This document shows positions 1 to 64,000 of a stretch of 64,000 nt of DNA, piece after piece. The notes under the pieces were generated by a model. It saw only the letters and a list, made by a program, of their open reading frames with translations, had not been told where the DNA came from and did not search any database. The translations under genes and the position numbers were made by a program. This stretch comes from a virus: IMG/VR virus record IMGVR_UViG_3300035670_000106, positions 1 to 64,000 of that record; one strand, given 5' to 3'. Numbering within the stretch: position 1 is the first letter of the stretch; each line of letters begins with the position of its first letter.

Positions 1-120
1 TAAAGGCTTTTTTCTGCAGCTAAGTCCTTGATTTTAAAGGCTTTAGCCTGGCTGAATGATAACGATTCTCATTCTAGCGTTAAACGATTTTGAGAATCAT
101 TCTCATCTGAATAGAAATAA
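1..120. repeat. interoperonic repeat, copy a (cut by window edge)
   Basis: Seen directly: nearly identical to 1378-1490 and 3106-3220. It contains a hairpin unit (stem AAGTCCTT/AAAGGCTT, loop GATTTT, near 22-43), then two 15-bp palindrome-like sites, then the A-rich flank of the leftward terminator at 121-145. The first dozen bases are the tail of another hairpin unit, so the copy continues left of the window. No coding potential is evident. Confidence 0.85.
57..105. promoter_or_regulatory. paired Fur-box-like palindromes, copy a
   Basis: Two sites lie 34 bp apart centre to centre: TGATAACGATTCTCA at 57-71 and TGAGAATCATTCTCA at 91-105. The second is a perfect inverted repeat around its central base. 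Each differs from the known 7-1-7 Fur consensus (TGATAAT-N-ATTATCA) at two of 14 positions. The resemblance is visible in the sequence; binding by host Fur is inference. A structural role as a hairpin is the alternative. Confidence 0.5.
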
Positions 121-145
121 AAAGGCCGGCTATTCGCCGGCCTTT
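121..145 (-). terminator. leftward terminator of operon 152-1074
   Basis: A 10-bp stem (AAAGGCCGGC/GCCGGCCTTT) with loop TATTC. On the minus strand it is followed by a U-rich run, which fits intrinsic termination of the leftward operon. It lies 7 bp past the stop of the last gene. Confidence 0.85.
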
Positions 146-151
146 ACGGTA

Positions 152-319
152 TTAATAAGCATCCTTCGCGTATTCAATTGCCTCTTTGGCAGTTTCAAAA
201 GGTGAAGCTCCTGATTTCCAGTAATCATAATACGCAAAATCAGGCAAATCCTCAGAGAAAAGCCCTATTTCATTAATCAATGCCGTATCAATAAAGCGCA
301 TGAATTCTTCAAAGCTCAT
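152..319 (-). CDS. small acidic hypothetical protein (55 aa)
   Basis: Not recognised. I chose the ATG at 319, giving MSFEEFMRFIDTAL..., because GAGGA lies 8 nt upstream; the longer reading from 370 has no such site and would run deep into the upstream gene. It is the last gene of the first leftward operon. It is acidic and rich in aromatic residues, with no membrane segment or known motif. Its ribosome site lies inside the last codons of the gene at 321-467, so the two are probably translationally linked. The terminator follows at once. Confidence 0.65.
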   Translation of the reverse strand: MSFEEFMRFIDTALINEIGLFSEDLPDFAYYDYWKSGASPFETAKEAIEYAKDAY

Positions 320-320
320 T

Positions 321-467
321 TTAGAATTCCTCAGTATAATATTGCAATTGGATTCCCGGAATAGTGTCATTCTCTTTTCCGTTTTCTAATCCTGCGGATT
401 CGAGAGTTTCAAATTCTGTGAAGTCCTCCCAAGCCATTTCAAAGACTAAGTCATATTCAACAGTCAT
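321..467 (-). CDS. small acidic hypothetical protein (48 aa)
   Basis: Minus-strand reading frame from the ATG at 467 to the TAA at 321, encoding MTVEYDLVFEMAW...YYTEEF. GGAG lies 8 nt before the ATG, and the frame fills the gap between two neighbours exactly: 14 bp after the start-distal gene and one base before the next start. The product is very acidic. No function is recognised. Small acidic early phage proteins often act as inhibitors or DNA mimics, but nothing specific supports that here. Confidence 0.65.
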   Translation of the reverse strand: MTVEYDLVFEMAWEDFTEFETLESAGLENGKENDTIPGIQLQYYTEEF

Positions 468-481
468 TTTCTATTCTCCAA

Positions 482-682
482 TTAGGCATCTCGTAATTCA
501 ATAGTAACTTGAAGCCTGCAAAATACAGATTCTTTCATTTTCCAGTCGGTAATCTGTATTACTTCATTAGGTTCAAATAATCCAGTATTTGCCTTTATCC
601 ATTGCTTTGCTTCATAAATAGATTTGAAATCTATTTCTGCTTTATAAATTACGCCAATTTCTCTATAAATACGAGTCGTCAT
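482..682 (-). CDS. small hypothetical protein (66 aa)
   Basis: Not recognised. It begins MTTRIYREIGVIYKAEIDFK and has AGGA 9 nt before the ATG. It is in line with the genes at 730 and 467 in the first leftward operon. The alternating polar and hydrophobic pattern suggests a small mixed alpha/beta fold. No catalytic motif or membrane segment is visible. Confidence 0.7.
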   Translation of the reverse strand: MTTRIYREIGVIYKAEIDFKSIYEAKQWIKANTGLFEPNEVIQITDWKMKESVFCRLQVTIELRDA

Positions 683-699
683 TTTCTATTATCCTATGT

Positions 700-717
700 G
701 CCGGGCAATTGCCCGGC
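700..717. other. perfect 18-bp palindrome between two genes
   Basis: GCCGGGCAATTGCCCGGC lies between the stop at 730 and the start at 682. No T-run follows on either strand, so it is not a classical terminator. In leftward mRNA it could stabilise the upstream message or tune the downstream genes; as DNA it could be a protein site. Confidence 0.6.
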
Positions 718-729
718 GGTATTAGTTAA

Positions 730-1074
730 TCAAAGAGGCTTTGAATTGGCCAATGCCGTAAAGATTTTGGCCAATGCCGTTTTATTGGCTTTTGCAAGAG
801 ACTCGCATTCGGCCTCGGTAAAGCCGAGAATTGCACCAATTGCATCGGCAACAGCGTCCTTCTTTTGCGGCTTTTCGCCAGTTTTGCTAATATATTCCTT
901 TTTCTGGTAAATGCCCATCCGAGAGAGTTTAGCAACAATAGAGCGAGTAGTTTTTCCGAATTGAACCGCAAACGCTTCAACCGTTTCAGAAGTAGGATTT
1001 GCCAAATAGGCCTTCTCCAATTGGGTAGTCATTTCGTCGGAATAGTTGACGGTTTTAGCAGTAGTGGCAGCCAT
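730..1074 (-). CDS. putative helix-turn-helix protein, paralogue of 4608-4952
   Basis: A 114-residue protein. Residues about 30-57 (ETVEAFAVQFGKTTRSIVAKLSRMGIY) read as a helix-turn-helix with a basic second helix; a conserved KKEYISKTG segment follows, and the C-terminal half is alanine-rich and helical. The same layout and many identical residues occur in the product of 4608-4952, so these are paralogues in different operons. DNA binding is inferred from the motif. It is first in its operon; GGAG lies 8 nt before the ATG, and a TTGCCT-N17-TATAAT promoter lies about 75 bp upstream. Confidence 0.7.
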   Translation of the reverse strand: MAATTAKTVNYSDEMTTQLEKAYLANPTSETVEAFAVQFGKTTRSIVAKLSRMGIYQKKEYISKTGEKPQKKDAVADAIGAILGFTEAECESLAKANKTALAKIFTALANSKPL

Positions 1075-1145
1075 AATAAATTCTCCAATGAGGCGGGTTG
1101 GGTAGTAGGGGTTTCGTTGCCTCAGTTCGTCACCCCATGAAAAGA

Positions 1146-1230
1146 ATTATACGCGCCCAGGGTACGAAAGGCAAGAACAATTTTTCAAAATCTTCAATAT
1201 ATATTTCTATCGTTCCCCAGGTCCTGATAG
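1146..1230 (-). promoter_or_regulatory. leftward promoter with upstream CTATC/GATAG element
   Basis: On the minus strand: -35 TTGCCT (1169-1174), 17-bp spacer, -10 TATAAT (1146-1151). An inverted-repeat-like element runs from CTATCG at 1207 to CTGATAG at 1230 with CCAGG in its middle, 32 bp upstream of the -35. The same element lies at the same distance from the three other leftward promoters. Activator or UP-type function is inference. Confidence 0.75.
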
Positions 1231-1281
1231 TTTCAGCCTATCGTCGAATCACATCGGCCAGGTTTTGTCAATTAATTTTAA

Positions 1282-1305
1282 CTATCGCAAGCCAGGACAT
1301 GATAG
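1282..1305. repeat. extra CTATC/GATAG element
   Basis: A 24-bp element with CTATCG at its left end and TGATAG at its right, sharing an internal CCAGG with the promoter-linked copies. It is not at promoter distance from any recognised -35 and is followed by A5T5. A diverged relative lies at 4430-4455. Confidence 0.5.
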
Positions 1306-1356
1306 AAAAATTTTTCTATTTACTTTTCGGCAGCAGCCGGGTACGCTAGCGGCGCC

Positions 1357-1490
1357 TAAGTCCTTGATTTTAAAGGCTTTTTTCTGCAGCTAAGTCCTTG
1401 ATTTTAAAGGCTTTAGCCTGGCTGAATGATAACGATTCTCATTCTAGCGTTAAACGATTTTGAGAATCATTCTCATCTGAATAGAAATAA
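1357..1490. repeat. interoperonic repeat, copy b
   Basis: Two tandem hairpin units (AAGTCCTT, GATTTT loop, AAAGGCTT) start near 1358 and 1392. The first is followed by six T on the plus strand, so it could terminate rightward transcripts. The unit then carries the paired palindromes and the flank of the terminator at 1489. It is nearly identical to copies a and c. Confidence 0.85.
1427..1475. promoter_or_regulatory. paired Fur-box-like palindromes, copy b
   Basis: TGATAACGATTCTCA at 1427-1441 and TGAGAATCATTCTCA at 1461-1475, identical in sequence and spacing to copies a and c. Confidence 0.5.
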
Positions 1491-1510
1491 AAAGGCCTAT
1501 TCGGCCTTTT
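1489..1510. terminator. bidirectional terminator of operon 1525-2754
   Basis: An AAAAGGCC/GGCCTTTT stem with loop TATTC. A-run on the left and T-run on the right let it work on both strands. It lies 14 bp beyond the stop of the exonuclease gene. Confidence 0.85.
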
Positions 1511-1524
1511 AATTTTGCTTTTAA

Positions 1525-2220
1525 TTAAGCGGGTTTATACAAATCACGCATTACCCATTCTTTCCAATTAAACGCTTTATTAGTCTTTTCTTTCCAATTA
1601 CGTTTATTGACAATTGCAATAAGAATTGGCAATTCAAAATAAATAGCATCTTCTAATGCGGTATGGGGTTCCAATTCATTATTGCCAGTTACAAAGTGGG
1701 CCATTACTTCAGCTTTCGTCTGCATTACAATGTTTCCTGATTCGGTTTTATTGCCAAAATAATGGTTTTGCATTGCAAAAGCCAAATAACTTTTAGTATT
1801 GCAAAACGTATTAACTGCGGTATGCCAGAGGCAAAACTTTTCAGAAAAGATAGTCAAATCAATACCGCTATTTTGACATTTTCCAAAATCAAACGCCAAA
1901 TTATACGCAGTCAAAACCGGATTAAACTTCGCATTAGCTTTTTCAAGCCAGCGATTAATTGCATTAGCAGAAGCAATCATTCGCTGACCGCTTATAATCA
2001 TTTCATTATATTTAGCTTTCTTTTCAATTGCAGCATCTTTTGACCAGTATTCATTCCGAGAATCCCAAAACAATTCGTCATTCATAAAGTCTTTTACAAT
2101 AATAGCGCATTGCGAATGAATAACGCCTTTCTTATCTACAACAATTGCAGCAAAGTCAAAAACTTTATTGCTTTTCGTAGTTTCAGTGTCAATAATAAGG
2201 AAGAATTGTTTTTTAGCCAT
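1525..2220 (-). CDS. DnaQ-like DEDDh 3'-5' exonuclease
   Basis: A 231-residue protein with the exonuclease triad of the DnaQ/RNase T superfamily. Motif I is DTETT (D11, E13), motif II is AYNLAFDFGKC near residue 105-115, and motif III is HTALED near 190, which gives the H-x4-D of the DEDDh branch. Such enzymes bind two metal ions and remove nucleotides from 3' ends of DNA or RNA. Length fits a stand-alone exonuclease. No polymerase gene is in the window, so proofreading, host nucleic-acid turnover or RNA trimming are all open. AAGG lies about 9 nt before the ATG. It is second in its operon after the HAD phosphatase. Confidence 0.85.
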   Translation of the reverse strand: MAKKQFFLIIDTETTKSNKVFDFAAIVVDKKGVIHSQCAIIVKDFMNDELFWDSRNEYWSKDAAIEKKAKYNEMIISGQRMIASANAINRWLEKANAKFNPVLTAYNLAFDFGKCQNSGIDLTIFSEKFCLWHTAVNTFCNTKSYLAFAMQNHYFGNKTESGNIVMQTKAEVMAHFVTGNNELEPHTALEDAIYFELPILIAIVNKRNWKEKTNKAFNWKEWVMRDLYKPA

Positions 2221-2280
2221 TTTGTATTGCCTTTCGATTAAAAGTTTATTACCGGAATAAAGGCCCGGAATATCGGCCTA

Positions 2281-2754
2281 TCAATGCCCTTGTTTAGAAG
2301 GAACGTATACACCGCGAATATTAAAATAATCGCAAACCGCTTTTAAATAACTTGTATTATCCTCATAGAATACCGCGTTATTCCAAGCATTACGAAAGTT
2401 CTTAAGATTAAAAAACTTTTTCAATCCGTTAATCTTCAGAATACCGCCAGAAATAGAAGAACCCTCTTTTCTGCTGATGATATGATTGGGCATTCCTAGT
2501 TTGTCAATAATGAATCGCAAATCTTCTTCTCGAATAATTCTAGCAGTTGCAATAATAACATAACATTCAGGATCATTCAAATCAGCCTTATATTGCTCTG
2601 CCATTGGCAAAAGCGAATCAGAATATGCTTTATGCTCATTAGCACGCCAATAATCCAGATCAATTTTAGTACCGCATTCCAGAGTACGATAGCGGTGAAG
2701 GCTATCAACAATAGTACCATCCATATCATAAATTGCAATTCGTTTAATAGCCAT
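2281..2754 (-). CDS. HAD-family phosphatase
   Basis: A 157-residue protein with HAD motif I DMDGT (D10, D12), motif II in IIATAR, a lysine in SRKEGSS and the acidic motif FYEDN near residue 130. The family removes phosphate via an aspartyl intermediate; phage relatives include the 3'-phosphatase half of T4 Pnk and nucleotidases, so a nucleotide or DNA-end substrate is likely but not shown. The ATG at 2754 is chosen because GGAG lies 8 nt upstream, and the in-frame ATG at 2790 overlaps the promoter -10 box and cannot be on the mRNA. First gene of its operon. Confidence 0.8.
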   Translation of the reverse strand: MAIKRIAIYDMDGTIVDSLHRYRTLECGTKIDLDYWRANEHKAYSDSLLPMAEQYKADLNDPECYVIIATARIIREEDLRFIIDKLGMPNHIISRKEGSSISGGILKINGLKKFFNLKNFRNAWNNAVFYEDNTSYLKAVCDYFNIRGVYVPSKQGH

Positions 2755-2788
2755 TTCATTTACTCCATAACGTGTTTCAGTGAGAGTC

Positions 2789-2873
2789 ATTATACAGCAT
2801 GGCAGCCAGGATGCAAGAAAAATTTACATCTTTTTTCATTGTATGTTTCTATCGTTCTTCCAGGTCCTGATAG
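2789..2873 (-). promoter_or_regulatory. leftward promoter module, copy 2
   Basis: Minus strand: TTGCAT (2811-2816), 16-bp spacer, TATAAT (2789-2794). The CTATCG...CTGATAG element is at 2849-2873, 32 bp upstream of the -35. The leader ending ...GGAGTAAATGAA before the ATG is shared with the modules at 4200 and 5293. Confidence 0.8.
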
Positions 2874-2931
2874 TTTCAGCCTATGAGCTGGCCCATAAAA
2901 AACGCTAGCCATCAATAGTACAAAATAACTA

Positions 2932-2960
2932 TTGACAAGTAATGGATTGGAGAGTATAAT
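2932..2960 (+). promoter_or_regulatory. near-consensus rightward promoter without a gene
   Basis: TTGACA (2932-2937), exactly 17 bp, TATAAT (2955-2960): a full sigma70 consensus match. The expected start near 2967 is just before a Fur-like site. No open frame follows; the first plausible stop signal is the hairpin plus T6 at 3087-3112, so the product would be an RNA of about 145 nt. Confidence 0.8.
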
Positions 2961-2966
2961 TTTGGC

Positions 2967-3112
2967 GCCTCCAATTGATAACCGTTCTCATTTTGCCCCT
3001 ACCACACCAGCCAGGTTTTGTCAACAGAATAAAAATAAAAATATTTGTTGCATATTACCCGCTACGCGGGTACGCTTTGCGGCGCTAAGTCCTTGATTTT
3101 AAAGGCTTTTTT
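2967..3112 (+). ncRNA. putative short rightward RNA
   Basis: Predicted only from a consensus promoter upstream and an intrinsic-terminator-like hairpin downstream. The interval contains a perfect 7-bp hairpin (3056-3072) and no usable reading frame. If the first hairpin is leaky, transcription would continue to the terminator at 3217-3241. A second, similar unit lies at about 4412-4532. Confidence 0.45.
2976..2990. promoter_or_regulatory. single Fur-like site after the rightward promoter
   Basis: TGATAACCGTTCTCA matches the 7-1-7 Fur pattern at 11 of 14 positions. It lies about 9-23 bases after the expected start of the rightward transcript, a position where a bound repressor would block it. 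Binding is inference. Confidence 0.4.
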
Positions 3113-3220
3113 CCGCAGCTAAGTCCTTGATTCTAAAGGCTTTAGCCTGGCTGAATGATAACGATTCTCATTCTAGCGTTAAACGATTTTGAGAATCATT
3201 CTCATCTGAATAGAAATAAA
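3085..3220. repeat. interoperonic repeat, copy c
   Basis: Tandem hairpin units near 3087 and 3119, the first with T6 after it, then the paired palindromes and the terminator flank. It differs from copies a and b at only a few positions. Confidence 0.85.
3156..3204. promoter_or_regulatory. paired Fur-box-like palindromes, copy c
   Basis: TGATAACGATTCTCA at 3156-3170 and TGAGAATCATTCTCA at 3190-3204, same spacing as the other copies. Confidence 0.5.
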
Positions 3221-3241
3221 AAGGCCTATTCGGCCTTTTTT
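3217..3241. terminator. bidirectional terminator of operon 3240-4200
   Basis: AAAAGGCC/GGCCTTTT stem, loop TATTC, with A-run left and T-run right. It overlaps the stop codon of the protease gene and would also end rightward transcripts from the 2932 promoter. Confidence 0.85.
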
Positions 3242-3572
3242 AATAAACCTGAGCATTAAAATCGTATTTTGTAATTGCTAAGTATTTTTCTCTATAATAT
3301 TGAAAAAACCTTGTATTATGATTGAATGGCAAATCAAGAGTGTCCTGATAGTAGTGTACCAATTCATGCGCTAATGTATGTTTTATATCTTCCAGGGAAT
3401 CAAACCAATTCAAATAGATTGTAATTTCATTATCAAAGTAATCTGCCATGTGCAAAGTGTGCAGTCTTTTTTGTCTAATAGTAATATCGGACAAATCTAG
3501 TTTATTATCAAATAGCTCATAATTAATGTATTCGAGCATACTATACAGAAAAGAATCAGCTACTTTTTTCAT
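3240..3572 (-). CDS. small HExxH zinc metalloprotease (SprT-like)
   Basis: A 110-residue protein with the zinc protease signature HELVH (H69, E70, H73) in a helix (KHTLAHELVHYYQ), followed by a PFNHNTRFF segment whose histidine could be the third ligand. This resembles the minimal catalytic domain of SprT/Spartan-type proteins; a role in cutting host proteins or DNA-protein crosslinks is inference. The ATG at 3572 is preferred over a GTG at 3581 because GGTGG lies 5 nt before it. Its start overlaps the stop of the membrane peptide gene at 3569-3649 (ATGA), so it should be translationally coupled. Last gene of the operon. Confidence 0.75.
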   Translation of the reverse strand: MKKVADSFLYSMLEYINYELFDNKLDLSDITIRQKRLHTLHMADYFDNEITIYLNWFDSLEDIKHTLAHELVHYYQDTLDLPFNHNTRFFQYYREKYLAITKYDFNAQVY

Positions 3573-3649
3573 CTCGTCCACCAGTCAATTAATACAAGTG
3601 TAATAATTACAATACCGCAAATAATACCGAGTTCATGTGCGTATAACAT
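3569..3649 (-). CDS. 26-residue single-pass membrane peptide
   Basis: ATG at 3649 to TGA at 3569-3571, encoding MLYAHELGIICGIVIITLVL then IDWWTR. About 15 hydrophobic residues followed by an aromatic/basic end are typical of a one-pass membrane peptide. It overlaps the end of 3633-3845 by 17 nt in another frame and shares ATGA with the protease start. A GGA lies just before the ATG. The overlap chain supports translation, but length alone makes it tentative. Unknown role. Confidence 0.5.
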   Translation of the reverse strand: MLYAHELGIICGIVIITLVLIDWWTR

Positions 3650-3845
3650 AATTCCAAATTCCAATAATGTTAGCAACAAAAAATGTAAGATTCAAAAGTA
3701 AAAGAGGATTATCTTTTACTTTAATTGCAACGTAAAGCCAAGCACCAGAACCAATTAAAAAGAATATATAACCAATTCCAGCAAAAGTCATTGCAACAAG
3801 AAAAGAGCCTATAATGCTTGCAATTGTCCCAATCCACTTCATCAT
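3633..3845 (-). CDS. small integral membrane protein (70 aa)
   Basis: A hydrophobic protein with three probable transmembrane helices: residues about 6-22, 24-42 and 49-65. A short basic loop (KVKDN) separates the second and third. It starts inside an ATGA overlap with 3842-3973. No family is recognised. Position between small soluble proteins and a membrane peptide suggests a host-envelope role, but nothing more can be said. Confidence 0.7.
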   Translation of the reverse strand: MMKWIGTIASIIGSFLVAMTFAGIGYIFFLIGSGAWLYVAIKVKDNPLLLLNLTFFVANIIGIWNYVIRT

Positions 3846-3973
3846 TTTTTAATCCAATTCAAAAAAGCCGTTACAATAACTTCTAAAGTTGATATTTTAC
3901 GCCTTTTTTCAAAGGTTTGCAAGTACATTTTATAATTATCTAACGCTTTAATCTGTTTCACAGTGTAACTCAT
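3842..3973 (-). CDS. small basic hypothetical protein (43 aa)
   Basis: ATG at 3973 to TGA at 3842, beginning MSYTVKQIKALDNYKMYLQT. The leader before it (CGTTATGAAGTAAATGAA) is the same as before 2754, 4200 and 5293, with GAAG in place of GGAG. It ends in an ATGA overlap with the membrane protein gene. The product is lysine-rich and helical. Function unknown. Confidence 0.65.
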   Translation of the reverse strand: MSYTVKQIKALDNYKMYLQTFEKRRKISTLEVIVTAFLNWIKK

Positions 3974-4017
3974 TTCATTTACTTCATAACGTGTTAAAAT
4001 AATTATATGTTTTATAA

Positions 4018-4200
4018 TTATTTTTTAGATACCTGTTCAATAATTACATTAAGATCAGCATATCCTTCAGAAACTTTATTATATGCTTCTTCCGTATTAG
4101 AGGCCTCTACACGAATATTATAATATTCGTATTTGCTGAAACCATTACAGGAGAAGTCGGAAGGAACCGGAAAACCTACACGAGCCACAAATTCAAACAT
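4018..4200 (-). CDS. small hypothetical protein (60 aa)
   Basis: First gene of the third leftward operon, beginning MFEFVARVGFPVPSDFSCNG. The ATG at 4200 has GGAG 8 nt upstream. A longer frame from 4236 starts inside the -10 box of the promoter and is therefore rejected. The pattern (short beta strand, then a helix with TEEAYNKVSEGY) is compatible with a small alpha/beta fold. No recognised function. Confidence 0.7.
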   Translation of the reverse strand: MFEFVARVGFPVPSDFSCNGFSKYEYYNIRVEASNTEEAYNKVSEGYADLNVIIEQVSKK

Positions 4201-4234
4201 TTCATTTACTCCATAACGTGTTTCCATGTAAGTC

Positions 4235-4318
4235 ATTATATAGCATGGCAGCCAGGATGCAAGAAAAATTTACATCTTTTTTCATTGTATGTTTCTATCG
4301 TTCTCCAGGCCCTGATAG
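4235..4318 (-). promoter_or_regulatory. leftward promoter module, copy 3
   Basis: Minus strand: TTGCAT (4257-4262), 16-bp spacer, TATAAT (4235-4240). The CTATCG...CTGATAG element is at 4295-4318, 32 bp upstream of the -35. Confidence 0.8.
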
Positions 4319-4376
4319 TTTCAGCCTATGAGCTGACCTATAAAAAACGCTCGCCGTCAATAGTACAAAATAACTA

Positions 4377-4405
4377 TTGACAAGTAATGGATTGGAGAGT
4401 ATAAT
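4377..4405 (+). promoter_or_regulatory. second near-consensus rightward promoter without a gene
   Basis: TTGACA (4377-4382), 17 bp, TATAAT (4400-4405), with spacer identical to the copy at 2932. Transcription from about 4412 meets a hairpin unit followed by T6 ending near 4532, giving an RNA of about 120 nt with no coding frame. Confidence 0.8.
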
Positions 4406-4504
4406 TTTGGCGCCTCCAATAGGGACAGACTATCGCCCCCCTAATCAGACGATAGAAAAATTTATAATTGACGGGTAAATCAAAGGCAGGTACGCTACGC
4501 GGCG

Positions 4505-4560
4505 CTAAGTGTTTGATTCTAAAGGCTTTTTTCTAAGCCTAAGTCCTTGATTCTAAAGGC
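4505..4560. repeat. interoperonic repeat, partial copy d
   Basis: Two tandem hairpin units near 4507 (a weaker AAGTGTTT variant followed by T6) and 4541. The segment with paired palindromes is missing and is replaced by a different terminator. Confidence 0.75.
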
Positions 4561-4569
4561 AAAAAGCCT

Positions 4570-4601
4570 GGCACGGTTCCTGCTTTCACAAGAACCATGC
4601 C
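4570..4601 (-). terminator. leftward terminator of operon 4608-5293
   Basis: On the minus strand GGCATGGTTC pairs with GAACCGTGCC. The one non-Watson-Crick position is a G-U pair in this orientation but a mismatch in the other, which indicates a leftward RNA. AGGC then TTTTT follows. Confidence 0.65.
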
Positions 4602-4607
4602 ATTCAA

Positions 4608-4952
4608 TTACAGAACCAAATTATCCGAATTCAATTTAGATTCTTTTACACAATCAAGAATCTTATTCAATGCCGTTTTATTGGCTTTGCTAATACTCTC
4701 AATTTCAGCTTCCGTAAATCCCAAAAGCATTCCGATTTGATCCGCAATTGCATCCTTTTTAATAGGGGCATTCCCAGTTTTACTAATGTATTCCTTCTTC
4801 TTATATACACCGCTTCTACTCAATTTTGCAACAATAGAGCGAGTAGTTTTAGAAAAGATATTAGCCAAATCTTCTACGCTAGTTCCATTCTGATATTGTT
4901 CGATCAGAGAAGCAGTCATTTCTTCAGTGTAGTTTACAGTTTTTTCAGCCAT
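4608..4952 (-). CDS. putative helix-turn-helix protein, paralogue of 730-1074
   Basis: A 114-residue protein. The stretch SVEDLANIFSKTTRSIVAKL reads as a helix-turn-helix, and KKEYISKTG follows as in its paralogue. N-termini also match (KTVNY then E-M-T). The acidic C-terminal tail differs. The ATG at 4952 is chosen because AAAGGAA lies 7 nt upstream. It is the last gene of the fourth leftward operon. DNA binding, perhaps to the repeated operator-like sites between the operons, is inference. Confidence 0.7.
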   Translation of the reverse strand: MAEKTVNYTEEMTASLIEQYQNGTSVEDLANIFSKTTRSIVAKLSRSGVYKKKEYISKTGNAPIKKDAIADQIGMLLGFTEAEIESISKANKTALNKILDCVKESKLNSDNLVL

Positions 4953-4967
4953 TTTAATTCCTTTCAA

Positions 4968-5135
4968 TTACAGAACAAAAGAGATAACAACTTTAATGAA
5001 GTAGGTAAACCGATTGCTATTATCCTTGAAGTATTCTGATTCTTTTGCATTCAGTGCTTCTTCAAAAGAATCATAATCCTGAATAACGGATTCAGTATAC
5101 CCGTCAAATTTAATTACTTCAAAGCGTTTTTCCAT
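4968..5135 (-). CDS. small hypothetical protein (55 aa)
   Basis: Begins MEKRFEVIKFDGYTESVIQD. The ATG at 5135 has AAGGA 8 nt upstream; the TTG at 5150 that would add five residues lies over the upstream stop. The sequence resembles small phage proteins in which a strand is followed by a DSFEEALNAKE helix, but no family is named. Second gene of its operon. Confidence 0.65.
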   Translation of the reverse strand: MEKRFEVIKFDGYTESVIQDYDSFEEALNAKESEYFKDNSNRFTYFIKVVISFVL

Positions 5136-5146
5136 TTCATTTCCTT

Positions 5147-5293
5147 TCAATCATATTGAATATCAATAATCGTATTGTTTCGCGTAATTACATAACAACA
5201 AACGCGACCAAAAGTAACCATATACACACCATTACCACGAAATGAAATGTTAATCATTTCATTCGGAAATTTAGCTTTAATCAACTCAGTCAT
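5147..5293 (-). CDS. small hypothetical protein (48 aa)
   Basis: Begins MTELIKAKFPNEMINISFRG and is predicted mostly beta. The ATG at 5293 follows GGAG by 8 nt; the upstream in-frame ATG at 5329 overlaps the -10 box. First gene of the fourth leftward operon. Unknown function. Confidence 0.65.
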   Translation of the reverse strand: MTELIKAKFPNEMINISFRGNGVYMVTFGRVCCYVITRNNTIIDIQYD

Positions 5294-5327
5294 TTCATTT
5301 ACTCCATAACGTGTTTCCATGTAAGTC

Positions 5328-5411
5328 ATTATACAGCATGGCAGCCAGGATGCAAGAACAATTTACATATTTTTTCATTGTATGTTTCTATCGTTCTCCA
5401 GGTCCTGATAG
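5328..5411 (-). promoter_or_regulatory. leftward promoter module, copy 4
   Basis: Minus strand: TTGCAT (5350-5355), 16-bp spacer, TATAAT (5328-5333). The CTATCG...CTGATAG element is at 5388-5411, again 32 bp upstream of the -35. Confidence 0.8.
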
Positions 5412-5468
5412 TTAAAAACTAAACTTGCACACAAGCAAGAACTATGCCAACTGGGGCGGTTATCAGAC

Positions 5469-5483
5469 TGAGAATCATTCGCA
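5469..5483. promoter_or_regulatory. single Fur-like site
   Basis: TGAGAATCATTCGCA differs by one base from the perfect palindrome in copies a-c. It lies outside the repeat, between divergent promoters. Function is inferred only from resemblance. Confidence 0.35.
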
Positions 5484-5510
5484 TTACCAGTGGCCCCACC
5501 GCGCGCGATA

Positions 5511-5580
5511 AATTAGAAATTCTATGGAAGCCAGATAGGTGTATAATTAGAAATTCTATGGTAGGTGTATTCTATGGAAG
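5511..5580. repeat. short direct repeats before the late promoter
   Basis: AATTAGAAATTCTATGG occurs at 5511-5527 and 5545-5561, AGGTGTAT at 5537-5544 and 5563-5570, and TCTATGGAAG at 5521-5530 and 5571-5580. This looks like an iterated binding site or a duplication. Role unknown. Confidence 0.7.
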
Positions 5581-5602
5581 ATTAGCATCAAAATTTTTAA
5601 AC

Positions 5603-5631
5603 TTGACTTAAGCTACCCATCATGTTATAAT
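5603..5631 (+). promoter_or_regulatory. late promoter before terS
   Basis: TTGACT (5603-5608), 17 bp, TATAAT (5626-5631), preceded by an A/T tract. It belongs with the promoters at 10781, 17923 and 41376. The expected transcript starts about 25 nt before the terS start codon. Confidence 0.8.
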
Positions 5632-5662
5632 AGATACATCCTAACAAAATTGTATTTATATT

Positions 5663-6145
5663 ATGTTACCAACACAACCGCCCGTATATTCACCAGCGCA
5701 GTCAGTAGTTATATCTCCAGAAGCGCTGGAAATAGCCAATATGTACCTTACTACTCAAAATGTCCAAAAAACGGCCCAAGAGCTCGGAGTAGCACCTGAG
5801 TTAGTGTCCGAAACTTTAGATAGACGAGAAGTACGAGCATATATTGATAATCTCTTTCTAGACGCAGGATTCAATAATCGGTTCAGGATGAGAGAAGTAA
5901 TGGATGCCATTATTAGCAAAAAGTTGCAGGAACTCGACGAGGCAGAGGTCGGAAGCAGCAAGGATATTGCAGATCTTCTAGCACTGTCACATAAAATGAC
6001 AATGGATATTCTCGACCGTCAGATCAAATTAGAGACACTTAAAGCAAGTAATGGAGTTAAAACACAAGTTAATATGCAAGTGAACGAATTTGGAGGAGAT
6101 ACCAAATACGCAGCACTCATATCAAAGTTACTCGGAGCTAAGTAA
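5663..6145 (+). CDS. terS: terminase small subunit (probable)
   Basis: A 160-residue protein. An N-terminal helix-turn-helix-like region (NVQKTAQELGVAPELVSETL, about 33-52) is followed by a long helical region with NNRFRMREVMDAIISKK and KDIADLLALSHKM. Helix-turn-helix plus helical oligomerisation core and a place directly before terL fit the DNA-recognition subunit of the packaging motor. Sequence evidence alone is moderate. No Shine-Dalgarno is visible before the ATG at 5663; an alternative ATG at residue 27 has GGAAA upstream. First gene of the late region. Confidence 0.65.
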   Translation: MLPTQPPVYSPAQSVVISPEALEIANMYLTTQNVQKTAQELGVAPELVSETLDRREVRAYIDNLFLDAGFNNRFRMREVMDAIISKKLQELDEAEVGSSKDIADLLALSHKMTMDILDRQIKLETLKASNGVKTQVNMQVNEFGGDTKYAALISKLLGAK

Positions 6146-7375
6146 TTGTTTACAAATGCAAGAGATGAAGCAGTATTATTATACAATAAAGGCACAAAGT
6201 TATTAGAGCAGAAGAAACCAGAAAAAGCTTTAAGCTACTTTAAAAAAGTATTAAAAATATACAAGTGTAAAGAAGCTTACACAAATGGTGGAAACTGCTT
6301 AAGAATGCTCGACCGTGATACCGAGATGTTTAAATGGTACGAACTTGCACTAGATCCTAAAACCCCTTTTTTAGAGCCTACAAGTCAGACAGATTTACAT
6401 GCTCGCAATAATTTAGGGTTGGCGTATTTCACTTATGGTAATGACAATAAAGCTATAGAGCTTTATACTCAGTGTATAAAAGAAAAAGAAGATTTTTGGG
6501 AAGCATGGTGGAACTGTTCCACCGCCACCCTTAGAAAAGCTTCCGCAGGAGAAGTAAGTCTATTTCCTAAAGGGTGGGAGATGTATGAAGCTAGGTTCCT
6601 GAAAGGGGAGTCTATAAAGTTAAAAAATAGAAGAGAAAACTTACCCTATTGGGATGGTACAAGTAGCGGAGAAGACATTGTAATCTTAGTAGAGCAAGGC
6701 ATTGGTGATAGTATAATGTTTGGAAGGTATATCACTAAGCTACAAGAAAAGTTCTCTAGAGTATTTGTACAATGCGATGCTCAGTTAGATAATTTGTTCA
6801 AGCATATAGGAGCTATACCTATAAGAGACCCTATTGAAATTTCTTCTGATTCTTTAGTGGCAGTACCTATGTGTAGCTTAGGAAAGTTTTTTGATTTAGT
6901 AGAAGCAGAATGGTTAAAAAGTTATGGAACGGCTCATGAATTTCCTAAAGATAGTTATAACATTGGTGTTGTATGGTCTGGTAGCCCTTCCCATGCTAAC
7001 GATAGGCATAGGAGCATTTATCACGGTAAGCTTAGGGGGCTTAGTCGCTTCGGTAGGCTTTACAATCTCAATCCTTCTGTTGATACTCCTTCGTGGATTA
7101 ATAAACTTCCTATATCGACATGGGATGATACCGTCCGGTACGTTAGGGGATTGGATCTTGTTATCTCTGTGGATACGTCGATAGTACACCTATGCGGAAC
7201 TTTAGGTGTAGAGTGCTGGATGATGCAGCCCTATAAAGAAACAGATTTTAGATGGGGGCATGGAGAATCAGTTTGGTATGACAGCGTAAAAATTTATAAT
7301 AATCCGCAGTCGTGGGAAACTGTAATTTCTAGGGTAAGTAGAGACTTGGAGGCTCGCGTTGCTAACAATAAGTAA
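6146..7375 (+). CDS. TPR protein with GT9-like glycosyltransferase domain
   Basis: A 409-residue protein. Residues 1-130 form tetratricopeptide-like helix pairs (NKGTKLLEQKKPEKALSYFK; NNLGLAYFTYGNDNKAIELY). Residues about 165-400 match the heptosyltransferase-like (GT9) family found fused to TPRs in proteobacteria: EQGIGDSIMFGRY at 183-195 and DTSIVHLCGTLGVECW at 343-358. These enzymes transfer sugars from nucleotide donors; here donor and acceptor are unknown. The start is a TTG at 6146 directly after the terS stop, with GGAG 8 nt upstream; no ATG occurs before residue 54. It lies between terS and terL and overlaps terL by 17 nt. Virion glycosylation is one possibility. Confidence 0.75.
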   Translation: MFTNARDEAVLLYNKGTKLLEQKKPEKALSYFKKVLKIYKCKEAYTNGGNCLRMLDRDTEMFKWYELALDPKTPFLEPTSQTDLHARNNLGLAYFTYGNDNKAIELYTQCIKEKEDFWEAWWNCSTATLRKASAGEVSLFPKGWEMYEARFLKGESIKLKNRRENLPYWDGTSSGEDIVILVEQGIGDSIMFGRYITKLQEKFSRVFVQCDAQLDNLFKHIGAIPIRDPIEISSDSLVAVPMCSLGKFFDLVEAEWLKSYGTAHEFPKDSYNIGVVWSGSPSHANDRHRSIYHGKLRGLSRFGRLYNLNPSVDTPSWINKLPISTWDDTVRYVRGLDLVISVDTSIVHLCGTLGVECWMMQPYKETDFRWGHGESVWYDSVKIYNNPQSWETVISRVSRDLEARVANNK

Positions 7376-8666
7376 ACCAGGAATAAATGCTGATTTTATT
7401 GAAGAGCTAGATGTTGCCGATAGGTTTATAAAACTACCTATTGATAAGTACTTGCAACTTCTGCCTTCGCCAGACAGAAATGGGTCCGTATTTGATAACT
7501 TAAATAGACCCCAAATTGCACTAATCAACGCAATTAACTCGCCATCATACAGATTTGTATGTGCTGCGTTAAGTCGACGCTTAGGAAAAACTTATATAGC
7601 AAATGTTATAGCACAGCTAGTTCTGCTAATACCTGATGTAGAAGTACTAATTATGTCGCCTAACTACTCTTTATCAAATATTAGTTTCGAGTTACAGCGT
7701 AAGCTAGTGTCAACTTTTGATTTAGAAGTAACTAGAGATAACGTTAAAGATCGCGTTATAGAGCTATCAAACGGATCAGTAATTCGTGCAGGCTCCGTCA
7801 ATCAAGTAGATAGTTGCGTTGGACGTTCCTATCAGCTAATCTTGTTTGATGAGGCGGCTCTATCCGCTGATGGGGAGGCAGCATTTAATGTATCGTTACG
7901 ACCAACACTAGATAAACCAAATAGTAAAGCTATATTTATCTCGACACCTCGTGGAAAGAAGAACTGGTTCTCTAGGTTTCATGCTCGTGGATTTAGCAAA
8001 GAGTACCCTGAATGGATCTCCCTAACTGCTGACTGGACAGAGAATACCAGAATGTCTGCAAAAGACGTTGAAGAAGCTCGTAGAATTATGTCAGCTGCGG
8101 AATTCGAACAGGAATATATGGCCTCCTTCAATTCTTACCAAGGGCAGATTTACGCACTATCGAATGAAAACATTATTGAAGAACTACCTCCCGGCAAATA
8201 CGAATTCTTTGGCGGATTAGACCCTGGATATAAGGATCCAACTGCTTTCGTAGTTATAGCATACAATTTAGAAGAAGACTTCTATGTTGTAGTTGATGAC
8301 TATAAAGAAGCTGAAAAGAATACTAGAGAGCACGCCTTTGAGATAAAGAACTTAATTAATAAATGGAATGTTGATGCTATCTTTATTGATAGCGCTGCTC
8401 CGCAGTTCTCGGCTGACTTAGCATATCTATATGATATAGCTACGCTAAAAGCTAAGAAGCAAGTGCTAGAAGGTATTGCCTTCTGCCAAACTATAGTTCA
8501 GCAGGATAAGTTAAAAGTAATGGCCCACTGTCACTGGACTATTGATGCACTCGATCAATACCAATGGGACCCAAATGAAGCATTGGTAAAAGAAAAGCCT
8601 CTACATAATGAAGCTTCGCATATTGCAGATGCTCTTAGATACGCTTTATACACCTTTACTATCTAA
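7359..8666 (+). CDS. terL: terminase large subunit
   Basis: A 435-residue packaging motor. The ATPase half has a Walker-A-like LSRRLGKT (71-78) and Walker B LILFDEAA (160-167), with a coupling motif near FISTPRG. The nuclease half has acidic residues in GGLDPGY (D288), FIDSAA (D344) and HIADALRYAL (D424), the RNase-H-like metal site that cuts concatemers. The start is a TTG at 7359 with a full GGAGG 6 nt upstream, inside the end of the glycosyltransferase gene. Its last 21 bp overlap the end of the converging homing endonuclease gene. Confidence 0.93.
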   Translation: MLTISKPGINADFIEELDVADRFIKLPIDKYLQLLPSPDRNGSVFDNLNRPQIALINAINSPSYRFVCAALSRRLGKTYIANVIAQLVLLIPDVEVLIMSPNYSLSNISFELQRKLVSTFDLEVTRDNVKDRVIELSNGSVIRAGSVNQVDSCVGRSYQLILFDEAALSADGEAAFNVSLRPTLDKPNSKAIFISTPRGKKNWFSRFHARGFSKEYPEWISLTADWTENTRMSAKDVEEARRIMSAAEFEQEYMASFNSYQGQIYALSNENIIEELPPGKYEFFGGLDPGYKDPTAFVVIAYNLEEDFYVVVDDYKEAEKNTREHAFEIKNLINKWNVDAIFIDSAAPQFSADLAYLYDIATLKAKKQVLEGIAFCQTIVQQDKLKVMAHCHWTIDALDQYQWDPNEALVKEKPLHNEASHIADALRYALYTFTI

Positions 8667-10082
8667 GACCCATACATCATTACCAGAATCATATACAGGG
8701 TAGAAACCTTCTTTAGCCATAATTTCTTTTTCAGTTAGCTCTTCAGAGTAGCTATCAGGAAACATATCTTTTAGTAAGTATTTTTGGCACTGGTACCTAC
8801 TAAGACGCTTACTGTATCCCCTATAATAAGCGTAATTAGGTCTGCTAGTATGAGATAGAAAAAACCCAAGAGATTTATAAAGATCACCATTAGACCATCT
8901 TCTATCTGAATAAGATATAATACTTCCCTTATGCTCCTTTCTGAAACTATTGAGTAATTTCGAAGCTCCTCCAACTACATTTATTCCAATTTTGGAACAA
9001 TAGCGAACTAGTTCATAATTATAAGAATTATTAAATCTAGGAGTATTAAAAGTCATTACCGCTATTAACTCTCCGTCTAATACTAATCCATAGTTATACT
9101 TAGTTGGAGATCCTGCCCCTTGTAAGTGATTGTTTACCAAGAAATCCCTAGGAAAGCCTATCTTAACTATAGAGCATTTTCTAGCATACACTTTATCATT
9201 TAAATTCAGCAAGCTACTTATTTTAGATCTAACTATACTTTGTTTTAGTCTCCATTCGTCTTCATTAATATGTACTAGTCTATACCCTACTTCTTTTATT
9301 TTTTCAGTTTTAAAATTAAAAGAATACTCATCTTCTTTATGCCAGTATATACCATTATACTCAAAAGCAATCCCTAAGTCTGGTAATACTATATCTAATT
9401 CCTTACCTCCTAATATACTTCTATCATTACGTTCAATCCATCCAGGGTATACAGAAAAAATAAATTTATATAATTCTTCCTCACCCTTTGATACATTAGG
9501 AAAACAAGTACGACAAGTACTGCCAGAATTATCTGTTAGTAGAGCATTTGGAATAATATCCCACTCATGCCCACAGCTACCTCTTACAGTAACCCTACTT
9601 TTAGCACTTATATATTTACCTACTACTTTAAGATTAAATTTATCAAAAACTTCCTTTTCAAAAAACTCCTGAGGCTTAGTACCAGTAGTCACAGGTATTC
9701 CAGCACATATTCTACAAATACTATTAACACCTTTTTCTAGAATTTTTGTTGGAATAATATCCCACTCATGCCCACAGTCGCCACGTACCTTAATACTAGT
9801 TTTAGCAGTTTTATATTCTTCTAACAAAGTTAGTTTAGGGTACTTAGAAAGTAATTCACTCTTAAATGTTTCATTAGTTTTTCTATTATGTGCTACTCTA
9901 GGACTACATTTAGGACATCTTGACTTATCTCCTCGATTAACTAAATTACCATAAATAGCATTCCAAGAAGTATCACAAGTATTACACTTTAAAAGTATCT
10001 TATTTTTAGAACCTAAGTACTCGCTAATTACACTAATATTAGGATATAAGCTATGTACTTTATCAATATACTTATTTGACAT
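8646..10082 (-). CDS. free-standing homing endonuclease (EDxHD/Vsr-like)
   Basis: A 478-residue protein running against the late genes. Three zinc-ribbon repeats occupy the first 200 residues (CNTC/CPKC; CGHEWD/CRIC; CGHEWD/CRTC). A nuclease core follows with KELDIVLPDLGIAFEYNGIYWH, resembling the EDxHD family of phage homing endonucleases (I-Bth0305I type, related to Vsr and PD-(D/E)XK folds). The rest (ARKCSIVKI, NNHLQGAG) is a DNA-binding module common in such proteins. GAGGA lies about 11 nt before the ATG. It has its own extended -10 promoter and converges on terL with a 21-bp overlap, so it is best read as an invading selfish gene. Confidence 0.8.
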   Translation of the reverse strand: MSNKYIDKVHSLYPNISVISEYLGSKNKILLKCNTCDTSWNAIYGNLVNRGDKSRCPKCSPRVAHNRKTNETFKSELLSKYPKLTLLEEYKTAKTSIKVRGDCGHEWDIIPTKILEKGVNSICRICAGIPVTTGTKPQEFFEKEVFDKFNLKVVGKYISAKSRVTVRGSCGHEWDIIPNALLTDNSGSTCRTCFPNVSKGEEELYKFIFSVYPGWIERNDRSILGGKELDIVLPDLGIAFEYNGIYWHKEDEYSFNFKTEKIKEVGYRLVHINEDEWRLKQSIVRSKISSLLNLNDKVYARKCSIVKIGFPRDFLVNNHLQGAGSPTKYNYGLVLDGELIAVMTFNTPRFNNSYNYELVRYCSKIGINVVGGASKLLNSFRKEHKGSIISYSDRRWSNGDLYKSLGFFLSHTSRPNYAYYRGYSKRLSRYQCQKYLLKDMFPDSYSEELTEKEIMAKEGFYPVYDSGNDVWVLDSKGV

Positions 10083-10112
10083 TTGTAAAATTTCCTCATT
10101 TGTAGAAATTTT

Positions 10113-10141
10113 ATTATAGCATATAAGTATAATAATTTCAA
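10113..10141 (-). promoter_or_regulatory. promoter of the antisense homing endonuclease
   Basis: Minus strand: TTGAAA (10136-10141), 17 bp, TATAAT (10113-10118) with an extended TGC before it. This gives the gene its own early-type transcription against the late direction. Confidence 0.75.
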
Positions 10142-10162
10142 TACTAAAATTTTATAGGTTAT

Positions 10163-10678
10163 ATGACAGCAGGAATTTATAAACTAACCTTTTCAGATGG
10201 TTCTATTTACGTAGGTAAAAGCGTAAACATTGATAAACGATGGAAACAGCACGCTAAAGCCTTTGTAGCAGGTACTCATACTAAAAGTATGCAGCAAGCA
10301 TATAATAAATATGGAGAACCTGTTTATACCATAATTATTTATTGCCATCCAGACCATATAGATATTCTAGAAAACTACTATATAGGATGTTACTGGGGCA
10401 ATGAGAAAATACTTAATTCAACCGCCCCGATTTGGTACAATGATGCAGACTTAGAGGTAATAGAAGAATACCCTATGGAATACTGGAAGATTAGTACTTT
10501 TGATCATCTGCGTAGCTTGGCCTCGCTAGAAGCCCGGAATGGGCTTTTAGAAAGTAAACTGCAGCGATCTAAGAAAGCTCAAACTATTTCTGAGCTGGAA
10601 GCAAAGATCACAGAGTTAAAACGAGATAACGCCGCCTTACGAAATAGAAGTTTTTTAGAACGACTTTTCAACCTTTAG
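10163..10678 (+). CDS. GIY-YIG endonuclease with C-terminal coiled coil
   Basis: A 171-residue protein. The GIY-YIG nuclease core occupies residues 4-95: GIYKLTF, IYVGKS, the conserved arginine in DKRWKQH, and a glutamate in ILENYYIG. This family cuts DNA via one metal ion and includes phage homing endonucleases. Residues about 125-165 form a charged coiled coil ending in FLERLF, in place of the usual DNA-binding repeats. It follows the antisense homing gene, and a strong terminator closes the unit. Confidence 0.8.
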   Translation: MTAGIYKLTFSDGSIYVGKSVNIDKRWKQHAKAFVAGTHTKSMQQAYNKYGEPVYTIIIYCHPDHIDILENYYIGCYWGNEKILNSTAPIWYNDADLEVIEEYPMEYWKISTFDHLRSLASLEARNGLLESKLQRSKKAQTISELEAKITELKRDNAALRNRSFLERLFNL

Positions 10679-10727
10679 GGGTCAAGGAGGGGCTATAAAA
10701 AGAAACCAAAGCCACCTAAAAGTAATA

Positions 10728-10756
10728 AAGCCCGCCTTAGTGCGGGCTTTATTTTT
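10728..10756 (+). terminator. terminator after the GIY-YIG gene
   Basis: Stem AAAGCCCGC/GCGGGCTTT followed by ATTTTT. It ends the first late transcription unit 25 bp before the next late promoter. Confidence 0.9.
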
Positions 10757-10780
10757 ACCTTAGCTTAAAAAATTTTATCA

Positions 10781-10809
10781 TTGACTTTAGCTTCCTCAAG
10801 TGTTATAAT
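10781..10809 (+). promoter_or_regulatory. late promoter before the HNH/portal unit
   Basis: TTGACT (10781-10786), 17 bp, TATAAT (10804-10809). The upstream AAAAATTTTATCATTGAC is identical to the sequence before the promoter at 41376. Confidence 0.85.
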
Positions 10810-10858
10810 ACCCCTATAATACTAAATTGTGTAAACTTTTTTAAACTCGGAAATAAGA

Positions 10859-11296
10859 ATGGCGGTAAATACTAATAAGAGAGTAGCAGTTAAGCATGTG
10901 CGGGACAAAGCTAAGTCAGCTTACGAAAAGAAGTCACAATGCCATATTTGTGAGTCTACTGAGGAGCTGGAGCTCCACCATACTAACTCAATTTCTTTGC
11001 TACTAGAAAAGTGGGCGAAGAAAAAAGGCTATGATATTAGTACAGACGAAGGAATTCTTAGAGTTCGGGACGAGTTTATTGAGGAGCATCACTCTGAGAT
11101 ATACGATGAGGTTTTTACCTTATGTAATAAGCATCATGTTAATTTACATAAGGTATTCGGCAAAGCCCCTGAATTACATACAGCATTAAAGCAGAGTAGA
11201 TGGATTGAAAAACAACGAGCTAAGTTCCTTGGCCTAGAGTTAGAGGAAACTCCTCAAGGCGATAAACCTAAAGGACTATTTAGTAAGTTTTATTAA
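10859..11296 (+). CDS. HNH endonuclease, head-gene associated
   Basis: A 145-residue HNH protein: zinc-binding CHIC near residue 28, ELELHHTNSIS with the catalytic histidine, and LCNKHHVNLHKVFG near 100. An HNH protein next to terminase and portal is common in HK97-type phages, where it assists terminase during packaging. Its position as first gene of the portal unit makes that role more likely than homing. A GGA-rich leader precedes the ATG, and AAGGA for portal follows directly. Confidence 0.8.
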   Translation: MAVNTNKRVAVKHVRDKAKSAYEKKSQCHICESTEELELHHTNSISLLLEKWAKKKGYDISTDEGILRVRDEFIEEHHSEIYDEVFTLCNKHHVNLHKVFGKAPELHTALKQSRWIEKQRAKFLGLELEETPQGDKPKGLFSKFY

Positions 11297-11305
11297 AGGA
11301 TTCCT

Positions 11306-12490
11306 ATGGACTGGAGTATTAAAAACTGGTTCAAGACAAAAGAGAATAGAGCGCAAGAAGATATAGCTATATCAGAAGGGTACGCAGTTTATAGTGATGC
11401 TCCAGTATCTTACGCACAAGCATATGAAGCTTTAGAGTCAGTATCTCGTGGAACTAATATGATTGTTAGTGCTGCAGCAGGCCTTGACTTTGATGTAAAA
11501 GATAAGACTGTTGAAGGTGTGGTAGCAGGCGTTAGACAGAAAACACTATACAATTTATTGAACTTTAAACCTAACCCGTACCAATCTATTCAAGATTTCA
11601 GAACTCAAATATTCACTGACTTTATATTAGAAGGCAATGCTTTCATTTATTATGACGGAGCTTACTTATACCATCTCCCAGCGAGTAAAGTATCGGTGCT
11701 ACCAGACCCTAAAACTTTCGTAGCCGGATATGAATACAATGGTAACACGAAGTTTAAAGCAGATGAAATAATTCATATAAAAGATCTAAGCAGTAGTTCA
11801 GTGTACAGGGGATCGAGTCGTCTTTCAGCTGCTGCAAGAACTATTAGTTTATTATACAAGATGCACGAGTTTCAAGAAAAGTTCTTCGATAACGGAGCTG
11901 TTCTAGGTTTAGTATTTGAAACAGAAAATACACTTAGTCAATTAGCCAAAGATCGTACTATACTTACTTGGAAACAAAAATACAACGTTAAGAATGGGGC
12001 AAAAAGTCCACTAATTCTTGACAGCGGTCTCAAATTAAAGCATGTTGGAGACTCTAGTTTTAAAGACATGGATTTTGACACGTCTATTAAGACTCATAAT
12101 TTAAAAATTTTAATGGCGTTAGGGGTTCCTCAAGTTCTAATAGATGGAGGGAACAACGCCAATATTTCGCCTAATCTAAGATTGTTCTACCTAGAGACAG
12201 TACTTCCAATAGTTAGAAGATTAACTTCCGCAGTAGAACTTTATTTTGGATACGATGTAGATATAGTAACTTCTAATGTATCCGCCCTTCAGCCAGAGAT
12301 AAAGGAAATCGCCTCTTATCATGCAACTCTAGTTAATGGTGGTATCATTACACCTAACGAGGCGCGTATAGAGCTGCGTTATCCTATTAAACCTGGTCAA
12401 GATGACATTAGAGTGCCAGCAAATATAGCAGGATCAGCTGCTAATCCAAATGAAGGTGGTGCTCCCAAAAAGGATAGCAATGCACCGTAA
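11306..12490 (+). CDS. portal protein (HK97 family)
   Basis: A 394-residue protein of normal portal length. Typical HK97-portal stretches are FRTQIFTDFILEGNAFIYY, a DEIIHIKDL segment, a helix with FQEKFFDNGAVLGLVFE, and a C-terminal half with LGVPQVLIDGGNNANISPNL. The last 20 residues are low-complexity. It forms the dodecameric DNA channel at the head vertex and docks terminase. It sits 9 bp before the protease-capsid gene. Confidence 0.9.
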   Translation: MDWSIKNWFKTKENRAQEDIAISEGYAVYSDAPVSYAQAYEALESVSRGTNMIVSAAAGLDFDVKDKTVEGVVAGVRQKTLYNLLNFKPNPYQSIQDFRTQIFTDFILEGNAFIYYDGAYLYHLPASKVSVLPDPKTFVAGYEYNGNTKFKADEIIHIKDLSSSSVYRGSSRLSAAARTISLLYKMHEFQEKFFDNGAVLGLVFETENTLSQLAKDRTILTWKQKYNVKNGAKSPLILDSGLKLKHVGDSSFKDMDFDTSIKTHNLKILMALGVPQVLIDGGNNANISPNLRLFYLETVLPIVRRLTSAVELYFGYDVDIVTSNVSALQPEIKEIASYHATLVNGGIITPNEARIELRYPIKPGQDDIRVPANIAGSAANPNEGGAPKKDSNAP

Positions 12491-12498
12491 GGAGATTT

Positions 12499-14415
12499 AT
12501 GAATAGTAAGATTTTATATCTTAATCACGTCTTTGAGAAGAGTGCCTCGGGAGAAGATAGCCTAAGTATCGAAGGATACGCTAACTGCACCACTGTTGAT
12601 CGCAGCGGTGATATTATCCCAATGACCGCATGGTCAAAGGCTTTGGATAACTATTTAAAGAACCCAATTATTTTAGCCTACCACAAACATTCTCAGCCAA
12701 TAGGAAAGATGGTTGAGCATAGGGTAGACGACAAAGGATTGTGGATAAAAGCCAAAATCTCTGCAGCCGCAGGAGATGTTTATAATTTGATTAAGGATGG
12801 TGTACTTACAGCATTTAGTGTTGGTTTTATAGTTAAAGATGCCACCTATGATGCAGTAACAGATCTTTTTGTAATTAAAGATCTAGAGCTACTAGAAGTT
12901 TCTGTAGTTTCTGTACCAGCTAATCAAGATAGTACATTTAGTCTTTCTAAATCATTTGAAAATACAGAAGACTATAATAATTTTAAGAATCAATTTGCTA
13001 AGACGATCGAAACAGCTAAAGGGCTAGATTCATCTGATGAGCAGAAATCTGATCAATCAAAAAAGGAATGGAATATGGATCCTAAAGAATTAGAACAATT
13101 ACTTGCTAACGCTGCTGAGAAGGCTGCTGCTGCTGTTTATGAGAAGCAAGCTGCTGAGAAGGCTGCTGCTGAGAAGGCTGCTAAGGAAGCAATCGAATTA
13201 GAAGCAAAAATCAAATCTGTAGTTTCTACAGTTGATACAGGCGCTGAGCGTCTAATGGCTGATATTGAGAAGCGTTTCGCTGAACAGGCCGACACACAGA
13301 AATCAGCTCTAGCTGGTCTAGAAGCTGCTATTAAAGAGAAAGCTGCCGAACTTGAGGCCATTCAAAAGTCTAAGATGCAGTTCTCTGACAAACAAGGTTC
13401 AGATACTATTGAGTATGCTGACAAAGAGAAGGCTGTTCTTCTTTCAAAAATTACTCGTAAAGCTGTGGATGAGACCAAATTTGGTCGTACATTGGTTGAA
13501 AAAGCCAGTCTATCTCCTCACCAGCCTACTAATGGTTCAGATCGTTGGGAAACAGAAGTTTCCAACAACATGGAAAATGAGATCCGTAGAAAGCTAGTTA
13601 TGGCTCCTCTATTCCGTAATCTAAACATGCAAACCAATGTTATGAAGATTCCTGTCAATCCTGAAGCAGGTTTCGCAACATGGATGGCTAACTCAGCTTT
13701 CGGTACTACAGCTTCTCCTGGAGCTACCCAGTTACATACCTTCAACGAGATTACTCTAAGTGCATATAAAGTTGCTACTAACGAGTATCTAAACTACGAA
13801 GAAGAAGAAGATTCACTGATCGTTCTTCTGCCTATCATCCGTGATGCTATGATTCGTAGAGTTGCTAAGGCTGTTGATAAGGCATTCCTATTGGGTGCTG
13901 GTGCAGGCTCTGATCCTGTCAAGGGTAGCGCACTTTATGATGCTACCTCAGCTGTTACAGCTTCAGTTACAGCTTCTGCCTCTATCTCTAACCTACGTGC
14001 TCTACGTAAAGATCTAGGTGCATGGGGTCTTGACCCTTCTGAACTAGTTTATGTCGTTTCTACCGAAGTTTATTACGATCTTCTAGATGACACACTGTTC
14101 CAGACCATGGACAAAGTAGGTTCAGTTGCTACTCTATTAACTGGTCAAGTAGGCTCAGTTGGTAACACCCCAGTTATCGTTTCTGATGCTTTCCCAACAA
14201 AGGCTTCTGGTACAACTTCTGCAGCTACCAATATCGGTGCAATCTGTATTGCTCCTGGTAACTTCATCGTTGGTAACCAGCGTGGTCTACGTCTAGATAC
14301 TCAGGATCTAGTTGAGACACAGCGTAAAGTTATGGTCGCTTCTCTACGTACCGGTATGACACAAATCTCTACCGCTAACGGTATGGGCGTTTCAACTTTC
14401 CGTTGGACAGTCTAA
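12499..14415 (+). CDS. prohead protease (S78) fused to HK97-fold major capsid protein
   Basis: A 638-residue fusion. Residues 1-160 are a serine protease of the HK97 gp4 (S78) type, with H64 in KHSQPIG and S107 in TAFSVGF, and EVSVVSVPAN as the third motif. Residues about 193-300 are an alanine/lysine/glutamate-rich coiled coil, the scaffold-like delta domain. From about 300 on is the capsid subunit (NEYLNYEEEEDSLIVLLPII; VGNQRGLRLDTQD). A good internal ribosome site (AAAAGGA at 13061-13067) precedes an in-frame ATG at 13075 (codon 193), which would give a 446-residue capsid precursor without protease. Confidence 0.9.
   Translation: MNSKILYLNHVFEKSASGEDSLSIEGYANCTTVDRSGDIIPMTAWSKALDNYLKNPIILAYHKHSQPIGKMVEHRVDDKGLWIKAKISAAAGDVYNLIKDGVLTAFSVGFIVKDATYDAVTDLFVIKDLELLEVSVVSVPANQDSTFSLSKSFENTEDYNNFKNQFAKTIETAKGLDSSDEQKSDQSKKEWNMDPKELEQLLANAAEKAAAAVYEKQAAEKAAAEKAAKEAIELEAKIKSVVSTVDTGAERLMADIEKRFAEQADTQKSALAGLEAAIKEKAAELEAIQKSKMQFSDKQGSDTIEYADKEKAVLLSKITRKAVDETKFGRTLVEKASLSPHQPTNGSDRWETEVSNNMENEIRRKLVMAPLFRNLNMQTNVMKIPVNPEAGFATWMANSAFGTTASPGATQLHTFNEITLSAYKVATNEYLNYEEEEDSLIVLLPIIRDAMIRRVAKAVDKAFLLGAGAGSDPVKGSALYDATSAVTASVTASASISNLRALRKDLGAWGLDPSELVYVVSTEVYYDLLDDTLFQTMDKVGSVATLLTGQVGSVGNTPVIVSDAFPTKASGTTSAATNIGAICIAPGNFIVGNQRGLRLDTQDLVETQRKVMVASLRTGMTQISTANGMGVSTFRWTV
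13061..13077 (+). promoter_or_regulatory. internal ribosome site and start for capsid precursor
   Basis: AAAAGGA ends 7 nt before an ATG that is in frame with the fusion at codon 193, exactly between protease and delta domain. It could raise capsid yield over protease. Confidence 0.6.
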
Positions 14416-14417
14416 TT

Positions 14418-14448
14418 TAAGAAGGGGGAGTATACCTCCCCCTTCTTA
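14418..14448 (+). terminator. first of two hairpins after the capsid gene
   Basis: Perfect 13-bp stem (TAAGAAGGGGGAG with its complement) and loop TATAC, directly after the capsid stop. A weak T-tract follows. It probably terminates partially or protects capsid mRNA from 3' decay. Confidence 0.6.
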
Positions 14449-14481
14449 TACTTTAGTGTACCTTTTTGTACACTAAAGTAT
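14448..14481 (+). terminator. second hairpin after the capsid gene
   Basis: Perfect 14-bp stem (ATACTTTAGTGTAC with its complement) with T-rich loop, abutting the first. No T-run follows its 3' arm, so it is more likely an attenuator or stability element than a full terminator. Confidence 0.55.
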
Positions 14482-14501
14482 AAGAAGTATAGGAGAAAGT
14501 C

Positions 14502-15071
14502 GTGGCAAAGGATTTAATTACTGTAGCAGAATACAAAGCATATGCCGGTATCTCTAGTACTCAGAAGGACGCCTCGATAGCTCTTTTGATACCTAAGATT
14601 AGCGCATTCTGTAAATCATACTGCAAAAGAACTTTTGTAGATTATGTAGAAGATGCAAAAGTAGAAATGTACAATGGCGGAGAATATTTTGTACTAGGTG
14701 AGACCCCAGTTTTAAGTGTATCAAGTGTAGAAGTATCTGAAGACTATGGTAAATCATATTCAGCTCTTACAGAGTATACAGATTACGTCTTAGATATATC
14801 AGAGGCTACTATAAAACCACTATCTTCAACCGCGAAGTTCGTACCATTGTTAAATGGGTACAGAGTAACGTATAATGCTGGATTTGAAGTAGTTCCGGAA
14901 GATTTAAAGATTGCTGTAATGGATTTATTAACATACTATCTAAAAGGTGATATGGCAGTCAAGTCTCAGAGAGACGCAGGGTCCAATACAGTTCAGATTG
15001 AGTATATAACTAAGAATACTTTGCCGGCACATATTGCCAGAGTATTTGATTTATATATTGCAAGTATGTAA
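14502..15071 (+). CDS. head-tail adaptor (HK97 gp6/SPP1 gp15-like)
   Basis: A 189-residue protein. The start (ITVAEYKAYAGIS..KDASIALLIPKISAFCKSYC) is the usual form of phage head-tail connector proteins that ring the portal, and the middle ELxxYTDYVLD segment and the C-terminal helix also fit. The start codon is GTG at 14502 with AGGAG upstream. It follows the double hairpin after the capsid gene, where adaptor genes normally lie. Confidence 0.75.
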   Translation: MAKDLITVAEYKAYAGISSTQKDASIALLIPKISAFCKSYCKRTFVDYVEDAKVEMYNGGEYFVLGETPVLSVSSVEVSEDYGKSYSALTEYTDYVLDISEATIKPLSSTAKFVPLLNGYRVTYNAGFEVVPEDLKIAVMDLLTYYLKGDMAVKSQRDAGSNTVQIEYITKNTLPAHIARVFDLYIASM

Positions 15072-15079
15072 GGAACCGT

Positions 15080-15523
15080 ATGTCTGTAAGAACAAGTATA
15101 GCTAAAGCTCTAGCTGAAAAACTAAAAAGTATAGACGGTTCTACTGGGTATAAAACCAATATTTTTAATAACGCTTATCCTTATTTAAAATTCTGGGATG
15201 AGGTAGCAGATTTCCCTTCTATCTATATGACTGTAGGTATGGAAACTCGTGAATACCATCCGGGAGGCTTTAAGTGGGGATACTTAAATATAACTCTTAA
15301 ATTATATGTGCAGGGGGAAGAACCTGCGCAGACACTAGAATTACTTCTCGAAGATGTTGAGAAAGTAATTGACACAAACAGAACCTTAGTATACGACGAA
15401 ACTACACCAGGGGCTCAAACTGTAGAGATACTGATCACATCTATAGTTACTGACGAAGGGCTACTAGAACCTTATGGAGTAGGGGAAGTTAATATTACCG
15501 TTCAATATCAGGTACTCAGTTAA
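15080..15523 (+). CDS. tail terminator protein (gpU-like)
   Basis: A 147-residue protein, 8 bp after the adaptor gene and before the tail tube gene, where siphophages encode the tail-terminating ring. SVRTSIAKALAEKLK then a beta-rich body ending VGEVNITVQYQVLS fits the small alpha/beta fold of gpU-type proteins. Assignment rests mainly on position and length. Confidence 0.6.
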   Translation: MSVRTSIAKALAEKLKSIDGSTGYKTNIFNNAYPYLKFWDEVADFPSIYMTVGMETREYHPGGFKWGYLNITLKLYVQGEEPAQTLELLLEDVEKVIDTNRTLVYDETTPGAQTVEILITSIVTDEGLLEPYGVGEVNITVQYQVLS

Positions 15524-15589
15524 TTATGCACAGATAAATATCTAGTCTACATTACTGAGAACTTAATACCATATTTAAAGGAATAAGAT

Positions 15590-17041
15590 ATGGCTTATAA
15601 TTTAGCTCGAAATTCTCGTGTTTTCGTCACTACTAACCTAGACTCTTATGGAGCAGTTGCAGCTAGCGGGTTTACTACTGCAAATACCTTCGAGGTACAA
15701 GTATTAGACGGATTCTCTTTTTCTCAGGGTACTAACCAAACAACTATTTCTATAAATGAAGCTGGCGAGACGCCTATTAGAGGTCAACGCGCTTTTAATA
15801 CCGCACTTAATCCGGTAGAAATTAGCTTCTCAACATATATTCGTCCTAGACTAAACGGATCTCAAGCTACTGCAGAAGAGCGAGTTCTTTGGAATGCTCT
15901 GATGGGTTCAGTACCTCTGGATTACACGGGTACTACAGCTCCTGCTATCGGTGGTACAGTAGCAGGTATTACAAGAGCTTCAACTCTTACAAATGTTGCC
16001 ACTATTACAGGTACCTCAATGACATACGCCGGTATTTCAGTAGGCGACATAGGTACATTAAAAGGTTTAGCAGGTACAGGCTCCGATTATTGGAACCAAC
16101 AAGTAAAAGTCACTGCCTTAAGTGGTACTTCTATTTTAGTAACCTATTTAAGCGCCCCTCCTACTGCAGCAGGGACATCTTTTTCAAATGCAGGATCTGT
16201 TAGATTTGATAAAGCAGCTTGGGTAGAAAAAGCTTCATTAGCTGGTAACGCTATTTCTTATGGCCAAGTAACCTCAGCAACCTCTAATAAAAACAAGCTA
16301 CAAAGTTTAGGCTTTATTTTTATTGTTGACGGTGCTACTTATACAATTGACAATTGTGCAATTGATGGAGCTTCTATAGACTTTGGTCTAGACGCTATTT
16401 CAATGGTTGCATGGACCGCAAAAGGTACTAAACTGAATCAGTTAGCTACTACTGTAAGTCTTAGTGCCGCTACCGATCCAGTTATGTCTGGTGGGTTGAC
16501 AGGTACAGCAACAGGCAAGGTTACTACTGCTAACTATATCACTAACAAACTATCAACAGTTAGTTTGAAGAGCGGTATCGGAGAAACAGCAGGTACTGAT
16601 TATACTATAGTACTTACTGGAGGTAACATCCAGATTGCTAATAACATCAACTACATTACTCCTAATAATATTGGTGTAGTTAATATTCCTATTGGATACT
16701 ACACTGGAGCAAGAGCAGTCAGTGGCACCCTAAACGCTTATCTACGTACTGGATCAGGCTTTGCAGCAGACTTGCTAACAAGCATGCTTTCAGATGTTGC
16801 TACAGCTTCTGAGACTAAGTTTAATTTAAGTGTGGATATTGGTGGATCCTCTAATACTACTAGAGTAGAGCTAAACATGCCTGGAGTATCTCTTGGTATT
16901 CCTAGTGTTGAAGTTGCGGATGTGGTATCTACAGCTATTACTTTTAACGCACAAAGTACTACCGGAGATAAGACCACTAGTGGTAATACATACGATATTG
17001 AAAATACTAACGATATTGAGATCCGTTACTATTCAGTTTAA
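15590..17041 (+). CDS. major tail tube protein
   Basis: A 483-residue protein, long for a tube subunit, starting NLARNSRVFVTT and containing a tube-like region (FSFSQGTNQTTISINEAGET; NPVEISFSTYIRP). Residues about 105-200 (TGTTAPAIGG to SVRFDKAAW) look like an inserted beta domain, and another beta domain is in the C-terminal third. Position before the G/GT chaperones and tape measure is standard. An AAAGGA site precedes the ATG. Confidence 0.75.
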   Translation: MAYNLARNSRVFVTTNLDSYGAVAASGFTTANTFEVQVLDGFSFSQGTNQTTISINEAGETPIRGQRAFNTALNPVEISFSTYIRPRLNGSQATAEERVLWNALMGSVPLDYTGTTAPAIGGTVAGITRASTLTNVATITGTSMTYAGISVGDIGTLKGLAGTGSDYWNQQVKVTALSGTSILVTYLSAPPTAAGTSFSNAGSVRFDKAAWVEKASLAGNAISYGQVTSATSNKNKLQSLGFIFIVDGATYTIDNCAIDGASIDFGLDAISMVAWTAKGTKLNQLATTVSLSAATDPVMSGGLTGTATGKVTTANYITNKLSTVSLKSGIGETAGTDYTIVLTGGNIQIANNINYITPNNIGVVNIPIGYYTGARAVSGTLNAYLRTGSGFAADLLTSMLSDVATASETKFNLSVDIGGSSNTTRVELNMPGVSLGIPSVEVADVVSTAITFNAQSTTGDKTTSGNTYDIENTNDIEIRYYSV

Positions 17042-17050
17042 TTAAGTTTT

Positions 17051-17086
17051 AAGAGGAGGGAGATAAGCTTACCCTCCTCCTTTTTA
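17051..17086 (+). terminator. terminator after the tail tube gene
   Basis: Stem GAGGAGGG/CCCTCCTC with an 11-nt loop followed by T6. It probably limits transcription into the chaperone genes. Confidence 0.8.
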
Positions 17087-17101
17087 TAAAGGTATATAAT
17101 A

Positions 17102-17530
17102 ATGACAGAATCACAAGAAGTACTAAGTCTAAAAAGTCTACTGGTCCCTACTAAAACAGTTGAAGTAGAATACCCAGGCATGTCAGGCTTCGTATTAACA
17201 CTATCCTTCCTTTCTAGAGAACAACTAACAAATATTAGAAAGAAAGCAGTAAAGACTGAGTTTAAAAATAGACAGCCAGTAGAAACACTAAATGAAGAGC
17301 TATTTTTACAACTATACGTCGAAGCCTGTATAAAAGGATGGAAAGGCCTAAAGTTTTCTTATCTAGAGCAATTAGCTCCAGTAGATATTAGTGCTCAAAA
17401 GCCAGAAGATACTCTTGGTTTTTCAAAAGAAAATGCACTGTACTTAATGAAAGCAAGCGCCGACTTTGACTCATTTATTAGTGATACTGTATCTGACCTT
17501 GCAAATTTTCAGAAGAACAGTGGAGAGTAA
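17102..17530 (+). CDS. tail assembly chaperone G
   Basis: A 142-residue protein in the place of lambda gpG, between tail tube and tape measure. It has a beta-rich N-terminus (VEVEYPGMSGFVLTLSFLS) and a helical rest. Near the 3' end, codons GCA AAT TTT contain the heptamer AAATTTT (17503-17509), a canonical X-XXY-YYZ slip site in this frame. The next frame (-1) is open from 17497 into the downstream gene, giving a predicted G-T fusion of about 259 residues. Chaperones of this type coat the tape measure during tail assembly. Confidence 0.85.
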   Translation: MTESQEVLSLKSLLVPTKTVEVEYPGMSGFVLTLSFLSREQLTNIRKKAVKTEFKNRQPVETLNEELFLQLYVEACIKGWKGLKFSYLEQLAPVDISAQKPEDTLGFSKENALYLMKASADFDSFISDTVSDLANFQKNSGE

Positions 17531-17880
17531 TAGCCTCACAAATTAAGTCATTTTTTCAAAATTCTGATGTAAAAATGACTAAGGAACAGTACTTTGAAAT
17601 GTGTGAAATGCTCGGTACTGAGCCAGTTGAATCAGAAATTCCAATAGAATTCGATGACTTATTCGATGAAGTACAAGAAGCTATCCAAGTGTATAATATG
17701 CTACAAGATAACTGGGATACTATGAATGGCAACTATATGGGCAAGCATTACGCTGGTATAGCTGATATTTTGAGTATAGCAGAAGTAGAAGATAGGCGTA
17801 CCTGTTTTAAGATTATACAGTTACTCGATAGTGAAAGAATTTCCATTGTTAATAACAAAAAACAAAAACCCGCTAAATGA
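17497..17880 (+). CDS. T extension of the tail assembly chaperone (-1 frameshift)
   Basis: This frame has no stop from 17497 to 17880. From the slip site it reads SEEQWRVIASQIKSFFQNSD and then MTKEQYFEMCEMLGTEP, typical of T extensions of phage chaperones. A stand-alone start at the ATG 17575 (101 residues) is possible but has no good ribosome site, so frameshifting is preferred. Its stop codon lies inside the terminator stem at 17865-17898. Confidence 0.8.
   Translation, partial: PCKFSEEQWRVIASQIKSFFQNSDVKMTKEQYFEMCEMLGTEPVESEIPIEFDDLFDEVQEAIQVYNMLQDNWDTMNGNYMGKHYAGIADILSIAEVEDRRTCFKIIQLLDSERISIVNNKKQKPAK
17503..17509 (+). promoter_or_regulatory. -1 ribosomal slippery heptamer AAATTTT
   Basis: In the G frame it reads A AAT TTT; after a -1 shift the tRNAs re-pair as AAA TTT. 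It lies seven codons before the G stop, and the -1 frame joins the T frame. The arrangement matches the conserved G/GT frameshift of lambda-like phages. Confidence 0.8.
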
Positions 17881-17898
17881 AAATTTAGCGGGTTTTTT
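17865..17898 (+). terminator. terminator before the tape measure promoter
   Basis: A 14-bp stem with GAAA tetraloop followed by T-run. A new promoter starts 25 bp later. Confidence 0.9.
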
Positions 17899-17922
17899 AT
17901 TATGCCTAGAATATTTTTATCC

Positions 17923-17951
17923 TTGACATTCCCTTGGTCTAATGATATAAT
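17923..17951 (+). promoter_or_regulatory. late promoter before the tape measure gene
   Basis: TTGACA (17923-17928), 17 bp, TATAAT (17946-17951), after an ATTTTTATC tract shared with other late promoters. It drives the tail tip genes separately from the head genes. Confidence 0.85.
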
Positions 17952-17999
17952 AGGGTATAAAATTGATGTATACCGATTTATTTTCATGAGGAAACTCCC

Positions 18000-20900
18000 A
18001 TGACAGACATTAGAATGAATCTGAATGTTACTAGTAATGGTACAACAGATAATGAAACTAAAAAAGCTAAAAAATTAAAAGACGAATTTAATGCTGCTGC
18101 CAATGCGGCAGAACGCATATCCTCAGGAACTAGAGCAGCAGCTCAAACGGCCGCTGTTAGATCTGCTGGTGTAGATGATAGGTTTGATTATAGGCAGGCA
18201 AGAGCAGGCCGCGGCACGGGCGCCGCAGGGAGAGATTTTGCACGCCAGGCACAAGGATTGGGCGGTATAGTACAGGTGTACGCCACCTTTGCCGCTAATC
18301 TATTCGCAGTTACTACAGCTTTCCAAGCGCTTTCAAAAGCCGCAGACTTTGAAAATATGGTTAAAGGTCTAGATCAACTAGGTGCTGCCAGCGGAAAAAA
18401 CCTAAGTTACATGGCTAGTAATCTTACTAAAGTTACAGATGGGGCCATTAGCTTAAAAGAAGCAATGACAACTGTAGCTCAAGCTAGTGCAGCAGGGTTA
18501 TCAACGGAGCAAATTGATAAATTAGCTATTGTAGCTAAAAAATCCTCGCAAGCTTTAGGCAGAGATATGACGGATTCTATAAATCGTCTATCTCGTGGTA
18601 TTACAAAGATGGAGCCAGAGTTATTAGACGAGGTAGGTATCTTTGTTAGGGTAGATAAAGCCGCTGCCGATTATGCACAGAGTATTGGTAAAACAGCAGC
18701 TAGTTTAACTGATTTTGAAAGACGCCAAGCATTCGCTAACGCAGCGCTCGACCAAGGCATGAAGAAGTTCGGAGAAATAGACTTAGCTTCCAACCCTTTT
18801 AGTAAGTTACAGGCTAGTTTTGTAGATATTATATATCAAGGAGGTATACTACTAAATACAGTACTAGGTCCTATAGCTAATCTACTAGCCAGCAGCCCGA
18901 TGGCCCTTGCAGGAGCAATAGGACTGATAGTAACAACTCTAGCCGGAAAAGCTTTACCAGCTTTAGGAGCTTGGAAAGAAGAACTACAAGATTCTGCTAA
19001 TGCCGCTGCAGAGTACTCCAAAAAACTTGCAAAGGATACTGAAGAGTACTCTGCAATGCAGAGTGCTAAGAAGTTTGGGGAAGATAAAAAAGCTGCTCAA
19101 GCATTAATTACTCAGAATAAACTTTTTGCAGAGGGTTCTAAGACCTTAGAAAGTATAACAGCAGCCACTCTGGAAAAAGAAAGTAACCTATCTAGGGTTT
19201 CCACAGAAATAAATAAAAAACTTAAAGATAGAATTCAAGCCTCCCTAGATTTAGGTAAACGTAATGATGAAGTATCCAGAAGAAATAAAGCCAATATTGA
19301 TGCAGAGATTGCGGCATATACGCAGCTACAGAGACGTATTGACTCAATGCAGCGAAATATTGCTAAAGATAACGAGCTTACAGCCAGAGAAGTAAGAAAT
19401 AACAAGGTAGCCCAGGAGGCTTCTAGTAAGGCAGCCAGATTAAACATAATGAGCGAAGTAAGTGATAAGCTGGCCGTAACGGGTATGTTAGGGGCAATGG
19501 CAGATATTACTGATAAAGTTAATGAGTATAATGCTGGGCTAAAAGAGGGGGAAAAGGGGATAACAAAGATGCAGACTGGTTGGATGAAAGCAACCATGGC
19601 AGCAGATGTAATGTTAGATACTCTTGGAACTTTTATTTCCAAAGTAGCCTTTGTAGGAGCTGCAGTAGGAGCTGTAGTTTCTATACTGGTAATGGTTGAC
19701 TCGTATTTCTCAAAAATAAATAAGGAAGCAGAAGGGTTAGCAAATGGTATCGATAGAGCAGAAGGAGCCATAAAAGTACTAGAAGATGGAGCAGAAAGGC
19801 TATCAAAGTTAGATCCGTTAGAGAGAATGTCTCTTGATAATATATCTGCCAAAAGTAGTGGCCTAAAAGAGCTCAGCGCCGCTATGGAAGACATATTAAC
19901 AAATGCAAGCTTAGCAGAGCAAAAAATGGGTACTTGGGATACTTTTGTAGATCGATTAGCCTCCATATTTGGTAATTCTCTAAGAGACAAAGTTGCCGAG
20001 ATCTCTTCAAAATCCATATTAGAAGGTATAAAAAATATAGATACTAGTACTAAGGCTGGAAAAGAATTAGAGAAAAAATTAAATACCCTATTTGGTGTTA
20101 AAGGTCTTAGTGTTCTTACCGAAGATAACTTACAAAAAAGATTATTCTTCTCCCCAGAGGATCTTGATAAAGCTAGAAAATATTTCAAAGAATATTCTGA
20201 AGATCAGGATAAAAGTATTAATAATATGAAATCTTCTATTGACAGCTTATCAGAAGCTTCAAAAGAGTATGATAATATTGTTAGATCTTATACAAGTACA
20301 AATCCCTTTACAAAAATGGCAATAACTAGCTTCAAAGCATTTTCAGAATTGAAAAAAGAAATTACTAGTGGGACAACTGCTTTAGCAGCTTTCAGGGAAC
20401 TCGTAACTTCTACTGACAAGTTAAAACTTTTACCTGAAGGTACTATTAATGACCTGATTGGTACTAACGCCGAACTAGAAAAGTTAAATAAAAAGATAAA
20501 AAGTCTCGAAGCAGCACGTAGTAAACCCGGTAGTAATAAATTAGTAATAACTAAGCAGATAGAAGAAGCACAAGTAGAAATGCAGAAACTAGCAACTAAC
20601 TCTATTACTAAAGCCATGCAGGCTTCAGCAAAAAAAGCAGGAGAAAATTTAGGCACTGAAGCTTCGAGAATTTTAAAACAGGCGGCCCTGAAAGCCACAG
20701 CCTCCTTAGCCTCAGCTATAGGGGGCCCAGATAGTGCAAGAATACAAGCAAGAATACAGATACAGCAAATAGAGTTAGATATAGATAAGTTAGAGTCTGA
20801 TAAGCAACTAATCCTAAGCCAGGAAAGATTAAGAATATCAAATGAAAGAATATCTTTAGAGAATAAAAAGAGGGAAACAGAAAATACTCTTCGTTCAAAA

Positions 20901-23708
20901 GATTATGCCAAACTTAGTGATCCTGAAAAACTTCAGGTACTTACAGATGATAAGAATGCTAGAAGAGGTCTAAAAGATTTAGAATTGCAAGAAAAAATAG
21001 TATCTGATATGTCAAAAGGCATTACAATAGCACCTGAAAGACTACAGGGAAATCTAGGTTTATTAGATGCCTCAGAAGCTGTACGTAATGTAAACGCCAG
21101 TATTAAGGGGTTTAGAACAGAGCAGAAAACTATTAGAAGTATAGGCGAGATAAATTGGTTAAGAGACGCTAATGAAGCTTCAAAAAGATCAGCGGAATTA
21201 GTTAATGCTAATATTACTGCTTATAGGGAGTTTAACACACTACTAAATCAGTATTTAGATAAATATGTGGAAGTTGAATCACTAAGTACTTCCATATACA
21301 ATAGAAACGAGGATATTCTAAGGTCTGCGGCAGACTTAACTAGCGAGATAGATAATAGAAGAGAACTGTATGAGGAAGAAACTAAGGCAGCATTAGCTAA
21401 TGCTGATATACAAGAGTCAGCAAGAAAAAAATACGAGGAAGATATACGTAAAATTAAGTCAGAGGGCCTAATAAAAATACTAACTCTAGAAAATGCACAG
21501 ATACTTGATAACTTAAAACTATACGACTTGCGAGCTAAAAAATTAAGCGAGATTTCGGAGTATACTTCCCAAGTACTTGGAGTTGAAAAAGAAATCACAG
21601 AAGTATTAAGAAGTGCAGGAGTTATAACAGAAGCACAAAGTAGGGATATTTTTAATAGAATAGACTCAGAAGAAATAATTTTAAAATACTACACAGAGAG
21701 AATCGCCGTATCAAAGAAACTAGAGGCTATCCAGGAACAAATTAATAAGGATACATTTTCTCAGTCAATCGCCTTCAGTAAAGAAGTAGCTGATAGACTA
21801 GCAAACCTGCAAGCATACAGTAAGATACTATCCGATGAAGAAAAAAGACTAGTAGCTAAACAGACTTTCGATCTTGAAATTTTAGAAGCTAAGCAAAAGT
21901 ATCAGAAGGACCTTGTAGCAACTGAAGAAAGACTTAAAGAAATAGAGACAGGTTTTCTAGGTACATATACTAACTTCATAGAGTACAGTAAGCTAGGTGC
22001 ACAGGATTTTATAAATAAGCTAGGTGAGCAAGCCGAGGCAATGGAATCTTCCATGTCAGTACTTAATAGAGGGGCAATAGATGCTATTGATTCTACTATT
22101 GATAAGTTCTATGAAATGACTATTAAAGGCGAGGCAACTCTTAAAGATGTTGCTCAGGTACTAAAAGACGGCTTCAAAAATGCTTTTGCAGAAGCTGCCG
22201 CAAATAATGTAAAAAAGCTATACAAAGAAGGTTTATCAAAAATCTTTGGTACTGACAAGAAAAAAGCTGGAGATGAACTACAGAAGAAGACTCAAGAGGC
22301 ACAGAATAGACTATCAGTTAGTATGGGAGAATTTGTAAGAACAGTACCTCAGCTAGTTAATGCTCTAAATAGATTTTCTGGAGGTACCACAACTGGAATT
22401 ACCACAGGAATGCGCCCTGACTTAGATATGTCTGGTAAGCATGTACAACTAGGGCCTATACCTTTTGAAGGAGATGGCATCCCCCTTAATAATCCCACAT
22501 ATACCCTAGAATCTTCAGAGTTCATAAAAGACCCAGGCCTATTAAATATAGGTAGTAAACTAGAAGGCTTATTTAGTTGGCTAGGAGATAGTGAAACTCC
22601 TCCTAGATATACTGTAGGCGCTACAGACATTATTCCTAATCCTGGTCTTTTTGATAAGGATAAGGGCATACCTTTTGTAACTTGGGGGCTCTCAGAGAAT
22701 CGTAATAAAATAGAGGAGGAGAGTCTTCCAGCACTTTCTAAATCCGCAGCACAAATAGCTGAAGAATTATTAGACAAACAAAGACAAACCGAAAGAAGTT
22801 TAGCTACTGAATTTAACCCCGATAGATTTCCAGGATTAGATTCTCCAGGTAAGTACGACCTAATTGACCCCAGTACTTTATCTAGTGTAGATAATAAGTT
22901 AAAAGATCTAATGAACTTCTTTATTGGACTTGACAATGCAAAAAATATGAAAGCTAGCGAGTTAGATGTAATTTATGAAACGGGCCGTGGTATAAGCGAA
23001 GAAGAACTACTGAGAGACAGTAAATACTGGCAGTCCTTAGAGCTAGAAACTAAAGCTATGGGTGAAGAGGCCAAGAAAGGTATACAAGGTCTGGGCAAAG
23101 GATTAACAGACTCCTTAAAAGAAGCAGAAGACTGGGGTAGCGGTAATATATTGAAAGATCTAATGAATGGGCTAGGAGGCCTAGGAAAAGGTCTCGATAG
23201 TATGTTAAACTCTGCTAAGGATTGGATAGCTAAGGCTGTAACTGGTGGAGGAATGAATACTGCTGGAGGAAGCTCTTTCTTATCAATATTAGGAAGCGCT
23301 ATACCTATGATGTTCGCAGCCAACGGAGGTATCTTTAATGGTTCCAGAGGCTTATCAGCTTATTCTAACTCTATAGTAAGCTCACCCACTATGTTCGCCT
23401 TCGCGAAAGGTGGGGTACCTAATATGGGTGTTATGGGTGAAGCAGGCCCAGAAGCTATTATACCATTAAAGCGCGACTCCTCAGGTAAGTTGGGGGTAGG
23501 AGGTTCTCAGTCCAATGTTAATGTAACAGTTCACAACTATGGAAAAGAGCAAGCAACTACCAGAGAGACAACAGACTCTAGAGGTAATAGAAGTATCGAA
23601 GTAATTATTGGAGATATGGTCTCAGCAGAGATTAATAGGCCCGGTAGTAACGTAAGTAATAGTATACAAAGTAATTTTGGTACTAGAAATCAATTAGTAA
23701 GGAGGTAA
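18000..23708 (+). CDS. tape measure protein
   Basis: A 1902-residue, mostly helical protein that fixes tail length and is ejected before DNA. N-terminal part has tape-measure features (SRGITKMEPELLDEVGIFVR; YIASL-like hydrophobic stretches). Hydrophobic segments near residues 90-110, 295-315 and 545-570 could span the host membrane. Long coiled coils fill the middle. The end has GVMGEAGPEAIIPLKRD, a common tape-measure C-terminus. With the usual 0.15 nm per residue the tail would be about 280 nm. GAGGA lies 8 nt before the ATG. Confidence 0.92.
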   Translation: MTDIRMNLNVTSNGTTDNETKKAKKLKDEFNAAANAAERISSGTRAAAQTAAVRSAGVDDRFDYRQARAGRGTGAAGRDFARQAQGLGGIVQVYATFAANLFAVTTAFQALSKAADFENMVKGLDQLGAASGKNLSYMASNLTKVTDGAISLKEAMTTVAQASAAGLSTEQIDKLAIVAKKSSQALGRDMTDSINRLSRGITKMEPELLDEVGIFVRVDKAAADYAQSIGKTAASLTDFERRQAFANAALDQGMKKFGEIDLASNPFSKLQASFVDIIYQGGILLNTVLGPIANLLASSPMALAGAIGLIVTTLAGKALPALGAWKEELQDSANAAAEYSKKLAKDTEEYSAMQSAKKFGEDKKAAQALITQNKLFAEGSKTLESITAATLEKESNLSRVSTEINKKLKDRIQASLDLGKRNDEVSRRNKANIDAEIAAYTQLQRRIDSMQRNIAKDNELTAREVRNNKVAQEASSKAARLNIMSEVSDKLAVTGMLGAMADITDKVNEYNAGLKEGEKGITKMQTGWMKATMAADVMLDTLGTFISKVAFVGAAVGAVVSILVMVDSYFSKINKEAEGLANGIDRAEGAIKVLEDGAERLSKLDPLERMSLDNISAKSSGLKELSAAMEDILTNASLAEQKMGTWDTFVDRLASIFGNSLRDKVAEISSKSILEGIKNIDTSTKAGKELEKKLNTLFGVKGLSVLTEDNLQKRLFFSPEDLDKARKYFKEYSEDQDKSINNMKSSIDSLSEASKEYDNIVRSYTSTNPFTKMAITSFKAFSELKKEITSGTTALAAFRELVTSTDKLKLLPEGTINDLIGTNAELEKLNKKIKSLEAARSKPGSNKLVITKQIEEAQVEMQKLATNSITKAMQASAKKAGENLGTEASRILKQAALKATASLASAIGGPDSARIQARIQIQQIELDIDKLESDKQLILSQERLRISNERISLENKKRETENTLRSKDYAKLSDPEKLQVLTDDKNARRGLKDLELQEKIVSDMSKGITIAPERLQGNLGLLDASEAVRNVNASIKGFRTEQKTIRSIGEINWLRDANEASKRSAELVNANITAYREFNTLLNQYLDKYVEVESLSTSIYNRNEDILRSAADLTSEIDNRRELYEEETKAALANADIQESARKKYEEDIRKIKSEGLIKILTLENAQILDNLKLYDLRAKKLSEISEYTSQVLGVEKEITEVLRSAGVITEAQSRDIFNRIDSEEIILKYYTERIAVSKKLEAIQEQINKDTFSQSIAFSKEVADRLANLQAYSKILSDEEKRLVAKQTFDLEILEAKQKYQKDLVATEERLKEIETGFLGTYTNFIEYSKLGAQDFINKLGEQAEAMESSMSVLNRGAIDAIDSTIDKFYEMTIKGEATLKDVAQVLKDGFKNAFAEAAANNVKKLYKEGLSKIFGTDKKKAGDELQKKTQEAQNRLSVSMGEFVRTVPQLVNALNRFSGGTTTGITTGMRPDLDMSGKHVQLGPIPFEGDGIPLNNPTYTLESSEFIKDPGLLNIGSKLEGLFSWLGDSETPPRYTVGATDIIPNPGLFDKDKGIPFVTWGLSENRNKIEEESLPALSKSAAQIAEELLDKQRQTERSLATEFNPDRFPGLDSPGKYDLIDPSTLSSVDNKLKDLMNFFIGLDNAKNMKASELDVIYETGRGISEEELLRDSKYWQSLELETKAMGEEAKKGIQGLGKGLTDSLKEAEDWGSGNILKDLMNGLGGLGKGLDSMLNSAKDWIAKAVTGGGMNTAGGSSFLSILGSAIPMMFAANGGIFNGSRGLSAYSNSIVSSPTMFAFAKGGVPNMGVMGEAGPEAIIPLKRDSSGKLGVGGSQSNVNVTVHNYGKEQATTRETTDSRGNRSIEVIIGDMVSAEINRPGSNVSNSIQSNFGTRNQLVRR

Positions 23709-23709
23709 A

Positions 23710-24066
23710 ATGCTTTTTGTATGGCCGCCTAGTCTGCCTCAAACGGTTCAAAAAGGGTACACAGAGTCCATAGGGTTTAATATATTAAGAACTCCTATGG
23801 ACTCAGGTCCTGCAAAAATGCGTTTTAGAGGTAAAAAACCTGATACTTTGAAAGTATCCTTTATTATGACAGATGCTCAGGTATCTACATTGAATAGTTT
23901 TATAGAAGAAACCATACGTGGGGTATCTAGATTCGAATTTCCGCACCCTAGGCTAGGTACTAAAGAAGTACGCATGGTTCCCTCGCAGGAAGGAAATATG
24001 TATAGCTTAGAGTACTTAGAGCAAGGATTCTATAAAGTATCAATAGACTTAGAGATAGTACTATGA
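23710..24066 (+). CDS. minor tail protein, gpM-like
   Basis: A 118-residue beta-rich protein right after the tape measure gene, where lambda gpM lies. It has a FNILRTPMDSGPAKMRFRG segment and a C-terminal strand pair (QGFYKVSIDLEIVL). It would cap the tube on the tip. Overlaps the next gene by ATGA. Confidence 0.7.
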   Translation: MLFVWPPSLPQTVQKGYTESIGFNILRTPMDSGPAKMRFRGKKPDTLKVSFIMTDAQVSTLNSFIEETIRGVSRFEFPHPRLGTKEVRMVPSQEGNMYSLEYLEQGFYKVSIDLEIVL

Positions 24067-24707
24067 GTAGGCTAGCTAACCTAAATCCAGCAGCTATTAG
24101 AGCTCTATTTGCTACAGAAGCACAGGACAGTATTGTATCCTTATTATCAGTAGCGTATAATACTTATTCCTCTTTATCTATAAATCCTGTGCAATCTTAT
24201 ATTTATATTAGTGATAATTTTACGCACAAATTTAAATATGTAGATGCTAATACTTATCTAGCCTATGATGTACGTACAGGATCGGCAGGAGTTAGTTATA
24301 CCCATACTTCTAGTACCACTTTTGCTAAAGAAATATTTGCGGAAATGCCTGACGAAGTATTTTATGGTACAATTAGTCAAGATAAAATATTTTTATTTAT
24401 ACCTTTTAATATAACTCTACCGGTAGACCAAGCAGGCACAGTACCTGTGTGTAAAATAACTTTTAATGATATTACACAGATACTATCCCCTATAATACGA
24501 GAGATAACGGATAATCCTTCAGTAAGTGTGCAGCTAGTATTGTATAGTGACACAAATAATATAATATCAGAATTGCCTAACTTCTTAATGTCCAATATAA
24601 CATATAACATGAATACAGTACAGGTAGATTTAACATTAGAATCTTTTGTAACTGAGCCTTTTCCAGCTCATACCTTTACTCCTTCAATTTTTCCAGGAAT
24701 ATTTTAA
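24063..24707 (+). CDS. minor tail protein, gpL-like (DUF1833 type)
   Basis: A 214-residue protein. It occupies the lambda gpL place and shows features of the DUF1833 tail proteins: an N-terminal helix (NPAAIRALFATEAQDSIVSL) then beta strands ending near the C-terminus with EPFPAHTFTPSIFPGIF. It lacks the cysteines of Fe-S gpL. Tail tip assembly is inferred from position. Confidence 0.65.
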   Translation: MSRLANLNPAAIRALFATEAQDSIVSLLSVAYNTYSSLSINPVQSYIYISDNFTHKFKYVDANTYLAYDVRTGSAGVSYTHTSSTTFAKEIFAEMPDEVFYGTISQDKIFLFIPFNITLPVDQAGTVPVCKITFNDITQILSPIIREITDNPSVSVQLVLYSDTNNIISELPNFLMSNITYNMNTVQVDLTLESFVTEPFPAHTFTPSIFPGIF

Positions 24708-24709
24708 CT

Positions 24710-27700
24710 ATGGAATGGCATAATAAATATATAGGTATCCCTTACCAGGAAAAGGGAAGAACTGCTGAGGAAGGATTAGACTGCTGGGGATTGGTACGTC
24801 TAGTGTACGATAAAGAGTTTGATATTACCTTACCTAGCTATGTAGAAGCATACGAAGCGGAAGATATTGAGAAAACAGCTGAGTTAATATCTATTCATAA
24901 AGAGGGTTGGGAGCCGGTAGAACTGCCTCAAGCCGGTGATGTAGTTCTATTCTCTATATGTGGACAAGAGGGTCATGTAGGTATAGTAGTTAGGCCCGGC
25001 TTATTTCTGCATGTTATAGAGGGGCAAGCTTCAGTAATAGAATCATATACCAGTGCTAAATGGAAAAAACGAGTAGTAGGTACTTTTAGGTATAATGAGT
25101 TAAGTAAAACAAGAATGTCCGTTGTACCTAGTCCTTTGTCTAATATAAGAATCAATCTTAATGTACCAGAGGGGTCAGACCTATACACAGCTATATCTCT
25201 TATTAAACTACAGTTCCCAGAGTACAGAGATATTATAGAAAAATCAGGTACAGTAATACTAGTTAATAGTGTTGTAGTACCGGAAGATAAGTGGAAAGAT
25301 ATAGTATTAAAGTCAACTGATGTTGTGGAGTATAGAGCAGTTGCTGGCAAAAGCGGTATACTAAGAATTTTTGCAGTAATACTAATAGCTGTAGTTGCGT
25401 GGTATGCGGCACCTTATTTAGCTGGTGCAGGATCCTTTGGCAGTGCTGGTTGGGGGGTGGCAGCTACTTCTACCTTAACAGGACTGTCTGTTACCGCAAC
25501 AGCCAATATAATAGCCGCCGGCATAAATATGGTAGGGGGACTACTATTAAACGCTCTATTCCCTATTAGACCGCCACCACCTCCATTAGATCCCGGAGAT
25601 GCTGAAGAATACAAGATGGTTACAGGCCAGTCAAATAATCCTCAGAAGTATGGTAGTATACCTTTAGTACTGGGAAAAGTTAAATTTTCTCCGCCAGCAG
25701 CAGCTATACCGTATTATGAAAACAAAACTAATTATAACTATTTACACCAACTACTTTGTTGGGGATATGGGCCCTTGGAGATAACAGACTTAAAACTTGA
25801 CGAGAAACCCCTAGGTAGTTGGGGAGAGCTTGAATATGTCACGTATGATGGGATTAATGGTAGTTATGAAGACGTAGAAAAGTTATACCCTAGGGAAGTT
25901 GTTCAAAAAGTAGTTAATCAGGAGCCCTACTATAAGGACTTAAGAATAGGTAAATTTAATACTGATATTAATTACGCTAATTTTGGAATTAGTTGGAGTG
26001 GTAGCAGTATTACTGTAACTACAGATAAAAACCACGGATTGTATGTTGGTGACTATGTTAGTTTAAATAAGGTATACCTACCAACAAAAACACATAGAAG
26101 TGCTAAGTTTTTATCTGTAGCTTTAACAGCCTCAGGCATATCGTCAAAGTTAGCAGCTGAGGAACAGCCTGTAGATGCAGTTGTAGCTCTTGGCATTATT
26201 TCTGCAGTAAATTCTGATACCTCTTTTATTTTAGATATATCAGAGGATCAAGCAAACTTTTTAGGTACTTATGGGGCTTCTGGGTCCAACTCTACTTTAA
26301 TAAATCAGATTGTATCAACTAATAAAATAGAAACAGTTATAGATGAGCCCGTAGATAGTATAGTAATAGATATTTTATTCCCTCAAGGGTGTAGAAAGAT
26401 TATAACAGAAGGCAAGGCCGCGGGGAGTATTCGTGAAGCTAATCCTAGTCATATGATTCTATTTAAGAAACTAGATAGGGAAACTGGAGAGGAAATAGAC
26501 GATGAATGGTTATCTTCCCCATCCTCAATTTTAAACTATATTAATCTATCCTCTAATTCTTTAACATTATCAACTCCTACTAGTATAGTGAGTAAGTTTT
26601 CCATTAATCAATATGACGGATATAGCCCATTTAGTCTTAATCCTTGGGGGAGCGTATATTTAAGACCTTGGTATTATGATACTAGTAATATATTTAATTA
26701 TGCTGTAGTGTACTTAGAAGAAAATAGTACTACGTATAATGTAGTGTATTCTAGTGTTACAACAGATCCTTTAGGAGAAACTAAACCATTACAGTCGGAT
26801 AATGTTTTAGGTGCTTGGTACTACATTACTGATACCAGGGGAGACTATACGTATGTTACATACTATGGTGATAATAATGATAATAATTATGCTTATTACT
26901 ATAACAGAGAGGAGGTAGGGTATGCTAGAAACTTTAAGTCTCTAACACTTGCTAAAGCAGAGGCAGAGAACTTAGGGAAAATTGTAGCTATATACAAACT
27001 ACAAGGTAATAGTGTAATATCGGAAGTATATGATAACTTGTCAGAAAATTATGAAAGTCTAACTTCTGCTACTTATGTACAAAGTAGTGGTATAGTAACT
27101 TTAACTGTAAGTACTAACAAGCCTGTGTTAGAAGGTAGTATATTATATCTAGAATTTAATACATCAGATGCTAATAGGCCTGCTAACGGATACTATAGAG
27201 TAGATGAGATAACCAGCTACAGTACCTCTGAAGTAGTATGCAAGTTAAAATCTACAAACAATAATACCTCTTCCGGCTCAGTAGATTTAATAAAAGCCTT
27301 AAAGTTATCGCAAAGTATACTTACTGTAGTTGACTCATCTTATTCTCCTCTTCTAACAAAAATATCTGGTACTACAGTTACTTTTGATAAGGGATACAAG
27401 GTATACGCACCAAGATTTAGTAGTGAAAAAATAGGGGGTAGTACTTCAGGTTTTTATAGGTATAAGGACGCTTTCAATGTAACATATACGAGAGTAACTA
27501 GCAGACTTTTTAAGTATAAAGTACTAATATTTAGAACTTCTGAACCTACTCATGATTATACATCAACCTATAAGTATCAAAACCTCTCTAAAAGTATTAT
27601 TCAAACTATTACTGGCATAAAAAGTAATGATGCTATTTCTTATGAAAATATAAGAAATAGAGATAATGAAAAAGTGCCGCTAGCATTAACAAGTGTTAAA

Positions 27701-30700
27701 GTCCGTGCGACCTCTCAAATTAGTGGCAGTACTGGAGCCCTGACAGGAGTAGCCCATTCTATAGTACCTGACTACGTAGGTATAAATAATATTACACTAA
27801 CCTCTAATGGTACGACTTTATCTATAAAGTTTACTAATCCTATAATGTTATCTCAAGCTTATAAGTATAAGTATAGTAAGGGCTTCCAGTACTTATTATT
27901 TAAGAATTTGAGTGCCTCTAGTGGGTATGCAGTACTTAATAATACTCTACTAAAAATAAACAGTTTTAACTATAGTACAAATAGTATTGAACTGTTAAGT
28001 ACAGTAAACGCCCCAGACCATGTACTTAGTCAGCCAGAAAGCAACTTAATATTTACCTCATCTACAGAGTACGGAGAGCTTGATGTACCTCAAGCTAGTT
28101 TTGAAGTACTCAGCGATAATGAGAAATATTTAATATTAAAGGCAACAAATAGACTACCCCTTACTTCAGGAGTAACGTATATACTACAAGGAGGTGGGCT
28201 AGTATTTAATGGAGTACCTGCTAGTAACTATAAGTTTATTTACAGATATTCAAGTTTAATACGTCCTTATGCTAAATATAGCGGTATTGACCCATCTTTA
28301 TACAACTATGGGGCGTACTACGCTCATATGTTGGAGCCATTTAATTATACTTTTTTCACAGGGCTGACTAATCCTATATACCATGCTAGTATAAATACTA
28401 CAAGTAACCCTGCTAGATTATTAGGATTACCAACTACAAATTATACAGATATACTAGATACAGGAGCATTATGGGTATATAATACTACAAGTAACCCAGC
28501 TAGCTTATTTAGAGCAGTATTGCAACATAATGGAAATGCTAAGAAAATACCTACAAGTAGTATTGATCTTGATAACTTAGCTTATTGGCACACTTTCTGT
28601 GAAAAGAACGGATATACATATAACGCGCTTCATGGTGGTAGTGCAAATTCTGTAGATAGCGTACTGAGAGATATAGCTGCAGCAGGTAGAGCAAGCCCCA
28701 CACTAGTAAACGGTAAGTGGGGCGTAGTTATTGATGAGCCAAGAGACATAGTTGTACAACATTTTACTCCTTATAACTCTTGGGGCTTTGAGGCTACAAA
28801 AAGTATATCGAAGATACCTAATGCCTTCAGAGTTCCTTTCTATAATGAAGCTAAAGATTGGGCAGAAGACGAAGTTCTAGTGTATAATACAGGATATACA
28901 GAGGGAAGATCAGTATATGAATCAAGTATAAGTGCTAGAGTAGTATCTACTAGTAGTATTGGTACATTATCTGGTCAAAAAACTATAGATGGAGTTACTG
29001 TTAATACAAATGATATAGTACTAGTAGCAGGGCAGTCTAATAGCTTATCAAAAGGGCATCCAGAGAATGGCCTATGGGTAGTTAATACCTCAGGAAGCTG
29101 GACCAGGCATACCAGCTTTAGTACTGCCTTTACTTTTACAGCAAATCTTGTTATAAAAGTATTAGAAGGTACTGAATATTCAAGTACCAAATGGTTATCT
29201 GAAAAAACTCCTATAGCTTTAGGATATGATAATATATCTTTTGTACCTTATATCGGCCCTGCTACCTTATACGAGACAATAAATCTACCTGGTGTTACTA
29301 ACTATGCCCAAGTAAAAAATCTTGCGAAGTTCCACTTAGCACAGCTAAGACTAAGACCAGAAATATACACATTAAACGTAGATATGGAACATATAGTTTG
29401 TACTAGGGGGGATTTAGTAAAGGTAACTCACGATGTACCTCTATGGGGTACAGGGTCAGGTAGAATAACTTCCGTTTCTTATGACGGTACTAGTCTAACT
29501 ACTATAAGTATTAGTGACTATATACCTTTAAAAGCTAACACTACTTACAGAATTATTGTACGTAGTAGTGATACCATACTTCAACCCTCGGTAAATGACA
29601 GTACACAAGTATACACCTGTATAAATAAAGTGTCAGACGGATTCTATAATACTTTAAGTATTGCAGGAGATAAGACGCTAGATACAGTAGTTGGAGATCC
29701 TTTAGCTTTAATACTAAAAGAGGATAATCTTTTTGTGTTAGGAGAAGTGGGGCAGGAATCCGCTGAGTGCCTGGTACAAAGTATAGAGCCTTTAGATAAT
29801 CTTTCAGCAAAAATAACTTTAGTTGACTATTCTCCAGAAATATATGATCTTATAAACTCAGATGAGCCAATATTAGACTATGTATCTAATATTAGTGATC
29901 CGGTAATACTAAAACCTGCCACTGTCAGATTTAAACCTAATGTAGTAAATGTATTTTCCGATGAATCGGTAATGTCAGTAGTTAGTAAAGGTAGGTATAA
30001 GTACGGTATAAAATTAACTTTTAAAAATATTAGTACTAAAGAAAATATGAAGGACCTTAAGTTTATAGAATGCTCACTAAGACCTTCTACAAGTAAGAAT
30101 TCAAGAAGCGATAAGTGGTTATATAATAAGATTATTAAAATAGAAGATGCTACAGTTTTATTTGATGAGGATATTGATGAAAATGCCTGGTACGACTTTA
30201 GAGCAAGGTACATATCTGCTCTTGGAGTAACTGGTGAATGGACAGACGCTAGAAATTATGTGGGCAAAGATAGATTTAACTACTATTACAGCACCTATAA
30301 TACTGCAGTAGTTACTGAGTACTCTAATTACATTGATACAGACATAGTTAAGCTATTAAAACCTATGAAATTTCAAATTCAAGGTAGGATTAATCCTCCA
30401 AAAAATATAAGTGGAGCTCAAGCTTCTTACATAGATAGTAGAGTTAATATAGATTGGGCGGATAATGAAGAACCAGACCTAGGCAGGTATGAGGTACGAT
30501 TGGCAGACTCAAATTGGGGTGTGCTAGTTGATCCTAATAACTTAACAAAACGTCACCCAGACCTTGTATACAAGGGGCCTAATAGCGAATGTTTCTATCC
30601 TCTACCAAAACTAGATGTCGGAGTACAGAGTACTACTAATAATTTCTACTTAAAAGCCGTAGATACTGCGGGGCATTTTTCTACGGATCCAATACTGCTG

Positions 30701-33073
30701 TCAGTACCTTACCAAAGGCCGCCAGCCGTAGCTGGAATTGTAACAGATGTTAAGTCTACTACAATTCCTTTAGATGAGGGGAGTACGGTAGAAGTAAATG
30801 CAACGGTATCCTGGAGCCCCGTAGCTCCAGTAAATGGGATGATAATAGCAGGGTATGAAATAAGGACTGCTGCTACAGTACCTACTGAACCTCCTCCTCT
30901 GAGTTCTTTTGGAAGTTCAAGTACTATAGATGGTAGTGCTTTAATCTACAGAGGTAGTGTAACTACTACTACTATTCCAATTGACCCATCCATAACTAAT
31001 ACATACTATATTAGAGCGTATGACCTAAAAGGCAACTACTCTTGGACTAACTCTACTATTACAATTGATGCTAGACCAGCTTTAGCTGCGCCTTCAAGTG
31101 TTGCCGGAAAATTAATATTGAGTGCAGGCCAACTAGAGATAGATTGGACTACTACAATGCCAAGAAGGACAAAAGAATTTGAGGTAAGAACTACTAATTC
31201 TAATTGGTGGACAAGTAATACTAATTTAGTGTACCGCGGATCTAATTCTATCTGTAAAACATCAGAGCTACTTAGCCTTACTAGTACTCCTAAGACCTAC
31301 TATCTAAGAGCTAGAGACTCCTTTGGTATAGAGTCTGCAGTAACAACTTATACCCATGCTATGACAGATTTAGTGGCACCATCAGGTGTAATAGGTACCC
31401 CCGATAGTACTACAGGAGAATTGATAATAGACTGGACTACCACAATGCCTGGAAGAACCATCAACTATGAGGTTAGAACGGATCAGAATTGGGGAGTACA
31501 AAGTACTCACTTAATATATAATGGTAGTGCCTCTATTTGCAGAACTTCTAGGCTACTAAAGAATGGTAATCCTACAAAAACCTACTATTTAAGAGCAACA
31601 GACGTTTTCGGGCAAATTTCTAGCGTAACTACATTTAATTACTCCTATGCGTATCCAAGCGTTTTAGATGACGTAGTACATCACTTTAACGATAAATCAG
31701 ACACTCAAGACTCTATTACTGTAGATTGGCCAGAATCAGATCCACCATTTGGACTAAAAGACTATAAGATTAGTTACCCAGCAGAAGTATTAACACTTAC
31801 TAGTATTTCTAGAGATGCTAGCGGTACAATCTATGGTACTTTTGCCTCTACACCCATGAATCTAATCAAAGGTAAAGTAGTAACTATCTCAGGAGCAGCT
31901 AATTCTGCACTTAATGGAGATGCTACAATTATTTCTAGAAATATGACTACTAATACTTTTACTGCATATCAAGGAGGTGGAACTATATCAGTTTTAACAG
32001 GTACTAATGTAGGGCAAGTAGTCTATACTATAACTAAATTTATAGCTACAAGTAGTCACGAATTCCCCTTTAACTGGACAGCTACCAAAACTATTAGTGT
32101 ACAAGTACGCGATAATAACAATGAATTATCTCCTGTGTACAACCATGATATTCCATATATTAAGGTAGGGCAAGTTCCTCAACCTACTCTAACTATATTA
32201 TCTACTACAGGTAGAATATTTGATGGTACTTATACACATGCTAACACTTCTAATCAGATAGTAATATCTACCACTTCTGGCGAAGAGCATAAATTTAATG
32301 TTGGCAATATAGCTATTATAGATTTTCTTACAGGAAATGTATCTACTAATTCGGCATATGATGATAAGTACACCGTAGTATCGAAAACCTCTAGTACTTT
32401 AACTATTGAGTCTAGTAGTTTTACTGCATTAGGAGCGTCATCCGGGTCTGTAAAAGTCACAGCAGCTAATGCAACTCAGAATCTTATATTAGATTGGAAG
32501 AAGCCTACTAAAGGTAGTCTGCCTATTGCGGGTTATGAGGTTCGTACAGTTAATGCCAATTGGGGCACCATGGATGATACTGTAGCTTGGTATGGAAGAA
32601 ATAGCCAAGTAACTCTATCAGACATAAGGGCCGGAACTCCTATGACCTGGTATATTAAAGCATTTGATACAGATTTTGTGTATAGTGATACTGCCCGAGT
32701 TGTAACTCATGATATTGTTAAACCCAATAATATCACTAGTGCTACTATGAAGCGGGTAGGTAATAATCTAGTTATTACTATAAATGCGAATCAGCCTCCT
32801 GATTTTTCTGTGTACAGACTTATTATTGGTAAAACTAATGATGGTGTACCTGTATCAGGAGATTTCTGGGATGACGATCTAGCCGTAGCACAGTGCCTAA
32901 GTCTTGACTCAAAAACAAACATAGTTACAATATCTCTAAATAGATTCAGTAAGCAAAATACAGGAACAAGAATATACTCCACGTATAGATGTGGTATAAA
33001 AATAGTAGATAAAGGAGGTAATGAATCTCCATTGGCTAAATATTGTAGTTATACCTATAATCAGCCTTCATAA
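24710..33073 (+). CDS. tail tip K-I-J fusion: NlpC/P60 peptidase plus central fibre
   Basis: A 2787-residue protein joining what are three genes in lambda. Residues 1-125 are an NlpC/P60 cysteine peptidase (C25 in GLDCWG, H89 in EGHVGIVV, H101 in FLHVIEG). Residues about 135-210 resemble gpI, and hydrophobic segments lie at 218-240 and 250-285. From 300 on it is gpJ-like (IPLVLGKVKFSPP; LCWGYGPLEITDLKLD). The last 900 residues hold FN3-like repeats sharing a YEVR...NWG...Y.G pattern. The peptidase likely cuts peptidoglycan during entry; the J part reaches the receptor. A terminator follows. Confidence 0.85.
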   Translation: MEWHNKYIGIPYQEKGRTAEEGLDCWGLVRLVYDKEFDITLPSYVEAYEAEDIEKTAELISIHKEGWEPVELPQAGDVVLFSICGQEGHVGIVVRPGLFLHVIEGQASVIESYTSAKWKKRVVGTFRYNELSKTRMSVVPSPLSNIRINLNVPEGSDLYTAISLIKLQFPEYRDIIEKSGTVILVNSVVVPEDKWKDIVLKSTDVVEYRAVAGKSGILRIFAVILIAVVAWYAAPYLAGAGSFGSAGWGVAATSTLTGLSVTATANIIAAGINMVGGLLLNALFPIRPPPPPLDPGDAEEYKMVTGQSNNPQKYGSIPLVLGKVKFSPPAAAIPYYENKTNYNYLHQLLCWGYGPLEITDLKLDEKPLGSWGELEYVTYDGINGSYEDVEKLYPREVVQKVVNQEPYYKDLRIGKFNTDINYANFGISWSGSSITVTTDKNHGLYVGDYVSLNKVYLPTKTHRSAKFLSVALTASGISSKLAAEEQPVDAVVALGIISAVNSDTSFILDISEDQANFLGTYGASGSNSTLINQIVSTNKIETVIDEPVDSIVIDILFPQGCRKIITEGKAAGSIREANPSHMILFKKLDRETGEEIDDEWLSSPSSILNYINLSSNSLTLSTPTSIVSKFSINQYDGYSPFSLNPWGSVYLRPWYYDTSNIFNYAVVYLEENSTTYNVVYSSVTTDPLGETKPLQSDNVLGAWYYITDTRGDYTYVTYYGDNNDNNYAYYYNREEVGYARNFKSLTLAKAEAENLGKIVAIYKLQGNSVISEVYDNLSENYESLTSATYVQSSGIVTLTVSTNKPVLEGSILYLEFNTSDANRPANGYYRVDEITSYSTSEVVCKLKSTNNNTSSGSVDLIKALKLSQSILTVVDSSYSPLLTKISGTTVTFDKGYKVYAPRFSSEKIGGSTSGFYRYKDAFNVTYTRVTSRLFKYKVLIFRTSEPTHDYTSTYKYQNLSKSIIQTITGIKSNDAISYENIRNRDNEKVPLALTSVKVRATSQISGSTGALTGVAHSIVPDYVGINNITLTSNGTTLSIKFTNPIMLSQAYKYKYSKGFQYLLFKNLSASSGYAVLNNTLLKINSFNYSTNSIELLSTVNAPDHVLSQPESNLIFTSSTEYGELDVPQASFEVLSDNEKYLILKATNRLPLTSGVTYILQGGGLVFNGVPASNYKFIYRYSSLIRPYAKYSGIDPSLYNYGAYYAHMLEPFNYTFFTGLTNPIYHASINTTSNPARLLGLPTTNYTDILDTGALWVYNTTSNPASLFRAVLQHNGNAKKIPTSSIDLDNLAYWHTFCEKNGYTYNALHGGSANSVDSVLRDIAAAGRASPTLVNGKWGVVIDEPRDIVVQHFTPYNSWGFEATKSISKIPNAFRVPFYNEAKDWAEDEVLVYNTGYTEGRSVYESSISARVVSTSSIGTLSGQKTIDGVTVNTNDIVLVAGQSNSLSKGHPENGLWVVNTSGSWTRHTSFSTAFTFTANLVIKVLEGTEYSSTKWLSEKTPIALGYDNISFVPYIGPATLYETINLPGVTNYAQVKNLAKFHLAQLRLRPEIYTLNVDMEHIVCTRGDLVKVTHDVPLWGTGSGRITSVSYDGTSLTTISISDYIPLKANTTYRIIVRSSDTILQPSVNDSTQVYTCINKVSDGFYNTLSIAGDKTLDTVVGDPLALILKEDNLFVLGEVGQESAECLVQSIEPLDNLSAKITLVDYSPEIYDLINSDEPILDYVSNISDPVILKPATVRFKPNVVNVFSDESVMSVVSKGRYKYGIKLTFKNISTKENMKDLKFIECSLRPSTSKNSRSDKWLYNKIIKIEDATVLFDEDIDENAWYDFRARYISALGVTGEWTDARNYVGKDRFNYYYSTYNTAVVTEYSNYIDTDIVKLLKPMKFQIQGRINPPKNISGAQASYIDSRVNIDWADNEEPDLGRYEVRLADSNWGVLVDPNNLTKRHPDLVYKGPNSECFYPLPKLDVGVQSTTNNFYLKAVDTAGHFSTDPILLSVPYQRPPAVAGIVTDVKSTTIPLDEGSTVEVNATVSWSPVAPVNGMIIAGYEIRTAATVPTEPPPLSSFGSSSTIDGSALIYRGSVTTTTIPIDPSITNTYYIRAYDLKGNYSWTNSTITIDARPALAAPSSVAGKLILSAGQLEIDWTTTMPRRTKEFEVRTTNSNWWTSNTNLVYRGSNSICKTSELLSLTSTPKTYYLRARDSFGIESAVTTYTHAMTDLVAPSGVIGTPDSTTGELIIDWTTTMPGRTINYEVRTDQNWGVQSTHLIYNGSASICRTSRLLKNGNPTKTYYLRATDVFGQISSVTTFNYSYAYPSVLDDVVHHFNDKSDTQDSITVDWPESDPPFGLKDYKISYPAEVLTLTSISRDASGTIYGTFASTPMNLIKGKVVTISGAANSALNGDATIISRNMTTNTFTAYQGGGTISVLTGTNVGQVVYTITKFIATSSHEFPFNWTATKTISVQVRDNNNELSPVYNHDIPYIKVGQVPQPTLTILSTTGRIFDGTYTHANTSNQIVISTTSGEEHKFNVGNIAIIDFLTGNVSTNSAYDDKYTVVSKTSSTLTIESSSFTALGASSGSVKVTAANATQNLILDWKKPTKGSLPIAGYEVRTVNANWGTMDDTVAWYGRNSQVTLSDIRAGTPMTWYIKAFDTDFVYSDTARVVTHDIVKPNNITSATMKRVGNNLVITINANQPPDFSVYRLIIGKTNDGVPVSGDFWDDDLAVAQCLSLDSKTNIVTISLNRFSKQNTGTRIYSTYRCGIKIVDKGGNESPLAKYCSYTYNQPS

Positions 33074-33082
33074 TATTAACAC

Positions 33083-33110
33083 ACCAGGATGCCTTAGCAT
33101 CCTGGTATTT
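33083..33110 (+). terminator. terminator after the tip gene
   Basis: Stem ACCAGGATGC/GCATCCTGGT with CTTA loop, then ATTTTAT. Probably partial, since no promoter is seen before the fibre gene. Confidence 0.75.
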
Positions 33111-33124
33111 TATAGAGAGAAAAT

Positions 33125-36100
33125 ATGGCAGCAACACTATCAACACTTCCAGGAGGTTTTAGAATTGTAGTAGCTATACCTCAAGAGTCTGGAGAAGCTC
33201 GTGATGATATTTATGGTATAAAGGTATGGTTTGGTACTAATAATACTTTTGATCCTCTTAGTACAGATACACCAGGTCCAACCACTACTGGTATTTTAGG
33301 ATATGACGGCACAGATTTTTATTCTGATATATATACTGGTAGCACATATATTGGTACCCCACTGTATGTAAAGTATGTCTTCATAAATAGAGCTGACTAT
33401 GCTTATGAGTCTTCAGATATAATTTTAGCAAGTGGAACAGTAACTCCAGAGCCTTCTAATTTAACAGGGTCCTTAACTACTCCAGCCAGTTTAGTACAAA
33501 CAGATTCTTCTGGTAATGGGGGTGTATATACTAATTCTGGCGGTATTTTCAAGGTGTTTGAAGGTACTGTAGACAAGACAGGAAACGGCCCAGTTTACAG
33601 CGTTCAAAGTACTAGTACTGGATTAACTGTAAGTATAGGTACGGTAACAGGTGCCTATACAATTACAGGTCTTAGTGTAGATAGTGGAGTAGCTACACTT
33701 CGAGCTGCCTATAGAGGTATTAATATAGATCTTAATTACTCTATAGCCAAAGCTAAAACTGGTATTCAGGGAGCTAGCGGGGCTGGTGGTATTACTGTAA
33801 TTCTAAGTAATGAAAGCCACTCCGTACCTTCTGCTAGTGATGGGAGTTCTCCTGTTTTAACAGGCTCTGGCACTACAGTTAAAGTATTTGAGGGAGGCAC
33901 AGAATTAACTTATGTTGGTACCGCCTTTGGTACAGCAAGTACTTCTGGTACCTGGAACTTCAATACAATCGTAGGTACTAATGTAACAGTAGGTTCTATA
34001 ACTGATAGTGGTACTCACTGTACTATAGGAGATATTACGGGCTTTACGCAGGATACAGGGTACATAACTTATACTATTAATGGTAAACTAGCAAATGGTG
34101 TAGCTTTCTCAAATGTGCAGAAAATACAGTCTTTTAGCAAGTCTAAGACCGGAAGCATAGGGCCTCAAGGGTCTTTAGGACCTACAGTTTCCCTATCTTA
34201 CAGTAGGGATCCAGTATTTGCATACACTGATAATACTGCTACAGGCGACACAAGTAATGTTATCTTAACTGCTACTTGTAATGCTATGTCCGGTCAGACT
34301 TACTTATGGTACAAAGATGGCGTTTCTACAGGTACAGCTACTTCAACCTACACTGTAACTTCAGCGGTTTTCTCTACAAGTGTACGTAGCGCTGTTTATA
34401 AATGTGTAGTCACTTATAATGCTCAAACATATACAGATAGTGTAACAGTTTTTAGGTCAGATAGGTCTACAGCTGAAGCTAATGCTACAGTAGGAGCTAC
34501 CTGGGGTACTAATATTACCAGCCAGCCAGCTAATAGTGAGTTATATAATAGTCAAATAAACGTAGATTCTGGAGTAATTACTTTCTACTATAATACTGCG
34601 CAAGGTTCAGCCCCTACTACACCAGTAATAGGTGCAGGAGCGTACAATTTTAGTACAAAAACTATTACAGCACCTGCTAGTTGGAGTATAACACCACCAA
34701 CAACTGGTACAGGAAAAGTATGGACTACTACTACTATTTTTAAAGGAACAGGACATACTGCTACTGCAGATGATGGTACTAACACATTTACAACTCCTTT
34801 ATCTGCTTATGATCTTAATGCTACCCTAGGTGCGCCAAGTGGAACCTACGTAGGTTCCACTTTGGCGCAAGATGTAGAAACTTACTCGTCTACAGCGTAT
34901 TCAGGAACTACTAATTATAGAACAACCGGATCTCCTACTAACTCAGTAACTTTATCTGGTAGTACTGCAATAACAGCTACTGCAGATGGTAATGCTCTAC
35001 TAAGTATTGATTATACGTATTCTCAAGGAGCTAAGACCGCTGATGGTTTATGGATTTATTATTCTTCAGATTCTTCAGTTACAGTAGCAGATCCAGTTTT
35101 AACAGTAAACCCTACTAGCGGCACAGTAAGAGTAGGAGTACTTCCGGGCCAAAGCTATTATGTAGGTGCTCAAGCATTTAGACGTACCGAAAATGGTAAT
35201 GAAGCTACTGCTATGGTTACTGCAGGCCCTATAGCCTCTGTATCTAGTAACTATACTGGCAGTTTAAATGGTACTGTAGCTAGTACTGTAGTTACTAATG
35301 CTTCTAATGGTGCTACAGCTTACTCAGGAACTACTAATTATAGAACTGCAGGTACAGCTACTAACCAGCCTGCTATAACAGGTGTTACCACAAATGCTAC
35401 AGCAGATGGTAATGTTATAGCTAATATTGCATATACATATACTCAAGGAACACTACCAGCAGACAGTATTGATATATACTGGGCAGAAGGAACTGCATCC
35501 CCTACTACTACTAGCCCTAGTATTAGTGTTTCTCCAGTATCTGGTAATCTATCTATACCAGTTAAGCCGTCTACTAATTATAGGTTTGGAGCTAGAACTA
35601 ATAGAGTACTAGATTCAGGTATTACTTCTAGCAGCATTACGGTATACACTACTACTGTAACAGCAGCTGCTAGTAACTATACTGGCAGTTTAAATGGTAA
35701 TTTAATTAGCGCACACTTAAACAGTAATATTACAGTTGATACTAACGGAATCCTACAAGGTATTGGAACACCTGGTATATCAGTTAATAACACAAAAGCT
35801 TGGTCTTCAATTGATACAGGTGTACTAACCAATGATAAATCTTTATATGTGGGAAGTACTACTACAGGTGTTTTAATTAGTTCTACTACTAATAAACCAC
35901 GAGTAACAGTCTTAGAAAGTAGTACAGTACGTGCTAATTACGGGCAGCTTGATGCAATAACAGTAGGTGGTGGTACAATACCTGCAGGTTATGGACTATC
36001 AGCATATGACCCTAGTGGTAATTTAGTATTCGATACCAGGCTAAGTGTAGGAATTAGGGGTAATATTAGCACTAATAATTTTGCTTTTGGTACTTCAGAT

Positions 36101-39100
36101 GTTCTTCCTAATTATAATACTACAGACTATGGGTCAAATAGTATTGGGCTTGGTACTAATGTTTTAACAGGAGGTAATGTTGCTCGCATAAATTGTGTAG
36201 GTATAGGTTCAACAGTTTTATCTAATTGGACTTCTCCATATTCAGTAGGTATAGGTACAAATGTACTTTCTGGAAATTTTACTGGAACCGGCAATGAGAA
36301 AAATGTAGCAATAGGTACTAATATACTATCACTTGCTGGAAATGCTTATAATCCACAAAGATCAGTTTTTATTGGCAATGATATATTGTCAGTAGAATCT
36401 GGAGGCTCCCAATATGATAGTATACTAATAGGTTCCAGCTTAGCTAATAGACTAAATACTATACAATCCTCTGTATTAATAGGTAACGATATAGCTTCCA
36501 GTAATTACTGGTTTGCACAAGGTATTAATGATAGCACTATAAACTCCGTAATACTAGGCAAAGGGGCCGCATATGCTATTAGTAACTATAAAAATGTCTA
36601 TAGTACCAAGGGTAACGTAGTAGTAGGAGATTCCGCAGGGTATAACCTATGCTCTACAGGCACTGGTGTATCTGCTACTTATACTAATTCCGCTGGCAGT
36701 ACATCGATAACTATAAACAGTACTGCACATGAGGTACCCTTAAGTGCTATAGTTTATATTGATTTCACTGGTACTAACCCCCCTACTAGTGGCTACTATA
36801 CTGTAAGCGCTGTATCCACAAATAGTTTTTCTGTTACTCATGGTTCATCCTTAGGAACAGCGCATACTACTATAGCATGTAACTACTCTAATGATAAAAT
36901 CATAGGAGGATTTAGTACAGGTAGTTATAATGTTTTATTAGGGTATGGGGCAGGGTCTTTTATTACTACTGGATATGGTAATATAGCTATAGGTGTAGGT
37001 ACTCTGGGATCTTATCAAACGCCAGATTCTGCTATAAATACACCAGCCTATAGAACTACAGGTAGGGACAATATTGTTATTGGTAATAATGCTGGTAGGA
37101 TAGGGGGCAATGGTGCAAGAAACATATTTATTGGGTATTTTGCAGGAAGTAGTTTTACTGGAACAAATTCAGATGTAGTAATAATAGGTGGACACACAGG
37201 AGCCAGTTTAGGTAGTAATGATATTGTTATTGCTGATGGGGCTGGTAATAGTAGACTATTTTGGGACCACTCAGCTTCTAAGTGGTTGACTAATAATTTA
37301 AGTCTTGATTTAGGTTCTGGGAACTTAATAACTTCAGGTACTGTAGATGGTGTAGATATATCTACATTGGAGTCTGCTGTAGCTAAGACTGCTGATAGTG
37401 AAACAATAACAAATAATTGGTCATTTACTGGTAGTGGCACAACTATAGGGGGTAGTAACTTCGACAATGGTTGGTTGAAAATAGGAAGTAGTACAACAGG
37501 ATGGGCTTTCGACGGTAATGAGTTTTATACAGCAGGAGATTGTATTATTGGCTCATTAGTTGGCAGTACAATGACTTTTAGTAATAGACCTGCTTTTAAT
37601 GGTGGAACAACTGGAACGGATTCGCCGTTTACTGTAGATAGTACTTATGTTGTTGCTAATCTAAATGCTGATTTACTAGACGGTAATGATAGTAGTTATT
37701 TTATTGACACATCTGCTACTTCACAGACTAAATCTGGTAATTTAACTGTAGCGGATTTAACTGTATCTGGTGGAAATGTTATATCCAATACTTCCTCTAG
37801 TAAAGTCAAATACTCCGTATATAGCGATGCTTCAACTTATGGAATGGGATTCCAATCAGCAGTAACTTATGGTGGGTTGAATGATTGGGCAGTTACTTTC
37901 TCAAATAGTAATATCAATGCTAGAGGATTTTGGTGGGGGGACACTACGCATACATTAGCTCAAGGAGCAATGGCCCTTACTACTAATGGATTGCTCACTG
38001 TAGCTGGTGGTATGAGATTAGGATTTGGGGAATCTGACGCAACAGACCCCACAACCGGAAAGTTAGAAGTTAATGGAGATATAACAACTTCTGGTAGTAT
38101 TAGTACTTCGGGGCAGTTTATTTCCTCAATATCTACCGGAACTGCTCCCTTATCAGTTGCTTCAACAACACTCGTATCTGATCTAAATGCCGATAAAGTA
38201 GATAATACTGACTTAATAGATTTTTGGACGTCTAGGGAGTATAACTTTGCTGAAGGTGCTTATGTTGGTTTAAATTCTTATTATAATTCGGGATGGTACA
38301 CTAGAACTGCACAAGATGGAGCATTTGCTTGGAGGAATGGAGGCGATGGTGTTGGTTTACAATTATTTGTAAATGATGGTCCTGTTTCAGCAAATACAAC
38401 ATTTACTTATAGCGCATATGCTTGGAGAGATGGGGACTTTTTCTCTAATTCCAATAAATTTTGGCACGCTGGTAATGATGGTTCTGGTTCAGGTTTAGAT
38501 GCAGACTTATTAGATGGGTATAATTCCTCGCAAGCAAATACTATAAATACAGTTGCAGTTAGAGATGGTTCTGGAGATATTAATTGTAGATTAATTCGTC
38601 AAGAATACACTGATCAAAGTACCATTTCAGGTGGAATGGTGTTTAGAGTTAATAATTCAACAGATAATTATTTAAGAGTTTGCAATAGCACTTCTGCAAT
38701 AAGAACGTACCTTGGGTTAGGATCTTCAGCAACTGTTAATACTGGAACTTCAGGTAATACCATCCCATTACTCGATGGTACCAATACTTGGTCTAATAAT
38801 CAGTCAATTTCAGTATCTTCAGCAGGGTCAGCATTAACTGTAACAAACTCAAATACAGCAGGAACCTCTTTAGTAACTTCAGGTATAACTTTAATAGATT
38901 CCACACAGTCTGTAGCTTATGCTAGTGATGTATATCCATCCTTACAGGTAAATGATATAAACCAAAGAGCTATAGGTTTAAGTACATGGTCAAATAGTGC
39001 TAATGGTCCTGTCATATACTTTGCAAAATCTCGTAGTACAACTATAGGAACATTTAACTCTACTACTAATACTATAGCAGCTGGAGATAACTTTGGCTCA

Positions 39101-40768
39101 CTACAGTTTTATGGAGATGATGGTATTAATGCTTCTGCGGGCGATTTTAACAGTAACGCAGGAACCTTTGTATGTGAAGCAGTTAGTCCCGTAACAGCTA
39201 GAGACAAATTAACCGCTAGATTTAAAATTAGAGTAGCTATGGGCTCTAATTTAACTTCTGATATTGCAACATTTAATGGACATGCTTCTGGACTAGGTTC
39301 TGCACATATTGCATTGTTACCAACTACAGCAAACACACTAGGAACAACCGCTTCAGGAGCATTACAAGTTTCTGGAGGGGCTGGTATTGCTGGAAACTTG
39401 ACTGTAGGCTCTTCGTTAAGAGTAGGAAGTGTTGCACAAATCCCAGCAGGTGCAGTTGGTACACCTTCATTAGCTTTTTCAGATGATACAGACACTGGTA
39501 TATATCGTTCTGGTACTAACACGCTGGCGATTACAACAGGTGGTACTCAAGCAGTCACCGTTAATGCTAATGGTGACATGGAAGTTATAGGGCGGTTAAG
39601 GTCTTCAGGAAATCAATCTGTAATCTCATGGACAACTACAGGAGTATCTTTTGATATTGCAGCAGCAACTTTTACAGATACGTCTAGTGCAGCAACAGCC
39701 ACGGTAGATAGTAGAGCATCTTCTTCAATTAATAGACCTACATTTGCATCCACTAATGCTATTACGGTAACGAATGCAGCAACACTTTATATAAATAACA
39801 GTCCTTTAGCTGGTAGTAATACTACAATATCTAATGCATACTCTTTATGGGTAGATAATGGTAATTGTTTATTTGATAATGATGTAACCATAAATGGAAC
39901 GCTTAATGTTAGAACAGCTATTGATCTCGCAGACAGTGATATTTTAAGATTTGGCTCTTCAGACGACTGGGAATTATTTCACGACGGTACAAATAACTAC
40001 ATGGATTTAAATGTAGGTAATCTCATAATTCGTGACAATACTACTACCAGAGCCACACTAGAAAGGACTACAGGGAATCTAACCTTAACTGGAGACATTG
40101 CAGTAAATGGTGGCGATTTAACTACTACAGCAGCTACTTTTAATTTAGTAAACACTACAGCAACTACTCTTAATGTTGGTGGAGCAGCATCTACTGTAAA
40201 TATTGGTAGTGATACTGAAGGTTCTACTTTAAATATAAATAATGGGTTTATTGTAAATAGATATACTACAGATAATACTTTTACAGCAGGCAAACAATCC
40301 AGATTACTATCTGCAACAAAAGCAACAGCTACTGCCAGTGATACAGTAACTTTACAAATTAAAAATCTAAAAAACAACGTAGTATTCTGTGCAGGTAAGA
40401 TAAAAATATCTTTTAGTAAGGGTACAAACCCACAATGGAGATTTGCATATAAAGAGTATGGTTTTATGTACTCTCACAATAATACCCCGAGTACTGTTAC
40501 CAATACAGAAGGTGCTTTAACTTCTGAGATTTTTAATCTTAATAATGGAACTGCTTACTTGACTGTTGGCACTCCTACTGTTACTTTGGATGGTAATGCA
40601 GGGGAAGTTTTATTTAATTGGCCTGTAACAGCAACTACCGTTTCCGATAGTCTAATTGTGGTAGTAGAAATAGAGTATATTACGCCTAATCCTGTTCATG
40701 GTTTAATGTCTAACGTTGCGTCACCTACTTCTGGTGATAATGGGACAATACATCTATATATTACTTAA
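33125..40768 (+). CDS. giant tail fibre protein
   Basis: A 2547-residue repetitive beta protein, rich in S, T, G and N. N-terminal about 100 residues are likely the virion-binding part. A collagen-like GPQGSLGP run is near residue 345, then an Ig-like domain (TYLWYKDG...VYKCVVTY). Two tandem domains of about 142 residues follow (AYSGTTNYRT...SNYTGSLNG). The middle has YadA-head-like repeats (IGTNVLS, IGNDILS, IGNNAGR). C-terminal repeats (SGALQVSGGAGIAGNLTVG; GIYRSGTNTLAITTGG) are common in fibres. It is not followed by a clear chaperone domain. Confidence 0.8.
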   Translation: MAATLSTLPGGFRIVVAIPQESGEARDDIYGIKVWFGTNNTFDPLSTDTPGPTTTGILGYDGTDFYSDIYTGSTYIGTPLYVKYVFINRADYAYESSDIILASGTVTPEPSNLTGSLTTPASLVQTDSSGNGGVYTNSGGIFKVFEGTVDKTGNGPVYSVQSTSTGLTVSIGTVTGAYTITGLSVDSGVATLRAAYRGINIDLNYSIAKAKTGIQGASGAGGITVILSNESHSVPSASDGSSPVLTGSGTTVKVFEGGTELTYVGTAFGTASTSGTWNFNTIVGTNVTVGSITDSGTHCTIGDITGFTQDTGYITYTINGKLANGVAFSNVQKIQSFSKSKTGSIGPQGSLGPTVSLSYSRDPVFAYTDNTATGDTSNVILTATCNAMSGQTYLWYKDGVSTGTATSTYTVTSAVFSTSVRSAVYKCVVTYNAQTYTDSVTVFRSDRSTAEANATVGATWGTNITSQPANSELYNSQINVDSGVITFYYNTAQGSAPTTPVIGAGAYNFSTKTITAPASWSITPPTTGTGKVWTTTTIFKGTGHTATADDGTNTFTTPLSAYDLNATLGAPSGTYVGSTLAQDVETYSSTAYSGTTNYRTTGSPTNSVTLSGSTAITATADGNALLSIDYTYSQGAKTADGLWIYYSSDSSVTVADPVLTVNPTSGTVRVGVLPGQSYYVGAQAFRRTENGNEATAMVTAGPIASVSSNYTGSLNGTVASTVVTNASNGATAYSGTTNYRTAGTATNQPAITGVTTNATADGNVIANIAYTYTQGTLPADSIDIYWAEGTASPTTTSPSISVSPVSGNLSIPVKPSTNYRFGARTNRVLDSGITSSSITVYTTTVTAAASNYTGSLNGNLISAHLNSNITVDTNGILQGIGTPGISVNNTKAWSSIDTGVLTNDKSLYVGSTTTGVLISSTTNKPRVTVLESSTVRANYGQLDAITVGGGTIPAGYGLSAYDPSGNLVFDTRLSVGIRGNISTNNFAFGTSDVLPNYNTTDYGSNSIGLGTNVLTGGNVARINCVGIGSTVLSNWTSPYSVGIGTNVLSGNFTGTGNEKNVAIGTNILSLAGNAYNPQRSVFIGNDILSVESGGSQYDSILIGSSLANRLNTIQSSVLIGNDIASSNYWFAQGINDSTINSVILGKGAAYAISNYKNVYSTKGNVVVGDSAGYNLCSTGTGVSATYTNSAGSTSITINSTAHEVPLSAIVYIDFTGTNPPTSGYYTVSAVSTNSFSVTHGSSLGTAHTTIACNYSNDKIIGGFSTGSYNVLLGYGAGSFITTGYGNIAIGVGTLGSYQTPDSAINTPAYRTTGRDNIVIGNNAGRIGGNGARNIFIGYFAGSSFTGTNSDVVIIGGHTGASLGSNDIVIADGAGNSRLFWDHSASKWLTNNLSLDLGSGNLITSGTVDGVDISTLESAVAKTADSETITNNWSFTGSGTTIGGSNFDNGWLKIGSSTTGWAFDGNEFYTAGDCIIGSLVGSTMTFSNRPAFNGGTTGTDSPFTVDSTYVVANLNADLLDGNDSSYFIDTSATSQTKSGNLTVADLTVSGGNVISNTSSSKVKYSVYSDASTYGMGFQSAVTYGGLNDWAVTFSNSNINARGFWWGDTTHTLAQGAMALTTNGLLTVAGGMRLGFGESDATDPTTGKLEVNGDITTSGSISTSGQFISSISTGTAPLSVASTTLVSDLNADKVDNTDLIDFWTSREYNFAEGAYVGLNSYYNSGWYTRTAQDGAFAWRNGGDGVGLQLFVNDGPVSANTTFTYSAYAWRDGDFFSNSNKFWHAGNDGSGSGLDADLLDGYNSSQANTINTVAVRDGSGDINCRLIRQEYTDQSTISGGMVFRVNNSTDNYLRVCNSTSAIRTYLGLGSSATVNTGTSGNTIPLLDGTNTWSNNQSISVSSAGSALTVTNSNTAGTSLVTSGITLIDSTQSVAYASDVYPSLQVNDINQRAIGLSTWSNSANGPVIYFAKSRSTTIGTFNSTTNTIAAGDNFGSLQFYGDDGINASAGDFNSNAGTFVCEAVSPVTARDKLTARFKIRVAMGSNLTSDIATFNGHASGLGSAHIALLPTTANTLGTTASGALQVSGGAGIAGNLTVGSSLRVGSVAQIPAGAVGTPSLAFSDDTDTGIYRSGTNTLAITTGGTQAVTVNANGDMEVIGRLRSSGNQSVISWTTTGVSFDIAAATFTDTSSAATATVDSRASSSINRPTFASTNAITVTNAATLYINNSPLAGSNTTISNAYSLWVDNGNCLFDNDVTINGTLNVRTAIDLADSDILRFGSSDDWELFHDGTNNYMDLNVGNLIIRDNTTTRATLERTTGNLTLTGDIAVNGGDLTTTAATFNLVNTTATTLNVGGAASTVNIGSDTEGSTLNINNGFIVNRYTTDNTFTAGKQSRLLSATKATATASDTVTLQIKNLKNNVVFCAGKIKISFSKGTNPQWRFAYKEYGFMYSHNNTPSTVTNTEGALTSEIFNLNNGTAYLTVGTPTVTLDGNAGEVLFNWPVTATTVSDSLIVVVEIEYITPNPVHGLMSNVASPTSGDNGTIHLYIT

Positions 40769-40774
40769 TAATCT

Positions 40775-40803
40775 AAATTGGCAGCCGTAGCTGCCAATTT
40801 TAA
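40775..40803 (+). terminator. hairpin after the fibre gene
   Basis: Stem AAATTGGCAG/CTGCCAATTT with a 6-nt loop; only four T follow, so termination may be partial. Confidence 0.7.
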
Positions 40804-40820
40804 CAACATAAAGGAATTTT

Positions 40821-41144
40821 ATGAATTACCAACAATCAAATATAACTGGTGAATCTTGGAAAAGATCTTACAGAGTTATTATAAATAATGAGTATCAAAG
40901 TATTCCAAGAATCGAATTCTTTGAAGAAAAAGTAGTAAATATCGAGGGTAGTATTATCAAACAGAATGATGGTTCAGTAGCAGAACAGTTTACCGAAGCA
41001 AATGCTACTGAAACTTTTGATATTAAAGATGAAGAAGGTAATGTTATAGACACTAAAACATATTTAGAAGTATATTCTTTATTGCAGAGCTTGTATATGC
41101 ACATTGCGGAGAAAAGAGATGTATCAAATACTAATAGCAATTGA
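40821..41144 (+). CDS. hypothetical protein after fibre gene (107 aa)
   Basis: Begins MNYQQSNITGESWKRSYRVI and has AAGGAA before the ATG. A beta-rich N-terminal half is followed by a helix near the end (YLEVYSLLQSLYMHIAEK). The place after a long fibre would fit a fibre-linked structural or assembly protein, but no family is recognised. Its end overlaps the next gene by 26 nt. Confidence 0.6.
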   Translation: MNYQQSNITGESWKRSYRVIINNEYQSIPRIEFFEEKVVNIEGSIIKQNDGSVAEQFTEANATETFDIKDEEGNVIDTKTYLEVYSLLQSLYMHIAEKRDVSNTNSN

Positions 41145-41352
41145 TCAATTATTTAATACTTTATGTTTTTGGATGCCGGGGGGAAGATGGGCAGATGAAA
41201 CCTTATCTTCTAGATCTTGGAGGATACGACATACACATCCCATTTATCATAAAGTTATTGATAAGATATTTTTCTTTGACAAGAACCACTGTGAATACTC
41301 TTATATTAGCGAACAGCTAAGACTACAAGCCCCTCCAGAAACCAGAGAATAA
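41119..41352 (+). CDS. small phage protein of a common uncharacterised type (77 aa)
   Basis: Start at the ATG 41119, with GGAG 7 nt upstream; a TTG at 41104 is rejected. The IAIDQLFNTL then ADETLSSRSWR pattern is one I recognise from small uncharacterised proteins near tail-fibre and lysis genes of many phages and prophages. A histidine- and aromatic-rich C-terminal part follows. No biochemical role is known to me. Confidence 0.65.
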   Translation: MYQILIAIDQLFNTLCFWMPGGRWADETLSSRSWRIRHTHPIYHKVIDKIFFFDKNHCEYSYISEQLRLQAPPETRE

Positions 41353-41375
41353 CAGTAGCTACAAAAATTTTATCA

Positions 41376-41404
41376 TTGACATAAGGTAGCTACAGTGGTA
41401 TAAT
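41376..41404 (+). promoter_or_regulatory. late promoter before accessory fibre genes
   Basis: TTGACA (41376-41381), 17 bp, TATAAT (41399-41404). Upstream 18 bases are the same as at 10781. The leader of about 100 nt contains a hairpin formed by AGTAGGG and CCCTACT. Confidence 0.85.
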
Positions 41405-41510
41405 AGAGGGAAATAGAAATTGTACATGAAAAAGTAGGGGACATTAACAGGTTCCCTACTGCTTCTTTAAGAGTACTAAGAATGCAATGCTGTTCTGGAG
41501 ATAATATATA

Positions 41511-42098
41511 ATGACCCCAGTCAAATTAGGTTTTAAAGTGTATCAAGGTAGTACTTTTAGTGAAGTATTACGCTGGGAATCCAGCAAGAAAGTTTATAAG
41601 ACAATAACAGGAATTACCCAAAGTGCGCCAACTGTCGTAACTGCTGCAAGCCACTCCGTCCCTGACGGATGGAGAGTAAAAATTACGAATGTAGGCGGAA
41701 TGACTGAAATTAATTCTACAGAAAACTACCATATTGCTACATATATAGATAGTAGCAATATCGAAATAAACGCCCTCAATAGTTTAGGATTTAAGGCCTA
41801 CACTACTGGAGGAGTAATTGAGTACAATGAGCCCGTAGACTTGACAGGATATACGGCAAGAATGCAGATTAGAGAAAAGCTTGATTCTTCTACGGTCATC
41901 CATGAGTTAACAACCGAAAATGGTGGTATAGTAATAGATACAACAAACTATAAAGTTACAGTGGTTATTAGTGCAGCAGATACAGCTTTATTTACCTTCA
42001 ATACTGCAGTATATAGCTTAGAGTTAATCTCTCCTACAAATGAGGTATACCCGTTCGTAAATGGAGTACTAACTTTAGTTAAGGAAGTTACTAGATGA
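41511..42098 (+). CDS. accessory tail or fibre protein (195 aa)
   Basis: Starts MTPVKLGFKVYQGSTFSEVL, with YTARMQIREKLDSSTVIHEL in the second half. This is an arrangement found in phage tail proteins resembling N-terminal domains of baseplate upper proteins, which attach fibres. Central insertion (ITQSAPTVVTAASHSVPDGW) looks like a separate small beta unit. It starts the transcription unit at 41376. GGAG lies before the ATG. Confidence 0.6.
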   Translation: MTPVKLGFKVYQGSTFSEVLRWESSKKVYKTITGITQSAPTVVTAASHSVPDGWRVKITNVGGMTEINSTENYHIATYIDSSNIEINALNSLGFKAYTTGGVIEYNEPVDLTGYTARMQIREKLDSSTVIHELTTENGGIVIDTTNYKVTVVISAADTALFTFNTAVYSLELISPTNEVYPFVNGVLTLVKEVTR

Positions 42099-42544
42099 TT
42101 ATACCTGAAAAAACTGAAACCGTATCTGTAGAACTAGAAAAGATACAAGCAGTAGTTTCAGGCAGTACTAATGATACGGTAACTATTGAAAGAGAGCAGT
42201 CTACCTTAGTACAGCAGACTAATGAAGTAGCTATTACTAATGAGCAAGTTTATAATGTGGTAGTAGAAGTAAATAATTCTTCTACTATAGTTGTTGGCCA
42301 ACCAGGACCCCAAGGACCTGTAGGTCTTAGTGAGGACTCTATGGCATATGCAAGACAAACAGATTTTGTAGGCGAAGATGTTATATATAAAGGTGAAGCA
42401 GAAGCAGGGTCCTTAACATCTTCACCTTTATGGAGAATAAGAAAGATTACTATAGTCAATGATGATATATCAGAAACTTGGGCTAATGGTAATACTGATT
42501 TTGATAAAGTGTGGGATGACAGATACACACTAAACTATATTTGA
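42095..42544 (+). CDS. fibre protein with short collagen-like motif (149 aa)
   Basis: N-terminal 65 residues are coiled or beta-rich; a GQPGPQGPVG collagen-like run near residues 68-77 is followed by a small C-terminal domain (GEDVIYKGEAEAGSLTSSPL). Such G-x-y runs trimerise phage fibres. Overlap ATGA with the preceding gene indicates coupling. Confidence 0.6.
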   Translation: MIIPEKTETVSVELEKIQAVVSGSTNDTVTIEREQSTLVQQTNEVAITNEQVYNVVVEVNNSSTIVVGQPGPQGPVGLSEDSMAYARQTDFVGEDVIYKGEAEAGSLTSSPLWRIRKITIVNDDISETWANGNTDFDKVWDDRYTLNYI

Positions 42545-42554
42545 AAGGCATATA

Positions 42555-42893
42555 ATGGGAATCCAAGTAACACAAGCGGATAGTATGCCCGCAGTAACAT
42601 ACGATAAAATACATCTAACAAAATTAGAGATAATTCAGCCAATTTTTGAAGATGATACAAAAACTCCTCTGTATCAGGTAATTATTAGTTATAGGCATTA
42701 TGGTGTAGTTAATGGTGTAAGATACTATAAAAATGAAGAGTTACAAAGAGTATCTATTGATGACTTTATAACTCTAGCTGCTACAGATGCAGCGCAAGGT
42801 GATATGACACTAGTAAATGCTTTAGGGAGTATTGAAGTTGCCGTTGCCGGTATTATTTCCGATCAAACAGGTAATACGACTACGGTGGTATAA
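42555..42893 (+). CDS. small virion-associated protein (112 aa)
   Basis: Begins MGIQVTQADSMPAVTYDKIH. Probable strand-rich fold with a helix near 85-100 (DDFITLAATDAAQGD). It lies between fibre genes with no other recognisable features. A fibre or tip accessory role is inferred from position only. Confidence 0.5.
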   Translation: MGIQVTQADSMPAVTYDKIHLTKLEIIQPIFEDDTKTPLYQVIISYRHYGVVNGVRYYKNEELQRVSIDDFITLAATDAAQGDMTLVNALGSIEVAVAGIISDQTGNTTTVV

Positions 42894-42895
42894 TT

Positions 42896-44449
42896 ATGGC
42901 AACATATAGTACTGACCTTAATACTATTACTTTATGCGATTCTGGTTCATTCACAGAATTTACTGGATTCACTACAGGCGGTACACCAGCATTATCGACA
43001 GAAAACTACATCCACAATGGGTCATCTGTAGACCAAGCTACTGGTCAAGCTGTAGGTCAGCAAGCCTCTATAGCCTTTGATTTTGGTTCTAATATTTCTT
43101 GGACTACTGGTTGGGTAGTTATGGGTTGGCAGTACTTTGCTGCACCTACCAATATTGAGACTTGGGCTAGTGGTGGTATGCGTATAGGTATTGGCTCTGC
43201 ATTAGGTGCAGTTAGCTTCTATAACGCTGTAGGTAATAACTTTGGTACTTATCCGTATGGGGGATGGCAAAATACTGCCATTGATCCAACACTAACAGCA
43301 GATCAAACTACTGGCGGAGGTAATGGAGGAAGCTACCGTTACTTTGGTTCTATGTGCAATATGCTTGCCAAGATTACCAAAGGTTCTCCACATGCTATTG
43401 ATGCTTTTAGGTATGGTAGAGGTCAGATTAAAGCTATTGGTGCTGACTCTACCTTTACTGGATTAGCCTCTGCTAATGATGCTACTACTGCAAGATGGGG
43501 GTTATTCTCCAATGCTGGCGGTGTGTATAAGTGGAAAGGTTTAATGAGTTTAGGTGATGCTACTAATAGTGTTACCTTCTCTGATAGCAATAAAGCTATT
43601 CTAATTGAAGATACTCCTAGAGTTAGTGCGGGCTTTAATAAGATTGAGATTACTCATGCTTCCTCTTCTGTAACTTGGAACTCTATTTCTATTACTGGTG
43701 TACAGACTTCTATTACTGGTTCATCTCCTGTAAGTAGGGGTGACTTTGAGGTAGTTACATCGGGAGCTACAGTATCTCTAGCTGGTTGTACTTTTACAGA
43801 TATGGGTACTTTTATACTTAAGTCTAGTGCCTCTATTACAGGTAGTACTTTCCGTAGATGTGGTACAGTAACTCCTTCAGGAGCTACTATTAACTCTGGT
43901 ACTCTATTTACAAATAGTTTCAATACTTCTATTGGTGCTTTACTTGTTACATCTCCGACTGATATAGCCTCTATGAGTAATGGTTCTTTTACTAATAATG
44001 TAAAAGCTATAACTATAACTACTTCTGGTTCCTATAATTTTGTTGGTCATCAATTTTCTAGTAATACTACTGCTGTAGACTTTACAGGTACAGGTACGTG
44101 TAATATCTATCCTTCAGCAGGGTGTAATTTATCCCAATCTAATTGTACAGCCTCAGGGGGTGGTACAATTATAGTACATGCTGTTTCAACCAATTTAACA
44201 CTTACTGGAATAGTTCCAGGATCTGATATTGTTATACTTAACGCTGGTACTACTACTGAGCGTGTAAATATAGATTCCAACGCTACGTCAACTTATGTAT
44301 TCTCCTATACTACCTTAGGAGATGTAGATATATGTGTGTATAAACAAGGTTATAGGCCTTTCGCTTATCGAAATTACAGCCTACCTGCCTCAGACGGTTC
44401 CTTTCCTGTATCTCAGGTAGCGGACCTAAATTATTTTAATCCAGCCTAA
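42896..44449 (+). CDS. beta-helix-like virion protein (517 aa)
   Basis: N-terminal half is a jelly-roll-like or lectin-like domain (WTTGWVVMGWQYFAAP). Residues about 250-430 have regular short repeats rich in T, S, G and N, as in right-handed beta-helices of tailspikes (SGATVSLAGCTFTDMG; SASITGSTFRRCG). C-terminal domain is FN3-like. Possible receptor-binding or sugar-binding spike; no catalytic residues can be assigned. Confidence 0.55.
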   Translation: MATYSTDLNTITLCDSGSFTEFTGFTTGGTPALSTENYIHNGSSVDQATGQAVGQQASIAFDFGSNISWTTGWVVMGWQYFAAPTNIETWASGGMRIGIGSALGAVSFYNAVGNNFGTYPYGGWQNTAIDPTLTADQTTGGGNGGSYRYFGSMCNMLAKITKGSPHAIDAFRYGRGQIKAIGADSTFTGLASANDATTARWGLFSNAGGVYKWKGLMSLGDATNSVTFSDSNKAILIEDTPRVSAGFNKIEITHASSSVTWNSISITGVQTSITGSSPVSRGDFEVVTSGATVSLAGCTFTDMGTFILKSSASITGSTFRRCGTVTPSGATINSGTLFTNSFNTSIGALLVTSPTDIASMSNGSFTNNVKAITITTSGSYNFVGHQFSSNTTAVDFTGTGTCNIYPSAGCNLSQSNCTASGGGTIIVHAVSTNLTLTGIVPGSDIVILNAGTTTERVNIDSNATSTYVFSYTTLGDVDICVYKQGYRPFAYRNYSLPASDGSFPVSQVADLNYFNPA

Positions 44450-44460
44450 GGAAATGAATT

Positions 44461-45876
44461 ATGGCAAAACTGATTGATCCGGATAGCTTAGTAGTAGGTA
44501 CTAATATTACCATTGATACTACTGCTAAAACTTTTACTTTACTAGCTTCTGCCGATGGTTCAACTACCAATGGTTTGATCGCTAAAGATGGTGTAACGCT
44601 ACAAGCAATTTATTCTAAGTTTATTTTACTATGGGAAACTTCCGCATATAATAAATATGCCTTCCCTATGTATGTAATTGACGCGAAATCGGGTCAATTT
44701 AACTTTGGTTTTGATGGTGGATCTTATAATGGATGGAAGCCAGCAGACGATACTACTCGTCAAATGTTGCGAGATGGTGGGTGGAATGAGTATTCTGCAG
44801 CCGGTGCACTGAATAGACAATATGTAGGTATCGTATCTCTGGGCGATGTAAATATAGGTGCTCAGCTTTACTACCAACGTGCTGCTATTGATGCTCCTAC
44901 AAACTTTACTTTCGATGATGAAGTTAACGAAGGTATTCAAGTTTATGGGGATGCTACAAACGGTAACTTTGATAAGCGTACATTCTTTAAAGCTTTTGTT
45001 CGAGAAGAGCAGAAAAAATACAAGACTTCCACACTAGCAGATACTGGTCAAAGTGCTACAGGTGCTTATACCGTTAATGTGCTACTATCTAATGAGACAG
45101 ATCTTGATGTTCTAGTTTCTGATGCGGTACTAGCCCCAGGTAGTACAGAAACCGGAGCAGCTACATACACCAATATTGATGTTAGCTACTATGCTACTGC
45201 CACCTCTCAGACTATTAATAGCACCTCCTATCCTTTCTCTATTGTTGTAGAAGGCGATAGTAAAAACCTTCAGCAAATTTATACTAAGGTCCAATACTTA
45301 CTACGTCAAAATAGCGACATTAATACCTCTGGAGATGCCGGTCCTGTTACTGGTAAGACTGCAGATGATTTAATGTACTTCGTAGGTCCTGACTTGTATT
45401 GTCGTCAGGGGGTATTTATTGCTAATATTGACTCTAATTTTATCAATAACGTATACTTTATTGATGATAATGGAGATCCTCGTGCCTACAACTACGCCTC
45501 GGCTGGTACCTTAAGTTTTAACTCTTATCTATCTCAAGGGGGTACTGGGTACTATCGTATGTATATTACTGATTCAGTAACAGGTACAGATGATTATGGT
45601 ACTGCTACTGCTATTACTCTGAATGATAAAGATGGAGCCGCTATTGCAGGAACTATTGCTTCTAGCAGTATTTCCTTTACTTTTGCATATGACACAAATA
45701 CCCAAGGTGGTAGATCAGTATTTACTTCCCCAGGTGGAGATGTCCCAGTAACTATTGTTGCAGGTAATAAAGGCATAGCTAAGCCAGTGGTTGCTACAGG
45801 CGTTATTACTAGATCAAAAGGTATCTCTATTTCTCTAGTTGCTGAGCAGGATCGTGCTTATAGTAATCCGGCGTAA
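44461..45876 (+). CDS. virion structural protein (471 aa)
   Basis: Begins MAKLIDPDSLVVGTNITIDT. It contains a W-rich central domain (SYNGWKPADDTTRQMLRDGG) and C-terminal beta regions. The start resembles structural proteins in other siphophages with a similar set of fibre genes. AAGGA site before the ATG. Precise role unknown. Confidence 0.55.
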   Translation: MAKLIDPDSLVVGTNITIDTTAKTFTLLASADGSTTNGLIAKDGVTLQAIYSKFILLWETSAYNKYAFPMYVIDAKSGQFNFGFDGGSYNGWKPADDTTRQMLRDGGWNEYSAAGALNRQYVGIVSLGDVNIGAQLYYQRAAIDAPTNFTFDDEVNEGIQVYGDATNGNFDKRTFFKAFVREEQKKYKTSTLADTGQSATGAYTVNVLLSNETDLDVLVSDAVLAPGSTETGAATYTNIDVSYYATATSQTINSTSYPFSIVVEGDSKNLQQIYTKVQYLLRQNSDINTSGDAGPVTGKTADDLMYFVGPDLYCRQGVFIANIDSNFINNVYFIDDNGDPRAYNYASAGTLSFNSYLSQGGTGYYRMYITDSVTGTDDYGTATAITLNDKDGAAIAGTIASSSISFTFAYDTNTQGGRSVFTSPGGDVPVTIVAGNKGIAKPVVATGVITRSKGISISLVAEQDRAYSNPA

Positions 45877-45886
45877 GGAGTAGTTA

Positions 45887-47257
45887 ATGTCAACTAATAG
45901 TTACGTTAGAGTTCCTCCGGATAGTACTGGTAAGCGTTATTTTACAATACAGCACAGTATTTCAGGAGTAGATACTCAAGTTCAGGTAATGCATGCTTCT
46001 GATCCTGACTATCCTGAGAATATACAAAAAGTTGACGAAAGAGGAGCCGCTTCGGTTAGGTTTTCGGAGGGCTCTCCTCTCTCAGACGCTTTCGGTAATT
46101 TAAAAGTTTCCAATAGAAAATGTATTGGTACTTATGATTTCGTAGCTGATGACGAATCAGACTACTGGAGTTATCAAGAAACAGGTGGAGGTACGATTAC
46201 TTACTTGTCTGATGCCTCTACAATGCAACTTGCTGTAGGTACTGCATCTGGTGATAAGGCAATGATGACAACCAATCATCATCATTACTATTATCCGGGT
46301 ACCAGTAACCTATATATGTTTACCATAGCTTTATCAGATACTAGTACAACAGGTTGTAGACGCAGATGGGGAGCTATTGATGACCACAATGGTCTGTTCT
46401 TCAAACTGAGAGAAGATAACGTTCTTGTATTAGGTCAACGATCTTCAGTAACAGGTACACCAGTAACTAACTGGGTAGCTCAGTCCAATTGGAATGGTGA
46501 CAAGTGTGATGGTACTGGCTTATCTGGTTTTACCCTCGACCCAACCAAGATGAATATCTACTGGATTGACTTTCAGTGGTTAGGCGCTGGTAGGGTTAGG
46601 TTTGGTGTTATTGACGAGTTTGGCAATCGTATCGTCGGCCACACAATGCTTAATGCCAATCAAAATCAGTACCCTTATATGCAGATGGGTAGCCTAACTG
46701 TAAGGGCGGAGATTGAGAATGTAGCTGTTACAGGCAATGCTGCTTCTATGAGGTTAACCTGTGTATCTGTGCATTCAGAGGGCGAGATTAACTATACCTA
46801 CTGGAGAGCAGTACATGAGTTCCCACAAGCTACTATTACAGGAAATAATCATCATCTTATCAGCTTAAAAGCACCTGATCTGTTTAATGGTAAGCATAAT
46901 GCAGTTACTTCTTACCCAGAACACATTGATTGTTTTGTATCAGGTGGTACTGTTAAGCTGGAAATCTATTGGGATTATCTGACACTTACCGGACCTACAT
47001 GGGTTGATAATGGTACTGCTGTAGTTGCGAGTACTACAGGCACACTTACTGACCCTTCAGGTATGTATAGGCCTAAGATTTGGTATCTAGATGCTGGTAG
47101 TCATAGCATTGATATAAACGAAATCTTTGACAAACATGACTTCGGTATTGATATCAACGCTGATGAAACAGAGGCTATTTACGTTACCTTAGTAGCAAGT
47201 CTAGTTAGCGGGACTCCTACTATCGTTGGTGGCATTCAGTATGCAGAATTGAGGTAA
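45887..47257 (+). CDS. virion structural protein (456 aa)
   Basis: Beta-rich, with FGNLKVSNRK near residue 70, an unusual histidine run (TTNHHHYYYPG) near 130, and FRLREDN-like and WLGAGRVRFGVIDEFGNR stretches that recall carbohydrate-binding or capsid-decoration folds of phage proteins. It is part of the accessory fibre unit. No enzymatic motif is evident. Confidence 0.5.
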   Translation: MSTNSYVRVPPDSTGKRYFTIQHSISGVDTQVQVMHASDPDYPENIQKVDERGAASVRFSEGSPLSDAFGNLKVSNRKCIGTYDFVADDESDYWSYQETGGGTITYLSDASTMQLAVGTASGDKAMMTTNHHHYYYPGTSNLYMFTIALSDTSTTGCRRRWGAIDDHNGLFFKLREDNVLVLGQRSSVTGTPVTNWVAQSNWNGDKCDGTGLSGFTLDPTKMNIYWIDFQWLGAGRVRFGVIDEFGNRIVGHTMLNANQNQYPYMQMGSLTVRAEIENVAVTGNAASMRLTCVSVHSEGEINYTYWRAVHEFPQATITGNNHHLISLKAPDLFNGKHNAVTSYPEHIDCFVSGGTVKLEIYWDYLTLTGPTWVDNGTAVVASTTGTLTDPSGMYRPKIWYLDAGSHSIDINEIFDKHDFGIDINADETEAIYVTLVASLVSGTPTIVGGIQYAELR

Positions 47258-47258
47258 T

Positions 47259-47297
47259 ATATGTCTCTAATAGTCTGGAGCTCCTTTGGAGACATAT
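47259..47297 (+). promoter_or_regulatory. hairpin over a start codon
   Basis: ATATGTCTC (47259-47267, containing the ATG of the next gene) pairs perfectly with GAGACATAT (47289-47297). In mRNA the 9-bp stem would hide the start codon and could limit translation of 47261-47806. Confidence 0.5.
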
Positions 47298-47806
47298 GGA
47301 ATGCAAATGGTAAGGTATCGTTTAATGGGGTTAACAAAACAATTAATGTTAACTCCGACGTTACAACTCTAGACATTAGAAGTGAGGTATACTCTCTTTG
47401 GGTAGACTGGCTAGAATTTGGTACAAATTCTAGCTTTCCTTTAGCTATGAGATACTCTGGAATGGATCCTATCCCTAATGGCGAGTCAGGAGGGATCTTC
47501 TTCCTTACTAATGGTTGGAGACTTATTATTGACTTCAATAAAGTAGCAGTATTTGGCGTTTTATACTCAGACGACTATCCGACTGCTTATTTTACAGAAG
47601 AGTTACAACCTTTATACCCTGCTCAAGTTAGTGGCATTGTTAATAATGTAATACAAACTAATACTGTAACAGTAGCAGCCAACCCAACAGAAGTAGCGCA
47701 AGCTATACTAGCTTCCCCTGTAAATACTAGTAGTACTCCCGGTTCTATAGGTGAGTTTATTACTAAAAAACTACTTACTGTAGCTAAGTTCATAGGATTA
47801 AGATAA
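47261..47806 (+). CDS. virion-associated protein (181 aa)
   Basis: Begins MSLIVWSSFGDIWNANGKVS and includes VYSLWVDWLEFGTNSSFPLA and a C-terminal helical tail. It resembles the C-terminal or partner protein of the preceding structural gene in position. GAGGT lies before the ATG. Its ATG overlaps the stop of... the next gene begins on its last base, showing tight coupling. Confidence 0.5.
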   Translation: MSLIVWSSFGDIWNANGKVSFNGVNKTINVNSDVTTLDIRSEVYSLWVDWLEFGTNSSFPLAMRYSGMDPIPNGESGGIFFLTNGWRLIIDFNKVAVFGVLYSDDYPTAYFTEELQPLYPAQVSGIVNNVIQTNTVTVAANPTEVAQAILASPVNTSSTPGSIGEFITKKLLTVAKFIGLR

Positions 47807-48498
47807 TGACAACAAATAGACAACCTAATAACTCTAATAAAGGCAATTCGTACTCCTTCGAGGCCGAAAGTCTATTGATTCAATCTATGAATTTACTATC
47901 TGATAGAATAGCTAAGGCAGAGACTGACTTTGTTGGGCACTTAAAGAAAGTTGAAGATAGGCTCGATCAAATTGTAGAACTTACTAAATCTGTTGCGGTT
48001 TTACAAACTCAAACTAGCCAACAAACAGATCATATCACAGAAATAAGGGAAGCACAAAGAGAGCAATTCCATAAAGCAGACGCCTCTCTTACTCGAGTGC
48101 ACTCTAGAATCGAAGAGGTTCAATCTAACGCTAATATAAAGCTTGAAGCTTTTGGAACTGAAGTTAAAGCAATAGTTAAGGATGTAGAAAATCACGCAGA
48201 TAGCACAGATAGGGAACTAAAAGCTTGGCTTAATAGAGGTTGGGGGGCATGGGCAGTTTTTACCCTTGCTGTTACAATATCCTCAGGATTGTTTTATAAG
48301 TGGGTAGACTCTATTGAACAGGATAAAGTTGTACTAACAACCTCAGTAAATCAATTGGTAGAGGTATCTACTAAAACTAATAACTCAATCCAGAAGTTGA
48401 CTGAGCAAGTACAAAGTAATAAGCAAAGCATAGAAAGGCTTGATATTATGATGGATGACCTGGAAAAACAACTAGAGTATATGAGGATTAAAAGATGA
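47806..48498 (+). CDS. membrane-anchored coiled-coil protein (230 aa)
   Basis: Residues 20-145 and 172-228 are heptad-like coiled coil; residues about 147-168 (WGAWAVFTLAVTISSGLFYKW) are a single transmembrane helix. It is the first of three coupled genes for envelope proteins (ATGA overlap with the next). Arrangement recalls haemolysin XhlA-like or holin-associated proteins, or a periplasm-spanning tether. Not a typical spanin: no lipoprotein partner is adjacent. Confidence 0.6.
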   Translation: MTTNRQPNNSNKGNSYSFEAESLLIQSMNLLSDRIAKAETDFVGHLKKVEDRLDQIVELTKSVAVLQTQTSQQTDHITEIREAQREQFHKADASLTRVHSRIEEVQSNANIKLEAFGTEVKAIVKDVENHADSTDRELKAWLNRGWGAWAVFTLAVTISSGLFYKWVDSIEQDKVVLTTSVNQLVEVSTKTNNSIQKLTEQVQSNKQSIERLDIMMDDLEKQLEYMRIKR

Positions 48499-48923
48499 GA
48501 AAATTATTCTTTTTAATGCTTCTAATTGTTTCATTTAATGTATCAGCAACAAGTGTTCCTGCAATTAAAAATAATGACCCTAAATTAACGCAGTCTATAA
48601 CAAAGTTAGAAGCTTACTGGCTTTACACTTTAAAGCTACGATATTGGGATAGTGGGCATAAGGTCACATTATTTCTTCTACCTTTTGATAGCTCTGTGCA
48701 CAATACTTTTGTTAGGGATACCTTGGGGATCAACCCCAGGGTATTTCAACAGGTTATAGAGTCCAATATTAATATTGGGGTAGGGTCCTATAGGTTTGTA
48801 AGAAGCGAGTACTTAATGTATGATATGGTTAGTAAAGTACCCGGAGCTATTGGATATGTATCTAATAAGCTACTAATTAACGAAGGGGAAGGGCATGTTC
48901 GCAAGATTAATATTACTGATTAG
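48495..48923 (+). CDS. secreted periplasmic protein with PstS-like segment (142 aa)
   Basis: Residues 1-18 are a signal peptide (MRKLFFLMLLIVSFNVSA). The mature part includes DSSVHNTFVRDTLGINPRVF and VSKVPGAIGYVSNKLL, which resemble parts of PstS-type phosphate-binding proteins. At 142 residues it is far shorter than a full binding protein (over 250), so it is a fragment-like relative; ligand binding is unproven. It overlaps the porin-like gene by 29 nt. Confidence 0.6.
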   Translation: MRKLFFLMLLIVSFNVSATSVPAIKNNDPKLTQSITKLEAYWLYTLKLRYWDSGHKVTLFLLPFDSSVHNTFVRDTLGINPRVFQQVIESNINIGVGSYRFVRSEYLMYDMVSKVPGAIGYVSNKLLINEGEGHVRKINITD

Positions 48924-49965
48924 TTTATTACTATTTAGTACTTTTAGTTTTGCAGACTTAACTAAAAGTATTAGCGGATACCTCTATAATACTACTTGGG
49001 AAGACGAGAACTTTAATGAAAACAGGACAGTAGCAGCAGTTAGTGGGTCTATCGAGGGAGATAACTTGGCCCTACGTGGCCAAGTTAGTACCTCTGATCT
49101 TATAGTTAGAAGGCTAACCCTAGAGTACTCCGGGACTGGCCTTAGTACTGAGCACACTGCTACTGTTGGCAGGTTTAATAGAGTGGAGTCCTTCTTTAAT
49201 AACCTATTAGATGCTCCAAGTTCCACACAGATGGCTGTACTGCCATTTGGAGGATATAACTATAGAATGTTTAATGGCTCTTATGTATTGCTAGATGGTA
49301 TTGGGTATACTAACAAATATAAGTATAACGGAGGCACTTTAATTACTACTAAAGTAAATTATGGCAACTCTGTTATAAACAGTGATAAGGATGTACAGTT
49401 AGAGGCTTTTAAAACTTATATACCTACTATCGATGTAGTGTCTGACCCTACGTTCGATATTAGTTTAAAGGTAGAGCGAAAAGGTCTACAGGGGTATATA
49501 GCTAGACAACACTATAAGATACATCTAGAACCTAAAAGTTCGGACCCAATGACTGATGCAATAGTATCTACATATAAATATACTGACTATATTTTATATA
49601 GGGCTGGAATACGAAAGGACTACAATAATTATTTTGTTAGTATAGAGGCTGATAAAGGAGAAACAATAGTAAATAGTACTCATAAGACTAAAAGTATTTA
49701 TAATAAGGCTATGGAGTATAATGTAGTCTTAGGTACTTATATAAAGGACTTTATGTTATATACAGGGGTATCTCGTGGTAAGAACTTAACTACTGATACC
49801 TCCAATACTGATAATTTTATTGGAGTAACCTATAACTATGATCCTTGTATAGTAGTATCGTTAGCTAAGCATCAAGGAAAGGGCAGAGGTTGGGTTAAGT
49901 ATGGTAGCAGCCCAGAAGAGTACAAATGGAACACTCTTGTCCTATCTACTACTTATAAATTTTAA
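48895..49965 (+). CDS. porin-like outer-membrane beta-barrel protein (356 aa)
   Basis: Signal peptide at residues 1-20 (MFARLILLISLLLFSTFSFA). The mature protein has alternating hydrophobic strands with G, Y and T turns throughout and ends ...STTYKF with a terminal phenylalanine, the recognised Bam signal of outer-membrane proteins. It is likely a porin-type barrel. A phage-encoded outer-membrane protein could mask or replace a receptor (superinfection exclusion) or change uptake. Starts within the preceding gene, with AAGGGG and GAAGGG just upstream. Confidence 0.65.
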   Translation: MFARLILLISLLLFSTFSFADLTKSISGYLYNTTWEDENFNENRTVAAVSGSIEGDNLALRGQVSTSDLIVRRLTLEYSGTGLSTEHTATVGRFNRVESFFNNLLDAPSSTQMAVLPFGGYNYRMFNGSYVLLDGIGYTNKYKYNGGTLITTKVNYGNSVINSDKDVQLEAFKTYIPTIDVVSDPTFDISLKVERKGLQGYIARQHYKIHLEPKSSDPMTDAIVSTYKYTDYILYRAGIRKDYNNYFVSIEADKGETIVNSTHKTKSIYNKAMEYNVVLGTYIKDFMLYTGVSRGKNLTTDTSNTDNFIGVTYNYDPCIVVSLAKHQGKGRGWVKYGSSPEEYKWNTLVLSTTYKF

Positions 49966-49979
49966 TTGGAGAAAGTTTA

Positions 49980-50534
49980 ATGGCTTTACCACTTTTACTA
50001 GCACCTTTATTAGGTAAATTAGCAGAAAATGGACTTGGACTACTAGCCAGCGCAGTCACAGCTAAGGGCAAGGACTTAATTGAGGAAAAACTAGGAGTAG
50101 ACCTTGATAAAGAGATGGGGTCTGAAGAAGGGCGTATTAGGTTAAGAGAGCTAGAATTAAAGCACGAAGAGTTTTTAATTGAATCTGCACAGAAAAAAGC
50201 GGAACAAGAGTTAGAAGTAATTAAAGTTAGCAATGCTGATACAGCTTCTGCTAGAGATATGAATACCCGTATTCAGGAGTCCACTAATGCTTCAGGATTC
50301 GCAAAAAATGCCGCATATTACTTAGACTTTGTAATCGTAGGAGCCACACTAGTCCTAGCTTACATTCTATTCTTTGTTCAGATACCAGAAGAAAATCTCC
50401 AGCTACTTTATATGGGGTTTGGTTCACTACTGACTATGTGTGGTACTATTCTTAATTTCCACAGAGGCACTTCCCATTCTTCAAGAGAAAAAGACTCAGC
50501 CATACACGGTATTTTAGGAGATAAAAAATTATGA
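49980..50534 (+). CDS. holin, 3TM (GTA) family
   Basis: A 184-residue membrane protein. An N-terminal amphipathic hydrophobic region (LLLAPLLGKLAENGLGLLAS), a charged coiled middle, then two transmembrane helices (about 115-137 and 143-160) and the family-like tail FHRGTSHSSREKD. This fits the GTA_holin_3TM type, which releases or activates the endolysin at the end of infection. GGAG before the ATG; ATGA overlap with the endolysin gene supports the call. Confidence 0.75.
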   Translation: MALPLLLAPLLGKLAENGLGLLASAVTAKGKDLIEEKLGVDLDKEMGSEEGRIRLRELELKHEEFLIESAQKKAEQELEVIKVSNADTASARDMNTRIQESTNASGFAKNAAYYLDFVIVGATLVLAYILFFVQIPEENLQLLYMGFGSLLTMCGTILNFHRGTSHSSREKDSAIHGILGDKKL

Positions 50535-50857
50535 GCTTAGGCGCAGAGCAAGAAAGTTTTACTCGTGATCTTGTTAAACTATTAACAAAAGCTTTCGAGC
50601 TGGGTTACGAAGTACGTATGGGAGAAGTACAGCGCCCTGTTGAAATGCAGGAACTATATGTCCGTACTGGCAGGTCTAAAACCATGAATTCACAGCACCT
50701 GAAGAAATTAGCTGCCGATTTACATTTTACAAAAGATGGAACACTGTGCTATCCTCAGGAGTTAGGTGACTACTGGGAGTCTTTATCTAAAGTTAACAGG
50801 TGGGGTGGAAACTGGAAATCTTTCAAAGATGCCCCACATTTTGAAAGATTTGTCTAA
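50531..50857 (+). CDS. endolysin, M15 zinc peptidase
   Basis: A 108-residue protein, small for an endolysin. Zinc ligands are as in the L-Ala-D-Glu peptidases of T5 type: H56 and D63 in QHLKKLAADLHF, and H103 in DAPHFE; E83 in YWESL may be catalytic. It would cut peptide stems of peptidoglycan after the holin opens the membrane. Overlaps the holin (ATGA) and shares one base with phoH. Confidence 0.85.
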   Translation: MSLGAEQESFTRDLVKLLTKAFELGYEVRMGEVQRPVEMQELYVRTGRSKTMNSQHLKKLAADLHFTKDGTLCYPQELGDYWESLSKVNRWGGNWKSFKDAPHFERFV

Positions 50858-51543
50858 TGGCTTCTTCCTCTAAAAAAGCTAGAAAAGTTGCATCTAATCC
50901 TAACCAGATCCAGATTAACGGCTTTGAGCCAATAAAGCCTAAGAACTTTGCACAAAGCACTTATTTAGATGCTATCCGTAGGTCTGATATTGTTTTTGCA
51001 ACAGGCCCTGCAGGTACTGGTAAGTCGTATATTGCTACAGCATACGCCGCGGAGCAACTTTACTATAAGAAGGTTGATAAAATTATTATAACTCGCCCAG
51101 CTGTAGAAGCTGAGGAAACTATGGGGTTCTTGCCCGGGGAACTAGAGGAAAAATATGCTCCTTACTTAGCACCTATAAGAGACATACTAGATAGACTACT
51201 AGGTAAATCCTTTGTAGACTACTGTTTAAAGGTTGGGTATATTGAGGCAGTTCCAATCGCCTATATGAGGGGACGTACTTTTGATAACGCCATTGTAATA
51301 CTAGATGAAGCACAAAACACAACCCCAAATCAAATGAAGCTAATCCTATCTAGAATAGGTAATAACTGTACATACATCATTGATGGGGATATTTCTCAGA
51401 AAGATATTCAAGGGCACTCTGGGCTAGAGGATGCTATGAAAAAACTTTCTGGCATTCCTGGAGTAGATATGGTTAACTTTTTTACTTCTGACATTGTTAG
51501 AAGTCCTTTATGTAAGAAAATTATACAAGCGTACTCGGAGTAG
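50857..51543 (+). CDS. phoH: PhoH-like ATPase
   Basis: A 228-residue P-loop protein with Walker A GPAGTGKS (50-57) and Walker B VILDEAQN, and the PhoH-typical GFLPGELEEK. PhoH proteins are widespread in phages and bacteria; a link with RNA metabolism or phosphate stress is discussed but the role in phage is not settled. Here it starts on the last base of the endolysin gene, an unusual place. Confidence 0.9.
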   Translation: MASSSKKARKVASNPNQIQINGFEPIKPKNFAQSTYLDAIRRSDIVFATGPAGTGKSYIATAYAAEQLYYKKVDKIIITRPAVEAEETMGFLPGELEEKYAPYLAPIRDILDRLLGKSFVDYCLKVGYIEAVPIAYMRGRTFDNAIVILDEAQNTTPNQMKLILSRIGNNCTYIIDGDISQKDIQGHSGLEDAMKKLSGIPGVDMVNFFTSDIVRSPLCKKIIQAYSE

Positions 51544-51545
51544 CT

Positions 51546-52331
51546 ATGTCCTATATTAGATATGTGAATAAATTTGATTATATGCTTGTATTAGGAGAGT
51601 ATGTAATCGGCCCCTCGGATCATTACTTGGCTGAGGAAAGTATACCTCTACTTGATAGTTACGATGGTATACTACTTGATAAATACGTTAATGGCGTATC
51701 AATTTTAGACACTGTCGAATATAACTCAAGAAAGGTAGTAGTATCCAGTGAACCGGGGGCGGGAGTCTATCTAGATACTACTAACCCGCAGTATGGTTGG
51801 CATGACCTATTGGGGGAAATCAAAACAGATAGAGATAACTCTGCTAATATGCCCACCTTTTCAGTTTTTGCAGGTGGGATAAAACAATACAGATTTGATG
51901 TAGGGGACGAAGCTTTTATAAACTTCCACATGCCTCATGATTACGCTCCGGGAACCGATCTATTTATCCATGGTCACTGGTCTCACTTAGGAGATAGTCC
52001 TGCTGGAGATATTACTTTTGGATTTGAAGTATCTTATGCAAAAGGATACTCTAGAGAATCTTTTGATACTAGTACTGTTACATTAAGCGGTCAAGCTAGT
52101 ATGACATTTGCTGCTAGAACTCATCAGATTAGTGAGTTTCAACTAAGTAATGAGGGAGGGACTGGAGGTCTACTAGATACTAATAGAATAGAGCCTGACG
52201 GAGTTCTATTAGTAAGATGTTTTCTATCTGCTAATACTTCTGGGGTAGACCCTTTCTTACATTATGTAGATTTACACTATCAAACTACGGGTGTACCTAC
52301 TAAAAATCGTAGTTATAATTTCTGGAGTTGA
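51546..52331 (+). CDS. probable virion or receptor-binding protein (261 aa)
   Basis: No named family. The beta-rich second half contains FINFHMPHDYAPGTDLFIHG and ITFGFEVSYAKGY, a pattern seen in C-terminal trimer domains of phage head or tail fibres. The first 60 residues resemble a short virion-binding segment. It starts two bases after phoH and is followed closely by the last late gene. Confidence 0.5.
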   Translation: MSYIRYVNKFDYMLVLGEYVIGPSDHYLAEESIPLLDSYDGILLDKYVNGVSILDTVEYNSRKVVVSSEPGAGVYLDTTNPQYGWHDLLGEIKTDRDNSANMPTFSVFAGGIKQYRFDVGDEAFINFHMPHDYAPGTDLFIHGHWSHLGDSPAGDITFGFEVSYAKGYSRESFDTSTVTLSGQASMTFAARTHQISEFQLSNEGGTGGLLDTNRIEPDGVLLVRCFLSANTSGVDPFLHYVDLHYQTTGVPTKNRSYNFWS

Positions 52332-52334
52332 TTA

Positions 52335-53858
52335 ATGAGTGAGAAAGCCCTTAAAGACCTAATAGACAGGTCACTAAGTAAGGTTAATCTTAAAGATCTG
52401 GGCTTTCCTATGGTTGGAAAAGTAGGTACCTCTACTATTTCTGGGGCAGATAGAGCCGGATTTAATAAAGTAGTACATGCTTTATACATTAATGATAAGT
52501 TGCTGGCTACTTTAGCACCCGAATCTTTAAATATACTAACTCAAGGTACTGATAAAACAGCTATACAAATAATACTAGGTAGATACAGATCATTTAGAAA
52601 TAAGCCAGGTAAAGTGCGTCAAGCAGTAATTGATAAAACTACCGGAGAAAAAGCGTATAGACTTCTATTTGATAACTTTGATACTGTTAGAAGATTCTTA
52701 AGCTCTTTAGGATTAGATGGAAGGCCTACTTTTATTTTAAATTGGTTTAAGCAAAATACTGATGGTGATTTAACACTATTAACTAACCTTTTAAAAGAAG
52801 TTGGTTACACACCAGATCTAACATCCGGTGCCTCAATAATGTCCTCTTTAGCACATTTAAATCCTGAAAATAAAAAAGCAGCATTGTATGGTAACGACGT
52901 TGCTGCAAAATTATATAGAAAAATATATGATACTATAGACGGATTTGATGTAGGACATAATACACCTATAGCGTATGAAACAGTAGAACTTATAGCCGGG
53001 AATAGAGATATACTAGATACTGTAGTTAAAGACTTTTATAAAGTGGCCGGTATAAAATCTGGATATTCTAGAAGTTTAGGAGATATTGCTAAATATGTTA
53101 AAACTACTGTAGAAAAAGAGATTGAGAAGATACTTGATGACCACTCTTTTGTAGCTATTAAAGATATTCGTAAGAAATCGTCTACAATATCAGTTGTAAT
53201 AGAAAGTTCCAAAGCTAACCAGGAAGGTGCTTCAGAGGATAGAATATTAAAAGCTTTTAGAAGGTCAATAATAGATGGTATAAGAAGGAATCTAGCTACT
53301 AGAGATAAAGTATCAGACTCAAAAATACTAAACCAGGCCGGATCCATCAGTATTAAAGACTTCTATGAGAATCAACTATTGGCTGCGTTTGGAGAGTTTA
53401 CAAAAGTTAAAGCCGTAAAAGGGTCGTATAGCAAGAGTAAAAAACAAAAATTAAAAAGTGTTGTTAATTTAAAGTCTCCAAAAGTTACTAGTTCTTCTGT
53501 ATCTGGGCCTAAATTACCTCAATTAAGAACCCCACAAGGCCGTTTCACTTCTCTAACAAATCTCGAAGTTTTAATAAGGCAACAACTACAACAAACTGTT
53601 ATCAAGAATATGCAAAGACCCAATCTAAGAAATAGGACTGGTAGGTTTGCAGGTTCGGTTGAGTTAAAATCCTTATCGAGGGCAAGAGATGGTGCCATTA
53701 CCGCTTTTCTTACTTATATGCGTTATCCTTATGCTACCTTTGAAAGAGAGGGAGCACAGGGACACAAAGGATACTACCCATCAAGACTCATTGACGTATC
53801 TGCTAGAGAAATAGCAGCAAAGTTAGTAAAAGAAAGATTCAGAACCGTAGTTCAATAA
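52335..53858 (+). CDS. late protein with gp10-like C-terminal domain (507 aa)
   Basis: The first 370 residues are helical and unfamiliar. The last 120 residues (RNRTGRFAGSVELKSLSRAR; YPYATFEREGAQGHKG; SRLIDVSAREIAAKL) resemble HK97 gp10-type or related head-tail proteins, with a basic surface. It could be a head-tail completion factor or an internal virion protein. It is the last gene of the late region. Confidence 0.45.
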   Translation: MSEKALKDLIDRSLSKVNLKDLGFPMVGKVGTSTISGADRAGFNKVVHALYINDKLLATLAPESLNILTQGTDKTAIQIILGRYRSFRNKPGKVRQAVIDKTTGEKAYRLLFDNFDTVRRFLSSLGLDGRPTFILNWFKQNTDGDLTLLTNLLKEVGYTPDLTSGASIMSSLAHLNPENKKAALYGNDVAAKLYRKIYDTIDGFDVGHNTPIAYETVELIAGNRDILDTVVKDFYKVAGIKSGYSRSLGDIAKYVKTTVEKEIEKILDDHSFVAIKDIRKKSSTISVVIESSKANQEGASEDRILKAFRRSIIDGIRRNLATRDKVSDSKILNQAGSISIKDFYENQLLAAFGEFTKVKAVKGSYSKSKKQKLKSVVNLKSPKVTSSSVSGPKLPQLRTPQGRFTSLTNLEVLIRQQLQQTVIKNMQRPNLRNRTGRFAGSVELKSLSRARDGAITAFLTYMRYPYATFEREGAQGHKGYYPSRLIDVSAREIAAKLVKERFRTVVQ

Positions 53859-53859
53859 A

Positions 53860-53891
53860 AAAACCCTATAGCTATTAAGCTATAGGGTTTT
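53860..53891. terminator. bidirectional terminator between late and nucleotide operons
   Basis: A 14-bp stem AAAACCCTATAGCT with its complement and loop ATTA, with A- and T-runs on both sides. It lies between two converging genes. Confidence 0.95.
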
Positions 53892-53895
53892 TATT

Positions 53896-54858
53896 TTAAT
53901 TCCACACGTCTGACCAATCTCCAGACAGTGAACCTTTTGCGTAGTCTGTAACTCTATTCTCAAAGAAGTTACCGTGTATAGGAGCATTAATCATCTCGTC
54001 AATCCACGGCAGTGTATTTTCTTTCTGCTTAAATATACCCTTCATCCCCATTTGGATCAATCTGCGGTCCGCAATATATCTAATGTACTTCTTTAAGTCC
54101 TCTTTATCAAGGCCTTTAAAGGAGTACTTACCAAAACAGAGATCAATAAACGCATCCTCTAGCTCAACCATTTTCTTAGCTGTACTATAGATCTGGGACT
54201 TAACTTCGTCAGTCCAAATACTTCTGTTTTCTTCGACGAAAGTCCTGAAAAGCTTAATTAATGCCTCTACGTGCATAGACTCATCAAGTATAGACCAAGT
54301 AACAATTTGTCCCATACCTTTCATTTTCCCATGCCTAGGAAAGTTTAAAAGCATTGCAAAGGAACTAAATAGTTGTAGCCCTTCTGTGAATGCGGAAATT
54401 GCAGCAATTTGCTGCAACATCTGATTTTTATTACCTGTCGCAAAAGTTTCGAAAAAAGCATGCTTATCTGCCATCTCTTTATATTCAAGAAACTCATTAT
54501 AGATTGATTCCGGCAACCCTAAAGACTCTATAAGGTAGCTATATGCTACAATATGAACCGCCTCTCTAGCTGCAAAACTAAGTAACATCATTCGTACTTC
54601 AGGCTGTGGAAAGTAGGGCAGATAATTTTTGATATAGCCTTCAGCTACATCGAGGTCTCCTTGAGTAAAAAACCTAAATATATTTGTAATAAAGGATTGT
54701 TCCTCAATAGATAAGATATTAAACTCTTTAATATCTTCATGAAGTGGTACTTCTTTAGGTAGCCAGTGTGCAGCCTCATGCTGCTCCCACATATCAAATG
54801 CCCAAGGATAATTAAATGGTTTAAACTCTTTTCTAGTATGTGTAAGTTTAGACGTCAT
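53896..54858 (-). CDS. nrdB: ribonucleotide reductase class I, beta subunit
   Basis: A 320-residue R2 protein. Metal ligands are in QGDLDVAEGY, REAVHIVAY (E, H three later), TEGLQLFSSF and DESMH, and the tyrosine four residues after the histidine (E-x2-H-x3-Y) is present, as needed for the radical. With NrdA it reduces NDPs to dNDPs for phage replication. GAGG lies 7 nt before the ATG. It overlaps the HNH gene by 4 nt and is last in the operon. Confidence 0.93.
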   Translation of the reverse strand: MTSKLTHTRKEFKPFNYPWAFDMWEQHEAAHWLPKEVPLHEDIKEFNILSIEEQSFITNIFRFFTQGDLDVAEGYIKNYLPYFPQPEVRMMLLSFAAREAVHIVAYSYLIESLGLPESIYNEFLEYKEMADKHAFFETFATGNKNQMLQQIAAISAFTEGLQLFSSFAMLLNFPRHGKMKGMGQIVTWSILDESMHVEALIKLFRTFVEENRSIWTDEVKSQIYSTAKKMVELEDAFIDLCFGKYSFKGLDKEDLKKYIRYIADRRLIQMGMKGIFKQKENTLPWIDEMINAPIHGNFFENRVTDYAKGSLSGDWSDVWN

Positions 54859-55364
54859 AGCTGCCTCGAATTAATTGGTGAAAACTCTTTGTAGAATTTA
54901 ATACTAGCTTCTTCAGCTACTAAAGTAGCCAATTCTAGATCTTTAAATAGTCCTAAATGTTTTTGTTTGCCCTCTACATATATAGTTACTCTCCAACTAT
55001 TAGTCTGACTGTTCCAACTAACCCCTCTAGTACCTGAAGTATTATCTGATCTAATAGAGGAGTTTTGGTTATTATTAGTTTTTGAAGCTTCCCGTAAGTT
55101 CTCTATTCTATTATCTGCCCTGTTACCATTAATATGGTCTATATATTTTGGCAATGTTTTATGAACCATTAAATATATAAGCCTATGTACCCTATAGTTC
55201 TTACCTTTTAGTTGAAATTTAATATATCCCGTAACTTTATCAATAGAACCTATAGGCTGATCTATAGGTTTAGATCTTCCTTTTGGCTTACTTTTTCTAA
55301 ATAGATTTCCATCTTTATAAAAGAACATACTGTGTAGTAGTTCGTATAATTCACTATCATTCAT
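54855..55364 (-). CDS. HNH-AP2 homing endonuclease between nrdA and nrdB
   Basis: A 169-residue protein with an HNH_3-type core (NYRVHRLIYLMVH; IDHINGNRADNRIENLREAS) followed by an AP2-like DNA-binding domain (GVSWNSQTNSWRV; KHLGLFKDLELA). Free-standing nucleases of this kind often lie between nrd genes in phages and spread by cutting unoccupied alleles. Only 2 bp separate it from nrdA and it overlaps nrdB by 4 nt. Confidence 0.88.
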   Translation of the reverse strand: MNDSELYELLHSMFFYKDGNLFRKSKPKGRSKPIDQPIGSIDKVTGYIKFQLKGKNYRVHRLIYLMVHKTLPKYIDHINGNRADNRIENLREASKTNNNQNSSIRSDNTSGTRGVSWNSQTNSWRVTIYVEGKQKHLGLFKDLELATLVAEEASIKFYKEFSPINSRQL

Positions 55365-55366
55365 AA

Positions 55367-57106
55367 TTAACTACCACACGCAATACATTCTTCGTCATCT
55401 AGTTTAACTCTTTCCACTTTCTGAGAGATCTTATCTCCCTTTCTGATTTTATCAGATCTGCAATAGTAAAGTGATTTAACTCCACCCTTCCACGCTTTCA
55501 TATGGCAGTCGTGAATATACTTAATTTCTTCAGTGGGCATAAAGAAAAGATTTACAGACTGACCTTGATCAATATACTTAGCGCGATCAGAAGCCATATG
55601 TACAATAACACGTTGGTCAATTTCCATAGCAGTTTTAAATACATCTTTCTCCCACTCAGTTAGGCAATCAATATTTTGTACTGAACCATTATCATTTATA
55701 ATAGTACTCCATGCCAGTAAGTATTCATCCTCATCTAGCCTTTCCTTCAGAATCTTATCTAGGTGTTTATTTTTATTAAGGTAAGACCCAGAAGCAGTAT
55801 CCTGTCGATACGCATTAGCTCTGTATGGTTCAATACTAGGAGATGTATTACCCATAATAATAGAACTACTAGCGGTAGGAGCTACAGCCATTAAATGACT
55901 AAATCTCTTACCGGTACCTACGCAATCTGGAGCCTCTCCACGTTCTGTAGCAAGGTAGTGACTAGCCATTTCCAAATACTGCTTCATTTTAGAGAATATC
56001 TGATTATTAATTCCGAAAGCCATAGGAGTATCAAAAGGAATATTTTTAGATTGCAGTAAGCTGTGAAATCCAAGAACTCCTACTCCAATACTTCTTTCTT
56101 TATATGCAGAGTTAGCTGATTTTTGCATGCTAGGTCCCGCATCTCTAATAAACGTATTAAGTACATTATCTAGCATTTCAGCTACGTCTCTATAGAATAG
56201 CTCGTCATCCTTCCATTGATCCCAGTAATCTAGGTTCAAAGAGCTAAGGCAACACACAGCTGTTCGGTCTTGGTTAGTAGGTAGTTCAATTTCTGCACAT
56301 AGATTACTAGTTTCGATTTTAAGGCCTAGAGCTTTTAAGTGTTCTGGAAGAGCCTTATTAGCGGTATCAATAAAGTGCAAATAAGGTTCGCCAGTTTGCA
56401 TTCTAGTTTCCATAAGTTTTTGCCATAGCTCTCTAGCACTAATTGTTTTCACTATTGTGCCGTCTGGGTCTTTTAGTTCCCAAGTATCATCAACATATGG
56501 ATCACCAGTACACTCTTCAATAAGTTCCATAAACTCATTAGAAATATTTATTCCATGGTGTAGATTTAAACATCTAATATTAGGATCTCCAGTAGGTTTA
56601 CGCATTTCAATAAACTGTACAATATCTGGATGATCAATATCTAAGTAAGCTGCATAAGACCCTCTACGAGTCGTACCTTGTTTATATGCTAGACAGTGAT
56701 AGTCATAAACTTTTAAGTGGGGCATAACTCCCACAGACTTATCATCTGCAGAGCGCATACCTGCTTTAAACCCTACACCTCCGCCGGACATGCTAAGCCA
56801 GGCAATTTCATCTAATGCACTGACCAATCCTTCCGCAGTATCCTCTATCTCAGTAAGAAAACAAGAGATAGGGAGTCCTTTTTTATTTCGACCATATGAG
56901 AGAATAGGAGTACTAGCGGATAGCCAATGATTACTTAAATAGTTGTATAGTCTTTGAGAATGTTCTTCATTAGACCCGAAAGCTTTAGCAATGTAAGCGT
57001 ATCTTTCTTGAGGGCTAGATTCATCCTTTCTCATGTAACTATCTTTTAATCTCTGCAAGCCATTCTTATCAAATAGCGCGTCCTTAGAATAATCTAACTT
57101 AATCAT
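55367..57106 (-). CDS. nrdA: ribonucleotide reductase class I, alpha subunit
   Basis: A 579-residue alpha chain. It has the catalytic NLCAEIEL motif (N-x-C-x-E), the first redox cysteine in PISCFLTEI, the radical-path tyrosine pair (SLYYCRSD) and the C-terminal redox cysteines (CIACGS). It is shorter than E. coli NrdA (761) and lacks the N-terminal ATP cone, so it probably escapes dATP feedback. ATGA overlap with the deaminase gene. Confidence 0.95.
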   Translation of the reverse strand: MIKLDYSKDALFDKNGLQRLKDSYMRKDESSPQERYAYIAKAFGSNEEHSQRLYNYLSNHWLSASTPILSYGRNKKGLPISCFLTEIEDTAEGLVSALDEIAWLSMSGGGVGFKAGMRSADDKSVGVMPHLKVYDYHCLAYKQGTTRRGSYAAYLDIDHPDIVQFIEMRKPTGDPNIRCLNLHHGINISNEFMELIEECTGDPYVDDTWELKDPDGTIVKTISARELWQKLMETRMQTGEPYLHFIDTANKALPEHLKALGLKIETSNLCAEIELPTNQDRTAVCCLSSLNLDYWDQWKDDELFYRDVAEMLDNVLNTFIRDAGPSMQKSANSAYKERSIGVGVLGFHSLLQSKNIPFDTPMAFGINNQIFSKMKQYLEMASHYLATERGEAPDCVGTGKRFSHLMAVAPTASSSIIMGNTSPSIEPYRANAYRQDTASGSYLNKNKHLDKILKERLDEDEYLLAWSTIINDNGSVQNIDCLTEWEKDVFKTAMEIDQRVIVHMASDRAKYIDQGQSVNLFFMPTEEIKYIHDCHMKAWKGGVKSLYYCRSDKIRKGDKISQKVERVKLDDEECIACGS

Positions 57107-57504
57107 ACTTCTAGCCTCTCAACTCTTACTGAATTATTTTTTAGGTAGTTAATACCCTCAGAATGGTTATACTCATCAGAATAAAATACTTCTTTTATAT
57201 TATTCTTCACAATTTTTTCAGCACACTCTAAACAAGGAGCTGTGGTTACAAACAGAGATGATCCCTCTAGCGAATGCCAACACTTTCTAAGTGCATTATC
57301 TTCTGCGTGTATTACTTCTGGTTTTGTCTTAAAGTTCTCATCTTCGCAGCAGTTATCTGCCCCAGCTGGGGTACCGTTGTACCCGACCGAAATAACATTA
57401 TTATTCTTTATGATAACACAGCCGACTTTCCTTCTTTCACAGTAGCTTAGCCGGGATACTATGCCCGCTATTTTCATATAGGTATCTCTCTGTCTTGGAG
57501 TCAT
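57103..57504 (-). CDS. dCMP deaminase
   Basis: A 133-residue zinc deaminase: HAEDNAL supplies the first zinc histidine and catalytic glutamate, and PCLEC the two cysteines. N-terminal GCVIIKNNNVISVGYNGTP is typical. It makes dUMP, the substrate for thymidylate synthesis, and fits next to dUTPase and reductase. AGGA lies before the ATG; it overlaps nrdA by 4 nt. Confidence 0.92.
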   Translation of the reverse strand: MTPRQRDTYMKIAGIVSRLSYCERRKVGCVIIKNNNVISVGYNGTPAGADNCCEDENFKTKPEVIHAEDNALRKCWHSLEGSSLFVTTAPCLECAEKIVKNNIKEVFYSDEYNHSEGINYLKNNSVRVERLEV

Positions 57505-58758
57505 TTAGCTTCCTGTGCTACCAAATCCGCCTTCTCCACGAGCTGTATCTTCTAGAGAATCTACTTCTACAGTGAATATCGGTTCGTATTTTCTTAGTAT
57601 TAACTGGAATCCTTTAAAAGGTAGTGGTAGCTCCTCTTCAGTGTGACTTCTAATAGCTACCATTATTTCTCCTACGTACTGTGAATCTATAATGCCCACA
57701 CTATTGGCCAGTGAATGTCCACTTTTAGAAAGACTACTTCTTGGTACAAGATCAAAGTAGTAACCCGCAGGAGGGGATACCTTAAGTCCTGTATGGTACA
57801 TATAAACATCTTTATAAAGTAGCTTACCTTTCCGTATAATAGTAAGATCTAGTCCAGCATCCCCTTCTAAAGCTACTTTAGGTATAACAGCATTTGGATC
57901 TACTTTATTAATCTTAACTTTAAATCCATCAAAACTGGTAAAGTTGTACGATAACGAAGGTACCCAGCCCTTTATATCTACGTAAGTATTGAACTTTCTA
58001 TGCAGAACATCTGCCCCATCTCCTGAGTAGATATACTCTAAAAATTTAATAGCGTCTAGCCCCTTATTTATCTCAAAGCTATTTGAGTATACATAGCCTA
58101 CATTAGTAATGTCTTTAATACTATGAAGCATAGAGGAAGAGTTAGAGTAAATACTTACTCTTGGTATCCCAGATTTTACACCAACATACCCGTCCCCTTC
58201 AAAGTACCCCCTAATAAAGTAAGGTTTCAAATCGTTAGAAATCTCGGGGAATTTTACAAGATCATGCTTCTTTCCAAAAGTATCTAACTGTAAATGTTTG
58301 AGACAATCTTGCGCAAATTTATGCGAATTAATAGTAATTCCCAATAAATTATTGTCTTTTTCACAAATAGGTAGATCTCTAGAGATTAAGGATTTTAGGT
58401 ATACTAAAGTGTCAACATCTATTTCTTTTATAAAGATAGATACTGAGTTTTGCCATATTGAGCCATCTGAAGCTATCCATCCCAACAAATACGCTTTTTC
58501 AGGGGTATCAATATTTTCCAAATAATTATCATTAAAATAATACCTAGTATTAGGGTTATTTCTACCACTAAATTCTTCTCTTTTTTGACAAAACTTACAA
58601 AAGTCTTTACCACCAGTACGTTGTCTTTGTTTATATATTATTCTATATTCTCTATCAATAATGCCTAAACACTTTGGGTGCTTACCGGAGTCACAGGATA
58701 CTCTAAATATCTTGTGACTGCCTTCTGCAATATCTTTAGGTAAATTATCTAATATCAT
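57505..58758 (-). CDS. LAGLIDADG endonuclease-dUTPase fusion
   Basis: A 417-residue protein with two unrelated parts in one frame. Residues 1-270 have zinc-binding cysteines (C22, C30; C54, C57) and two LAGLIDADG motifs: LLGWIASDGS (91-100) and FIRGYFEGDG (181-190). Residues 278-417 are a complete dUTPase with all five motifs: GDAGLDL, RSSLSKSG, GIIDSQYVGEI, KGFQLIL, and RGEGGFGSTGS. There are no intein splice residues at the junction and no ATG, GTG or TTG in frame near residue 278, so the two are made as one chain. Overlaps neighbours by 4 and 0 nt. Confidence 0.88.
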   Translation of the reverse strand: MILDNLPKDIAEGSHKIFRVSCDSGKHPKCLGIIDREYRIIYKQRQRTGGKDFCKFCQKREEFSGRNNPNTRYYFNDNYLENIDTPEKAYLLGWIASDGSIWQNSVSIFIKEIDVDTLVYLKSLISRDLPICEKDNNLLGITINSHKFAQDCLKHLQLDTFGKKHDLVKFPEISNDLKPYFIRGYFEGDGYVGVKSGIPRVSIYSNSSSMLHSIKDITNVGYVYSNSFEINKGLDAIKFLEYIYSGDGADVLHRKFNTYVDIKGWVPSLSYNFTSFDGFKVKINKVDPNAVIPKVALEGDAGLDLTIIRKGKLLYKDVYMYHTGLKVSPPAGYYFDLVPRSSLSKSGHSLANSVGIIDSQYVGEIMVAIRSHTEEELPLPFKGFQLILRKYEPIFTVEVDSLEDTARGEGGFGSTGS

Positions 58759-58946
58759 TGCCCATTCCTCATTATTTCTTTAACTCTATAAGTAATCCAG
58801 TCAGCTGTTTTTCCATAGTTCTCGATACCGGACATACTAGCACTAACTTCCAAATTATAGATTTGTTTGAGAATGCCTCTAGCATCCTCAAAATTAGGAA
58901 GGTTATATTCATTTTTAACTAAGTCTAACGCTTCTAACGCTGTCAT
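58755..58946 (-). CDS. small hypothetical protein in replication operon (63 aa)
   Basis: Begins MTALEALDLVKNEYNLPNFE. All-helical by appearance, without known motif. It overlaps both neighbours (4 nt each), so it is a genuine member of the operon. Could be a small accessory factor of the flap endonuclease, but this is only position. Confidence 0.65.
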   Translation of the reverse strand: MTALEALDLVKNEYNLPNFEDARGILKQIYNLEVSASMSGIENYGKTADWITYRVKEIMRNGQ

Positions 58947-59770
58947 AAGTATTCCTCTAATAGGTTATCAATATCTTTAGTATGGAGTCCTATTGCGTCC
59001 TCACAGAAAGATAATAAGTCCATTAATTCATAATTTAACAAAATGGTATCCTTGTGCTTATTAAGACTTTGAATATACTTATACTTGCTATTAATAGGTA
59101 TAGCTGCTGCAATATCCAAGGCTGAACCATATTGTTTAACCAAATCGGAAGCCCTTTTAGGGCCTACGCCTTCTACTCCCTTTACATTATCTCCTGTATC
59201 GCCAGTTAGACACTTAATACTGATGTATTCCTCAATATCACAGTCATAATGTGTATTCCAGTTTTCAAAAGTAACTTCTTTTCTAGTTACATAAGAAAAT
59301 CTACTGGTATTCTCATTAACTAATAGATCCCAGTCCCTATCTGAAGAAATAAGCCATTTATTATAGTTTTTTATATTTTTAACAATGTAAGCTGCAATAT
59401 CATCAGCCTCTACACCATCAAACCTCAGTACAGGGTAGATTGTGCTAATTTGAAGCATAGTAGCTTCAAATTCTTTAAAAAATGCTTCAAACTGCTCTCG
59501 TTCCTCGTCAGTTTGATTCTCGAAACGTTCCTTACGGTTAGCCTTATATTCAGGGTAAATAGCTTTTCTGTAAGATGAAGAACCTTTATCACAAGCAATA
59601 ATAACTTTAGCCGCCTTATATGATTTTTTAAGACTATCTACTACTCTAATATAATCTTCAACGAAAGTAGAAGATTTAGCATGAAGATACCTAAAAGCTA
59701 AATTAAGTCCATCTACAATCATTAAAGTATTGTTATCAACTTCTTTAAGTACGCCAAAACTTTTACTCAT
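58943..59770 (-). CDS. flap endonuclease / 5'-3' exonuclease
   Basis: A 275-residue protein of the FEN/T5-D15 type. Acidic metal-binding motifs: MIVDGLNLAFR near 17-27, CDKGSSSYRK, DGVEADDIAAY near 122-132, SSDRDWDLL, and TGDTGDNVKG near 191. VEGVGPKRA is the helix-three-turn-helix that binds DNA. It removes RNA primers or 5' flaps in phage replication. Overlap of 8 nt with the preceding gene. Confidence 0.92.
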   Translation of the reverse strand: MSKSFGVLKEVDNNTLMIVDGLNLAFRYLHAKSSTFVEDYIRVVDSLKKSYKAAKVIIACDKGSSSYRKAIYPEYKANRKERFENQTDEEREQFEAFFKEFEATMLQISTIYPVLRFDGVEADDIAAYIVKNIKNYNKWLISSDRDWDLLVNENTSRFSYVTRKEVTFENWNTHYDCDIEEYISIKCLTGDTGDNVKGVEGVGPKRASDLVKQYGSALDIAAAIPINSKYKYIQSLNKHKDTILLNYELMDLLSFCEDAIGLHTKDIDNLLEEYL

Positions 59771-60005
59771 TTACTTGTTCCCAATATACTATTCCTTCAT
59801 CAATAATAGCTTTATATGTAGGCACAACACACCTGTCACTTATTTCATCGAACTGATCACTAATACCATAGTATTCAATACTATTACTCACATACATAAC
59901 CTCTGCCCTTACTATAATTACATCTTTTAGAATCTTTAATACAGTTCGCGGAGAAGTATTAATTAATTCTAGTGGCAGACTAAACTTTCCTTTTCGTTTT
60001 GTCAT
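59763..60005 (-). CDS. small hypothetical protein in replication operon (80 aa)
   Basis: Begins MTKRKGKFSLPLELINTSPR. A strand-helix-strand arrangement is likely (TVLKILKDVIIVRAEVMYVS), with aromatic C-terminal part. Overlaps its neighbours by 4 and 8 nt. Not recognised. Confidence 0.65.
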   Translation of the reverse strand: MTKRKGKFSLPLELINTSPRTVLKILKDVIIVRAEVMYVSNSIEYYGISDQFDEISDRCVVPTYKAIIDEGIVYWEQVNE

Positions 60006-60454
60006 ACAAACCTCGGGGCCTCATTAAGTATCCAGTCTTCCAATTTAGCAACATAAAATTCATGGCCATCTATATTTAGAAATGCCCATCTATAATTTGC
60101 ATTCTCTGGTAACTCCTTAAATGCAACAAATATTTTACTACGATCGAACTTAAAAATCAAGAGAGGTTTTCTACTTATCTGAGCTGACTCTCTAATTGTC
60201 TGTTCCCACCATTCAATTAATTGTGGCATTTTATCTGTAAAAATTTTAGAGGTAAAATGATCTGCTTTATAATGTTTAACTTCTATACAGAATATATTAA
60301 GAGAGTTAGCAATATACAGGTCCCCCTTTAACCCGTGACTTGCATGTAGTCCACCAGAAAGAGGTACCCTCTTAAAATCTATTCCAGTAAGTCTTTTAAG
60401 TTCTTTAGCTACAGCTGTTTCAGCTCTAGCCCCTTTTTCTCTGCTATCTACCAT
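60002..60454 (-). CDS. PD-(D/E)XK nuclease, Holliday-junction-resolvase-like
   Basis: A 150-residue protein with the nuclease motif GLKGDLYIANSLNIFCIEVK (D, then E-x-K) and an N-terminal helix with conserved glutamate (RAETAVAKELKRLTG). The pattern fits the Hjc-like branch that resolves branched DNA before packaging or in recombination; other PD-(D/E)XK roles are possible. Shares one base with the methyltransferase gene. Confidence 0.75.
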   Translation of the reverse strand: MVDSREKGARAETAVAKELKRLTGIDFKRVPLSGGLHASHGLKGDLYIANSLNIFCIEVKHYKADHFTSKIFTDKMPQLIEWWEQTIRESAQISRKPLLIFKFDRSKIFVAFKELPENANYRWAFLNIDGHEFYVAKLEDWILNEAPRFV

Positions 60455-61014
60455 TATACTTTTCTTAATATTAGTTCAATGGCACATTCCGGGCCATCTT
60501 CTGGACCCGTCTGGTCTACTTGCTTGGAAGCAATCCAATCGAATCCGTCTTCAATACGTTTAATACTGATTATCTCAGTATCTTTCCATACTAGCTTAAG
60601 CAAGTCAGTAACATTTAAAGATTTTGGTAGTCTAGAGTTACCTTGGTATATTTTAAAAGACCATTTATGATCTGTATTAAACTTAGAAGGCCACATATTA
60701 TGCTCATAAAGTTCTTCATCTGGAATACTAATTACAATATAACCTCCAGGCTTACAAACTCTAACCCAGTTCTTAATTGCTACTCTAGGGTCCATCATAT
60801 GCTCTAAACAGTGGGAGCTATGGACAAAATCTTGTGAGTTATCAGAAAGAGTTTTCAAATATTGAGCATCGCCATCTTTTAGATCCCAGTCATATGCAGT
60901 ATACCCATGCTTAGATATACAATCCGGACCCGCTCCAATATCCAAGCCACTTCCCTTAAAGAGTACATTATTGTACTCTCCTCGTCTTTTTATTGCTTTA
61001 GTAGCCTCATACAT
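60454..61014 (-). CDS. SAM-dependent methyltransferase (type 11-like)
   Basis: A 186-residue class I methyltransferase fold. Motif I GLDIGAGPDC (about 23-32), acidic residue at the end of strand 2 (YDWDL), motif with SSHCLEHMMDP (loop of methyltransferase 11) and KPGGYIVISIP. Substrate unknown; it could act on nucleotide, DNA, or a small molecule. Position between SbcC-like and resolvase-like genes suggests a DNA-linked role. Overlaps SbcC by one base (TAATG). Confidence 0.8.
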   Translation of the reverse strand: MYEATKAIKRRGEYNNVLFKGSGLDIGAGPDCISKHGYTAYDWDLKDGDAQYLKTLSDNSQDFVHSSHCLEHMMDPRVAIKNWVRVCKPGGYIVISIPDEELYEHNMWPSKFNTDHKWSFKIYQGNSRLPKSLNVTDLLKLVWKDTEIISIKRIEDGFDWIASKQVDQTGPEDGPECAIELILRKV

Positions 61015-62810
61015 TATTCTAACCTCGATATGTTATTTTCCTTAATTACTGTAATTTTTTCCAGTAAGGGGTGTGTAAATCCATGGGAAATAAGAAAAGT
61101 ATTAAGATGCTCCTCTTTTAACAAAACCTCCACTAGCTTCTCCTTTCCGTCAGTATCTAGACTATCAATAGTTTCATCTAGTACGAGTAAATTTATACGT
61201 GCATTGGATAAAGATTGCATTAGTTTTCTAATAGCTAGTAGGGTAGCCGTATTAACTCTGGCCTTTTCTCCTCCTGATAGCGCAACAATATCAATATCTA
61301 CCCCATTATCAGTAATAATAATATTAAGTTTATCACTAGCAGTTACTTTAAAGGTTAACTGAAATCTGCCATCACTTAGTTCAGCTAGGTACTTATTAGC
61401 AAGATCCTCTAGATCCTTTACTAGACATTCGATTTTATAAGCAATTAAACCACTAGTACTAAAAGTTTTTTGAAGAATCTGTAGATAGCTTAATTTTTCT
61501 CCTACAATTGCAAGAGATTCATTATACTTTACTAAATCTTCTTCCATTGAAGCCATCTGTTCAGAGATAACAGAAATTTTAGAGTTATTAGCACTTGCGG
61601 TCTTATTAAAAGACTCTATCTCTTTAATTTCTTTATATAGAGTATCTAACTTACTCTCTAAATCTTTAATAGTACCAAGAAGATCCTCACTATCAATAAT
61701 CTTTTCAGGTAGGCTATCATCAATTAGACTATGATACTGCTCATATTCCGATTTTAGTCGCTGGGCCTCTTCATACCTAAGTTTTGTTTCTCGATGCTCT
61801 GCCAACTCCTTATTAATTTTATTAAGAGCTTCCTGAGCAGTAGCTTTAATAACTTCCTGGTCATTAATCAATTCTTCTAGTTTTTGTCTATTAATTAATT
61901 GTAGACAGGTTGGGCAAGTACCATCGAGATGTGCTATTTTACTAATAAAAGCCGTAGCATCTTTAATAGTTTTGGATAGCTCCCCACTATGTTTTACAAT
62001 ATGGGAATTATCGATTGGAGGTACTGCATCTTTTATAGAGCTAACATCGATACTCTTTAGATTGGCTTTATACTGGTTATTTTTTGTAATCTGTTTATTA
62101 GAGTATTCTACACCCTGCAATTGAGCTTTAGTATCTGTTAAATCCTGCTGCACTTTAGGGTCAATAGTAGGAAGCTCTTTTAGTTCTATGTAGCTAAGAG
62201 GTACTTTAGAATTTCTATCAATCCAACTTTGAGTAGTTTTTATAGAAGTTTCAATTGATGATACTTCCTCACTAACTTCCTTAACTGCGGCTTTAAATAC
62301 TTCAAATGCTTCAACGTACTTATCTAAGTTTAACAAATCAATAAGAAATTTTTTCCTATTAGAATCTGTTGCAGTAAGGAACTCCAAACTACTACTACTA
62401 GATTGGTAAATAAGTTGAGAGAAGGCTTTATTGTCTAGCCCAAAAATACTCTCTATCATTTTAAATGTAGCGGTAGCAGTATGAGCACTAATATCCACAC
62501 CATCTTTCAGTAGCTTTACTACTTGCGTGCTACCTCTAGTAGTACTAATTTCATACTCATTACCGTCTTTAGTAAAAGTAAGATTTATACTATAGCTTTT
62601 ATCTTTAATATACCTATTAAGAATATCGGCTTTTTTAATACCTTTGGAATTTTTATTATAAATAGCTTCTTCTAAAATTAGAGGAATGCTTGTTTTTCCG
62701 TGACCGTTCCTACCTACTAATTGGGTAATCGGGTCTTTATTGAAGCATATATAATTACCTCTTCCATAACTAAATAAATTATCAAAGCTTAATTTTTTGA
62801 GCGTAATCAT
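61014..62810 (-). CDS. sbcC: SbcC/Rad50-like (gp46) ATPase
   Basis: A 598-residue SMC-like ATPase: Walker A GRNGHGKTS (33-41), a coiled coil interrupted by a zinc-hook CPTC (C299, C302), ABC signature ALSGGEKAR and Walker B NLLVLDETID near the C-terminus. With SbcD it forms a nuclease that processes DNA ends or host DNA. The ATG at 62810 is preferred over GTG at 62819 because AGGTG lies 8 nt upstream. Overlaps sbcD by 29 nt. Confidence 0.92.
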   Translation of the reverse strand: MITLKKLSFDNLFSYGRGNYICFNKDPITQLVGRNGHGKTSIPLILEEAIYNKNSKGIKKADILNRYIKDKSYSINLTFTKDGNEYEISTTRGSTQVVKLLKDGVDISAHTATATFKMIESIFGLDNKAFSQLIYQSSSSSLEFLTATDSNRKKFLIDLLNLDKYVEAFEVFKAAVKEVSEEVSSIETSIKTTQSWIDRNSKVPLSYIELKELPTIDPKVQQDLTDTKAQLQGVEYSNKQITKNNQYKANLKSIDVSSIKDAVPPIDNSHIVKHSGELSKTIKDATAFISKIAHLDGTCPTCLQLINRQKLEELINDQEVIKATAQEALNKINKELAEHRETKLRYEEAQRLKSEYEQYHSLIDDSLPEKIIDSEDLLGTIKDLESKLDTLYKEIKEIESFNKTASANNSKISVISEQMASMEEDLVKYNESLAIVGEKLSYLQILQKTFSTSGLIAYKIECLVKDLEDLANKYLAELSDGRFQLTFKVTASDKLNIIITDNGVDIDIVALSGGEKARVNTATLLAIRKLMQSLSNARINLLVLDETIDSLDTDGKEKLVEVLLKEEHLNTFLISHGFTHPLLEKITVIKENNISRLE

Positions 62811-63735
62811 GATAAACACCTAGAACTTTATCAATAGTATTAGGACTTACATTTAGAATGTAGGTCAAATAGTCGGTTATTTCTTCTTCAATAGACATTT
62901 CTGGAGATAGTATAAGTGTAGTATCTACATTACGTTTAGTTATCTTTTTGTCCATTAGAGCATTGTCAGTTACTGCAGAAAGTTCAGATATATCCCCTTC
63001 CACTTCATATATAGTATGATCGGGATAGGTCGCGAGCATCGGCTCGCCAGCCTGGATAGTTTTTCTTAGTAATTGAGGTAAATCTAAGGCAAAGAATTTA
63101 CTATCTAAGGTAACAGTATCCAACAGAATAACCCCTGTGTCTACCTTATTACGGTGAAATGAGGTAGTAATAGGAGAGCCAGGATACTTGATATTACGTT
63201 GACAGTTATCATACGAATGAAGATCCCCTGCTAAAACTACTTTCCATCTGTCAAATATTGATAGGTCGATTTCAGGTTTAACATGTGGAGGGATCTCTCC
63301 TCTAACATGAGTTACTAGAATATCGCTATGGAAATCAATATCTGCTGGAGTATACTGTTTTAACTTATTATAGGGTATAAAATCAATACCAAACTCAGTG
63401 TGAAAATCATCAATAATTTGTACTTTACTATTAAGCCTAGAAGTTAATTTTTTCAGATAAGAGAGAAATGTAGTATCTTTCTTTAGTGCCTCATGATTAC
63501 CAGAAATTATTCTAGTTTCACACTTGCACCCAGCTACAAACTCGTAGTACAGTTCAAGCTCCTCTAGCGAAGGGACTTTATCAAAGAAATCACCTCCTAA
63601 AATATGAACATCTACTTCGGCCTCTAGTTTATGTAACTCATTAAATAGCAAGTGAAACCTATTTCTAGCCCATTCTACAGGAATATTTTTAGTACCTAAC
63701 TTTATATGATGATCGGCGCTAAAAAGTATTTTCAT
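62782..63735 (-). CDS. sbcD: SbcD/Mre11-like (gp47) nuclease
   Basis: A 317-residue metallophosphoesterase: FSADHHI (D8, H10), GGDFFD, GNHEA, THVRGE, and GDLHSYD supply the two-metal site. It is the nuclease partner of the following SbcC-like protein; T4 gp47 is the classical phage relative. C-terminal domain is long enough to bind the SbcC coiled coil. Confidence 0.92.
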   Translation of the reverse strand: MKILFSADHHIKLGTKNIPVEWARNRFHLLFNELHKLEAEVDVHILGGDFFDKVPSLEELELYYEFVAGCKCETRIISGNHEALKKDTTFLSYLKKLTSRLNSKVQIIDDFHTEFGIDFIPYNKLKQYTPADIDFHSDILVTHVRGEIPPHVKPEIDLSIFDRWKVVLAGDLHSYDNCQRNIKYPGSPITTSFHRNKVDTGVILLDTVTLDSKFFALDLPQLLRKTIQAGEPMLATYPDHTIYEVEGDISELSAVTDNALMDKKITKRNVDTTLILSPEMSIEEEITDYLTYILNVSPNTIDKVLGVYHDYAQKIKL

Positions 63736-64000
63736 CTATTAAAATAGCCTCTAATAAGATTAATAGGGAATAGGGGTAAAGGTAGCATAAAACTATATTT
63801 GTGCTTCGTTTCTTTGAAAAAATCTTCTTTAGAAAGGGCTTTTTTAGTCCAGTTATCAAACCATAGGTCACCCACTTGAGCTACAATATGATGGCCTCCG
63901 CTCTCGGTACGAACTTTGTGTAACCGATGTTTAAATACTATACAAGTATTCCAGAGGAACTTAAACAAACTTTCATCGTTAATCAACCAAATAGTAGTTA
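63732..64000 (-). CDS. hypothetical protein, start beyond the window
   Basis: The frame is open to the right edge; the only candidate start inside the window is a TTG at 63986 with no good ribosome site, so the gene probably begins outside. Visible: LFKFLWNTCIVFKHRLHKVR, then GGHHIVAQVGDLWFDNWTKK and a hydrophobic end (FMLPLPLFPINLIRGYF). Function unknown. ATGA overlap with sbcD. Confidence 0.6.
   Translation of the reverse strand, partial: TTIWLINDESLFKFLWNTCIVFKHRLHKVRTESGGHHIVAQVGDLWFDNWTKKALSKEDFFKETKHKYSFMLPLPLFPINLIRGYFNR

Follow-up and report, generated by a model that had tools for sequence, protein, structure and literature searches.

The window analysed here, a stretch of 64,000 nucleotides that is part of the 90,095-base IMG/VR virus record IMGVR_UViG_3300035670_000106, raises the question of why a phage should encode, just ahead of its lysis genes, a secreted protein resembling part of PstS together with a porin-like outer-membrane barrel. 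Three open reading frames (ORFs) on the plus strand are involved: gene 1 (47806-48498, 230 aa) overlaps gene 2 (48495-48923, 142 aa) by 4 nt, and gene 2 overlaps gene 3 (48895-49965, 356 aa) by 29 nt, in agreement with a sequence-only reading that had placed three overlapping same-strand genes just before the holin. On the 5' side, a single gene of 181 aa separates gene 1 from the gene for a virion structural protein (45887-47257, plus strand; phrog_1645, E=9e-65). On the 3' side, gene 3 is followed on the same strand by the gene for a holin-like membrane protein (49980-50534, 184 aa; phrog_9990 and phrog_1544), which resembles in its position the gene annotated as 'holin of 3TMs' in phage DSL-LC04 and adjoins an M15 peptidase endolysin gene (50531-50857; PF13539, E=4e-8; phrog_465, E=3e-19), and then by PhoH (50857-51543; PF02562, E=8e-78). 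Genes 2 and 3 sit in the late structural/lysis region of the phage, and differ little from the window as a whole in G+C content (35 % against 37 %), so that a chimeric assembly is not indicated. A copy of the structural protein with 92 % identity is found on another record, IMGVR_UViG_3300035670_000293 (8001-17367 of our locus L300), where it adjoins a giant gene of the helicase/methylase type instead of a lysis cassette; this relative lacks the pair formed by genes 2 and 3, but its neighbourhood is wholly different from that in the window.

Gene 2 encodes a small PstS-like protein with a hydrophobic, signal-peptide-like N-terminus and a single PstS lobe. When all ORFs of the window were compared with a profile of the type A small PstS family (see below) from which the phage sequence had been left out, gene 2 was retrieved with E=5e-21, the next ORF scoring 0.58, and hhalign against the same family gave a probability of 99.3. 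The AF2 model (pLDDT 77.6), for which the alignment included bacterial relatives, produced as its top PDB match in a Foldseek search 1twy, a PstS-type protein of V. cholerae (TM 0.51). The profile of the small PstS family matches PstS proteins at this same lobe, the aligned span corresponding to residues 103-218 of 1twy only, and the second lobe is absent from gene 2. The family shares with PstS (PF12849, including cyanophage PstS) the fold of one lobe and a PGAIGY-type motif, and differs from it in the missing lobe and in altered canonical phosphate-ligand positions; even full-length viral PstS proteins score merely about 20 bits against its profile. According to the alignment to 1twy, the R-x-x-x-S-G-T phosphate segment, the Arg, Ser, Gly and Thr positions of which we take from E. 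coli PstS to be the phosphate ligands of the aligned lobe, is replaced in the small PstS family, with an invariant His and an invariant Phe nearby.

Gene 3 likewise starts with a hydrophobic, signal-peptide-like segment and ends in TLVLSTTYKF, a C-terminus typical of the final strand of a barrel. The leave-phage-out profile of the type A outer-membrane proteins (OMPs) retrieved gene 3 as the sole significant ORF of the window (E=1.4e-5; next ORF, 0.5), and hhalign against the type A OMP, with an alignment collinear to the last residue, yielded a probability of 42 (E=2.6e-4), compared with 0.1 for each of two phage proteins taken as controls. A type B OMP as the parent of gene 3 was rejected (profile E=0.38). 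The structure model, also built from an alignment that included bacterial relatives, is a meander of approximately 16 strands with low confidence (pLDDT 51.7), and Foldseek matched this low-confidence model, among its best 50 PDB hits, almost exclusively to porins or other outer-membrane barrels. Taken alone, the homology of gene 3 to the OMPs appears modest; it is strengthened by synteny, because it is very unlikely by chance that two independent profiles would single out neighbouring ORFs that overlap and follow the bacterial gene order. Of the two proteins proposed before any search, the secreted part-PstS is borne out by these comparisons, and the porin-like protein with a terminal phenylalanine is supported as a probable barrel.

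The entry point to the bacterial relatives was a weak match (E=2e-4) of gene 2 to a Halomonas plasmid locus, in which a small PstS-like ORF that carries no annotation overlaps a porin-like one and the two are followed by a GGDEF-EAL protein. A genome scan yielded 62 loci, nearly all from Halomonadaceae, every one of which (62/62) contained the PstS-like gene and an OMP, and in a profile search 86 of the 321 sampled gammaproteobacterial genomes contained members of the small PstS-like family, often in multiple copies. Some Gammaproteobacteria (our genomes G107, G013, G025 and others) carry up to 12 such genes, suggesting an expansion into numerous sensor operons. The operon survey covered 40 regions and additional ones, with overlap lengths that are approximate because genes were taken as simple ORFs from their first start; two arrangements were distinguished. 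In type A, the PstS-like gene precedes an overlapping gene for an OMP of approximately 400 aa with a terminal Phe, and a sensor gene usually comes next; of the 41 type A small PstS genes surveyed, 39 have the OMP directly downstream. The usual third gene encodes a transmembrane dCache_3-PAS-GGDEF-EAL c-di-GMP enzyme (GGDEF in 27, dCache_3 in 26 and EAL in 25 of the 33 third genes scanned), and the carriers include Halomonas/Vreelandella, Litchfieldella, an Ectothiorhodospiraceae MAG and many other Gammaproteobacteria. In type B, the OMP gene precedes the PstS-like gene, and among 17 scanned neighbours there were five GGDEF/EAL proteins, four MCPs and two HisKA proteins. The position of these genes within operons suggests that the pair and the sensor may be functionally linked in bacteria.

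The phage pair and the bacterial type A operon have in common two homologous first genes in the same order with an overlap, signal peptides, and an OMP that ends in Phe. The phage barrel differs in its length (356 aa versus approximately 400-455 aa), identity is only about 17-20 %, and the third, sensor gene is missing, the holin-like gene following gene 3 instead; no GGDEF, EAL or MCP motifs were detected in the long ORFs of the window or of the rest of the record. We conclude that genes 2 and 3 are, with high probability, a captured bacterial two-gene envelope module. Their closest relatives are the first two genes of a c-di-GMP or chemotaxis sensor operon and not parts of a phage system for lysis or receptor blocking, which the sequence-only reading had raised as possibilities.

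A weak match of a bacterial PstS-like query led to a second phage with such a pair, the unrelated phage NCTB (258 kb; LT598654.1), which has been grouped with PaBG, Lu11 and Dickeya/Erwinia phages (PMC7412058). On the minus strand of its genome, a small PstS-like gene (139914-140366, 151 aa), annotated merely as a shorter hypothetical, overlaps by 4 nt the gene for an OMP with a signal peptide and a terminal Phe (138727-139917, 395 aa), annotated as 'hypothetical'. Both products match the type B profiles (PstS-like, E=2e-21; OMP, E=3.4e-36). In the PstS tree, the long branches of which leave exact positions unsure, the window phage falls within clade A, on a very long branch (2.79), and NCTB within clade B, each branch with support of 100/96; this placement (starred branches) forces two independent phage acquisitions. 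Both phage pairs consist of a PstS-like gene overlapping an OMP gene with a signal peptide and are located after structural genes; the NCTB pair belongs to the sister, type B branch and has no adjoining recognised holin or endolysin, whereas the window pair adjoins both. No sensor gene was recognised within 6 kb of the NCTB pair. In two captures, then, the pair has been retained as a matched unit, A with A and B with B, and the sensor is absent. Just 5' of the NCTB pair (5418-5867 of locus L328) lies a gene for a small protein of the 2H-phosphoesterase/RNA-ligase-like kind (phrog_755, E=5e-20) with the HxT-type motifs HITLMY and HTSVKY, which may have an anti-CBASS (Acb1-like) or a tRNA-related role.

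Further relatives in viruses were sought in several ways. A collection of 50,697 phage records and IMG/VR gave no match to the proteins of the window phage used singly, and a sequence search of the PDB with single phage proteins returned nothing useful; the phage collection contained no other relatives of either NCTB gene at the sensitivity used. Scans of IMG/VR with the bacterial alignment, the NCTB OMP and a W...F.G.G DNA pattern gave no additional pair-bearing phage among the matches listed, and a DNA pattern for PGAIGYV recovered, among the matches listed, full-length viral PstS only. Because the viral scans were limited to motifs, the absence of more phage pairs is weak evidence.

Gene 1 does not share the history of the pair. 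Its coiled-coil score exceeded those of all 100 shuffles, so the coiled coil of the predicted inner-membrane coiled-coil protein stands, whereas the membrane part comes down to a single marginal segment (residues ~145-165, maximal hydropathy 1.34). The PHROG, Pfam and NCBIfam matches of gene 1 are of the generic coiled-coil type, and no relative was found among the phages searched. Since neither the bacterial operons nor phage NCTB have a counterpart of gene 1 beside the pair, the conserved unit is the pair rather than the trio, and the idea of a three-gene, envelope-spanning unit is not supported. The sequence-only reading would have fallen if the genes were never found together elsewhere; for genes 2 and 3 the opposite is the case, given that the pair recurs both in bacteria and in NCTB.

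What the pair does in the phage can be approached from the bacterial operon. In bacteria, the barrel would admit or bind a ligand, and the PstS lobe would pass its state to the periplasmic dCache domain of the sensor. The phage copies would be exported late in infection, assembling in the outer membrane and the periplasm, where they may act on the cognate sensor of the host as a substitute or decoy input. The resulting shift in c-di-GMP or chemotaxis output would alter surface properties, for example receptor exposure, biofilm or motility, to the benefit of the progeny. That the phage pair provides a host sensor with its input in the outer membrane and periplasm is a signalling mechanism that we propose tentatively; that two unrelated phages use the captured input half of a sensor as a surrogate or decoy, thereby resetting host signalling and the cell surface, is a possibility that we regard with some doubt. 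The phage PstS-like protein is very divergent, so its interface may have changed, and the exported pair might act instead through an envelope change late in infection.

Receptor substitution or superinfection exclusion, in which a late barrel masks, displaces or down-regulates a receptor with the PstS-like protein as its periplasmic partner, is a possible but less likely role. Outer-membrane proteins are encoded by several phages (lc of PA-2, Lom of lambda and Llp of T5), and masking, displacement or down-regulation of the receptor has been proposed for the PA-2 porin Lc in E. coli. These precedents, the porin-like fold, the signal peptide and the position in the late region are all in line with such a role. 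Like Lc and Lom, the product of gene 3 would be a phage-encoded outer-membrane barrel, but Lc and Lom belong to other barrel families, lack a PstS-like partner and come from a temperate lambdoid setting; moreover, the barrel described here is of a sensor-operon family and not of a demonstrated receptor family, and receptor substitution leaves unexplained why both captures, which were independent, retained the PstS lobe alongside the barrel. The signalling mechanism and exclusion could also coincide: c-di-GMP is known to control a receptor glycan of phage N4 (PMC8669472), and an effect on signalling could therefore serve as superinfection exclusion as well.

The PstS ancestry of gene 2 and the proximity of PhoH bring to mind nutrient uptake, whereby the pair, like cyanophage pstS, would raise the uptake of phosphate or another anion by the infected cell, and seven of the 34 bacterial type A partner OMPs match the Pfam model Porin_O_P (phosphate-selective porin), the matches of type A OMPs to this and to general porin models being mostly weak. 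We consider this improbable: only one of the two PstS lobes is present, the loss of the canonical phosphate ligands makes simple phosphate uptake unlikely, and the bacterial pairs are adjoined by signal transducers, not by PstABC.

A lysis accessory role, in which the trio would disrupt or link the envelope together with the holin and endolysin, gene 1 acting for instance like a spanin, is more improbable still, although the trio lies immediately 5' of both lysis genes and a simple pattern search of 40-62 kb of the window found no lipobox ORF that could be an outer spanin, which leaves the spanin role unfilled and counts in favour of this role. The families of genes 2 and 3 are bacterial non-lysis proteins; by inspection, their starts are of the signal peptidase I type and lack a lipobox; and the NCTB pair adjoins structural and metabolic genes outside any recognised lysis cassette, so that the suggested help in lysis by the trio is not supported. 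The spanin matches of gene 1 were rejected as weak coiled-coil similarity with no lipobox partner. Equally improbable is that the barrel and the PstS lobe are virion proteins, or that the pair no longer has a function and is decaying, as its location after structural genes in both phages and the very long PstS branch might suggest, given the signal peptides, the intact ORFs with overlapping frames and the matched pairs (A/A, B/B) kept by both phages. Lysis and virion roles lack positive evidence beyond position.

Both metabolic genes and outer-membrane proteins encoded singly are known from phages. If the proposed signalling mechanism is correct, a matched barrel and periplasmic partner from a sensor operon, captured twice, would represent phage manipulation of surface signal input, with the host being manipulated from outside the inner membrane; the independent capture of the pair by two unrelated phages suggests that phages may tap into bacterial sensing of the surroundings. 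Literature searches found no published description of the type A operon or of either phage pair, and no annotation naming either pair or the operon was found. The bacterial operon, consisting of a small PstS lobe, a porin-like barrel and a c-di-GMP enzyme, is widespread yet apparently undescribed, and its function now becomes testable with respect to the ligand that enters and the control of the enzyme by the barrel and the PstS lobe.

In addition to the pair, several other genes of the same record, all on the minus strand and outside the window, drew attention on inspection by eye. A gene at ~80.6-82.1 kb of the record (L299 3637-5109) appears to encode a long Ro60/TROVE-like RNA-binding protein with a vWA-type domain, which is unusual for a phage. 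DNA polymerase A, at ~67.0-70.5 kb (L298 4014-7541), is apparently contained in two ORFs, between which lies a 303-aa endonuclease-like ORF, as would be expected of a gene that is split or interrupted by a self-splicing intron, and an NAD-dependent DNA ligase-like gene (L298 10866-12698) likewise takes the form of two adjacent ORFs.
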